A stretch of 39,258 nucleotides of DNA from a virus: positions 1 through 39,258 of the IMG/VR virus record IMGVR_UViG_3300002144_000797; one strand, written 5' to 3'. The notes beneath the pieces are model-generated. The model saw only the letters and a program-made list of their open reading frames with translations. It was not told where the DNA came from and searched no databases. Within the stretch, counting starts at the first letter, position 1; each line of letters begins with the position of its first letter. Below are positions 1 to 39,258 of this stretch, in pieces. The position numbers and the translations under genes are program-made.

Positions 1-226
1 CTGCTCTGTCTTTATTTTTAGCATCTATTGCTCCTGTTTCAGGGTCTAAGAATGAAATGTATCCTTGATTAGCGATTCGTTTTGCAGATTGAGGCTCATC
101 ATAGTGATTATTTAATGCTACTCCTAAACTTTCAGGATATCCATCATAATGGTTATATGTTGAAGTTAAAATTTGATTACCAGCTGCGTCTGTTTCAATT
201 ATACCTACTAATGCTCTTGTTGCCAT
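1..226 (-). CDS. Conserved phage protein of unknown function (3' end cut by window)
   Basis: The gene starts with ATG at 224-226, reads open to the window edge, and gives about 75 residues beginning MATRALVGIIETDAAG and continuing with STYNHYDGYPESLG and an IANQGYISFLDPETG stretch. From memory, the 'MATRA.iG....YnHyDGYPe.lG' pattern recurs in small T4-like and marine phage proteins, so I call it a conserved phage protein; no function is known to me. It is the last gene of the unit beginning at 846, after a 33-nt gap from the 140-residue gene. That gap holds an AATATTTATTG stretch. The 3' end is missing because of the window, not because the gene is damaged. Confidence 0.75.
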   Translation of the reverse strand, partial: MATRALVGIIETDAAGNQILTSTYNHYDGYPESLGVALNNHYDEPQSAKRIANQGYISFLDPETGAIDAKNKDRA

Positions 227-259
227 TTTTTACTTTGTTTAATTATATATCAATAAATA

Positions 260-682
260 TTAAAGAGAATACTTAGATGCATAGGATTTTACAAAACTAT
301 TACCTACACCACATTCTAATATAACTGCTGTTTCAGGTATTCCTACTAGTTTGGGGGCTGATAGTATATAGTCAATATTTTCATTATAATATACTTTGAT
401 TTTAGTTTGGGCATTTGAACGATTTGAAGTTTTAAATACTATAACTACAGGTTGTTTAGCATATGCCTTACCTTTTTCAGGTTTAATTTTAGGAAAAACC
501 TGCCCTCTAGGGTAAGTTATCTCAGTTTTATAAGGGCCACTTTGTGATTTATCAATGTCATAATGCCAAACTTGTTTACAACCTATTTCAGGTTTAGTTG
601 GTACATCATAAAACTCATAAGTCCATTTTGTTGGTTTAACAAATGGGGTCTCTGTTGGTCTACCTCTACGTTCTATTGACAT
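260..682 (-). CDS. Hypothetical phage protein, 140 residues
   Basis: I do not recognise this family. The protein starts MSIERRGRPTETPF, has no transmembrane segment or signal peptide, and is rich in aromatic and charged residues (KWTYEFYDVP, KQVWHYDIDK), suggesting a small soluble beta-rich domain. The start ATG overlaps the end of the preceding 57-residue gene by 10 nt, so the two are probably translationally coupled. The next gene downstream is the MATRALVG protein. Function unknown. Confidence 0.7.
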   Translation of the reverse strand: MSIERRGRPTETPFVKPTKWTYEFYDVPTKPEIGCKQVWHYDIDKSQSGPYKTEITYPRGQVFPKIKPEKGKAYAKQPVVIVFKTSNRSNAQTKIKVYYNENIDYILSAPKLVGIPETAVILECGVGNSFVKSYASKYSL

Positions 683-846
683 ATTCTAATGTTTGGGTTA
701 ATCATTACTCTATATGTCCCGTTTTTAGCAATAGATCCTTGGTATCTAGTGTTTAATTTAAGCAATTCCTGCTTATACTTAGGGTTTAATAGTAGACGAT
801 CAATTACATCTTGTACTATTTCTTTTCTTTCTTCAAAAACATCCAT
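673..846 (-). CDS. Small hypothetical phage protein, 57 residues
   Basis: Reading the minus strand gives an intact 57-residue frame beginning MDVFEERKEIVQDVIDR and ending NPNIRICQ, with a predicted amphipathic helix over the first 35 residues. Its ATG at 844-846 sits in the typical AAAAGTTATG context and 25 nt downstream of a copy of the GTTCGTATATT promoter-like element (871-882), which supports it as a real first gene of a unit. The stop overlaps the start region of the 140-residue gene by 10 nt. No recognisable domain. Confidence 0.7.
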   Translation of the reverse strand: MDVFEERKEIVQDVIDRLLLNPKYKQELLKLNTRYQGSIAKNGTYRVMINPNIRICQ

Positions 847-861
847 AACTTTTATTTTTTC

Positions 862-882
862 TTATACCGTAAATATACGAAC
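862..882 (-). promoter_or_regulatory. Promoter-like element (GTTCGTATATTTACGG)
   Basis: The minus strand reads GTTCGTATATTTACGGTATAA, ending about 16 nt before the ATG at 846, and lies in the 66-nt gap after the stop of the gene at 913. The same 11-base core at the same spacing occurs before the genes starting at 1923, 5624, 31224 and 38502, and at 44 nt before 23637. Promoter function is inferred from recurrence and position; the TATATTT core could act as the -10/-7 element. Confidence 0.65.
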
Positions 883-912
883 GCTTCCTCGCTCCTCCAA
901 ATCTATCTTCGA

Positions 913-1467
913 TTATTTTTTATCCCAAATTAAATTATATAATTCTTGAAAGTTTATTATTTTTGATTTAATAAACTCTAATTTTTTTCTATGACCCCCA
1001 GCATTTGTAATTTTATGATTAGGGTTAAAAATTTTATGTGTCCATCTTATTCCCCCATTGTTAGTTATCCATTTTTCTTTTAATGCTTTTTGTATATCTG
1101 GTTTAGTGAAAATTACAAATTTATCTTCATCTAAATAATTATTAAATGCTGTTGGGGTGTAATGTATAATATAATCCCAATCCTTTTTTTGTAAAAATGA
1201 AGCAAATCCAACGGTTTTTCCTAAATCTGTAGCTTGATTCACATTACATTTTAATTCTAATTTAACACCGTTAGCAACAATGTCATGATCATCTACTTTA
1301 TCACCTACAAAATCTCCATTTAAACTTTCAGATAATTCTTTTTGGTTAAGAATATTAATTAAATTTTTACCTTCACTTCCTAGTGCTATAATAGTATCAA
1401 GTAAATCATTTTTAGATAAATGATGATAGTGTTCTCTAATTGATTTATTATCCCAAATCTGTTTCAT
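913..1467 (-). CDS. Putative PD-(D/E)XK-type nuclease, 184 residues
   Basis: The protein carries a D62-x8-E71-x-K73 pattern (DHDIVANG followed by KLELKC) inside a predicted beta-hairpin, which is the usual active-site layout of restriction-endonuclease-fold nucleases. A helical segment precedes it (SKNDLLDTIIALGSEGK) and a W-T-x3-GG-x-RW stretch follows. The fold assignment rests on this motif only, so it is tentative; a homing or repair nuclease would be the likely role. It starts in an AAAAGTTATG context 9 nt after the SWIM-type gene, with which it forms a two-gene unit under the element at 1949-1960. Confidence 0.55.
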   Translation of the reverse strand: MKQIWDNKSIREHYHHLSKNDLLDTIIALGSEGKNLINILNQKELSESLNGDFVGDKVDDHDIVANGVKLELKCNVNQATDLGKTVGFASFLQKKDWDYIIHYTPTAFNNYLDEDKFVIFTKPDIQKALKEKWITNNGGIRWTHKIFNPNHKITNAGGHRKKLEFIKSKIINFQELYNLIWDKK

Positions 1468-1476
1468 AACTTTTAT

Positions 1477-1923
1477 TTATTTTAAATTTAATTGTTTTTT
1501 AACATCTTTCATATGGCGACATTGTCTATCCTTTGCTCTCCACTTTCCAGAACACGTACAATCTACTTTATTATCTTTTACAATAACTTTATAGAAGTGA
1601 CCTGGGTCGCTTTTAGATTCAAATTGAAATTCTTGTTTTTCAACACTCACTTTTTTAGGTTTTGGTTTAACCCAATTAATATCTTCTAATGTTGTTTCAG
1701 GTAATACCTTTTGCCATGTAGGTGTAATAAACTTTTGACCATCTGTACCTGTAAATAAACTAGGAGGTAGAATTGGGTGTTCGTAAGTGTATCTAAATAC
1801 TTCTACATTAACGAAGGGACCAAAATTTTTAGGATTAAATTTAAATCCCTCACCATTGGGGCGATAAATGATACGGTGTCTTAGATTACCGTATTTATTT
1901 GTATTTGTAAACTTGTATAACAT
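1477..1923 (-). CDS. SWIM zinc-finger protein, 148 residues
   Basis: The C-terminus has C122-x-C124-x10-C135-x-H137 (DCTCSGKWRAKDRQCRH), the CxCx(n)CxH signature of SWIM zinc fingers, which bind DNA or protein partners. The N-terminal 100 residues have no motif I recognise. It is the first gene of a two-gene unit with the putative nuclease at 913-1467, so a joint role in DNA recognition and cleavage is possible but unproven. The start is 26 nt downstream of the promoter-like element. Confidence 0.7.
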   Translation of the reverse strand: MLYKFTNTNKYGNLRHRIIYRPNGEGFKFNPKNFGPFVNVEVFRYTYEHPILPPSLFTGTDGQKFITPTWQKVLPETTLEDINWVKPKPKKVSVEKQEFQFESKSDPGHFYKVIVKDNKVDCTCSGKWRAKDRQCRHMKDVKKQLNLK

Positions 1924-1948
1924 ATAGAACCTTTATTTATTTATACCT

Positions 1949-1960
1949 AAATATACGAAC
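1949..1960 (-). promoter_or_regulatory. Promoter-like element before the SWIM gene
   Basis: Minus strand GTTCGTATATTT followed by AGGTATAAATAAATAAAGG, 26 nt upstream of the ATG at 1923. A perfect inverted repeat (1961-1983) abuts it on the upstream side. Confidence 0.65.
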
Positions 1961-1983
1961 AATATTTGGGGGAACCAAATATT
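1961..1983 (-). terminator. Perfect 9-bp inverted repeat, possible terminator
   Basis: AATATTTGG, a 5-nt loop, then CCAAATATT form a perfect 9-bp stem directly after the end of the frameshifted small gene (1986) and directly before the promoter-like element. There is no long U tract, so it is either a weak intrinsic terminator for the BspA unit or an operator-like part of the downstream promoter. Confidence 0.5.
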
Positions 1984-1985
1984 TA

Positions 1986-2122
1986 CTATGAAATAGTTAA
2001 AGTAACTCCACCTGTTGATCTTAAAAATGAAGAACTTATGGCTACATCCGCGGTTGGAGTAAATGTATATGAACCCTTGGTGTACCTGCTCCGTATAATT
2101 GATTTGATGTATATGATGCCAT
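1986..2122 (-). pseudogene. Frameshifted small virion-type gene
   Basis: From the ATG at 2120-2122 the frame reads MASYTSNQLYGAGTP and then leaves sense, stopping at 2042. Moving to the -1 frame near 2075 restores a sensible tail: GSYTFTPTADVAISSSFLRS ending in a TGGVTLTIS stretch, with a stop at 1986-1988. Together these would give about 45 residues. Similar short Ser/Thr-rich proteins seem to accompany structural genes in Bacteroidota phages (from memory). It follows the DUF285 gene by 23 nt. A one-base indel, decay, a sequencing error or programmed -1 frameshifting would all fit; the region (CCAAGGGTT) is not a canonical X XXY YYZ heptamer. Confidence 0.55.
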
Positions 2123-2145
2123 TTTATTTTATTTTATTATAAATA

Positions 2146-3288
2146 TTATGCTTGTCCACCATCTGTAACTGTCCAAGGTGTTGATACTATTGTTGCTCTA
2201 GCAGTTGCTGCAGCACCCGCACTATATTGTGTATCTCCTGCATCAAATAAAACATTTGCATTTAATGTTTGAGAAGACATTGAAATTAGTAGCGTACTAT
2301 AATTAGCAACTGACATAGCTGTTGATGTGTCTATTCCTCCTGATACTATTCCAAGGAATCTTTGAGCAGAATAAAAAGTACCAAATCTCTCGTTTGGTAC
2401 AACACTACTGAAATCAAAATTACTAATATCTTGATTGAAAGATTCTGCACCATTAAACATGAATGACATATCAGTTACATTACTTGTATCCCAACTACTT
2501 AATGGTTGATTAAATATTCCACCATCAATTTGACAATTAAACATTTCACTCATAGTAGTAACTTTACTTACATCCCAATTATTTAATGGTTGGTTATAAG
2601 CTGGGGTTGTTTCAAAAACGCCTGACATATTAGTTACATTACTAGTATCCCAACCATTTATATTTATATTAAATAATTCACAACCACTAAACATGAAAGC
2701 TATGTTAGTTGCATTACTCACATTCCAACTATCTACACCAACTCCAACAAAGTTACTAGCCTGAGTGAACATCCCATTAAAATTTGTAGATTTACTTACA
2801 TCCCAACCACTAAGAGATACTCCGGCATTATTGTATGCCTGACATTCAAAAAACATAAATTGGAAATCCGTCCCATTACTTACATTCCAACCACTAAGAT
2901 CTCTATTAAATTGAGAGTAGGTTGTTTGATAATTGGCCGAGAAATCATAAAATGGATTTTCTCCACCCACTATAAAAGCAAAACTTGTTACATTACTAAC
3001 ATCCCATTCTTCTATAATACCATACCTTAATTCAGCTGATTCCTGATTTGTATACCATTGGACCATTGCTTTTTGCAATTGAACAGTACTAGTAAATACT
3101 TTACTAAACCCACCACCAGATGACTGTTGACGGAGAAATGCCTGTTGTTGCATTTGAAATGTTACAAAATTTTCAAATAATAAAAGTTCTTTTTTATACT
3201 TACTTGTTAACTCGTTAATAGATAACTTTTGGTTATCATTTCTTTTACTAAAATTTTGCCAATTTCCGGGGTGATTTCGTTGTACCAT
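2146..3288 (-). CDS. BspA-like DUF285 repeat surface protein, 380 residues
   Basis: Residues about 95-300 contain seven or eight degenerate repeats of the type W-(D/N)-(V/T)-S-(N/K)-x-T-x2-x2-F (WDVSNVTSFAF, WNVSNATNIAFMF, WDTSNVTDMSFMF and others), diagnostic of the BspA/DUF285 (PF03382) family of surface and adhesion proteins. Residues 61-94 match the usual lead-in ending in YG-I-x2-WDVS, and the tail resembles the A-A-x-A-R...W-T-V-T-D-G-G ending seen in flavobacterial members. The first 55 residues are Gln/Lys-rich and helical and lack a signal peptide, which fits a virion protein (tail fibre or receptor-binding accessory) better than a secreted one. Upstream lies AATATTTATAATAAAATG rather than the GTTCGTATATT element, perhaps indicating late expression. 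Confidence 0.85.
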   Translation of the reverse strand: MVQRNHPGNWQNFSKRNDNQKLSINELTSKYKKELLLFENFVTFQMQQQAFLRQQSSGGGFSKVFTSTVQLQKAMVQWYTNQESAELRYGIIEEWDVSNVTSFAFIVGGENPFYDFSANYQTTYSQFNRDLSGWNVSNGTDFQFMFFECQAYNNAGVSLSGWDVSKSTNFNGMFTQASNFVGVGVDSWNVSNATNIAFMFSGCELFNININGWDTSNVTNMSGVFETTPAYNQPLNNWDVSKVTTMSEMFNCQIDGGIFNQPLSSWDTSNVTDMSFMFNGAESFNQDISNFDFSSVVPNERFGTFYSAQRFLGIVSGGIDTSTAMSVANYSTLLISMSSQTLNANVLFDAGDTQYSAGAAATARATIVSTPWTVTDGGQA

Positions 3289-3318
3289 TTTATTATAAAT
3301 ATTAAATAATGCTATCTT

Positions 3319-4020
3319 TTAAAAATCTAATAAATCTTTTCTATATTTTTGAGGATCAAAGTAAGAATGGTATATATTACCTTCTTGGGGGGATTGAAAG
3401 TTAACCCAATTATGCCTATTATTACCTACCCACAACTCACATCCCATTCTGTTATCACGTTCTTTCATACTTGGTAAAGTATTTAAATATAATGTTTTAC
3501 CCCACCAAAAATTTCCGGCATAATAAAAATTATAAAATTCTCCGTTTTCAACATATAGGGCACCACACACATCAACATTTGGGTTTTGTAGGGTTTCAAT
3601 ACATTCTTCCCATAACTCAATATTAAAATATTCTAAAATATGTCTCCATGATTCAATATTTTTATATTTTATTTCCTTATCATCCTTGTGATTTTGGAGT
3701 GAAGTAATACCCTTAGTATGATAATATAAAGTGTGGGCATCTGGATAATTTTTACAAACTTCTTGTAGAAGAATCATTGTTTGACGTTCACCGTCATTTA
3801 TAGGGTGGATTACAATTTTTATTTTTGATTCAGGATCAAAAGATTTTACTAAATCAATAAATTTGTATAATTGGAATTGGTCGTGAGCATACACCCCATA
3901 ATAAATTTCAGTAGCACTTTTATATAAACCACTATTTACTAATTTATGTAATTGTTCTTCTACAATTTCATACCAGTTATGGTTAACATAATTATGGCAA
4001 AATATTAATATAGGTTTCAT
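3319..4020 (-). CDS. Glycosyltransferase-like protein, 233 residues
   Basis: The sequence shows a pattern I associate with a small family of glycan-synthesis proteins: LYYHTKGITS at about 98-107, then W-R-x2-L-x-YFNI-x-LW, a NVDVCGALYVE stretch, and YAGNFWWGK at about 167-175. There is no signal peptide; the protein begins MKPILIFCHNYVNHNW. Donor and acceptor cannot be read from sequence. Its start overlaps the stop of the sugar-kinase gene by 4 nt (ATGA), so the two are coupled and probably act on the same sugar pathway. The family assignment is from memory of the motifs. Confidence 0.6.
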   Translation of the reverse strand: MKPILIFCHNYVNHNWYEIVEEQLHKLVNSGLYKSATEIYYGVYAHDQFQLYKFIDLVKSFDPESKIKIVIHPINDGERQTMILLQEVCKNYPDAHTLYYHTKGITSLQNHKDDKEIKYKNIESWRHILEYFNIELWEECIETLQNPNVDVCGALYVENGEFYNFYYAGNFWWGKTLYLNTLPSMKERDNRMGCELWVGNNRHNWVNFQSPQEGNIYHSYFDPQKYRKDLLDF

Positions 4021-4754
4021 ATTGGGGTTACTACACCACGTTTACTTACTACTTCTGATGATTTCTGGTTGGCTTGCATTATTGATACTCCAACATTACC
4101 AGTTGAAAAATATGTTATTATAAATGATGATGTGAATGTATCTCCAGCACCACTTACATCAATTGTTTCTTGTGGTTTTGGAGATGGATAATGGGAATCT
4201 TTAAATGAAGCACCCTTTGCACCTAAAGTAATAATAATATTTTCAGGGTTTAAATGAGTATTGTTTTTATATTCATTTTCATTTAATTTAATGAAAGTAA
4301 AATCCTTAATAATATCATCTGTAAGTTTTCGTTTGCTATCTAAGATTGATAGTTTGGATTTAGCTGCTATTACTTTTAAATCTCCATCAGATAAAAACCC
4401 TTTATTATAGTCACTTACTATAACAATATCTGCAGATATAATCATTGAATTTGTTGTTGAGGTCCATTCAAATGGTTTGATATTATCTTCACCTCTATCC
4501 ACACGTAAAAACATATGGTTGGATTTAGATTCAACATATCTAGTTTTTGTAATATCCCCCTCCTGAACTAAATACATAATATTAGATTCGGGTGCAAGTG
4601 CTTTAACATTAGCTGCCGTATTACCCGCCATACCAGCGTTTTTAATCGTTTTAATTGGGTTTAACACAGGAACAGGTGCTTCAGGTGATAAACGATTTAT
4701 ATCACAATAAATAAATTCATCAACACAAATTTCTCCTATTACTAGTACTTTCAT
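4017..4754 (-). CDS. PfkB-family sugar kinase, HldE/RfaE kinase-domain-like
   Basis: The protein is a ribokinase/PfkB fold kinase: RLSPEAPVPV at 21-30 is typical of the heptose-7-phosphate kinase domain of HldE, GMAGNTAANV at 41-50 matches the GGAxNVA motif, VSDYNKGF at 113-120 is conserved in HldE, and DVSGAGDTF at 199-207 is the PfkB signature with the catalytic Asp205. At 245 residues it is shorter than the roughly 310-residue HldE kinase domain, with losses in the middle, and the nucleotidyltransferase domain is absent. It would phosphorylate a heptose or related sugar for nucleotide-sugar synthesis. It is coupled to the glycosyltransferase-like gene downstream. Substrate is inferred. Confidence 0.8.
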   Translation of the reverse strand: MKVLVIGEICVDEFIYCDINRLSPEAPVPVLNPIKTIKNAGMAGNTAANVKALAPESNIMYLVQEGDITKTRYVESKSNHMFLRVDRGEDNIKPFEWTSTTNSMIISADIVIVSDYNKGFLSDGDLKVIAAKSKLSILDSKRKLTDDIIKDFTFIKLNENEYKNNTHLNPENIIITLGAKGASFKDSHYPSPKPQETIDVSGAGDTFTSSFIITYFSTGNVGVSIMQANQKSSEVVSKRGVVTPI

Positions 4755-4893
4755 TTTTCTTTTTTAAGTATAAATCTAAAGATAATGCCGCGCATAATAT
4801 TTTTAATTCTTCCCAATTATGAATAGCAAGTTCAACTAAAACCTCATCTGGGAGATATAGTAAAAAATCAGATTCTAAACTACTTCCCTTCAT
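4720..4893 (-). CDS. Small hypothetical protein, 57 residues
   Basis: An intact frame begins MKGSSLESDFLLYLPDEVL and ends RRNLC. It overlaps the preceding 47-residue gene by 14 nt and runs 35 nt into the kinase gene in another frame. The composition is sensible (acidic and hydrophobic helix followed by a Lys-rich tail), but I recognise no family. The overlap with neighbours on both sides is in keeping with this genome's packing. It fills most of a stretch otherwise without a gene. Confidence 0.5.
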   Translation of the reverse strand: MKGSSLESDFLLYLPDEVLVELAIHNWEELKILCAALSLDLYLKKKNESTSNRRNLC

Positions 4894-5023
4894 AGGAACT
4901 GTAGTTGGGTTGGGATGTTGGTTTTTTCTTACTAGCAGCTTTAAAATTTGGGTATTTTAATTTAGCCCACTGATGCCATTCTTGAAGTGCTTCGTAAGTT
5001 TGTTTTGATGAATTTACACTCAT
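4880..5023 (-). CDS. Small hypothetical protein, 47 residues
   Basis: The frame begins MSVNSSKQTYEALQEWHQW, continues with AKLKYPNFKAASKKKPT and stops at 4880-4882. It lies 34 nt after the glucosaminidase gene, with an A-rich leader CTAAAAAAATG. The protein is Lys/aromatic-rich and presumably soluble. No family recognised. Its position in the same unit as the glucosaminidase and sugar kinase is the only clue to role. Confidence 0.55.
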   Translation of the reverse strand: MSVNSSKQTYEALQEWHQWAKLKYPNFKAASKKKPTSQPNYSSYEGK

Positions 5024-5057
5024 TTTTTTAGTATTTTAATTATTATTTAATTGATTT

Positions 5058-5624
5058 TTATTTAAACAAATCCTTTAGATGTTCTTTATTTACTACTCCT
5101 TTAACAACATTTACATAATTTGGGTCTTCAGCGTAATTTTTATCTAAATAAGCATAATATTCAGCTTCAGTTCTAAGACCACCTAAATATCTACATTGGT
5201 AGAAGGCGTAATCATAGATACTTTCCATCCATGTATCATAATAAGCATGGTTATTTTGAGTCCCTACTGCGGTGTTAATACGAACCATAGCTTCTCTCAT
5301 ACCAAATAAATTATGGTTTTCTTTAAATATTTTACTATTCCAATGTCCAGTTTCAATAATAGATTGAGCCATAACAATGTGAGGTTGTTTAATATTTAAT
5401 CGTTTAAGTTCCTCAACAAATTTCTCCTTAGTAAATTTGTTTTTTTCAGCTTGAACATTTAAAACAATTAATTCCTTTTCAAATGTCTCTAATAATTGAA
5501 ATTTAACATAACGTCCACCTATAAATGAACTCAAAATTAGGATAGTAACTATAGCAATTGAATAAAATAATCGTTTCCAATTTTTCTTCCATACTAACTC
5601 ATTTTTGTCGAATTTGTAAAACAT
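5058..5624 (-). CDS. Membrane-anchored endo-beta-N-acetylglucosaminidase (GH73/Bax-like)
   Basis: One transmembrane segment at about 19-36 follows a Lys/Trp-rich cytoplasmic N-terminus, and residues about 65-188 resemble the glucosaminidase domain (PF01832) of FlgJ and Bax: MAQSIIETGHWNSKIF with the predicted catalytic Glu91, then NHNLFGMR, and a YDTWMESIYDYAFY stretch. Such enzymes cleave the glycan strand of peptidoglycan. An N-terminal uncleaved anchor suggests delivery across the host inner membrane, like a signal-anchor endolysin, or a role on the periplasmic face. It is the first gene after the promoter-like element at 5649-5660, with start context AAAAGTTATG. Confidence 0.8.
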   Translation of the reverse strand: MFYKFDKNELVWKKNWKRLFYSIAIVTILILSSFIGGRYVKFQLLETFEKELIVLNVQAEKNKFTKEKFVEELKRLNIKQPHIVMAQSIIETGHWNSKIFKENHNLFGMREAMVRINTAVGTQNNHAYYDTWMESIYDYAFYQCRYLGGLRTEAEYYAYLDKNYAEDPNYVNVVKGVVNKEHLKDLFK

Positions 5625-5648
5625 AACTTTTATTTATTTAATTTACGG

Positions 5649-5660
5649 AAATATACGAAC
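5649..5660 (-). promoter_or_regulatory. Promoter-like element before the glucosaminidase gene
   Basis: Minus strand GTTCGTATATTTCCGTAAAT, 25 nt upstream of the ATG at 5624 and about 20 nt after the stop of the previous gene. Only a weak inverted repeat (CCC...GGG) lies upstream in this copy. Confidence 0.65.
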
Positions 5661-5680
5661 CCTATTTATGGGAGCCAAGT

Positions 5681-5983
5681 TTATTTTGGTTTTTTTAAAT
5701 AATTAATAGCCTCAAGTATTTTACTACAAGACTCATAATCCTCATTTGCTACATGGATTTCTAAATTTTTCTCTAAACTTTCTAACATATCACCCCTCTG
5801 TACTGTAATATCATAAATTGTTTGTTCTTCTAAAACTTGAATAGCTAGTATTGGGATATTTTTTCTTTTACCTTTAAGGTTTTTTAAAATTACTTTTGTG
5901 ATAGCTGAGCTAATTTCAAAGTTTTTATCCTTCATCATTTGTTCAAAATCTTCTTGCGTATTAACTGTTATCATATGTGCCAT
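5681..5983 (-). CDS. Conserved phage hypothetical protein, 100 residues
   Basis: A small, mostly helical soluble protein beginning MAHMITVNTQEDFEQMMKD, with a Lys-rich KNLKGKRKNIPILAI centre and a C-terminal helix (YESCSKILEAINYLK). It resembles small hypothetical proteins of T4-like phages in layout, but no function is known to me. An internal Met at position 4 could be the actual start. It ends a unit; the next element downstream is the promoter before the glucosaminidase gene. Confidence 0.65.
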   Translation of the reverse strand: MAHMITVNTQEDFEQMMKDKNFEISSAITKVILKNLKGKRKNIPILAIQVLEEQTIYDITVQRGDMLESLEKNLEIHVANEDYESCSKILEAINYLKKPK

Positions 5984-6012
5984 GTTGTATGTTGGTTTTC
6001 AATTAAGTATTG

Positions 6013-6189
6013 TTAAAATAAGTCTAAAAAGTCATCCTTGATTTTTTTACCTCGTAACTTTTCTATTTTATCCTGTTCATCTAACATTTTAGTTGCTAAT
6101 CTTTCAAGATGTTTTGATTTAGTTAATTCATAATCTTTAGTAATACTATCATGACGTTTACGTTTTTTTAAAAGTGGTGTTTTTTTCAT
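6013..6189 (-). CDS. Small basic phage protein, 58 residues
   Basis: An intact frame begins MKKTPLLKKRKRHDSITKD and ends in a DDFLDLF stretch. The N-terminal third is strongly basic, the middle is helical with alternating Lys and Glu, and the tail is acidic. Its ATG overlaps the stop of the HTH/HNH gene by 4 nt (ATGA), a strong sign of a real coupled gene. Function unknown; nucleic-acid binding is possible from the basic N-terminus. Confidence 0.65.
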   Translation of the reverse strand: MKKTPLLKKRKRHDSITKDYELTKSKHLERLATKMLDEQDKIEKLRGKKIKDDFLDLF

Positions 6190-6818
6190 AATCTTGCTAC
6201 TATATCATAATCATCAGAGTCTGGTATATCTAATCCTAATTCTGATAATCGTTTCAAATGGTAATCATCTACCTCCCAAGTAACTAATCCCTCATTTACA
6301 GGTTTATAATCTTCAATCCCTTGTACCTGTTTATCACTAAATATATCTCCAACTGTTAAAAAGTAATGGTTATAACAAAGGAATTCAATGTTTTCTTTTC
6401 TATAATTTTTTTTATTTTTATCTTTAAAATGTAATAAAAGAGGTATTTTATAATCTAATACTCTCCGTTCATTAAACTTACAATTAGAGCATTCTTCTAA
6501 TAAATAACCTTCAGTTACTAGTCTATATTTAATTTTTTCTGGGTTGAATGATGATACATCAACTCTACCTTCTATAATATCTAATAAAGCTGGTTCTTTA
6601 CCCGAATTACTTAAAAACTTAGGAATACCTTTACCAGATTGGTTTAAATGCTGGGCAAATAGATTTTCATATCCTTCCTCGGTTGCATCATAGTTTTTTG
6701 CCCATTTTTTATAGTGAATATAAGATACATTTAACCACCTAGCAGCCGCCCTATTTGATAGGGTTTGGGACATAGCTCCTAATATTTGTTCTTTGCTTAA
6801 TGGTTTTGCTAATGGCAT
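6186..6818 (-). CDS. HTH plus degenerate HNH-type protein, 210 residues
   Basis: Residues about 8-42 form a helix-turn-helix (SNRAAARWLNVSYIHYKKW). Residues 110-152 carry a CxxC (C110, C113), then LLLH130, a K-E-N143 and an LCYNH151 stretch, which line up with HNH nucleases (LxLxH, ENL, LCPNCH) although the last CxxC has become CxxH. It could be a homing-type endonuclease or a DNA-binding regulator that lost cleavage. Overlaps the next gene by 4 nt. The HNH match is by pattern, so the catalytic claim is tentative. Confidence 0.6.
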   Translation of the reverse strand: MPLAKPLSKEQILGAMSQTLSNRAAARWLNVSYIHYKKWAKNYDATEEGYENLFAQHLNQSGKGIPKFLSNSGKEPALLDIIEGRVDVSSFNPEKIKYRLVTEGYLLEECSNCKFNERRVLDYKIPLLLHFKDKNKKNYRKENIEFLCYNHYFLTVGDIFSDKQVQGIEDYKPVNEGLVTWEVDDYHLKRLSELGLDIPDSDDYDIVARL

Positions 6819-6824
6819 TTTTTT

Positions 6825-7214
6825 TTATTTTAATTTTTTTATAAACCTATATAATTGTAGAGGGGTTTTGATGTTATGTTCTTTTCCTTCCTCAGTTACA
6901 AGTATAGCTATTTTACCATCTTCACCATAACGTTCATAAACCCACCAAAAGATAATTTCTGCTTTACTACCATAAAGTAATAAAAACAAACTTTCAATTA
7001 TTTTATAATAAGCAGCATCATAATCTCCTAAATCAATCCCGGTTTCTAGAAATAATGTATTCCCTCTCTGCCAAGTCTCATCCCAACTTTTTACCATTTC
7101 ACAAAAACTGTTTTGTTCTTTTTTAGTTTTAGAACTTTGTGACTCCGTAATATCTACATTAGTACCTACTATATCCTTAAGAGGTTTTAATAAATTATTA
7201 TTTTTTCTATCCAT
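6825..7214 (-). CDS. Conserved phage hypothetical protein, 129 residues
   Basis: The first 35 residues are polar and probably disordered. The rest is helical, with GIDLGDYDAAYYKIIESLF and EIIFWWVYERYGEDG stretches and a KTPLQLYRFIKKL ending. This arrangement resembles small proteins of T4-like marine phages I have seen as hypothetical, without known role. Its ATG overlaps the stop of the 51-residue gene upstream by 1 nt (TAATG). Confidence 0.6.
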   Translation of the reverse strand: MDRKNNNLLKPLKDIVGTNVDITESQSSKTKKEQNSFCEMVKSWDETWQRGNTLFLETGIDLGDYDAAYYKIIESLFLLLYGSKAEIIFWWVYERYGEDGKIAILVTEEGKEHNIKTPLQLYRFIKKLK

Positions 7215-7369
7215 TATTTACTTATTGTAAAAATAGATAAGAATTGCTTTAAGGATAAACGTTTTAATTTAGAAAAATGGGTTGCGGCCGATAATCTTGA
7301 ATCAGAGACTGTTGATGAAATAGCTTCACGTTTAGGATCTTTTTTTGAATAAAAATTATATTTTTTCAT
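7214..7369 (-). CDS. Small conserved phage protein, 51 residues
   Basis: The minus strand encodes MKKYNFYSKKDPKREAISS followed by a helical basic half (THFSKLKRLSLKQFLSIF) and a stop at 7214-7216 that overlaps the next ATG (TAATG). From memory, proteins starting MKKYYFYSK and ending in a similar helix are common in T4-like marine phages, always as hypotheticals. An opposing plus-strand frame over 7218-7352 lacks an ATG and is its shadow. An AT-rich ATATTTATTAACA stretch lies upstream and may be its promoter. Confidence 0.75.
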   Translation of the reverse strand: MKKYNFYSKKDPKREAISSTVSDSRLSAATHFSKLKRLSLKQFLSIFTISK

Positions 7370-7410
7370 ATGGTTGTATATGTTAATAAATATAAGATAA
7401 TTAAAAAATG

Positions 7411-8214
7411 TTAAGTATCCAAATCTATCTCAAAAGTTGGTTGGTTGGGGAATTGGAAGTGACATATTCCTTGTATTATAATATTTTTATGGGATGGGTC
7501 ACCTATTTTGTTAATGGATATTAAATCAAATAACTTTTTATATAACTCTCCATGAAGTATATGATGTTTGGATAGATCATTTCTTTTAATACATTTCGCT
7601 AAAAAATCTTCACATGACCAGTTGGGGATATGTTCCCAAGGCTTATTGTTATAGTTAGGAATAGTTTTTGTAAAACTATAAGTTTCACTTAAATATTCTC
7701 TATTAGTTAAATAATCCGTTTTATTAACATTTATGAAATAAAAATTGGTTTGGGGTGTAAAATGATTTTTATCTAATTCTTCTAAATCAAACTTATTACG
7801 ATAGATAGTTTCAAATGAAAATCCATTCATATAATAAAAATCTGCTTCTTTTACTTTAATATCAAATATCTTAGTTTGTAATAAAACATCATTTGCCCCT
7901 TTACATAACCACTCAATATTATTATTTTTACAATAATCAAATATTAAATTATCCAAATCAGCAGTGCCAAAATTATGACCTCTATTGACTGGGGAGTCTA
8001 TAACTATACAATTGGGGAAATATTTCTTCCAGATTAATGAATTTTGTTCTTTAAAATCTCCATCATAATTAGTAGCAACTATAATATGTTCAAATTCTTT
8101 TAATACTTCTAAATTATATAATAGATATTGTTCCATTCTAGTAAGATCATCCTCACTAGAAATATAACCTATAGTACCATAAGTTGATTTATTAATAAGT
8201 TGCTTTAAATTCAT
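7411..8214 (-). CDS. Putative GT-A-type glycosyltransferase, 267 residues
   Basis: The N-terminal half alternates short hydrophobic strands and helices as in GT-A folds (EHIIVATNYDG, CIVIDSPVNRGHNFG, IEWLCKGANDVLL), and the asparagine-rich NRGHNFGTAD resembles the N-x-G-x2-x2 nucleotide-sugar region of family 2 enzymes. A clear DxD is not visible, GANDV being the closest. It is the last gene of the glycan cluster and overlaps the methyltransferase gene upstream by 23 nt. Donor sugar unknown. Confidence 0.55.
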   Translation of the reverse strand: MNLKQLINKSTYGTIGYISSEDDLTRMEQYLLYNLEVLKEFEHIIVATNYDGDFKEQNSLIWKKYFPNCIVIDSPVNRGHNFGTADLDNLIFDYCKNNNIEWLCKGANDVLLQTKIFDIKVKEADFYYMNGFSFETIYRNKFDLEELDKNHFTPQTNFYFINVNKTDYLTNREYLSETYSFTKTIPNYNNKPWEHIPNWSCEDFLAKCIKRNDLSKHHILHGELYKKLFDLISINKIGDPSHKNIIIQGICHFQFPNQPTFEIDLDT

Positions 8215-8803
8215 CTACTGAAATTAAGTTTAATAATTGTTTTCGGTTTGTATTAAAGTATCCCCAAGATTTTTCACCTTGAATTAAATCATCTATATTA
8301 CATTTATTATCCTCTTCTATATTATTAAAAATAACACCACACCCACAATCAGTATCAACTGTGATGAATTTGTGGGGGTATTTTTGCCTTAAACGTAGAG
8401 CGGATTTGTAAACATCCCCATGCCAAATTCCTGTTTGGCGAGGAACAAATGTGTATTCCTCTTCAGCAGGATTACAATCATGCATTACAATAATACCATT
8501 ATCTACTAAATGGTTTAAAGCATTTTCAATATCTTTATCTACTTGATCAGCATGATGTAAACCATCTATAAAAATAATATCATATTTAATATCATGATCT
8601 TTAATCAATTCAAAAAACTCATCTGAAGTAATAGGATAATTAATTTCAGGAATAATTTTACCTAATTCTGTTGTAGGATCCACTCCATCTTTATGTTCAG
8701 CAGTAATTTCTCTAATATTTTGACCTCTAAATACCCCAATTTCAAGATAATTTTTAAAGTTATTATTTCTAATGAAAGTGTTTATAATTTCAAATCTTTG
8801 CAT
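8192..8803 (-). CDS. Class I SAM-dependent methyltransferase, 203 residues
   Basis: Residues about 17-27 (NYLEIGVFRGQ) form the glycine motif I, and about 71-100 (YDIIFIDGLHHADQVDKDI) with IVMHDCNP at about 105-112 match the Methyltransf_24 family, whose members often methylate sugars. It sits between two glycosyltransferase-like genes, overlapping them by 23 and 14 nt, so sugar O- or N-methylation in the same glycan is the likely role. The exact acceptor is inference. Confidence 0.8.
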   Translation of the reverse strand: MQRFEIINTFIRNNNFKNYLEIGVFRGQNIREITAEHKDGVDPTTELGKIIPEINYPITSDEFFELIKDHDIKYDIIFIDGLHHADQVDKDIENALNHLVDNGIIVMHDCNPAEEEYTFVPRQTGIWHGDVYKSALRLRQKYPHKFITVDTDCGCGVIFNNIEEDNKCNIDDLIQGEKSWGYFNTNRKQLLNLISVDEFKATY

Positions 8804-9665
8804 GATCTATAATATATTTTGCTAAATTTTTAGTTGTTAAATTATTTTTAGTGTATTCAAATACTTCATCCAATATGTTATAGTATTTTGACTCATCAAA
8901 ATTAAAAGCCAAATCTCTAGCTTCTAATAACAATTCTTTAGGAAAATGTAATAGTGTATCTTTAGGACAATTTTCTAAATCTACAAAATAAGGTAAACAA
9001 TAATTACCTAAAATTTCATAATGTCTCATACAATCCCACCCTGCTTTTTTCATTGTAACCCCATAATAAGATTTTTGATAATCTTTATAATAAGGTCCTT
9101 CACTATTGAATATATAAGTTTCAGGTTGTCCTGGAATACACGTTGCGTATTGTTGTGTTTTATCTTTATTAGGGGTAGCTAATTTGCTAGTAGGGATGCC
9201 AAATGTGATAGGTAATAAGTTAGGATGTTTTTCAATTAACTCACGTTTAAAGTATAAGTGTTTTTTATATAGTGGGTCTAACTCTGTCTCATCATTACCA
9301 TCAATTAAAATTACCTTATTATCGGGATAACATTTAGAAACTATATCGTAATAATCCTTACAACGTTTAATAGCACCATATATAATTAAATCATAATATC
9401 TATCCTTAATTTTTTCTTCAATATTGGTACGATCAATATTATTATTTCCTATAAGCCAAAATGCAGTCATACCACCCCATAAATGTTTTGATGGTATTTT
9501 ACCTTCATGCTCTCTATAAAGGGATATGATTTGAGTTGAATCAACAACATCATCACCATATAATTCTCTTAAACCATAAAATACCAGATCGTTTTGATAA
9601 TCAGAAACAAAACCACCACTAGCCATTGCTATTTTATTATGATTAGTTACGTATAATATTTTCAT
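8790..9665 (-). CDS. Putative glycosyltransferase, 291 residues
   Basis: The protein has a Rossmann-like start (MKILYVTNHNKIAMASGGF) and a C-terminal segment with KKAGWDCMRHYEILGNYCLP at about 206-225, a motif seen in a family of GT-B-like proteins of viruses and bacteria where it shapes the donor site. The following FVDLENCPKDTLLHFP stretch and helical tail are consistent. It overlaps neighbours by 14 and 4 nt. Family assignment is by motif memory; substrate unknown. Confidence 0.55.
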   Translation of the reverse strand: MKILYVTNHNKIAMASGGFVSDYQNDLVFYGLRELYGDDVVDSTQIISLYREHEGKIPSKHLWGGMTAFWLIGNNNIDRTNIEEKIKDRYYDLIIYGAIKRCKDYYDIVSKCYPDNKVILIDGNDETELDPLYKKHLYFKRELIEKHPNLLPITFGIPTSKLATPNKDKTQQYATCIPGQPETYIFNSEGPYYKDYQKSYYGVTMKKAGWDCMRHYEILGNYCLPYFVDLENCPKDTLLHFPKELLLEARDLAFNFDESKYYNILDEVFEYTKNNLTTKNLAKYIIDHAKI

Positions 9666-10441
9666 TTACCAAACTTTTTTAAATCTTCATGTTTAAATAA
9701 TCCTTCACCATGAGCTACTTTAAAATCTTGGCGAGACCAAAAATGAGAGATTTCACCTTCTGAAGTAATTTTACCTATATCTGTGTTGTATTGGTTTGGA
9801 GAATTTTCATCTATTATAAATTTAGAAGTATAATCAATATAGAATTTTCTATCAAATAAACATGGGTTGTTTGTCCAATTCCCCCAACGTGAAGTTGTAG
9901 TAAAGTACTCACCTTCCTGGTTAATTTTATCATTAAACTTTTGAGATGGATTACACCAATGTACTGAATCTAGTAGGTGGGGGGATGTTAAATCTATAAC
10001 TTCATCATAGTGATTGAGTTCATTATTATAGTAAGGATTATAGGTAAATAGTGGATGTCCTGGATTTTGCCTGTGTCTGTATCTAACCACTGAGTAACCC
10101 TTAGATATAAGATCAACACCAGAAGAAAGTCTACTATGAGTTGTTTCTTTATTTTCAATTAATTTCCAATCATTTTCTAAAGGGAGGAAATATTGGGAGT
10201 TGGTGGATTTTGCTAAATTTAATAATCCAATACCAATCCCAACATTTTCTTCTAACCCAATATAAGGAAGAGAAAAATGATTAGCTACTTCAATATCCTG
10301 ATCTGTTATTTCTTGACATAAAACTATTGCTTCATCCACAACCTCTAATAATCCATTTTCTTTGTAGGATTTTAGGGTTTTAAATAGTGTATCTGGGGAG
10401 TTCCATGTTAATACTCCAATGGATATTGGTAATTTTTTCAT
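9662..10441 (-). CDS. GT2-family glycosyltransferase, 259 residues
   Basis: The N-terminus reads PISIGVLTWNSPDTLFKTLKS, the usual GT2 start strand and helix; ENVGIGIGLLNLAKS at about 64-78 and FLPLENDWKL at about 85-94 match the N-x-G and DxD-type regions, with END in place of the canonical DxD. The rest contains aromatic and Asn-rich acceptor-side sequence. It overlaps the next gene by 4 nt and lies inside the glycan cluster. Acceptor and donor cannot be told from sequence. Confidence 0.7.
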   Translation of the reverse strand: MKKLPISIGVLTWNSPDTLFKTLKSYKENGLLEVVDEAIVLCQEITDQDIEVANHFSLPYIGLEENVGIGIGLLNLAKSTNSQYFLPLENDWKLIENKETTHSRLSSGVDLISKGYSVVRYRHRQNPGHPLFTYNPYYNNELNHYDEVIDLTSPHLLDSVHWCNPSQKFNDKINQEGEYFTTTSRWGNWTNNPCLFDRKFYIDYTSKFIIDENSPNQYNTDIGKITSEGEISHFWSRQDFKVAHGEGLFKHEDLKKFGK

Positions 10442-10444
10442 ATT

Positions 10445-11116
10445 TTACTTTTTAATAAAACTACCCCACATGAAGTAATTAAAACGTTGATATTCATATT
10501 TTTCAAGATTGTTTTCTGTTACACTATTTTTGATAGCATCCCACTCAGATTCATAACCATAAGGCCATTGCCAAAATTCAGCTACCTCTTCAAAAGGGGT
10601 TTCATCGCTTTTATAATCATGAAGAATAATAATATCGTCAGTTTTTAAATATTTACTAAAAGTATTAAATTCTTTATTTTTATCTCCCCCATCACAAATT
10701 AATAAAGTTTTTCCGGGTTGTTGGATTAACTCAATAATTTCTCTTTTCCCTTCTTTTGAAAAACAATCTTTAATTCTAAAATCAATATCTTTTCTATTTG
10801 ATTCATTAATAGAAGGATCAATATCAAATGAAGCAAAACTAGCATCTTTTTTTAAGTTATCAAATATATAACTAGATAGACCTCCATTATAGCTTCCAAT
10901 TTCAACTACAGTATCATATTGGGATAAAAAATCTTTATTAAATAAAAGATAAATTCCTAATACTTGTGAGATTTGAACTTCATTATAATAGTTTAACCTA
11001 TAATAGGGGTGGCTTTGATGCCAGTTTGTAACCCCAGAGTATCTAACTTTATCATCATAAGTTTTAACTACTAAATGATTTAACATTTGGGCAAAAAAAT
11101 CGTGTTGATGTTGCAT
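10445..11116 (-). CDS. Class I SAM-dependent methyltransferase-like, 223 residues
   Basis: TVVEIGSYNGGLSSYIFD at about 69-86 is a motif I glycine loop, ASFDIDP at about 94-100 gives the acidic residue after strand 2, and LLICDGGDK plus DIIILHDYKS are typical of the Methyltransf_24/CmcI-like group. Its place among glycosyltransferase genes suggests a sugar or glycan-chain substrate. Spacing to neighbours is only 2-3 nt. Confidence 0.75.
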   Translation of the reverse strand: MQHQHDFFAQMLNHLVVKTYDDKVRYSGVTNWHQSHPYYRLNYYNEVQISQVLGIYLLFNKDFLSQYDTVVEIGSYNGGLSSYIFDNLKKDASFASFDIDPSINESNRKDIDFRIKDCFSKEGKREIIELIQQPGKTLLICDGGDKNKEFNTFSKYLKTDDIIILHDYKSDETPFEEVAEFWQWPYGYESEWDAIKNSVTENNLEKYEYQRFNYFMWGSFIKK

Positions 11117-11118
11117 AA

Positions 11119-12003
11119 TTAATTGTTTTTAAAATTTTTATATTGTTGTATAATTAAATCTACTCGTTGCTTTTGTGTATGGTTATTTAAAACTTTTTGA
11201 TATCCATTCCAAGCAATCTCCTTTCGTTCTGTAGGATTGTTATTATAGTAAGCTATTTTTTCAGCGCAATCTTGAATATCATCGTATAATATAATATTTT
11301 CCCCATCAATAAACAAGCTTTCCAATTCAACTTCTTCAGCTAATCTATCTGTGATTACTAATTTACCACAAGCCATTCCTTCAAATATCCTTCGAGTAAT
11401 TTCCCCCCATCTAGAATGTTGTATAACTATTTTTCCTGAGTTGAGGAATTCTGTATGTTCTTTTCCTTCCCAACCATTTTTATTAATAATATCTCCCTCA
11501 TAATGATCTGATAAAGTATCTAATATCTGGCTACTACCTCTACCACGTGAAGATACAGCAATATGTTTTTCTTCAACATCCATTTCTTGATATATTCTTG
11601 TATCTGCAAAATGGGTCCACCACTCAGCATTATATCCTAATTCTTTATATTTTTTAACAGCTCTAATATCCGGAGAAAGGATTAGATCAAACCAAGGACC
11701 TTTAATAGAATTACGTTCAAAATTTTGGGGATCATCTCCAGCTTCCATTATACAATAAGCCCCAGTACTTCTTAATTTAGATAATACTGGAGATAAATGG
11801 CGGCCCCAATCCATATGCATAATCACATCAGGAGTGGTTTTAAGCAACTTATATACGTTATCATCCACGTAATTATCGTTAGAATCAAACAGGCTATAAA
11901 TGGAAGTATCCCAACCTCTTGATTTGAATTCTTCAACTACAGCTAATGGAGTATTCCATTTATCTGTTTCTCTATGGGCGAAAATAAAAGCAATACTAGG
12001 CAT
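11119..12003 (-). CDS. GT-B glycosyltransferase (CgeB-like, Glyco_trans_1_2 type)
   Basis: The C-terminal half has EITRRIFEGMACGKLVITDR, then GENIILYDD, YYNNNPTERKEIAWNGYQKV and HTQKQRV, the pattern of the PF13524 'glycosyl transferases group 1' family including CgeB. The N-terminal domain contains AFIFAHRETDKW and HMDWGRHLSP. GT-B enzymes of this family transfer sugars to proteins or glycans. The stop lies 2 nt before the next gene and the start overlaps the previous gene by 8 nt. Confidence 0.8.
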   Translation of the reverse strand: MPSIAFIFAHRETDKWNTPLAVVEEFKSRGWDTSIYSLFDSNDNYVDDNVYKLLKTTPDVIMHMDWGRHLSPVLSKLRSTGAYCIMEAGDDPQNFERNSIKGPWFDLILSPDIRAVKKYKELGYNAEWWTHFADTRIYQEMDVEEKHIAVSSRGRGSSQILDTLSDHYEGDIINKNGWEGKEHTEFLNSGKIVIQHSRWGEITRRIFEGMACGKLVITDRLAEEVELESLFIDGENIILYDDIQDCAEKIAYYNNNPTERKEIAWNGYQKVLNNHTQKQRVDLIIQQYKNFKNN

Positions 12004-12919
12004 CTAAAAATACTTCTTTAAATTTATTCATAACTTTTTCTGGAGTATAATCCTGGTAGCAATTTATATCTGAAAATATTATAAGGTTATTTAAAATGTC
12101 ATATAATTCTTGATAATTATTATAATAGTGTGCATAATCCCCCAATATATCAATGTGGTTTCTTTCTGGTGAATCTCTATAAGTTATAATAGGTTTACCT
12201 AATGTAGAAAATTCAGCTATTGTTAAACCAAATGTTTCACCTCGCTCACGAGCATGAATCATAAAATCACAAGTGTTTATAAATGCTACCTTTTTATCTA
12301 AATCTGTAGTTCCATTTATAAAGTAAATATTAGGTTCATCAGCAAACGGGGTTGAATTCATGAATAAAAATACTATATCATCTCTATTTTTAGCAATATC
12401 AATTACAGCTTGACGAGCAAAGGGGATGTCAAAATTATCTCCACCATACCAACCTATTACAATTTTACTACCAAATTCAAAATCATTTCTATAATTTAGG
12501 TCATGTTTTGGTAAATTTACCATATGGGGAACATAAGGTAGTTTCCCATCTGACATCTCATCTGATAGCCATTTTGAGACATAAGCATAAACATCTCCAT
12601 GGGGGTCATTATGTTTAAATACTGAATGGATTAAATTTCTAGAATTAGAAACTAATTTACCATCGTTAAAACCAGCTTTAATATAATAGATAGCATCAAT
12701 ACCTTCCTTTTCAACTATACTTTCTACCTCACTAAAATCATTGTAGAGATATACAGTAAATTGTGTTTTAAATTTGTCTAATGACGTTAAATCGGCATTA
12801 GCATCCGAAATAATGATAGACTCATTGCCTAAAATATCTCTATTACCTAATGCGTAATCATATAAAGCTACTTCAGTACCCCTAATACCTAATTGATTAC
12901 TATGGAATGCTATTTTCAA
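11996..12919 (-). CDS. GT-B-type glycosyltransferase, 307 residues, TTG start
   Basis: Residues 10-22 (LGIRGTEVALYDY) and 159-170 (IGWYGGDNFDIP) followed by ARERGETFGLTIAEFSTLGK at about 222-241 are typical of GT-B group 1 enzymes; the E-x7-E near the end binds the nucleotide-sugar. The start is TTG at 12917-12919, which overlaps the stop of the upstream GT2 gene as TTGA, and no nearby ATG keeps the conserved N-terminus. Similar genes occur in large phages and viruses. Confidence 0.75.
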   Translation of the reverse strand: MKIAFHSNQLGIRGTEVALYDYALGNRDILGNESIIISDANADLTSLDKFKTQFTVYLYNDFSEVESIVEKEGIDAIYYIKAGFNDGKLVSNSRNLIHSVFKHNDPHGDVYAYVSKWLSDEMSDGKLPYVPHMVNLPKHDLNYRNDFEFGSKIVIGWYGGDNFDIPFARQAVIDIAKNRDDIVFLFMNSTPFADEPNIYFINGTTDLDKKVAFINTCDFMIHARERGETFGLTIAEFSTLGKPIITYRDSPERNHIDILGDYAHYYNNYQELYDILNNLIIFSDINCYQDYTPEKVMNKFKEVFLDA

Positions 12920-13542
12920 AGTGTATCGTAATAATTGTTTTGTTGTTCTTGACGTTTTATATCTTTATGGTGGAGAATACAAATTTCTTCATGATTTGGA
13001 AATATACCAAAAAAATCATTACCCTCCAACACTTCATGAACTTTATTCTTCCATTTTACAACACCACTATTAACATATATTCTTTGTTGTAAATCCGGGA
13101 AGTTAACCCACCCCTTTTCATTTACATTCCACTTCCATTTTTGGATGTGTTCATTAGTTAATCCTTCTACAGTATTAATTCGTGGAACATAAAAAGCATG
13201 AACTTCAGGGTTAGCTTCAATTGAACCTTTAATCCAAGGAATAAATTGATCACCTATCATCTCATCAGCATCTAACTGAACAATCCAATCTCCACTACAT
13301 AAAGAAGTTAAATAGTTCTTCATATTAGCAAAATGACCATCAAATTTGTAAGAATGCCATGCAAATTTAGGAGCATTTACAGATTTAGCTCTTAAATAAT
13401 CTTCAACACCTTTTGACCCATTTTCAGAGTCGAATAGAATAACTATTTCATCTTCATCATCTTTATTTTTAATAAGAAAATTTAATAATTTAGTAATTTC
13501 TAATAATTCATCCTTTACGGGGATAGCGTAACTTAATTTCAT
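12916..13542 (-). CDS. GT2-family glycosyltransferase (WaaE/KdtX-like), 208 residues
   Basis: The protein opens with LSYAIPVKDELLEITKLL, has FANMKNYLTSLCSGDWIVQL and then the DxD motif in LDADEMIGD at about 92-100, followed by HEVLEGN at about 168-174. This is the arrangement of the WaaE/KdtX group that adds sugars to lipopolysaccharide cores. It overlaps the downstream GT-B gene by 4 nt and the small upstream gene by 35 nt. A canonical metal-binding DxD makes this the clearest GT-A enzyme of the cluster. Confidence 0.85.
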   Translation of the reverse strand: MKLSYAIPVKDELLEITKLLNFLIKNKDDEDEIVILFDSENGSKGVEDYLRAKSVNAPKFAWHSYKFDGHFANMKNYLTSLCSGDWIVQLDADEMIGDQFIPWIKGSIEANPEVHAFYVPRINTVEGLTNEHIQKWKWNVNEKGWVNFPDLQQRIYVNSGVVKWKNKVHEVLEGNDFFGIFPNHEEICILHHKDIKRQEQQNNYYDTL

Positions 13543-13651
13543 CTAATAACTTTTTTACTTCAATATTATCTTCACAAAAAACCAATTTTATAGTTCGAGC
13601 ACCTCTACTATGAAGGTGCTCTAAATTGGCAATTAATTTATCTAATTCCAT
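13508..13651 (-). CDS. Small protein, 47 residues, with nested hairpin in its gene
   Basis: An intact frame starts MELDKLIANLEHLHSRG, continues ARTIKLVFCEDNIEV and ends RYPRKG. The ATG overlaps the stop of the zinc-ribbon gene (TAATG) and the tail overlaps the GT2 gene by 35 nt, typical of real genes here. Its coding sequence contains a two-part inverted repeat (13582-13629). No family recognised. Confidence 0.55.
   Translation of the reverse strand: MELDKLIANLEHLHSRGARTIKLVFCEDNIEVKKLLDEIKLRYPRKG
13582..13629 (-). repeat. Two-part inverted repeat inside the 47-residue gene
   Basis: An outer 7-bp stem (13582-13588 with 13623-13629, CCAATTT/AAATTGG) encloses an inner perfect 8-bp stem (13597-13604 with 13614-13621, GAGCACCT/AGGTGCTC) with a 9-nt loop. 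Between the stems lie 8 nt on one side and 1 nt on the other. It could be an RNA structure attenuating or terminating transcription inside the glycan operon. It is a structural observation only. Confidence 0.55.
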
Positions 13652-14106
13652 TAATCTTTTTCAAGTACACCAATGTACTCAAGAGCCCCAATATAATCAA
13701 GTTCCGGATAATTTTTCATATTATCCATGTCCATTCGATATTCATAAGGACTACCATCTTTTTTCTTATATTTTTCTTTATCCTCATCCGTAACAACTGG
13801 AACTGATTTTACAGCTGACCAATGCCAATTATCTTTATTTGAGCCGTTAGCAAATATCATTCCTAAATTAGGAAGATTTACTGTTGAAGGCATCCATATA
13901 CCTCCATCTTTATCTTCATAAAATAAATCTTTATAAAGTTCTGGAAGGATTTCTGATTGTTCTTTTATAAAATCAGAATCTTTCACCATTAGTGAATTTG
14001 AAATAAACCCACACCCCATACATTGGTAGTTAGTTATTGATTCATTTACTTCTTGAGAGTAACAAGCGTCACTCCCACATTTTTTACATATTGTTAATTT
14101 ATCCAT
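13651..14106 (-). CDS. Zinc-ribbon phage protein, 151 residues
   Basis: Two CxxC pairs (CKKC at 7-10 and CMGC at 29-32) form a zinc ribbon at the N-terminus. The remainder has WHWSAVKSVPVVTDEDKEKY and an LDYIGALEYIGVL ending, like small phage hypotheticals. It lies between the glycosyltransferase genes with 1-nt overlaps on both sides. Nucleic-acid binding is possible from the ribbon; its link to glycan synthesis is positional only. Confidence 0.65.
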   Translation of the reverse strand: MDKLTICKKCGSDACYSQEVNESITNYQCMGCGFISNSLMVKDSDFIKEQSEILPELYKDLFYEDKDGGIWMPSTVNLPNLGMIFANGSNKDNWHWSAVKSVPVVTDEDKEKYKKKDGSPYEYRMDMDNMKNYPELDYIGALEYIGVLEKD

Positions 14107-15398
14107 TATTTCTTTAATTTTGGTAATTCTAATTTTTTAGAAGTGTTTAAGTTTGGTAAGTTTAAAGTTACTTGTTTAGCAAATTTAGGAATATTCTTAT
14201 CCAGATACGAAGATAATACCCCATCCATCGCATCCCAACTAAAATTAGATTTAGAATAATGAGCTTGTCGTTTAGCAGCTTCTAAATGTTTTTTATAATT
14301 CTTTAGTATACTTTTAAAACCATTACCAACATCTGATGGGTTTGGAGAGAACCATTGACTCTCTGGGAGTATCATATTAGGAACAACCGCACTACTATCT
14401 ACATTTTTTAAACTTCCATTAAGTACTAAACTAAATTTAGTATTTATAAAATCCATATGACCACTCCACCCACTAACCATAATTGGTTTTTGAGATAGAC
14501 TAAATTCAAGTAGTGGACGGCCAAAACCTTCACCTTTAGTCAAACTAACCATTGCTTTAATTTTAGTATGGTTATACAATTCATTCATCTCAGTGTTTGA
14601 AAGTTCACCATGAATCATGTAAACGTTAGGTAAATTTTTTCCTTTTACTGTTTTTTGGATTTGGTAGTATCGTTTTTGGAGTAATTTTTTATCCATATAT
14701 GATGCTCCTGAACCTGATACTTTCATAATAAGTGCAGGGGGGTTTGGGGTATTTTTAAATGTTTCTAAGAAAGATTTAATAGTATATCCCACATTTTTCC
14801 TATCTTCACCTAATCCTCCTTGCATCCAATGCCCTACAAATAAATAACAAAAAGACTCTGGGATTGAACTTAAATCAAATGTAGATTTTACAGGTTTGTA
14901 GATGTCTAAATTAGCCCCTTCAAATAATACTTCAATGGGTTTTTGTACTTCGACAGTACCTACTACTTTACCGTGTTCCTGTTTTTGGAATCTTGAATTT
15001 AAAAATGCTTCTTTAGAGTGTTTTGAAGAAACAAAATTAATATCCATTCTATTAATTCCTTCTACCCAAGTAGCATCTACAATAGTAGTTTCCATTCCGG
15101 CTGTCATACCAATATTATACTTTCCTACAGGTTGAAATTCATTTGGAACTGTTATTTGCATCCAAATATCAGGTTGGATCTTTTGATCTTCTTGGTTATG
15201 AAGATGATTTAATAAAAAACCCCACTCTTCCTTATGGTCATTAATAAATTCCCAAGGTGTGTTTCCCCATCTTTGAGATAATAATTTTACTTCGTACTTA
15301 TCACTTTTAATTATAGATTTGATAACATCACGACTACGTGCTCCATATCCTGAGTATGTATCAAAAGGAGCGGATATATAAAATGTTGGTTTGTTCAT
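14106..15398 (-). CDS. GT4-type glycosyltransferase, 430 residues
   Basis: The N-terminal domain has ISAPFDTYSGYGARSRDVI, with the Gly-rich loop that binds acceptor, and NIGMTAGMETT. The C-terminal domain has IKAMVSLTKGEGFGRPLLEF at about 282-301 and SGWSGHMDFI, the E-x7-E region and donor loop of GT4 enzymes. The length is typical for the family. It overlaps both neighbours by 1 nt. It is probably the second gene of the glycan operon and may extend the chain begun by the 476-residue enzyme. Confidence 0.85.
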   Translation of the reverse strand: MNKPTFYISAPFDTYSGYGARSRDVIKSIIKSDKYEVKLLSQRWGNTPWEFINDHKEEWGFLLNHLHNQEDQKIQPDIWMQITVPNEFQPVGKYNIGMTAGMETTIVDATWVEGINRMDINFVSSKHSKEAFLNSRFQKQEHGKVVGTVEVQKPIEVLFEGANLDIYKPVKSTFDLSSIPESFCYLFVGHWMQGGLGEDRKNVGYTIKSFLETFKNTPNPPALIMKVSGSGASYMDKKLLQKRYYQIQKTVKGKNLPNVYMIHGELSNTEMNELYNHTKIKAMVSLTKGEGFGRPLLEFSLSQKPIMVSGWSGHMDFINTKFSLVLNGSLKNVDSSAVVPNMILPESQWFSPNPSDVGNGFKSILKNYKKHLEAAKRQAHYSKSNFSWDAMDGVLSSYLDKNIPKFAKQVTLNLPNLNTSKKLELPKLKK

Positions 15399-16828
15399 TA
15401 GTATACTAATTTATGATTTAAAACGTCTGGTGTAAATTCTTTAGGGTTGAAAATTTCGTATCTATGACGAGGTTTCCAAGTTGAGAATAAAGTATCTACA
15501 CTATTAATAACTCTATCTCCCATAATTTTGGAAGTAAACCCAGCTTCATCTCCTGTAGCCCATTTAAGTCCTTCTTTACCACATTCCTGTCTTTTATCTT
15601 GAGGCATAAGATATAACTTCATAATTTGTTCAGCTGCATCTTCAGCATTACATCTATCATCCCAAATATAGGGTGTTTTAGGAGATCCTTGTATAGATCT
15701 ATTAGTAGGGAAAACTGGGAATGCCCATTTACCACACTTTTTATATTTACCCGTATGGTTAGAAGGTATATTTTCATCAGGTGTAAACCAGTTTCCATCT
15801 TCATCCTCAAATCGTAATTGATCTTGCATACCACCAGTTACATTAGCTATAATAGGATTACCTACTAATAAAGCTTCGGTTAATGCTAATCCCCACCCTT
15901 CATTAGAGGATAATAAAATTTGAGCATCACTACTATTATACAGTAGATTCATATAATTAATAGGTAAACGATTTGTTGAAAAAATTATACCTTCGTAATC
16001 ATCCCCAAATAAATAATCTCTTACGGCTATTAAATCTGTACCGTTTTGATCTGATGGTTGGGTGTGAAGTACAAGAGCACATTTATCTGCTTCTTCTTTT
16101 GATAACTTATCAATAAAACACTTCCAAGCAAACATTGTATCTGGAATTGATTTACGTCTAATGTTTCGTGAGTTAAATAATAAGACAAAATCTTTTTCTT
16201 TACCACCTAACATTTGATTTCTAAAATCAACAAGTTCTTTATTATCCTTCTCAATTGGGAAGTAGTATTTTGAACTAACACCATGAGGTATATAGTCAAT
16301 TACTTTACCATCTGCTTTTTCTCCTAAAACCAACTTATTAATGTTAGTTGTTTGTTTAGAAATACCTAACAACGCATCACAAGACTCATAAAATTCTTTA
16401 TTATATGATGGTGCGGGGTAATTATCCCAAATGTTAAGATAAATAATTGGGGTGGATTTGCGGATTTCATTTTCAATTGTAAACAACCATTCAAAATATC
16501 TAGGATCCGTAATAAGCATTATAGCATCCGGCTTCTCAATATTTAATAAATTCCTAAGTAAAACAGGATCACCATAACCACTAATTGGGTATATGGTAAC
16601 AGAAGAATCTTCAATTCCTGTTTCTTTATTAGTATCTTGACTTAAATCAAAACGCTTACCAGCGTCCGGATGTTTCATTGCTCCCCCTAGGTTTACCCAA
16701 TTATAATGGTGACAAGTATTGATTATAATATCTTTACCTACACCACCTACTCCTGATGGCAAACGGATATCATCTGTTATCAAAAGAATTTTTTTCCTTT
16801 GATTTTGGGGTATATAACCTTCTTTCAT
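15398..16828 (-). CDS. GT4-type glycosyltransferase, 476 residues
   Basis: KKILLITDDIRLPSGVGGVG at about 12-31 is the GT-B N-terminal Gly loop; DYIPHGVSSKYYFP and LLFNSRNIRRKSIPDTMFAW form the domain linker and donor strand, and LLSSNEGWGLALTEALLVGN at about 306-325 holds the E-x7-E motif. It overlaps the next gene by 1 nt. Similar genes occur in several large phages. Substrates are not readable. Confidence 0.85.
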   Translation of the reverse strand: MKEGYIPQNQRKKILLITDDIRLPSGVGGVGKDIIINTCHHYNWVNLGGAMKHPDAGKRFDLSQDTNKETGIEDSSVTIYPISGYGDPVLLRNLLNIEKPDAIMLITDPRYFEWLFTIENEIRKSTPIIYLNIWDNYPAPSYNKEFYESCDALLGISKQTTNINKLVLGEKADGKVIDYIPHGVSSKYYFPIEKDNKELVDFRNQMLGGKEKDFVLLFNSRNIRRKSIPDTMFAWKCFIDKLSKEEADKCALVLHTQPSDQNGTDLIAVRDYLFGDDYEGIIFSTNRLPINYMNLLYNSSDAQILLSSNEGWGLALTEALLVGNPIIANVTGGMQDQLRFEDEDGNWFTPDENIPSNHTGKYKKCGKWAFPVFPTNRSIQGSPKTPYIWDDRCNAEDAAEQIMKLYLMPQDKRQECGKEGLKWATGDEAGFTSKIMGDRVINSVDTLFSTWKPRHRYEIFNPKEFTPDVLNHKLVY

Positions 16829-16835
16829 AAAAAAC

Positions 16836-17024
16836 TTATTTTAAATCTAAATTATTGTGTGAGTGTACTGTTTTTCTAAAATCATCATCTGTAAGATACA
16901 TATGAATTGCTCTATCTGCTAGTTTTTGAAATGAAAATTTATGTCTCACACATGAAACCTTAAATTCATCAAATAACTCTGCTTTTACTTTTACACTAGT
17001 TAGTGTTTGTTTATTCTTATCCAT
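16836..17024 (-). CDS. Ribbon-helix-helix-like small protein, 62 residues
   Basis: TLTSVKVKAELFDEFKVSC at about 7-25 reads as a DNA-contacting beta strand and first helix, and FSFQKLADRAIHMYLTDDD at about 30-48 as the second helix, the layout of MetJ/Arc-type repressors. It is the first gene before the glycosyltransferase run, so it could regulate that operon. The function is inferred from fold only. An ATATATGTATATA stretch 24-35 nt upstream may be its promoter. Confidence 0.65.
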   Translation of the reverse strand: MDKNKQTLTSVKVKAELFDEFKVSCVRHKFSFQKLADRAIHMYLTDDDFRKTVHSHNNLDLK

Positions 17025-17047
17025 AATTTTTATTATTAACTTATTTT

Positions 17048-17059
17048 ATATACATATAT
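17048..17059 (-). promoter_or_regulatory. Promoter-like AT-rich motif before the glycan operon
   Basis: Minus strand ATATATGTATAT lies 24-35 nt before the ATG at 17024 and just after the nuclease stop. It shares the GTATAT core and spacing with the GTTCGTATATT elements, and a nearly identical tract lies just after the gp45 stop (24229-24240). Confidence 0.4.
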
Positions 17060-17064
17060 CTAAA

Positions 17065-18009
17065 TTATTCAACAGTCGCGGAACATAAATGAGTTTTGTA
17101 GAAAGAGCACCACTTACAATTATTATTAATTATTTCAGGCATATCTTTAGAATTAAACCCATCCCTAGTAAAGCAATTTTCTAGAAAATCTTGTAGTGAT
17201 TTTGTTGCTCTATTTATTGAGGTTTTACCTGAAGGAGGTCTGAATTGTTGTATGCGTTTAATTACAAAATCTTGTGATTCAAATAGTTTACGCTTTACAA
17301 TAAAGAACTCAATTTCGATATTATCTATTGGAACATTATATTGTTGGGCAAAGAATTTTTTATACAACACTAATTGATGTTGTTTTGATTTATCTTTCTT
17401 TGCTTTGTCATTCCAACCACGTGTAGAAGTTTTTATATCGATTATAACGAATTTATCTGTATCTTCATGATATAGCACAACGTCAAGAAATCCCATGTAT
17501 TTTACGCGAGGTAAACGTATATTAGGCGCTAAAACAATAGGTACCTCACAACCCACGAGCGACCATCCTCTTTTGGAAAAATACTTACTTTTATTTTTCT
17601 TAAAATAAGAAATTATTTCAACTCCATCATTATAAAACTCTCTAATCTCTTCGGGAGTACTAAAATGTTCTTTGTTGTTTTTTTTATAGGCATCCGCATA
17701 ACAATTTCTTAAACGTTCTTCAAAATCCTCTTCTAAATCAATACGATCAGCTTCAGCACCACTTTTATTGTACATTACATCTAAATACATTTGAAGTGTT
17801 TCATGTAATGCTGATCCAAATGTCATATGGATACTTTGTTCTTGTACTTTATGCCCATCTCTATAATTTAATGCCCACTTTTTAGGGCATTGAGTATACA
17901 TTGATAGTTGAGAATATGAAACATTTTTCTCAAACGCGAAATTAACAGGTTCGGGAGGGTTGTTTTGTATTTCTCTTACAATTTGTGGTACTTTTTTCTT
18001 TTTACTCAA
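17065..18009 (-). CDS. Cas4/RecB-like PD-(D/E)XK nuclease with Fe-S cysteines, TTG start
   Basis: The protein has the order SYSQLSMYTQCPKKW (Cys41), FGSALHE (His69), GFLDVV (Asp176), IIDIKTS (Asp191, Lys193) and QLVLYKK (Gln212), which is the PF12705/Cas4 active site. Cys41 and the C-terminal Cys298, Cys301 and Cys309 are placed to hold a 4Fe-4S cluster, as in Cas4 and AddB. It probably acts as an exonuclease in phage replication or recombination. The first codon is TTG at 18007-18009 in the context AAGTTTTG, close to the usual AAGTTATG; the next ATG would remove the conserved N-terminus. Confidence 0.85.
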   Translation of the reverse strand: MSKKKKVPQIVREIQNNPPEPVNFAFEKNVSYSQLSMYTQCPKKWALNYRDGHKVQEQSIHMTFGSALHETLQMYLDVMYNKSGAEADRIDLEEDFEERLRNCYADAYKKNNKEHFSTPEEIREFYNDGVEIISYFKKNKSKYFSKRGWSLVGCEVPIVLAPNIRLPRVKYMGFLDVVLYHEDTDKFVIIDIKTSTRGWNDKAKKDKSKQHQLVLYKKFFAQQYNVPIDNIEIEFFIVKRKLFESQDFVIKRIQQFRPPSGKTSINRATKSLQDFLENCFTRDGFNSKDMPEIINNNCKWCSFYKTHLCSATVE

Positions 18010-18012
18010 AAC

Positions 18013-18615
18013 TTATTTTTTCTTTAAAATAGTTAATCCGGGCCATTCAGGTTTTGTTTCCCATATCTCCCATTCCGGGTGTGAATATACGAACTCTGTT
18101 ATGGCAATCCAAATTCCTTTTGTATCACCTTCCCAACCACCATGTCTAAAAGAAATAGTATCGTGTAACATAATATATTTGTTACATTTTCTATGGTATA
18201 TTTCTAATTCTTGTTTTACTTGATTGTAGTCGTGGGCCGTATCAACAAATATTAAATCAAAATTTGGGATGGAGTTATAAAAATAAGGATCTAAATCATC
18301 AGCTATTCTAAAATTAAAATCTATTTTTCTTTCTTTAGCTCCTGACCTTACAATATCTAAATCAGCCCCCCATATTGAAGGTTCATCAATATCAACCCCT
18401 AAATAAGTTTTAGGTAAATGGTAATCTTTATTTTCTTCCCTCAAACCATAAAGAAAAGCCCAAGTACCTGTAATCCATCTAACTCCTAATTCTAAGACTG
18501 AATCACACTCACGAGTATACTTTACTATTGTTGGAAAAAATTCGTTTATATCTGAAGTAACACTTCTTAGGTAGTGGTACTTTTCATCAATAATTCTACG
18601 GTTTTGGGGTTCCAT
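18013..18615 (-). CDS. Class I SAM methyltransferase-like protein, 200 residues
   Basis: SVLELGVRWITGTWAF at about 39-54 replaces the typical glycine loop with GVRWITG, followed by YLGVDIDEP at about 71-79 and DLIFVDTAHDYNQVKQEL at about 119-136, the Methyltransf_24 layout. It ends 3 nt before the nuclease gene's TTG. Its coding region contains a chance-like copy of the promoter core at 18084-18094. The target is unknown; it lies between the glycan cluster and replication genes. Confidence 0.7.
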   Translation of the reverse strand: MEPQNRRIIDEKYHYLRSVTSDINEFFPTIVKYTRECDSVLELGVRWITGTWAFLYGLREENKDYHLPKTYLGVDIDEPSIWGADLDIVRSGAKERKIDFNFRIADDLDPYFYNSIPNFDLIFVDTAHDYNQVKQELEIYHRKCNKYIMLHDTISFRHGGWEGDTKGIWIAITEFVYSHPEWEIWETKPEWPGLTILKKK

Positions 18616-18616
18616 A

Positions 18617-19060
18617 TTATTTCTTCCATTTACCTCTCATTACTAACTGAGCGATGATTCCGTAATTAGATATATCAATGAAACTATCGATCATAGGTTC
18701 ATCATTAACATAGTTCTTGCCTTTGCGTTTTAGCATGTTCTTTAGGCGGTTTATCTTGTCATTACAGCGCAGCCAAATGCCAGTCAATGAGAGTTGTACA
18801 TCTTCATCTTCCGTAAGTGTAGACCCTAAAGCAATATTTCCTAGCCCATAATCTAACATCTTTCCAGCAAACAAATCATATTGTTCTTTTTGAATTTGTT
18901 TAAATTCTTTAGATAATTCAGGGTATTTTTTTTCAAAATCATTTACAGATGAACCTATAATTTCATTATAACTTACTTTTGTTTGGTGTTCTTGAGGGAT
19001 AATTGAATCCTTTATATATTCCTCAGGGTTTGTTGATGTTGTTGTTGTATTATTCCACAT
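18617..19060 (-). CDS. Nmad1/DUF1599-type protein (nucleotide modification associated)
   Basis: KMLDYGLGN at 67-75, GIWLRCNDKINRLKNM at 94-109 and PMIDSFIDISNYGIIA at 122-137 match DUF1599 (PF07659, 'nucleotide modification associated domain 1'). The family has been linked computationally to phages with modified bases, in which it is proposed to bind or process nucleotides; its reaction is not known to me. Presence in a genome with FolE-Que-DpdA genes is consistent. It is coupled to the 72-residue gene by a 1-nt overlap. Confidence 0.75.
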   Translation of the reverse strand: MWNNTTTTSTNPEEYIKDSIIPQEHQTKVSYNEIIGSSVNDFEKKYPELSKEFKQIQKEQYDLFAGKMLDYGLGNIALGSTLTEDEDVQLSLTGIWLRCNDKINRLKNMLKRKGKNYVNDEPMIDSFIDISNYGIIAQLVMRGKWKK

Positions 19061-19278
19061 TATATAACTTGTTTATTATTTAAATATTTTTCAATTGCTT
19101 CTAAACGATCATCTGCTTCTACCAGCATAGTAAGAGCTTCTTCAGCATTCTTGTAAAAATCCCCTGTTGAATGATCACCAATACCTGCAGGATTTTTCTC
19201 TAGTAACTCTAAGGTTAATAATGCTTTAGCTCTATCAGCGTGTGCTGAAGTAAAAAGCATATCTCTTAATTTACTCAT
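19060..19278 (-). CDS. Conserved T4-like phage hypothetical protein, 72 residues
   Basis: An acidic, all-helical protein with RAKALLTLELLEKNPAGIG, then HSTGDFYKNAEEALTML and VEADDRLEAIEKYL. From memory, very similar short proteins are found near replication genes of T4-like marine phages, without known function. It overlaps the gp62 gene by 4 nt and the Nmad1 gene by 1 nt, so it belongs to the clamp-loader unit. Confidence 0.7.
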   Translation of the reverse strand: MSKLRDMLFTSAHADRAKALLTLELLEKNPAGIGDHSTGDFYKNAEEALTMLVEADDRLEAIEKYLNNKQVI

Positions 19279-19721
19279 AACTTTATATTTTTAATTAATT
19301 TTTCTGTTTCTTTTTCATCTACACCCATACTCCATAAAATACTTCTTACACTCTCACCTAGAATATCAATATAATGATCTGCTTCTCCTAAAGAGCATTC
19401 ATAGTATTCAGCAACATATTCTGCTATTTCTTTATAGTTTTTGCTTTTGTTTTGGGTTTTGACGTACTTAAGCCAGAGTTTCTTTTTTGGGATCATTTCT
19501 CGGTAGATTGAATAAATTTGTTGTTTGTTTTGTGGGTTTATCTTTTGAACATAATTTACAATATCAATGTAATGTATATTCATCGATACATATCTATGTA
19601 TCATATAAGAGTTCCACCTTTCCCATGATTCTGTTGAAATTTCTTCGGGGGAAGATTTGTGTAGCATGATTTCATCAAGCCATTCAAACAACGTTTTTAT
19701 ATCTTTCTTACCTGTTTTCAC
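19275..19721 (-). CDS. 62: Clamp loader small subunit, T4 gp62-like
   Basis: The 148-residue helical protein has LFEWLDEIML, YMIHRYVSMNIHYIDIVNYV, REMIPKKKLWLKYVK and a YECSLGEADHYIDILG helix, arranged as in gp62 of T4-like phages (RYxS, then PKKxxWxK, then helices). gp62 completes the clamp loader with gp44, whose gene lies just two small genes upstream. T4 gp62 is 187 residues, so this is a shorter version as in cyanophage relatives. The assignment rests on motif order and gene context. Confidence 0.8.
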   Translation of the reverse strand: MKTGKKDIKTLFEWLDEIMLHKSSPEEISTESWERWNSYMIHRYVSMNIHYIDIVNYVQKINPQNKQQIYSIYREMIPKKKLWLKYVKTQNKSKNYKEIAEYVAEYYECSLGEADHYIDILGESVRSILWSMGVDEKETEKLIKNIKL

Positions 19722-19728
19722 CTATTTA

Positions 19729-19977
19729 CTAGACTGTTTCTTTAGTAAATTCATCTCTTAATTCTTTAGGTATCATATCAACCATTACTTCACCAGTAAT
19801 TACGTCATAAAATACTGGAATAGGCATAATTGCATCTTCTGATGTACCTGCTACAAATTTAGAGATTTTACGAAGGATTACACCTTCTGAGAATACTTTA
19901 CCACCTGTTGAAGAAGTAATTGCTGTTGTGTTTGTAAGATCGATGTTTGGACCTTTCATTTCTGGTTGTTGTGCCAT
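19729..19977 (-). CDS. Phage hypothetical protein, 82 residues
   Basis: The protein begins MAQQPEMKGPNIDLTNTTA and continues with GVILRKISKFVAGTSEDAIM, IPVFYDVITGEVMVDM and an IPKELRDEF tail. The mix of strand-forming sequence suggests a small beta-rich fold. Neighbouring genes encode clamp-loader subunits, so a role near replication is possible, but I know of no function. No membrane segment. Confidence 0.65.
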   Translation of the reverse strand: MAQQPEMKGPNIDLTNTTAITSSTGGKVFSEGVILRKISKFVAGTSEDAIMPIPVFYDVITGEVMVDMIPKELRDEFTKETV

Positions 19978-19980
19978 TTT

Positions 19981-20172
19981 TTAGTTGTTTTTGTTTTGTT
20001 TATAATCTAAATAAAAGCCAATTAATACTATAACATTCATACCAAAGCTGGCTATAAACTCTTGTATGTCTTCATATACGGTTGTCATTAAATGAACGTG
20101 CCCCACCATCCAAAACGGTATCGCCAAATTCTGGCTAATCCAAATTATTGTAAATTTTAGGAATTGTTTCAT
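19981..20172 (-). CDS. Small membrane protein, 63 residues
   Basis: Two hydrophobic segments at about 7-24 and 39-54 are separated by a short polar loop; the C-terminus (YLDYKQNKNN) is polar. The start overlaps the gp44 stop by 4 nt, which supports it as a real gene. No family recognised. Confidence 0.6.
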   Translation of the reverse strand: MKQFLKFTIIWISQNLAIPFWMVGHVHLMTTVYEDIQEFIASFGMNVIVLIGFYLDYKQNKNN

Positions 20173-21077
20173 TTTAATTCAATAAGACGAGCAATTAATG
20201 CTAAGCAGTTGATCTCTTTATCGATACGAAAATTAGACTGATAACTATACTCGTTGATATGAACAGCAACCATTCCTTCTCTTCCATTTGCGTAGGTAGA
20301 AGCATTATCGTAAAGATAACGATACAACTCCTCAAAATCCTGAACATTAGCATTTGCGATCGTTTGTCTAATTTCTCGCCATAAGGGTTTAGCATTACTT
20401 AATTCTTTAAGTACTTGAACCATATAATTAGAAGAAACAAGTACTGATTTATCTATTGTTAATTTATTATCTTGGGTTGATAGTTGAATAGTATTAAGAC
20501 ATTTACGCAAATCTGGGTAGAATTGATTTGTAATTATTTTAATATCTTCTATTTCAAATTTAGTATTTTCTTCCCCTAAAATCCAAGCAATGTGTTTAGC
20601 AACATCAGCTTTTGTTGGTGGGATGATTTTTAATGTCTGACATCTAGATTGTAAAGGATCAATAATACGTTCTACATAATTACAAGTTAAAATAAATCTA
20701 GTATTACGAGAAAATGTTTCAATAACATTACGAAGGGAAGCCTGTGCCTGAATAGTAAGAAAATCAGCTTCATCTAAAATAACTACTTTAAGTGGTTTGA
20801 AACTTGCTGATGATGCAAATCCCGATACTTTATCTCTAATTGTTTCAATGCCACGTTCATCTGAAGCATTAATATAAAGGTACTCACAATCAAGATTTTT
20901 AACAATGATTTTAGCTAAAGTAGTTTTACCTGTACCTGCGGGACCATAAAATATAAGATTTTGTATATCATTCTGTCCCAAATATTGTGATATAGTTTTC
21001 TTAATATGTTCGTTACCAACATAATTCTCTAGTGTAACTGGTCTATAACGTTCAACTAATAATCCATGATCTTTCAT
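20169..21077 (-). CDS. 44: Clamp loader large subunit, T4 gp44-like AAA+ ATPase
   Basis: GPAGTGKT at 45-52 is Walker A, VVILDEAD at 98-105 is Walker B, NASDERG is the family signature, and PLQSRCQ at 141-147 carries the SRC arginine finger. The 302-residue length is close to T4 gp44 (319). With gp62 it loads the gp45 clamp in the presence of ATP. Its ATG lies 7 nt downstream of a TCGTATATTACAG element and after a gap from the 84-residue gene. Confidence 0.95.
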   Translation of the reverse strand: MKDHGLLVERYRPVTLENYVGNEHIKKTISQYLGQNDIQNLIFYGPAGTGKTTLAKIIVKNLDCEYLYINASDERGIETIRDKVSGFASSASFKPLKVVILDEADFLTIQAQASLRNVIETFSRNTRFILTCNYVERIIDPLQSRCQTLKIIPPTKADVAKHIAWILGEENTKFEIEDIKIITNQFYPDLRKCLNTIQLSTQDNKLTIDKSVLVSSNYMVQVLKELSNAKPLWREIRQTIANANVQDFEELYRYLYDNASTYANGREGMVAVHINEYSYQSNFRIDKEINCLALIARLIELK

Positions 21078-21083
21078 AACTGT

Positions 21084-21092
21084 AATATACGA
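21084..21092 (-). promoter_or_regulatory. Promoter-core-like motif just before gp44
   Basis: Minus strand TCGTATATTACAGTTATG preserves the CGTATATT core, but only 7 nt separate it from the ATG, and the flank is poly-A rather than GTTCG. If it is a promoter the transcript would be nearly leaderless; a chance match is possible. Confidence 0.4.
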
Positions 21093-21097
21093 TTTTT

Positions 21098-21351
21098 TTA
21101 TTCAAAATCCCCGTAAATATTATATTTCTTTGGAGGCTCCGGTTTAATTTCTATTTCTTCTGTAGTGATAACATATAGTTTACTATCTAATGGGGCAAGT
21201 CTAAATTCTGCTTTTTGCCCAGTTTTAGCAAACCAAGCTTCTAGAGCTTCAGTAAGTGATTTATGTACCACTTTATCGCCAACAAGCACCCAGGAATCTC
21301 CTGGGGCTTGTCTATTAGCGATTAGTTCTAAAAATTCTTGTTTTTCTTTCA

Positions 21352-21352
<1 letters not shown>
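21098..21352 (-). CDS. Hypothetical protein after GroEL, 84 residues
   Basis: The start overlaps the last base of the GroEL stop, so it is coupled to it. Sequence features: RQAPGDSWVLVGDKVVH, a helix LTEALEAWFAKTGQ and a Pro/Lys-rich tail. It is soluble; no domain recognised. Possibly a small accessory protein of the chaperonin unit. Confidence 0.6.
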
Positions 21353-23319
<1,967 letters not shown>

Positions 23320-23323
<4 letters not shown>

Positions 23324-23637
23324 ACTCCTAGTTTATTTAATAAATTTTCCATTGCTTCTTTTTCTTTTGTATACTCTCCAATATAACTCATAATACTGGA
23401 GTATTCTTTTTGATGGTCAGTTTTTCCTTTAGCAATTTTCTTTAATGCTGCTGCTAAGCTAGTATAGTGACCTACTACTTTTTCATAGTCTTTCCCTTCA
23501 TTACCATTGTTCTTTTTCTTAAATTTTCCTACATTTTTTTCATCAGGTGTGATGATTTCCATTACTGTATAACAGTATGGGTCTTTCGTAATGAAAAATG
23601 GAAGTAACTCTGGATCTCTAATTGTTGTGTTTGCCAT
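23320..23637 (-). CDS. Conserved phage hypothetical protein, 105 residues
   Basis: The sequence starts ANTTIRDPELLPFFITKDPY, contains CYTVMEIITPDEK and KDYEKVVGHYTSLAAALKKI, and ends in a helix (KEKEAMENLLNKLG). Proteins with this RDPELLPf-x-ITKD beginning occur in many phages as hypotheticals, by memory. As the first gene of the chaperonin unit it might be a folding substrate or regulator, but that is guesswork. It is 44 nt downstream of a promoter-like element. Confidence 0.65.
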
Positions 23638-23680
23638 AAAACTTTTTTTTTATAATTATAACTTATATCTATTATACCGT

Positions 23681-23692
23681 AAATATACGAAC
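23681..23692 (-). promoter_or_regulatory. Promoter-like element before the chaperonin unit
   Basis: Minus strand GTTCGTATATTTACGGTATAATAG, identical over the first 19 bases to the element at 862-882. It lies 44 nt before the ATG at 23637, longer than the 25 nt of the other copies, and about 35 nt downstream of the Hsp20 stop. Confidence 0.65.
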
Positions 23693-23727
23693 AATAGTGC
23701 GCTAGGACACGCTTTTTGGTAAAACTC

Positions 23728-24144
23728 TTATTTTATTTTTATTGATTTTGGTTTTGATTCTTCAGATAAAGGAAGGTGGAGTTTTAATAATCCATTTTCC
23801 ATCTCAGCATTAATTTTTGATAAATTATACTTTGGAGAGATTTTATATCCTAAGTCAAATGACTTTTTTGATAAACCATGGTAAATATACCCAGAGAAAT
23901 CTAATTCTTCTTCGGGTTTTTGATAACTAATTTTTAATAAATCCCCCTCAACACTAATAGAAATATCTTCTTTAGTGAGTCCTGTACAAGCGACTTCGAA
24001 GTGTAAACCTTCGTCGTTGTAATAGATGTTTAATGGGTGGGGTTGTTTTGAATTGAATGCCGGAGCAAACTGATCTTCAGTATTGAAGAAATTTCTAAAT
24101 AGAATGTCGAACGGATTACGTTCATTAATTTTTAATGTACTCAT
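23728..24144 (-). CDS. Small heat shock protein (Hsp20/alpha-crystallin)
   Basis: Residues about 35-138 form an alpha-crystallin domain: PLNIYYNDEGLHFEVACTG, the DISISVEGDLLKISYQK strand pair, a YHGLSKKSFDLGYKI segment and AEMENGLLKLHLPL with the G-x-L motif, ending SKPKSIKIK. Such proteins hold unfolding proteins; they are known in T4-like cyanophages. The start used is the second ATG of ATGATATGAG, because the first runs into a stop after two codons. A near-palindromic hairpin lies 17 nt upstream. Confidence 0.9.
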   Translation of the reverse strand: MSTLKINERNPFDILFRNFFNTEDQFAPAFNSKQPHPLNIYYNDEGLHFEVACTGLTKEDISISVEGDLLKISYQKPEEELDFSGYIYHGLSKKSFDLGYKISPKYNLSKINAEMENGLLKLHLPLSEESKPKSIKIK

Positions 24145-24160
24145 ATCATTTTTTATTTGT

Positions 24161-24175
24161 GGGACCTAAGTTCCC
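24161..24175 (-). repeat. Near-palindrome upstream of the Hsp20 start
   Basis: GGGACCTAAGTTCCC is a palindrome apart from one mismatched pair, 17 nt before the Hsp20 ATG and about 70 nt after the gp45 stop. It may be a terminator-like, operator or 5'-leader RNA hairpin. No U tract follows it. Confidence 0.45.
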
Positions 24176-24247
24176 GGTTAATTTAATTTAAACATAACAC
24201 GTGCCCTAGCTACCTATCATGTTCTAATATACATATATAGAAATTAT

Positions 24248-24982
24248 TTAAAATTCACGTTCTGCTTTTCTTGACATGAAATATTCACTTGTTATTTCTT
24301 CTTTTTGAAATTTTAAATTCAATAACCCCATCTCACTTACACATAATTTACCACCATCCATATCTTTATTAGCATGAATTATAGTTTTAAACATATCTGA
24401 ATTGAATGGGATTTTTAAGTTACTTGAAGTAATATTACCTGGGATTTGGTATGTAATTTTATTATTGTGACCTTGCTCATCTCCAAATACAAACTCACAT
24501 ACAACATTACCATCTAAATCTTCAGTAGTAGTTAATAACATATTATCAACCCCCTGTAATGCACTTTTAGCTTTAATTAAATTATCCACATCTTCAGGAG
24601 ATAAATCTAATTCTACAACCCATTCTGGGATGTTTACAGTACCTACTTTTCCTATAAGTAACGAATCTGCTAAAGCATAAGTTAAATTAAAGTTCATGTC
24701 TGATATCTTTAATTTTGTAGAAATTACATTTGTTTTTTCGAGTTCTAATAATAGATCTCCACTACAAATGTTAATTAAACTTTGGAGTTTTTTAGTATCA
24801 AATATTGCTAACTTACTGTCTTCTAAATCAAAGTTATTACAAATAACACTGCCTATAACATCACGAGTAGGTGTCATAAAATCAATCTCTAAGCTGTTAT
24901 CTTTTGTTACCCATTTAACGGATTCATTCAATCCTAGATAATATTTACTTATTACACTTTGAAGTGTTAATTTACTTATCAT
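24248..24982 (-). CDS. 45: Sliding clamp, T4 gp45-like
   Basis: The 244-residue protein follows the gp45 order: SKYYLGLNESVKWVTKDN, IDFMTPTRDVIGSV, FDLEDSKLAIFDTKKLQSLI, SDMNFNLTYALADS, then NIPEWVVELDLSPEDVDNLIK and IPFNSDMFKTIIHANKD. T4 gp45 (228 residues) forms the trimeric ring that tethers the polymerase. It follows the carbamoyltransferase and its 223-residue partner, which separate it from the polymerase genes. Confidence 0.92.
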   Translation of the reverse strand: MISKLTLQSVISKYYLGLNESVKWVTKDNSLEIDFMTPTRDVIGSVICNNFDLEDSKLAIFDTKKLQSLINICSGDLLLELEKTNVISTKLKISDMNFNLTYALADSLLIGKVGTVNIPEWVVELDLSPEDVDNLIKAKSALQGVDNMLLTTTEDLDGNVVCEFVFGDEQGHNNKITYQIPGNITSSNLKIPFNSDMFKTIIHANKDMDGGKLCVSEMGLLNLKFQKEEITSEYFMSRKAEREF

Positions 24983-25007
24983 AACTTTCTATTTGATGTG
25001 AATGTAA

Positions 25008-25679
25008 TTATTTTTTTGCTAAAGTCCAAGTTGGAGGGATAAATTTCAGTGAAGATTTATAATCAGGACCAAAAAGAATACTTCTTGCTAAATCGTAATC
25101 ATTTACACCTACCTCGGGATTTGGGTGTTGATTATTATAATTAACAATTTCTTCATTTAAAATGTAAACTCCATAATTTTCATAAGAATTAAAGGCACTT
25201 GGGGTTCTTTTAATTTCATATGAAACATAGCAGTCAGTTTCATCATCTAAACTTGAAACAATATTCAGGTGGGGGTTATTTACTATAATTTGATCCGCAT
25301 GAGGAGTTACTATGTTGTACTCTGGTATACTCCAATGATTAATATAATCTATACAAGCATTAATATACTCTAAATGGGTTTCAATACTATCAAATTCTGC
25401 TAAGAAAAAATTTGTTTTTTTACCATAAGGAGAGAAAACATCAATATGGGCTTGTGTAAGTTTACCTTTTTTATTCCACTCAAATACTTCAACTTGCCAG
25501 TTAGTAAACCAACTTCTACCATATTCAAAATAATGACCTGGGGGTAGGTTATAATTATCTACCTGAACTTTTTTACCATCAATAATATTGTAAATGTAAA
25601 TTAATAAAGGGTTTTCACCCCAAGTAGATACTTTAAGGCCTATGTTTCTAGAATTATATTCAGTTTGAATTATACTCAT
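25008..25679 (-). CDS. Unknown protein coupled to the carbamoyltransferase, 223 residues
   Basis: I recognise no family. The protein starts SIIQTEYNSRNIGLKVSTW and has aromatic, strand-rich sequence (NYNLPPGHYFEYGRSWFTNW), an Asp/His-rich centre (TPHADQIIV) and a C-terminal YDLARSILFGPDYKSSL segment. No membrane or signal segment. It follows the carbamoyltransferase by 2 nt, so it is probably made with it and may act on the same substrate. Confidence 0.6.
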   Translation of the reverse strand: MSIIQTEYNSRNIGLKVSTWGENPLLIYIYNIIDGKKVQVDNYNLPPGHYFEYGRSWFTNWQVEVFEWNKKGKLTQAHIDVFSPYGKKTNFFLAEFDSIETHLEYINACIDYINHWSIPEYNIVTPHADQIIVNNPHLNIVSSLDDETDCYVSYEIKRTPSAFNSYENYGVYILNEEIVNYNNQHPNPEVGVNDYDLARSILFGPDYKSSLKFIPPTWTLAKK

Positions 25680-25681
25680 TT

Positions 25682-27313
25682 TTATAATTTTTTATATATT
25701 TTACTACCTGCCACCAAATAATCAATTGTACCCTTTATAAGATGGAAAAATGCTTGTTCGGGGGTGTTTATAATAGGTTCACCATGACCATTAAATGAAG
25801 TGTTTAACATAACAGGAATACCTGATATTTTATTATATTCATTTAATATATTCCAGAATACTGGATTATTATGTTTGTAAACTATTTGGGGACGACCTGT
25901 ATTATCTACTTTATGAACTACAGCCGGTATTCTATCTGCCCACTCATCACGTACAGTATAACACATAGTCATAAATTCTGCAGTATGGTGTGATCTAGGA
26001 ACATCAAATACTACATTAGCATACTCACTCATTATAAAAGGAGCAAAAGGCATAATTTCATGTCGTTCTAATCTTGTATTAAGTATTTCATGAGTTTCAG
26101 CATCCGTAGGTCTTACCATTACAGAGCGAGCACCTAAAGCTCTAGGACCAAATTCAAATCTACCATTAAATAAAGCTATAATATTACCTTCATGGATTAA
26201 ACTACCAACTTTAGAGTAATCTAAATCTTGGGCTATTACTTTAAGAGTAACAGCATGGTCATCAATTTCTTTTTGGGAATATTCTAAACCTAAAAAGGCA
26301 TCTTTTAACTTTTTTACACCTTTCCAATCTCCAACGTCTATTGAACTTTTTATCGCAGCCCCAAAACTAATACCACTATCCCCCATAGCAGGACATACAA
26401 ACATATTATCATACAATCCAGATTCATTAATCACCTGATTTAATTTTACATTTGCAAATACTCCCCCAGCTACTGATAAATTACGATATTCTGGGTAGAG
26501 AGAAGAAATATCAGTAAGATATTCCATAAAAACATCTTCTGTGTATTTTTGGAGATTAAAAGCAAAATCTTGTCTATTTTTCTGACCCTCAAACCATCCT
26601 TCTTCAGCTAACCTAGAATAAACAAATTCTACTGCCATCCCATTTTCAGGATGGGTGAATTGTAAATTACCTCTATAAGTTAAACAACTTTTAAATGAAT
26701 TATATAAATACTCATTATATTCTCCATGACCAGCCATTCCCATAATCTTCCCCTCATCTTTAGTACCTTTCCAACCATATTGGAAACATGCATAAAACCA
26801 AAGATTAGCTATAGAACCTTGCTCCCTTATAGGAATAGAATGAACTTTGTTCATTTTCCCATTTTCAGCTAGCCAAATAGTTCCATATTCTTTTTCATAT
26901 GAACCCCCATCTGAAGTAAGTACTAAGGTTTTATCTGTAAATCCTGAATTATAATAAGTACTATAAGCATGAGCTTCATGATGTTCAACCCATTGAATTT
27001 TATCCTTAAGTTTAATTAATCTTTCCCTAAAGATTGTCATTTCATCTTCAGGTTCATTAACGTCTCTATTTTTACATTGTACTAAATATAGTAAAGTTGG
27101 ATCTGAAATTGAAATAATATCAGCATCTTCTAAAAGAATACCGGTTTTTTCTTCTATTACTTTTAATGAGTGAATTGGGGCATCCCACCAACTATTTCCT
27201 GCTTTTTTTCGAGTAATTCTCTCGTCTTCGATAGCATATTTTACCTCTCCATCAACAATTAGAGTTGTTGATTGTCCGTGTGCTCCGAAAAATAGTCCGT
27301 ATATTTTAGCCAT
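25682..27313 (-). CDS. NodU/CmcH-family O-carbamoyltransferase, 543 residues
   Basis: HHEAHA at 111-116 (metal-binding His residues of the Kae1-like domain), AGGVFANVKLN at 282-292, GDSG at 311-314 and GRFEFGPRALGARS at 384-397 are family hallmarks; the C-terminal YrdC-like domain follows (about 375-543). These enzymes move a carbamoyl group from carbamoyl phosphate to a hydroxyl of a sugar or nucleotide. Here it could decorate glycans made by the cluster or a DNA base. It lies 2 nt from the polymerase part and the unknown gene. Substrate is inferred. Confidence 0.92.
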   Translation of the reverse strand: MAKIYGLFFGAHGQSTTLIVDGEVKYAIEDERITRKKAGNSWWDAPIHSLKVIEEKTGILLEDADIISISDPTLLYLVQCKNRDVNEPEDEMTIFRERLIKLKDKIQWVEHHEAHAYSTYYNSGFTDKTLVLTSDGGSYEKEYGTIWLAENGKMNKVHSIPIREQGSIANLWFYACFQYGWKGTKDEGKIMGMAGHGEYNEYLYNSFKSCLTYRGNLQFTHPENGMAVEFVYSRLAEEGWFEGQKNRQDFAFNLQKYTEDVFMEYLTDISSLYPEYRNLSVAGGVFANVKLNQVINESGLYDNMFVCPAMGDSGISFGAAIKSSIDVGDWKGVKKLKDAFLGLEYSQKEIDDHAVTLKVIAQDLDYSKVGSLIHEGNIIALFNGRFEFGPRALGARSVMVRPTDAETHEILNTRLERHEIMPFAPFIMSEYANVVFDVPRSHHTAEFMTMCYTVRDEWADRIPAVVHKVDNTGRPQIVYKHNNPVFWNILNEYNKISGIPVMLNTSFNGHGEPIINTPEQAFFHLIKGTIDYLVAGSKIYKKL

Positions 27314-27315
27314 AA

Positions 27316-28248
27316 TTAAAAGTTAAAAAAAATATCTTTATAAGGGTTAAGATTCAGTACCCAACCGAGATCTGAGTAGAACCCTTCTAATTTATTTAGT
27401 AGTATTGAATCAAAAATTTTATCTCTATCTGCATATTCCTCAATGAATATACGTATCTTTTCTGGCAGGTCAAAGTCTAAAAATGAAATAGCGTTAATTT
27501 GGTATGGGTTTGGTTTTAAGTAAATCCATTTTATTTTTTCACCTTGGGTTATCATTTTATGTTGATTACTTAAACCCCAAAATTTAAGTAAATCATTATA
27601 AATTATTGTAGATCTAACTGAGGCTGGAGCGCCTTTAGCTATGATCGAAAACATTTCCCCAGCACGTGCCTTACGTTCAGTGTATTTATTTAGGGTTTTA
27701 ACTGATGTTGGATTACCTAACTGTGTTAGCGGTATACTACCGTCTAATATCTGCTGTCTAAATTCTTTAACACGAGCATCGATTTCAGGTTGTTGTGCGC
27801 CTTTTAACACGTCTACTAATACTTTATGGAAAAACTTACCTAGTACTGGTGGGAAATTTGCCTTCTTAAATTCAAGACCTTTTACATCAAGTGTTTCTTT
27901 TTTAATACCTTCTTGCTTAGTAATCCACTGAGCATATCTTCTAGTAGCCCTGAAATAAGCCGCACGGATAACTGCCTCAGTCTTCATTTCTAACCTATGA
28001 GCACCCTTAGCATTAAAGCAATTTACAGCTAATTCACCATAAGAGTCAGTAATAATATCCTGATATTTTAAAGCTATACTTTCTAATTTATCATCTTTTT
28101 CTTCACTAGGCATTTCCTCGAAATTAGGATATAAATGTCTAAGTAAAGGTTCAGCATGAATATAAATTGAATCTGTATCAGAATATGCTACATAGTTTGT
28201 ATCTTCAAGATCACAGATCCACCAAGGAGTATCTTCTATATGCTTCAT
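27316..28248 (-). CDS. 43B: DNA polymerase B, C-terminal part (gp43B-like), palm motif C and thumb
   Basis: YSDTDSIY at 22-29 is polymerase motif C with two catalytic Asp; ATRRYAQWI at 101-109 matches the KKRY region; DVKGLEFKKANFP at 121-133 and the rest match the thumb. The C-terminal end, YKDIFFNF, resembles the terminal clamp-binding peptide of T4 gp43 (DMFDF). The start overlaps the stop of the first part as ATGA. The enzyme needs both parts: motifs A and B are in the other gene. Confidence 0.9.
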   Translation of the reverse strand: MKHIEDTPWWICDLEDTNYVAYSDTDSIYIHAEPLLRHLYPNFEEMPSEEKDDKLESIALKYQDIITDSYGELAVNCFNAKGAHRLEMKTEAVIRAAYFRATRRYAQWITKQEGIKKETLDVKGLEFKKANFPPVLGKFFHKVLVDVLKGAQQPEIDARVKEFRQQILDGSIPLTQLGNPTSVKTLNKYTERKARAGEMFSIIAKGAPASVRSTIIYNDLLKFWGLSNQHKMITQGEKIKWIYLKPNPYQINAISFLDFDLPEKIRIFIEEYADRDKIFDSILLNKLEGFYSDLGWVLNLNPYKDIFFNF

Positions 28249-29927
28249 AATTCTATATTCTCTTTTATAACCTTATTTATATGGCGATTTGCTGTTAGGG
28301 CAGATTCCTGAATAATACGTTGACCACTCAATGTAATTGCTTCAGATAAAATAACATTACCATAACGGAAACTACCAAGAGCAGTTGCACCATACAAACT
28401 ATTTAGCAAAATCTTCATAGTATATTGCTTCATATGAAAACCAGCACCTAATTCCTTATTACCCTCTTTAAATGCCTTTTTCTTTAAATTATTATACATT
28501 ACACGCTCATCAAACCACTTCTTTAAAATAGTAGATAATACTGATTCACGATTAGTATTAAACATAACACCATTGGCTGAAATAGATAATTCATTTTGTT
28601 GGATCATTGATATTAATCTTCTAACACTAACTCTAGTTCTATTTCGTTTAGCATTTTCAATCATTAATTCCTCCTCAGGATCTCTCTTTAATAAATCATT
28701 TAACCCTAAACGATTATTTCTATCATCGGCATCTATAATCCTACCAACCATTGTTTCTTTACCAATATTAATAGTCATAATAATTGATGGGTATAGTGAA
28801 GTTAAATCTTCATCAAATACATAGTTGTAAATACCCGCTTTAGGGCAAAATAAATAACCGCCAGCATAGTTCTTTTTAGATAAGGGGTTACGTTCTTTAG
28901 CAGGTGGTACAATACCCTCACTTAATAAATAAGCTGAAATTGCTCCATCTTGAGTTTTAGTATTAGCATATACTTCACTGTAATTGTGTTTACCTTTATG
29001 AGCTAAGTTTTTAACAAGTGACAAGTATTCTAACTTTTCATCTAATAATTTTAAAATCTCAACATCTACAAAGTTATATTGAATAAATTTATGTATGTCA
29101 GCTTCAAATAAATCATCAAGATTACCTTCATATTCTATTTTCTTCATTCCTACATACTTCTCACCAATAGCATCTAATTTAAATGATGGTTCATCTGCCC
29201 AACTAAACTTCTTATGCAAACGCATGTAATCAAGTGATTCTACACCTGCTATTTGAATATATTGATCTTTATACCAAGGAGTTTCACGAACATAGCCAAT
29301 AGGAGATAAATAACGAGCTACATCTTCACCTAAAACCTTACACATTCTATAGTAAAGATAGGGAACATCAAAATAATCACTATTCCACCCTACTATAATA
29401 TCTGGGTCTATTTCTCTAAATTTTTCTAGGAATTTTAGTAATAACTCATCTTCAGTAGCACAGGGTATAATCTCCTTATTTTTAGCTTTAGTTCTAGAAA
29501 GTTGGGATTTTTTATCTAAAATTAATATTCCCCACTCATCAACTTGCTTATCATACCAAGCAATAGATGTTACTTTTTTAGGAGCAGATTTAATATACTC
29601 TTCAGTAAGAGCATCTCCCCATTCGGTTTCAATATCAAAAAATATTTCTCGGTGAGTTGTAGAAGGTTCATCATCAATTCCATATCGTTCTACTAAGAAC
29701 TTTTGATATGGTGTCATATCGTGGAAATGAAGTTTATTATTTTCTTTATCCCATTTGCGAACTTTTTTTAGAGGCTCACCTCCTAATCCCAAATGTGTAG
29801 CATCAGCTTCACCACACTCTACATAAGCTTGGTTTACCCATTCTACTTTGCTGTAGCCTGTATCTTCCCAGAGGTGGATTAGATAATTATTACTACCTCG
29901 TTGCTGTGCAAATGCTTTTTTATACAT
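28245..29927 (-). CDS. 43A: DNA polymerase B, N-terminal part (gp43A-like), exonuclease plus motifs A and B
   Basis: The 560-residue protein holds the 3'-5' exonuclease motifs FFDIETEWGD (D98, E100), VGWNSDYFD (179-187) and YNFVDVEIL (284-292), motif A DEDLTSLYPSII (D374) and motif B KILLNSLYGATALGSF (505-520). It stops just after the SGQRIIQE helix, before motif C. Together with the second part the length (870) is near T4 gp43 (898). Reinitiation at the ATGA overlap would supply both pieces. It is the first gene after the hairpin at 29961-29982. Confidence 0.93.
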   Translation of the reverse strand: MYKKAFAQQRGSNNYLIHLWEDTGYSKVEWVNQAYVECGEADATHLGLGGEPLKKVRKWDKENNKLHFHDMTPYQKFLVERYGIDDEPSTTHREIFFDIETEWGDALTEEYIKSAPKKVTSIAWYDKQVDEWGILILDKKSQLSRTKAKNKEIIPCATEDELLLKFLEKFREIDPDIIVGWNSDYFDVPYLYYRMCKVLGEDVARYLSPIGYVRETPWYKDQYIQIAGVESLDYMRLHKKFSWADEPSFKLDAIGEKYVGMKKIEYEGNLDDLFEADIHKFIQYNFVDVEILKLLDEKLEYLSLVKNLAHKGKHNYSEVYANTKTQDGAISAYLLSEGIVPPAKERNPLSKKNYAGGYLFCPKAGIYNYVFDEDLTSLYPSIIMTINIGKETMVGRIIDADDRNNRLGLNDLLKRDPEEELMIENAKRNRTRVSVRRLISMIQQNELSISANGVMFNTNRESVLSTILKKWFDERVMYNNLKKKAFKEGNKELGAGFHMKQYTMKILLNSLYGATALGSFRYGNVILSEAITLSGQRIIQESALTANRHINKVIKENIEL

Positions 29928-29960
29928 ATATAACCTATTTTGACTATAATATAATGAAGA

Positions 29961-29982
29961 CTTAACCCGTTTCCAAGTTAAG
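29961..29982 (-). repeat. Inverted repeat upstream of the DNA polymerase gene
   Basis: CTTAAC (29961-29966) and GTTAAG (29977-29982) form a 6-bp stem with a 10-nt loop in the 79-nt gap between the MazG-like stop and the polymerase ATG. An AT-rich TATATTATAG stretch between it and the ATG resembles the promoter core. It may be a terminator or an operator. Confidence 0.4.
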
Positions 29983-30006
29983 CCTCCAATTTTTATACAA
30001 ATGTTG

Positions 30007-30516
30007 TTATTTTAATAAAGTTTGTGCTATTTCTAATTCTGTGAAAAACTGAGATAAATCAGGTCTAAAATAGTTAATTGATTTCATTACTTTATTATCT
30101 GAGGTACGATATACAACATACTTACCATTTGATTCTTCATAATGGCATGGTTCACCTTGTTGTTCAGAGCGTAATTTAACCGTTTCTTCTGCCTCAGCAA
30201 CTGTATTACAAATTTTAGACATATTAGATGCTTGCACTTCAGCATAACCATCTAGCATTTTATCCTTTAAACCAAATACTAAAGCTCCATTACCTAAGCC
30301 TACATAGGTAATATCAAGTAGAGCATCAAATATTTCAATAATATTTTTTTCTTTAACTGCAACTTTTAATTCATCCAACTCTTCTTGGATAAAGTTAATT
30401 ACAAAATCAGCATCTTTAGGGTCTATTGTTGGAGTAGTTCGGTTTTGATAACTTTTCCCCATAACTTCATTAAACTCTTCTACTTCATCTACGAATGGTA
30501 CTTTTTTATTACTCAT
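30007..30516 (-). CDS. MazG-like/all-alpha NTP pyrophosphohydrolase, 169 residues
   Basis: NFIQEELDELKVAVKEKNII at about 41-60 and EIFDALLDITYVGLG at 61-75 give the EExxE...ExxD metal-binding residues of the MazG/PRA-PH superfamily; AEVQASNMSK follows as in this group. Members hydrolyse nucleoside triphosphates to monophosphates plus PPi and may cleanse or redirect dNTP pools. It follows FolE by 12 nt, a fitting place for a nucleotide-pool enzyme in a phage making a modified base. Confidence 0.8.
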   Translation of the reverse strand: MSNKKVPFVDEVEEFNEVMGKSYQNRTTPTIDPKDADFVINFIQEELDELKVAVKEKNIIEIFDALLDITYVGLGNGALVFGLKDKMLDGYAEVQASNMSKICNTVAEAEETVKLRSEQQGEPCHYEESNGKYVVYRTSDNKVMKSINYFRPDLSQFFTELEIAQTLLK

Positions 30517-30528
30517 AACTTTATTTAT

Positions 30529-31224
30529 TTAAATATTATGTCCTCCGTTATTAATCTTCAGACTGTCAAAAAATTCTTTTCTTGCTAAATTATTATTTTC
30601 TCTAAATACACCATTAGCTTTGGTAGTAACCATTGCTGCTCCTTGATGTTTAACTCCACGACATGATACACAATTGTGAGTTCCTACAATAGTAACAATA
30701 ACACCCTTATTACCTTCAGTAATTTTATCTACGGCATTATGGATAGCTGATGTTAGTTGTTCTTGAATAGCTCCCCTACGACCAAATAGCTCTACAATTC
30801 GGTTTAGTTTAGATAATCCAATTACTTGACCTTCATCTCCAGCAATATAACCAATATGAACTACACCTCCAATTGTTTGGTGATGGTGAGAACACATACT
30901 AGTAAGTGGGATGTTTCTTTCAATAATAATACCATCATATCCATCTGAGGGGAATGATGTAATAGGTGACATTGCTGTATAACGTCCAGCCCATAAGTCA
31001 TTTACATATGCTTTTGCTACACGACGAGGTGTTTCCATTGAGTTTGGATCATTTCTCCAATCACATTTTAAAGCATCAAGAAACTTACCATAAGCCTCTT
31101 CTGCTTCATCAATCATTGATAGTTTTTCATCACTGTTAAGGGGGAAACCTTCAGCAACACCGTTTGCGAAACCAGTTTGTACCACTTCTAATTCTTCGTG
31201 GATTTTTCTACGTTTGTTTTCCAT
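30529..31224 (-). CDS. folE: GTP cyclohydrolase I (FolE), first step of preQ0 synthesis
   Basis: The protein has the FolE zinc site Cys111-x2-His114 (MCSHHHQ) with Cys188 (NCVSCRG), IGLSKLNRIVELFGRR at 135-150 and the QEQLT helix. FolE converts GTP to dihydroneopterin triphosphate, the substrate of QueD. The 231-residue length is normal. It is set apart from the other pathway genes by its own promoter-like element 25 nt upstream, and followed by the MazG-like gene. Confidence 0.95.
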   Translation of the reverse strand: MENKRRKIHEELEVVQTGFANGVAEGFPLNSDEKLSMIDEAEEAYGKFLDALKCDWRNDPNSMETPRRVAKAYVNDLWAGRYTAMSPITSFPSDGYDGIIIERNIPLTSMCSHHHQTIGGVVHIGYIAGDEGQVIGLSKLNRIVELFGRRGAIQEQLTSAIHNAVDKITEGNKGVIVTIVGTHNCVSCRGVKHQGAAMVTTKANGVFRENNNLARKEFFDSLKINNGGHNI

Positions 31225-31248
31225 TAATTATAACTTTTTATTTGATGT

Positions 31249-31259
31249 AATATACGAAC
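31249..31259 (-). promoter_or_regulatory. Promoter-like element before folE
   Basis: Minus strand GTTCGTATATTACATCAAATAA, 25 nt upstream of the FolE ATG and only a few bases after the Hpt stop (31265-31267). The preceding CTATAGATAG (31261-31270) forms a short hairpin that overlaps the Hpt stop codon. Confidence 0.65.
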
Positions 31260-31264
31260 CCTAT

Positions 31265-31768
31265 CTATAGAGCCCAAATTGAATTTAAATTTCTGTTAAG
31301 TCCCTTTTCATCATCACACCCCATTCCAACAATCCATTCATCTCCAATTGTAAAAGCATGATATGATTTTTGTTTTGGGATTGGTGAAGTATCTCTGGTT
31401 ATTAAAGATACTATAGAAATTGAAGATGGTTTTTTAACTTCTAAGTATTCAATTACAGCTTTCATAGTATTCCCAGTATCATATATATCATCTACAATGT
31501 AAACATGTTTACCTTTAATACGTGTTTCTAAGTCCTTAGTGATCTGTATATCGCCTTGCTTGCGATTTACATATGATTTAACGCGCATAAAATCACATTC
31601 CACGTCAATTGGCATAGCTCGTACTAAATCGCTGTAAAACGCGAAACAACCATTAAGCAATCCAACCATTACAATAGGTGTTTTATCACCTCTATGATCA
31701 TCTGATATTTGTTTACCTATAATTTTTGTTTGGATATCTATATCCTTGACATTAATTAGTTCTCTCAT
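31265..31768 (-). CDS. hpt: Hypoxanthine/guanine phosphoribosyltransferase-like, 167 residues
   Basis: VYIVDDIYDTGNTM at about 89-102 is the PRPP-binding loop, LLNGCFAFYSDLVRAM precedes it, and DEWIVGMGCDDEKGLNRN follows as in Hpt enzymes. It salvages hypoxanthine or guanine to IMP or GMP. I start at the ATG at 31766-31768 (MRELINVKD), because the 25 residues upstream in the same frame overlap a separate tiny gene and look unlike the family. Next to QueE and FolE it may feed or recover purines for modified-base synthesis. Confidence 0.88.
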   Translation of the reverse strand: MRELINVKDIDIQTKIIGKQISDDHRGDKTPIVMVGLLNGCFAFYSDLVRAMPIDVECDFMRVKSYVNRKQGDIQITKDLETRIKGKHVYIVDDIYDTGNTMKAVIEYLEVKKPSSISIVSLITRDTSPIPKQKSYHAFTIGDEWIVGMGCDDEKGLNRNLNSIWAL

Positions 31769-31893
31769 CTGTCTTCTAATATTTTTCTTAATTCGTCTAT
31801 AAGAGCCAGAACTTCGTCCGGCTCCATAGTTATAGCACAGCACGTTGAAACATTTTCCTCAATTTGAGTTAATAGTTCTAGTGCTTTATCCAT
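31765..31893 (-). CDS. Tiny gene between queE and hpt, 42 residues
   Basis: The frame starts MDKALELLTQIEENVSTCCA and ends DELRKILEDR, mostly helix. Its ATG overlaps the QueE stop (TAATG) and its stop overlaps the Hpt start by 4 nt (ATGA). This coupling on both sides supports it as real. No function known. Confidence 0.6.
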   Translation of the reverse strand: MDKALELLTQIEENVSTCCAITMEPDEVLALIDELRKILEDR

Positions 31894-32669
31894 TACACGT
31901 ATCTCTTTTTATCATATGCGATTATATGATCTCTCCCAGTCATATTGTAACCTTTCTCAGCACACATTTCAAATACAAGTGGATACATTCTAATTAATTC
32001 ATCTCTAGAATCTCCAGCAGGCATTACAAATGTTTTATCTTTAGGAATATCCATTTCAACTCTAAACTCTTCAATTTCAACCAACCCATCTTCAGTTCCG
32101 TCCCATACTGGTTTGTAGTGGTAATCGGCATGGTAAGCTAATGTTTGACGAATCGCATCGTAATTAAGTCTAAGTTTATTATGTTGCTTAATCATTCTCT
32201 CATCTGTAATAGCACCTCCAGGTGTCATAACACCCAATACTGGAATTGTATTGCTAAATTTAGGACTAAGTGAAATAAGACCTATTGGGAAATCGGTTTC
32301 TAGGAAATGAGATCCTTCGGTTTCAATTGTAATTAATATACCTCTTTCATTTGCAAAATTAGTTAATTCATTTACAATTGTAGGATGCATTGTAGGACTT
32401 CCTCCGGTTAACATCATTTCCTTAATATGAGGATTTTCATCATACATTTTAATAACATCATTAAATGTATAACCTCCTTTTTCAGGATGTATTGACGTTT
32501 GCCAAGAATCACACCACCCACCTTCACCGAAATAACATCTGTGGGTACATCCTGTAGTTCTTACTGCTATAGTTGGACGACCAAAACGACTACCCTCTGA
32601 TTGAACACATCTATATAACTCTAATATTGGAAGTACTTTATCGTAATCTTCAATTCTTTTTATTGCCAT
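31893..32669 (-). CDS. queE: 7-carboxy-7-deazaguanine synthase (QueE), radical SAM
   Basis: The radical-SAM signature is C41-x3-C45-x7-C53 (GCTHRCYFGEGGWCDSW), wider than the common CX3CX2C, and is preceded by QSEGSRFGRP, the substrate-site start of QueE. MMLTGGSPTMHP near 85-96 is the SAM-binding region. QueE turns the QueD product into 7-carboxy-7-deazaguanine. The length (258) is slightly longer than the typical 210-240. Neighbours queD and the thioredoxin gene are just upstream. Confidence 0.9.
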   Translation of the reverse strand: MAIKRIEDYDKVLPILELYRCVQSEGSRFGRPTIAVRTTGCTHRCYFGEGGWCDSWQTSIHPEKGGYTFNDVIKMYDENPHIKEMMLTGGSPTMHPTIVNELTNFANERGILITIETEGSHFLETDFPIGLISLSPKFSNTIPVLGVMTPGGAITDERMIKQHNKLRLNYDAIRQTLAYHADYHYKPVWDGTEDGLVEIEEFRVEMDIPKDKTFVMPAGDSRDELIRMYPLVFEMCAEKGYNMTGRDHIIAYDKKRYV

Positions 32670-32682
32670 AACTATTTTTTAT

Positions 32683-33150
32683 TTAATCTTCTACATAATA
32701 TGCAGCATTTTTACTATGCTCCATAAATTTAACTTTAGTTACTCTAACTCTACCATCTGTTTCTTCCTGTACGAATGGGTTTAGCTTGTCAAAAATATAC
32801 TTAGCAAAACTTTCAGCACCTGTAGCTGGTATTACTCTAATTTGAGCAGCGCCTGCACTATCCATTTCTAAAAATGCGTTTTTAAAAGGATCATCTTCAG
32901 CTACTATCATAGTATGGTCAAATGTATAATCCATCCATTCTTTAGGTTGCATACCATCAATTAGAGTTTTAGCGCGTTTCATACCTCCAAAATCCCAAAC
33001 CCAATTACGATCATCTAATTCACCTTCAAAATAGACTTTAAATGAAATACCATAACCGTGTACAAATCTACAGTGAGTTGTCTCTGCTCTCCATTGACGG
33101 AATACTGTTGAAAACCCGTCAAATACTTTACTTGATTGAAATTTACCCAT
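32683..33150 (-). CDS. queD: 6-carboxy-tetrahydropterin synthase (QueD-type)
   Basis: THCRFVHGYG at 25-34 includes the catalytic Cys27 but has HGYG where the canonical enzyme has HGH, and no His is seen at the F-x-A-x-H position (FSTVFRQWRAE). DFGGMK, FDHT (77-80), PATGAES (108-114) and MEHS (143-146) complete the family signature. This is the divergent QueD branch seen in some bacteria and phages. It makes 6-carboxy-tetrahydropterin. It overlaps the thioredoxin gene by 8 nt. Confidence 0.88.
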   Translation of the reverse strand: MGKFQSSKVFDGFSTVFRQWRAETTHCRFVHGYGISFKVYFEGELDDRNWVWDFGGMKRAKTLIDGMQPKEWMDYTFDHTMIVAEDDPFKNAFLEMDSAGAAQIRVIPATGAESFAKYIFDKLNPFVQEETDGRVRVTKVKFMEHSKNAAYYVED

Positions 33151-33403
33151 TATAAAAATCTGTTATTTGTTGTTTTGTTAAAGCTCCTGTTCTGCGGCCT
33201 ATTTCATTTCCTTTTAAGTCAGTTAAAATTAAAGTTGGTATACTTTTAATTCCATATTTTTGGACTAAAGACACATCATAGTCACAGTTAATTTTATTAA
33301 CCTTCATTCCTTCACTAATTAAACCATCCATAACGGGTCCTAGCATTTTGCAAGGTGCGCACCAAGGGGCTGAGAAGTACATAATTCCTCTTTCGTTGTT
33401 CAT
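33143..33403 (-). CDS. Thioredoxin, 86 residues
   Basis: WCAPC at 14-18 is the redox active site, and the SIPT cis-proline (Pro56) follows. The fold is short by about 20 residues at the N-terminus compared with E. coli thioredoxin (108 residues), as in many phage thioredoxins. It could reduce a phage or host enzyme, for example ribonucleotide reductase, or keep the pathway's cysteine enzymes reduced. Overlaps QueD by 8 nt. Confidence 0.9.
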   Translation of the reverse strand: MNNERGIMYFSAPWCAPCKMLGPVMDGLISEGMKVNKINCDYDVSLVQKYGIKSIPTLILTDLKGNEIGRRTGALTKQQITDFYNG

Positions 33404-33413
33404 AATTTTATTT

Positions 33414-33638
33414 TTATACTAATTCTTCTATAATTCCTATTACTTCACTTAATATAAGTAAAATTGTTGCGGTAACCAAACTAAAGGGGATAAAACAATA
33501 ACCTAATATTCTAACTCCTGATTTAATGAATGAAATAATTTTGTGCCATTTTGGATCGGGCATATGTTTTGGGGTTTTTACTTCATACCCCCCTGAAAAA
33601 TACGTACCTCGTCTTGCTTCTGTTATTCCGTCGCTCAT
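33414..33638 (-). CDS. Small membrane protein, 74 residues
   Basis: A hydrophobic segment at about 41-70 follows a polar, Gly/Lys-rich N-terminus (MSDGITEARRGTYFSGGYE). One long or two short membrane helices are possible. It stands between queC and the thioredoxin gene with gaps of 4 and 10 nt. No family recognised. Confidence 0.55.
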   Translation of the reverse strand: MSDGITEARRGTYFSGGYEVKTPKHMPDPKWHKIISFIKSGVRILGYCFIPFSLVTATILLILSEVIGIIEELV

Positions 33639-33642
33639 AATA

Positions 33643-34554
33643 TTATTTTATATTTAATTGTTCTTTTACGTATTCAGAAAGTACTTGTTCTACATAGATT
33701 CTAGCAGTTTCATAATCAACTGGTCCTGTTTCGTCTGCATATTCTGCTGGATCAGGTCTTCCTAATTTAATAAATGCTTCTACTCTTTCAACTGATGATG
33801 CTGATTTATAGTCTGAGTACCATTTTGATGTTTTTTCTGCTTTAGAATAACGTCCTAATATTGATGGGTCTGTTATAACCGTTTTGGTATCTGAATCCCA
33901 ATGGATTGGTTTATAAGAAGTCATAGTACGTTTATAAACTTCATCAAAATCTAATCCTAATTCTTTACATAATACCTCACCATCTTGAAGAATAGTAAAT
34001 TTATCTCCTAATAAATAAGGTGTCCAGTAATGTACTCTTTCAGCTTCCCAATTACCTAATCTAAAAGCCTCATCATCTGCATCTCTAAATTCCTGTCTGC
34101 AGTCCGGATAAATTGAATGATCACCTGCGTGGATACCTAAAGCAATATCTGTGTTTTCTTCTGTCCTATTTGCTACTGATAGAGCAACGGCTTGGGTAAT
34201 AGAAGCAAATATTTTATTCCTATTAGGAACAACTGTTGCTTTCATATTATCTTCTGCGTAGTGTCCTTCAGGGACATCGGCTCCTCCTGTTACTAAAGCC
34301 GAATCAAGTAAATCAACTAACCCATTTAATTGGATCTGTTTATATGTTACCTTATGACCATTTTCAGATAAATAATTAATTAATGATTGGGCTCTTTCTA
34401 ATTCAACTCTATGTTTTTGACCATAGTCAAATGATAAAGCTGTTACAGTTTCATACTCATTTAGTGCCTTAAGTAATAACGTTGAGCTATCCATACCCCC
34501 TGAGAGTGATACTACTACGTGTTTACTTTTGTTTAAATCTAATTCTAATTGCAT
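33643..34554 (-). CDS. queC: QueC-like 7-cyano-7-deazaguanine synthase lacking zinc cysteines
   Basis: SGGMDSS at 18-24 is the PP-loop ATP site; PEGHYAEDNMK, VVPNRN, GIHAGDHSIYPDCRQEF and VERVEAF are QueC hallmarks. The canonical CYxG...CGxCxxC zinc site is changed: aligned positions are Ser213, Asp248, Ser251 and Ser254, and about 25 extra residues (214-247) sit between. The length is 303 against about 230. QueC makes preQ0 from the QueE product with ATP and ammonia. Activity without zinc is uncertain. Confidence 0.9.
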   Translation of the reverse strand: MQLELDLNKSKHVVVSLSGGMDSSTLLLKALNEYETVTALSFDYGQKHRVELERAQSLINYLSENGHKVTYKQIQLNGLVDLLDSALVTGGADVPEGHYAEDNMKATVVPNRNKIFASITQAVALSVANRTEENTDIALGIHAGDHSIYPDCRQEFRDADDEAFRLGNWEAERVHYWTPYLLGDKFTILQDGEVLCKELGLDFDEVYKRTMTSYKPIHWDSDTKTVITDPSILGRYSKAEKTSKWYSDYKSASSVERVEAFIKLGRPDPAEYADETGPVDYETARIYVEQVLSEYVKEQLNIK

Positions 34555-34605
34555 TTTTTATATAATTTTATTTGCCAGGTATTAATAGGATATAGGCGAA
34601 TCCTT

Positions 34606-34821
34606 TTATCTTACTAAACTATAAATAGGGTCAGGTCTTTCTACTGATATAATGTCTGAACCTATCTTACATTTTCCACCCTGTTGTAGGATTTTTCTTA
34701 CAGTAATTTCTTCGTTTTCACTCCAAGATTCACTTAATGTAATAAGTTCTTCTTTAGTAGTGGGTTCACCATTTAATTTTATTTTTTCTAACCCTCTTAT
34801 TGTTTGTTTTTTTAATGCCAT
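34606..34821 (-). CDS. Hypothetical protein, 71 residues
   Basis: The sequence has ALKKQTIRGLEKIKLNGEP, LITLSESWSENEEITVRKIL and SVERPDPIYSL. Basic at the N-terminus and acidic in the middle; no membrane segment. It is in the run of small genes between the membrane protein and queC. Function unknown. Confidence 0.6.
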   Translation of the reverse strand: MALKKQTIRGLEKIKLNGEPTTKEELITLSESWSENEEITVRKILQQGGKCKIGSDIISVERPDPIYSLVR

Positions 34822-34832
34822 AATTTATATTT

Positions 34833-35138
34833 TTATAATAATGTTATTAGGATTGGTGTTACCTTATAACCAATAAATGCTCCTATTGCCGTGGGGATTG
34901 GAAATATAATAAATTTACCTAAGGAGGTAACATATTTAGGTCTATTAACAACCTTACCTAAAAAGAAGTAATATATAAGATATGCTAACAATACTGCAAT
35001 ATCTATTTTAAGAGTTAGTGCAACAATTACAACGGCTCCTAAGAATCCATAGATGAAGTTATATAAAACACCATCTAACCAAACTTCCTTTTTAGGAGCT
35101 TCTTTGTACTCCTTTACTACAGTTTTCACTGATTTCAT
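34833..35138 (-). CDS. Multi-pass membrane protein, 101 residues
   Basis: Three hydrophobic segments at about 26-44, 46-63 and 74-98 follow a Lys-rich N-terminus (MKSVKTVVKEYKEAPKKE). The 1-nt overlap with the 164-residue gene supports coupling. It could be a phage inner-membrane protein such as a holin or transporter accessory, but there is no specific motif. Confidence 0.6.
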   Translation of the reverse strand: MKSVKTVVKEYKEAPKKEVWLDGVLYNFIYGFLGAVVIVALTLKIDIAVLLAYLIYYFFLGKVVNRPKYVTSLGKFIIFPIPTAIGAFIGYKVTPILITLL

Positions 35139-35632
35139 TATTTTATGTTTAATTCTTTTTCTAATCTTTCGAATGATGGGTCTATCATTCTATCCCAGAA
35201 GTATTCTTCATCATCATCTTCTAGTGAATCATCTTCTAGTGTTATATATTGACCGGCATCTGTAATTTTTAATACTCCGATTGGACTATATGCTTCATCC
35301 CAATAACGTGCCGTGAATGTAACATCAGGATCTATAGCAACCAACTGACGATGCATTTCTTTTAGCATATCTGATGGGGGATACCAAGCTGATTCCATTG
35401 CAAATTGGAATTCATCATCAGCATCTATAAACACGTCATATTTGGAAATCCACTTTGAACCAATCCTATCAATTAGTAATTCTGCCTCAGCTCCAAAAGC
35501 ATCTATAATATGTGTTTGTCCTTCTTCTGCTGGGTATTTTCCATCTACACAGTCATCATACTTTTCTTGGAAGTACTTAATTGCTTCTTTCGATCCTTTG
35601 ATTGTAACGTCTGTTCTGTTTGTATTTGCCAT
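35138..35632 (-). CDS. Hypothetical phage protein, 164 residues
   Basis: The protein starts ANTNRTDVTIKGSKEAIKYF and contains GSKWISKYDVFIDADDEFQF, SAWYPPSDML and FTARYWDEAYSPIGVLKI, with an acidic C-terminus. The strand-rich layout with SKWxxSKYD is reminiscent of api92/ferredoxin-like phage proteins; I have no firm family. It follows the 61-residue gene by 1 nt. Confidence 0.6.
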   Translation of the reverse strand: MANTNRTDVTIKGSKEAIKYFQEKYDDCVDGKYPAEEGQTHIIDAFGAEAELLIDRIGSKWISKYDVFIDADDEFQFAMESAWYPPSDMLKEMHRQLVAIDPDVTFTARYWDEAYSPIGVLKITDAGQYITLEDDSLEDDDEEYFWDRMIDPSFERLEKELNIK

Positions 35633-35633
35633 T

Positions 35634-35819
35634 TTATTCTTCTATATAGTATTCAGTTCCACCATCTTTGTCTCGTGTGAATTCCATTTCATCATAAACT
35701 TCCTCCATTACCTCATCTTTAAGATCATCGTCATCTGAGTTATATCGTTCCAATTGCTCATCTGTTAATTCTACTACATAGAATCTATAATCTGTTTCTA
35801 CTCTAACTAATTTTGCCAT
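35634..35819 (-). CDS. Acidic small hypothetical protein, 61 residues
   Basis: Very acidic protein with KLVRVETDYRFYVVELTDE, a DDDDLKDEVMEEVYDEM stretch and a GGTEYYIEE ending. Its context AATAAGTTATG fits the genome's usual start. DNA-mimic or host-interaction proteins can be acidic like this, but this is only a guess. Confidence 0.6.
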   Translation of the reverse strand: MAKLVRVETDYRFYVVELTDEQLERYNSDDDDLKDEVMEEVYDEMEFTRDKDGGTEYYIEE

Positions 35820-35822
35820 AAC

Positions 35823-36020
35823 TTATTTAGTATATTTAAAGTACATTTCTAAAAAATCTTTTGGGTATAACATTACTTTACCACAATAAGTTTTAATATC
35901 TATATTCCTTGATTCAGGTTGAATATTCATAGCTGCTGAAGCTTTAAATACTTTCTCCCCCAATTCCATTCCTGCTGCTTTTCCTAAGTAATCAAATAGG
36001 CTTAATCTATTTTCTGTCAT
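35823..36020 (-). CDS. Hypothetical phage protein, 65 residues
   Basis: The protein reads MTENRLSLFDYLGKAAG, then ELGEKVFKASAAMNIQPES and KTYCGKVMLYPKDFLEMYF. From memory, proteins with LSLFDYLGKAAGxELG occur in several phages as hypotheticals. It lies 2 nt from the DpdA-like gene and 3 nt from the acidic gene. Confidence 0.65.
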   Translation of the reverse strand: MTENRLSLFDYLGKAAGMELGEKVFKASAAMNIQPESRNIDIKTYCGKVMLYPKDFLEMYFKYTK

Positions 36021-36022
36021 TT

Positions 36023-36811
36023 TTATATGTTATTTATTTGTTTAAATTTTGTTAAATTGTGGTCAAGTAAATTATAATCAATTTCACTACCTTCTATATA
36101 GAAAAAATCATTCATGTTTGCCTTTGGTTTTTTGTCTAATCCTGCATTTGAATAACGAATATTTTCTAACGAAGCCATTACTGGGTTTGATGTGTCTATT
36201 GATTCAATACATTCAAATCCGCGGTACCAACCAAATTCTTGTGGTACTGAGCAACCTAATAGATGAATTCTATCTGATTGGGTAATTACTTTTGTTTTAA
36301 GTAAAGCTGAAATTACTGATAATCGTCCTAGTGCTTTACCTAAATCTTTATTTGGGTGGGGAACAACATCATTGTAATAACTAGCACCATAAGAGAATGC
36401 TATTTTCTTATATCCTAAATCCTTATATGTTTTATAACAGGTAGATGCTTCATGTATCGTATTAGCTTGAACAACTACTACTTTTTCAACATTTTGAGGT
36501 AATTTGATTGAAGACCATTTGATAGCATTTCCGATAGAAGCATCTCTATCACACCAAACATCAGGAACAATAAATTCATTAGGCTTAATTTCTTCTATCC
36601 AATGTAACAAACGTTCATGGTTATAAGCCTCACCCAATTCATGTAAGGAATTATCCATTATAATATAACGACCTTCGGCTTTAGCTTTAAGAAAATAATC
36701 TAAATATGCTGGTTCCTCATCCATTAAATGAGGAAGACAATAATCATAATCATTAAATTTTTTACTATCTTCTAGTAAACATAGAGGGGTTTCGTGACTT
36801 ACTTTCATCAT
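36023..36811 (-). CDS. TGT/DpdA-like DNA transglycosylase, 262 residues
   Basis: The sequence follows the tRNA-guanine-transglycosylase superfamily as adapted in DpdA: MDNSLHELGE at about 52-61, VPDVWCDRD at 82-90, VVQANTIHE, FSYGASYY, IHLLGCSVPQEFGWYRG at about 182-198 and SIDTSNPVMASL at 204-215, whose Asp206 is a candidate nucleophile. DpdA exchanges guanine in DNA for a 7-deazaguanine. Together with FolE, QueD, QueE and QueC on the same strand it completes a DNA-modification set. I judge it a DpdA2-type member from motif order; a structural comparison would settle it. Confidence 0.8.
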   Translation of the reverse strand: MMKVSHETPLCLLEDSKKFNDYDYCLPHLMDEEPAYLDYFLKAKAEGRYIIMDNSLHELGEAYNHERLLHWIEEIKPNEFIVPDVWCDRDASIGNAIKWSSIKLPQNVEKVVVVQANTIHEASTCYKTYKDLGYKKIAFSYGASYYNDVVPHPNKDLGKALGRLSVISALLKTKVITQSDRIHLLGCSVPQEFGWYRGFECIESIDTSNPVMASLENIRYSNAGLDKKPKANMNDFFYIEGSEIDYNLLDHNLTKFKQINNI

Positions 36812-36829
36812 AACTTTTTAATTTGAAAT

Positions 36830-36838
36830 AAATATAAT
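36830..36838 (-). promoter_or_regulatory. AT-rich promoter-like motif before the DpdA-like gene
   Basis: Minus strand TTATATTTATTTC lies about 20 nt upstream of the ATG at 36811, in the 55-nt gap after thyA. It keeps the TATATTTA core of the other elements without GTTCG. Confidence 0.35.
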
Positions 36839-36866
36839 AAAAATGGTTTAATAATCCAAGTTTAAT

Positions 36867-37793
36867 TTAATTACTTAATGGTGCTTTAATTGTTGGGTGG
36901 GATTGGTAATCTATAATTTCATAATCAAACTCACCATTTAAAATATCTACATTTGATAATTTAATAGTAGGTAAATCAAATCCATCTCTATCGATTTGTT
37001 CTTTTGCTTGCTCCCAATGGTTATTATATAGATGAGTATCACCTAAATTCCCAATTAAATCTCCTGGTTCGTATCCGGTTTCCTCACATAATAACATTAA
37101 CAACATTCCATAACTTGCTATGTTAAAAGGTAAACCTAAGAATGTATCTACTGAGCGTTGGCTCCACATTAAAGATAATTTGCCATCGGCAACATAACAC
37201 TGAAATCCATAATGGCAAGGAGGTAAAGTCATTTGGTCTAATTCTCCTACATTCCAAGCTGATACCATTAGTCGTCTTGAGTCTGGATTTGTTTTTAGTT
37301 CATTGATTAAATTTGCAATTTGGTCTATAGGTTCTAGATACTTATCCTCTAAAACCCCACTACCCCATTTTCTCCATTGTTTCCCATAGATAGGACCTAA
37401 CTCACCCAATTCTCTAGCAACCATCGGATTTGTTTTTATTTCGTTGATAAACTCCTCTTTTGTGAATTTATTAACTGGTGGTGATAGAAATTTACCTTCG
37501 GTTTCCCAACGTCTTTCATAATTCTTATAAGCATCACCATTCCAAATATTACAATTATTATCAACTAAATACTTAATGTTAGTATCTCCTTTTAGAAACC
37601 ATTTTAATTCAGTCATCATAGTTTTGACTGCCATCTTCTTGGTAGTTAATAAAGGAAATCCATCTTTCATATTATGTCTGATCTGCATTCCAAATTTAGA
37701 TAAGGTTCCGGTTCCGGTTCTATCTCCTTTTTCCCTTCCATTATATAGGAGTTCAGCTAAAATACCTCTGTATTGTTCGTCTAATTTATTCAT
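36867..37793 (-). CDS. thyA: Thymidylate synthase (ThyA), 308 residues
   Basis: LPPCHYGFQCYV with catalytic Cys193 and QRSVDTFLGLPFNIASYGM at 212-230 are the ThyA signatures; Asn224 in LPFN marks dUMP rather than dCMP as substrate, so it is not a dCMP hydroxymethylase. It makes dTMP for phage DNA. The length is longer than the E. coli enzyme (264) but normal for phage and eukaryotic versions. It precedes the DpdA-like gene. Confidence 0.95.
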   Translation of the reverse strand: MNKLDEQYRGILAELLYNGREKGDRTGTGTLSKFGMQIRHNMKDGFPLLTTKKMAVKTMMTELKWFLKGDTNIKYLVDNNCNIWNGDAYKNYERRWETEGKFLSPPVNKFTKEEFINEIKTNPMVARELGELGPIYGKQWRKWGSGVLEDKYLEPIDQIANLINELKTNPDSRRLMVSAWNVGELDQMTLPPCHYGFQCYVADGKLSLMWSQRSVDTFLGLPFNIASYGMLLMLLCEETGYEPGDLIGNLGDTHLYNNHWEQAKEQIDRDGFDLPTIKLSNVDILNGEFDYEIIDYQSHPTIKAPLSN

Positions 37794-37799
37794 ATTTTT

Positions 37800-38267
37800 T
37801 TAAAACTTACTATTTCTGTATTCATCTTCTATAATGTAGTAAAGTTCAATTATATCTCCACTATGTTTTAAAATATATTCTTCAAGTTTATCTTTGTCTA
37901 TTTTGAATTGTTTTTTAAACCCAGCATATAATAAACGTAGTCTTTCATTTTCATCTTTTTCAAAATCTTCTAGTAATTTTTTCCTCCTAGTTCGGAGCAT
38001 AGCACCATTTTCTAGATATTTTCGATAATCAATACCACATTCTTTAAGTAAATCATTTAGTTGATACTCACATAAATAAGCTTGCCATTTATAACATGAA
38101 TAATCAAAATCTCCGTTTTTTATTTTATCAATAAAACGTGCTTTGTTAGGTAAGGGGTTTGTTTTTGGTTGATACCACCTCCACCAACGAAACCTATTAT
38201 AATTTATTGGTTGGAGTTTACGTAATTGCTTATCTAAATCTTTTCGGGAAATTTGGATATTATACAT
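37800..38267 (-). CDS. Hypothetical phage protein, 155 residues
   Basis: A highly charged, mostly helical protein rich in Lys, Arg, Trp and Tyr (FRWWRWYQPKTNPLP, ENGAMLRTRRKKLLEDFEKD). The composition suggests nucleic-acid or protein contact. It ends 6 nt before the thyA start. No family recognised. Confidence 0.6.
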   Translation of the reverse strand: MYNIQISRKDLDKQLRKLQPINYNRFRWWRWYQPKTNPLPNKARFIDKIKNGDFDYSCYKWQAYLCEYQLNDLLKECGIDYRKYLENGAMLRTRRKKLLEDFEKDENERLRLLYAGFKKQFKIDKDKLEEYILKHSGDIIELYYIIEDEYRNSKF

Positions 38268-38268
38268 A

Positions 38269-38502
38269 CTAGCTAAATGCTTTGTAATTCTTCTCTACCC
38301 AATCAGTTAAAATTTCTTGATTTGTGGAATCTAACTCCATAAACCAACTAAAGAAAGTCAATGTTCCTTTACGCTCATACATTGAGTGAAACTTAGATTG
38401 AAGGTGGTTTGCCATTCCTTCTCCCCATATTTGAGAAATAAAATTACTAGGGTAATTGTGTCCGAAATACATAAAATTTCGGGTTGCTTCTTGATTTGTC
38501 AT
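38269..38502 (-). CDS. Hypothetical phage protein, 77 residues
   Basis: A small soluble protein with FMYFGHNYPSNFISQIWGE and TLTFFSWFMELDSTNQEIL. First gene after the element at 38528-38538, with start context AAGAGTTATG. No family recognised. Confidence 0.6.
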   Translation of the reverse strand: MTNQEATRNFMYFGHNYPSNFISQIWGEGMANHLQSKFHSMYERKGTLTFFSWFMELDSTNQEILTDWVEKNYKAFS

Positions 38503-38527
38503 AACTCTTATTTTTTATTATACCATG

Positions 38528-38538
38528 AATATACGAAC
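38528..38538 (-). promoter_or_regulatory. Promoter-like element before the 77-residue gene
   Basis: Minus strand GTTCGTATATTCATGGTATAA, 26 nt upstream of the ATG at 38502. A 15-nt palindrome (38538-38552) abuts it on the upstream side. Confidence 0.65.
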
Positions 38539-38552
38539 TCCCCTTAGGGGAG
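38538..38552 (-). terminator. Perfect 15-nt palindrome next to the promoter element
   Basis: CTCCCCTTAGGGGAG is palindromic with a 7-bp arm and single central base. It lies 6 nt after the stop of the 190-residue gene and right before GTTCGTATATT. It may be a terminator for that gene or an operator. Confidence 0.5.
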
Positions 38553-38558
38553 ACCAAT

Positions 38559-39131
38559 TTAAAATGGATTTCCCATTAAGGTTTTAGTGTGTTTTTCACC
38601 ACCAATATAACGTTGATAGGTTCCATCATCATTCATTTCAATTGATTTACCTTTCATTACTCGTTCAATGGTTTCCATATCTGTAACTAATGGTACTCCT
38701 TTTGACGATAAAATATCTTTTAATTTGCCAGAAACCTCAATATAGTGGCCTGGTTCCTTTAACATTAAAGCTGTAATATTTACTGCTGCTGATTTAGCAG
38801 GTTGAGATCCATCGTGGCCCATTGCTGCTGATTTAGTACCTGATGATTTCATCTTAGATACTTTAACAGCATCTAAATCATCATCATCGTCTAAATCTAT
38901 AACCATATAGTCAGCATCTCCTTCATCTCCAAATACATCTGATGGTGATTGATAGTTTGGGTTACCACCTATAGGGGAGTATGCGTTATCAATTAGGTTA
39001 AATATTTCATCAGCAAATTCTTTTTTTTCATCATCATTAAGATAAGCCCACTCATTTTTTGCTATGCTTAATTCGTTTTCCTTTAATAAACGGCCTTCAG
39101 CTAAATATTTTTTTAAATCGAAATTATCCAT
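38559..39131 (-). CDS. Phage protein with acidic linker, possible GNAT-like domain
   Basis: The N-terminus (MDNFDLKKYLAEGRLLKEN) resembles the start of many T4-like marine phage virion or helper proteins. The rest has ADYMVIDLDDDDDLDAVKVS, GTKSAAMGHDGSQPAKSAA and KEPGHYIEVSGKLKDILSSK, then GEKHTKTLMGNPF; the strand-helix-strand order with A-x-G-H-D-G is suggestive of a GNAT acetyltransferase-like fold, but the identification is weak. A 6-nt gap separates its stop from the palindrome. Confidence 0.5.
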   Translation of the reverse strand: MDNFDLKKYLAEGRLLKENELSIAKNEWAYLNDDEKKEFADEIFNLIDNAYSPIGGNPNYQSPSDVFGDEGDADYMVIDLDDDDDLDAVKVSKMKSSGTKSAAMGHDGSQPAKSAAVNITALMLKEPGHYIEVSGKLKDILSSKGVPLVTDMETIERVMKGKSIEMNDDGTYQRYIGGEKHTKTLMGNPF

Positions 39132-39142
39132 TTATGTATTTG

Positions 39143-39258
39143 TTATTGAAAAAATGCTTCTTTATTAGTTTTAATTGCCTCAAAATCCAATTCAGGATGG
39201 TCTTTTTTAAGTTTAGTTAATGCTAAATTAAAAGCTATATCAAAATCAGAACGATATC
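39143..39258 (-). CDS. Partial gene entering from the right edge, C-terminal 37 residues
   Basis: The frame covers the right edge and reads YRSDFDIAFNLALTKLKKD followed by HPELDFEAIKTNKEAFFQ and a stop at 39143-39145. A helical, Lys-rich protein tail; the rest lies outside the window, so no family can be named. The next gene begins 12 nt later. Confidence 0.6.
   Translation of the reverse strand, partial: YRSDFDIAFNLALTKLKKDHPELDFEAIKTNKEAFFQ

Follow-up and report, generated by a model that had tools for sequence, protein, structure and literature searches.

A predicted phage DNA hypermodification cluster with preQ0 synthesis genes, a compact DpdA-like enzyme and a guanine-type phosphoribosyltransferase

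Introduction

What does a virus do with a set of genes for making preQ0? Whether such 'queuosine genes' serve tRNA or DNA was not settled for marine Bacteroidetes viruses (PMC7198788). The same question is raised by a 39,258-nt marine virus fragment (IMG/VR record IMGVR_UViG_3300002144_000797), which we call the window and which comes from a larger virus.

We read its cluster as a phage DNA hypermodification module combining preQ0 synthesis, DpdA-like base exchange and recycling by a hypoxanthine-guanine phosphoribosyltransferase (HGPRT), with a probability of roughly 0.85. The FolE, QueD, QueE and QueC homologues would convert GTP to preQ0. A 262-aa DpdA-like enzyme would then cleave the N-glycosidic bond of guanine in finished phage DNA, keep the DNA on an Asp and insert preQ0, and the resulting dPreQ0 would block restriction enzymes. 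Each exchange would free one guanine, which the HGPRT would most likely turn into GMP, and hence GTP, feeding FolE's pool. Both the base exchange and its product are argued from known families; replacement possibly extends to all guanines, by analogy with CP220. This type of kit is already known. What is added here is the likely guanine-recycling enzyme and the loss of zinc-binding residues from two pathway enzymes.

The gene cluster

All genes of the cluster lie on the minus strand:

30007..30516, minus: MazG-like nucleotide pyrophosphohydrolase, adjoining FolE (PF01503 E 3e-9; phrog_671 E 5e-25; position conserved)
30529..31224, minus: FolE GTP cyclohydrolase I (PF01227 E 3e-42)
31265..31768, minus: hypoxanthine-guanine phosphoribosyltransferase (TIGR01203 E 4e-41; PDB HPRT E 7e-28)
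31893..32669, minus: QueE-like radical SAM enzyme (phrog_2076 E 2e-43; TIGR03365 E 1e-12, below cut-off)
32683..33150, minus: QueD-like 6-carboxytetrahydropterin synthase (PTPS E 6e-16; phrog_2389 E 2e-40)
33143..33403, minus: thioredoxin of 86 aa, within the cluster (PF00085 E 8e-16; position conserved)
33414..33638, minus: conserved small protein of 74 aa between QueC and thioredoxin (family in 62 of 114 window-type loci; no match in Pfam and PHROG searches)
33643..34554, minus: QueC-family enzyme of 303 aa (PF06508 E 1.3e-38)
36023..36811, minus: compact DpdA-like DNA-guanine transglycosylase of the CP220/immuto type, 262 aa (predicted fold, homology, motifs)

Pfam and PHROG matches bear out the earlier note, made from the letters alone, in placing all four preQ0 homologues here, and its TGT/DpdA-like frame within 1.5 kb of them lies 1.47 kb from QueC. 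The Nmad1 protein that it also named was absent by Pfam from the ORFs scanned (part of all ORFs). The order DpdA-QueC-Trx-QueD-QueE-PRTase-FolE-MazG is common to many IMG/VR contigs.

The DpdA-like protein

Pfam, PHROGs and NCBIfam give the 262-aa protein no name: DUF6610 is matched below cut-off (E 0.011), and phrog_19058 is annotated 'unknown'. Because curated profiles name nothing, its first assignment was made on motifs alone, and those motifs (DNSLHELGE, HLLGC and SIDTSNP) are indeed present. The frame is not a chance one, since it has IMG/VR relatives (174 in our scan, of which 80 were kept, at 70-79% identity), differs from four of them most often at third codon positions and keeps its order of neighbours. 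A viral contig scan with the BSP7 homologue as query returned nothing.

The comparison with DpdA structures that had been proposed as a check comes out in favour of a transglycosylase. The AF2 model (pLDDT 94.9) has a TGT-type TIM-barrel fold, and the 50 PDB matches listed per comparison are all TGT or DpdA, with no non-transglycosylase family among them. Foldseek matches it to 2pot (E 1.7e-7), and VIA gives Z 17.4 to 1iq8 and Z 16.9, over 231 residues, to the DpdA DNA preQ0 insertase 7ui4. The last shares the HLLG...SID motif; its chain, however, is 436 aa long and only 14% identical. TGT active-site motifs recur in the same order in our protein. Its predicted active-site residues D53, D84, Q115 and D206, corresponding to a catalytic Asp pair and substrate-binding Asp/Gln, are invariant across 45 sequences; in weak alignments, the Q115 region pairs with IIQG and the D206 region with FDCVMPTR in E. 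coli TGT, and D53 with DSGAF of DpdA1. Sequence-only comparison is weak (hhalign E 0.008 to TGT and 0.19 to DpdA; in profile searches of PDB sequences, 7ui4 at E 0.056 with A2 and 0.36 with the larger A3), so the identity rests largely on predicted structure.

Closer relatives come from phages. The DpdA-like protein of the Campylobacter phages CP220/CPt10 (YP_009169190.1) is 37% identical over its full length (E 1e-42 to 3e-42) and shares the invariant residues; CP220-type phage DpdA is presumably the 'DpdA3' of the literature. These phages also carry QueC and QueD, but their genes are scattered, their QueC keeps its zinc site, no phosphoribosyltransferase (PRTase) was found in them and a P-loop kinase adjoins DpdA. 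Their DNA is reported to have 100% dADG substitution (PMC8306585).

In Flavobacterium phage immuto (Immutovirus), a cluster is annotated DpdA/QueD/QueE/FolE/QueC/QueF. Its DpdA is 38% and its QueD 71% identical to ours, its QueC is likewise zinc-less, and FolE, MazG and a guanine-type PRTase lie in the cluster. It differs from the window in having QueF, a formyltransferase and a P-loop kinase, in the XGPRT type of its PRTase and in the position of QueC, some 15 kb away. Queuovirinae DpdA1 (VpKK5) is more distant: it shares the predicted role, the DSGAF...HGFG...DSSS motif order and a PRTase tied to FolE, whereas there is no significant sequence match, and the type and arrangement of the PRTase differ (an XGPRT-FolE fusion).

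Could the preQ0 genes instead boost queuosine in host tRNA, and thereby translation, with the 262-aa protein acting as a tRNA TGT? The predicted TGT fold would suit this role, and tRNA queuosine is among the proposals made for genes of this kind in viruses of marine Bacteroidetes (PMC7198788). PDB DpdA nevertheless scores like TGT against the model, and homologues of the protein occur in phages with modified DNA. The zinc site of tRNA TGTs (CxCxxC...H) is absent from the 262 aa, where only C125 and C187 are conserved. QueF was not found in the clade either, and the host would have to supply that step of bacterial queuosine synthesis. We consider the tRNA role very improbable. In its predicted fold and active-site motifs, the protein is confirmed as a compact TGT/DpdA-fold enzyme, and homology to CP220/CPt10 and linkage to preQ0 genes further uphold the DpdA reading. 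A linked DpdA-fold enzyme in such clusters points to a DNA role in marine Bacteroidetes viruses.

Loss of zinc ligands in QueC and QueD

The earlier note spoke of a complete preQ0 route. This holds insofar as the four homologues are present, but zinc-binding residues are missing from both QueC and QueD. In alignments, the window QueC keeps all of the SGGxDS, YxQxHxxE, VPxRN and YPDC motifs (the canonical set per PMC13329287) and has lost the C(x)8CxxCxxC zinc motif, with the cysteines replaced as they are in most relatives. Ser occupies the zinc Cys positions in 79 of 83 distinct QueC sequences, a count that agrees with a separate alignment needing no E. coli sequence. The AF2 model (pLDDT 83.7) has the QueC structures 2pg3 and 3bl5 as its nearest. 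Judged on these features, the protein is probably a zinc-less QueC-family enzyme that works like QueC. QueC needs zinc to function according to PMC13329287, and a zinc-free QueC conserved across a phage lineage puts that view to the test.

The window QueD retains C27, H31, D78, H79 and E144 in alignments. Two of its three zinc His positions are changed, and it thus lacks the canonical combination of a catalytic Cys with three zinc His. All 94 sequences carry Tyr at position H33. The first zinc His is not clearly in place; MAFFT pairs its position with H26, which is invariant, adjoins C27 and may stand in for it. With the zinc motif gone from QueC and two of the three ligands from QueD, the yield of preQ0 or the product itself may differ.

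The modified base

Our best guess for the modified base is dPreQ0, because QueF and a formyltransferase are both absent from eight related window-type records of 73-170 kb and both present in three of three immuto-type records. Tailoring enzymes could lie outside the window, which is a virus fragment. In relatives, the gap between QueE and the PRTase gene held no tailoring enzyme and only varied cargo, which by sequence reading includes thermonuclease-, thioesterase-, DegT- and carbamoyltransferase-like proteins. A NodU-like carbamoyltransferase in the window (25682-27313) was rejected as a base tailor: it was matched in 5 of 83 loci, three of them at 24-27%, and in varied places.

The same module might yield another base, for example dADG, if QueC halted at its amide intermediate or a hydratase encoded elsewhere converted preQ0. 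QueC works through ADG, the window QueC keeps its catalytic motifs without the zinc site, and CP220/CPt10, with their wholly dADG-substituted DNA, carry a DpdA homologue. Yet dADG does not track zinc loss, as the CP220 QueC has its zinc cysteines, and immuto combines the same zinc-less QueC with QueF, an enzyme that acts on preQ0; the implication is that preQ0 is the product of this QueC. A base other than dPreQ0 thus seems unlikely, although unmodified DNA or another derivative such as dADG would still be compatible with what we see.

The guanine-type phosphoribosyltransferase

Bulk post-replicative exchange of guanine must free guanine in bulk, and a PRTase tied to the pathway would be a direct, testable answer. 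The main deazaguanine-phage paper searched makes no mention of salvage or phosphoribosyltransferase. The window's candidate had been described as Hpt-like (31265-31843, from a GTG start); an ATG at 31768 is the likelier start, giving 167 aa as in relatives. It carries the PRPP motif VDDIYDTGNT and scores 140.6 bits against TIGR01203, under the cut-off of 150. The Hpt-like label has thus been sharpened to a guanine-type PRTase, but its placement in a mere nucleotide-processing background fits poorly with its near-constant presence: 107 of 112 comparable clusters have one. A preQ0 gene flanks 61 of 61 HPRT and 76 of 78 XGPRT viral loci, though such linkage alone can reflect shared ancestry. No PRTase was detected in CP220, BSP7, MA9V-3, CC_R7 or Youna2, and recycling is therefore not obligatory.

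We infer that the cluster PRTase recycles the guanine released by base exchange. Ordinary purine salvage, or the making of deazaguanine nucleotides for polymerase-borne incorporation, is a rather unlikely alternative. HGPRTs act on PRPP and purine bases, a MazG-type hydrolase is encoded near the PRTase, and a P-loop kinase lies near or beside DpdA in immuto and CP220, all of which would fit it. With a DpdA-fold enzyme at hand, however, incorporation at the nucleotide level is unnecessary, and fusion of a PRTase to FolE points to GTP supply. For guanine-exchanging phages at large, we give about even odds to a dedicated loop in which DpdA-released guanine passes to GMP through a cluster-borne or FolE-fused PRTase and on to preQ0, made with zinc-free QueC and QueD. 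On the DpdA tree, HPRT and XGPRT types swap at least seven times, and in VpKK5, as in a Pseudomonas phage, an XGPRT-FolE fusion stands beside DpdA1. Such repeated replacement, together with fusion to FolE beside another DpdA family, could be the genomic signature of a guanine-recycling arm.

Organization of the window cluster

From its sequence, we read the window cluster as a set of genes for deazaguanine modification of phage DNA that includes a DpdA of the CP220 type; it is ordinary in kind, and its chemistry is predicted at every step. The family of this DpdA is already annotated in Flavobacterium phage immuto, and preQ0 genes were already known in marine Bacteroidetes viruses (PMC7198788). 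ORF and profile searches bore out both the placement and the names given in the earlier note to the genes leading from GTP to preQ0. Minus-strand transcription runs from ThyA through the 262-aa ORF, small ORFs, QueC, a 74-aa protein (p74), thioredoxin and QueD to QueE, HGPRT (a phosphoribosyltransferase, PRTase), FolE, a MazG-like hydrolase and a family B DNA polymerase. GC content along the window, a virus record of 39,258 bases, is 27-34% (2-kb steps).

36023-36811 (-): 262-aa protein, candidate DNA-guanine transglycosylase
33414-33638 (-): p74
31265-31768 (-): HGPRT
27316-28248 and 28245-29927 (-): family B DNA polymerase, two ORFs with a 4-base overlap
25682-27313 (-): NodU-like carbamoyltransferase, adjoining a 223-aa protein without assigned function
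21352-23323 (-): GroEL-like and GroES-like ORFs (by reading the sequence)
7411-16828 and 18013-18615 (-): run of glycosyltransferase-/methyltransferase-like ORFs (by reading the sequence), three with weak to good methyltransferase matches
2146-3288 (-): phage protein in which three stretches match DUF285 (E 5e-49), a family described from Mycoplasma

Relatives likewise show two polymerase ORFs. The carbamoyltransferase/223-aa site has relatives at 74% in two compared loci (L074 and L076), and the preQ0 cluster of another (L044) contains a distant carbamoyltransferase. GroEL/GroES are annotated near the DpdA cluster of immuto.

A compact TGT/DpdA-like protein

Curated profiles gave the 262-aa protein no name. 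By tblastn it matches an immuto protein annotated as DpdA (38%) and proteins of Campylobacter phages CP220/CPt10 (37%). Weaker matches lie in Bacillus, Cellulophaga and Chryseobacterium phages; the inspected phages with a homologue have preQ0-pathway genes nearby or elsewhere in the stretch read. The DpdA likeness claimed earlier extends to the predicted fold: for the AlphaFold2 model (pLDDT 94.9, from 45 aligned sequences), TGTs top the Foldseek list (E 1.7e-7), and VIA-align scores Z 16.5-17.4 against TGTs and DpdA 7ui4, with ~230 residues aligned. D53, D84, Q115 and D206 are invariant in 45 sequences, in the order of the TGT active-site motifs. In a profile comparison with E. coli TGT, VVQ falls opposite IIQG, and SIDTSNP opposite FDCVMPTR (E 0.008, weak by sequence alone), and the match to DpdA1 was not significant. 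The model makes this a predicted compact TGT/DpdA member without the TGT zinc site, and such structural support for the family's fold is new within the literature searched.

In immuto, a P-loop protein (AAA_28/thymidylate-kinase-like) is encoded close to DpdA (L082, 13481-14005), and in CP220 one directly adjoins it (L083, 12819-13361). One is also annotated in CC_R7; none was found in the window clade.

Cluster conservation and the predicted base

IMG/VR relatives at 70-79% identity share the order DpdA-QueC-p74-Trx-QueD-QueE-PRTase-FolE-MazG-PolB, though some genes may be missing and cargo may be inserted; that of the immuto sister clade is QueD-QueE-PRTase-FolE-MazG-DpdA-formyltransferase-kinase-QueF. 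QueF and formyltransferase are present in all three immuto-type records, but searches of eight window-type records (73-170 kb, possibly incomplete) found neither, so for the window clade dPreQ0 would be the most parsimonious product. The main alternative is dADG, reported to replace all dG in CP220 and CPt10 DNA (PMC8306585). Each of the 12 records searched for QueC, CP220 among them, has one copy.

Loss of zinc ligands in QueC and QueD

Alignments show that window QueC retains the signature SGGxDS, YxQxHxxE, VPxRN and YPDC (PMC13329287), and the structures closest to its AlphaFold2 model are still QueC. Its zinc cysteines, however, are missing; immuto and 79 of the 83 distinct sequences lack them too, whereas QueC of CP220, VpKK5, BSP7, CC_R7 and Youna2 retains them. 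Since immuto-type phages carry QueF, we suggest that the zinc-less QueC still supplies preQ0. Window QueD keeps the Cys, one zinc His, the catalytic Asp-His and Glu. All 94 aligned sequences have Tyr instead of H33, and the alignment gives the first zinc His no clear counterpart. As far as the searched literature shows, such zinc-less enzymes are new.

A recurrent phosphoribosyltransferase

A 6-oxopurine-type PRTase occurs in 107 of the 112 loci having DpdA, QueE and FolE. By profile, 52 are HPRT-type and 55 XGPRT-type, never both, and the type switches at least 7 times along a quick DpdA tree. Searches starting from PRTases, which reached close relatives only, found a preQ0 gene within 6 kb of 61/61 HPRT and 76/78 XGPRT loci. 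Isolate phages seldom carry either kind: of 50,697 records, 17 and 40 match by tblastn. VpKK5, a Vibrio phage, has a fusion of an XGPRT-like domain with FolE, adjoining a DpdA1; a Pseudomonas phage has a like fusion upstream of a DpdA1-like ORF that carries no annotation. The linkage could be inherited; even so, type replacement within one cluster and fusion to FolE elsewhere argue for selection of PRTase activity. The enzyme may recycle guanine freed by DNA base exchange. It was not detected in CP220, BSP7, MA9V-3, CC_R7 or Youna2 and is therefore not essential to all such phages. Within the literature searched, the pattern appears to be new.

The DpdA1-like ORF that follows the PRTase-FolE fusion in Pseudomonas phage Baskent_P4_1 (L237, 6747-7784), in a stretch for which the record lists no gene, contains DSGAF, VHGFG and SVDSSS.
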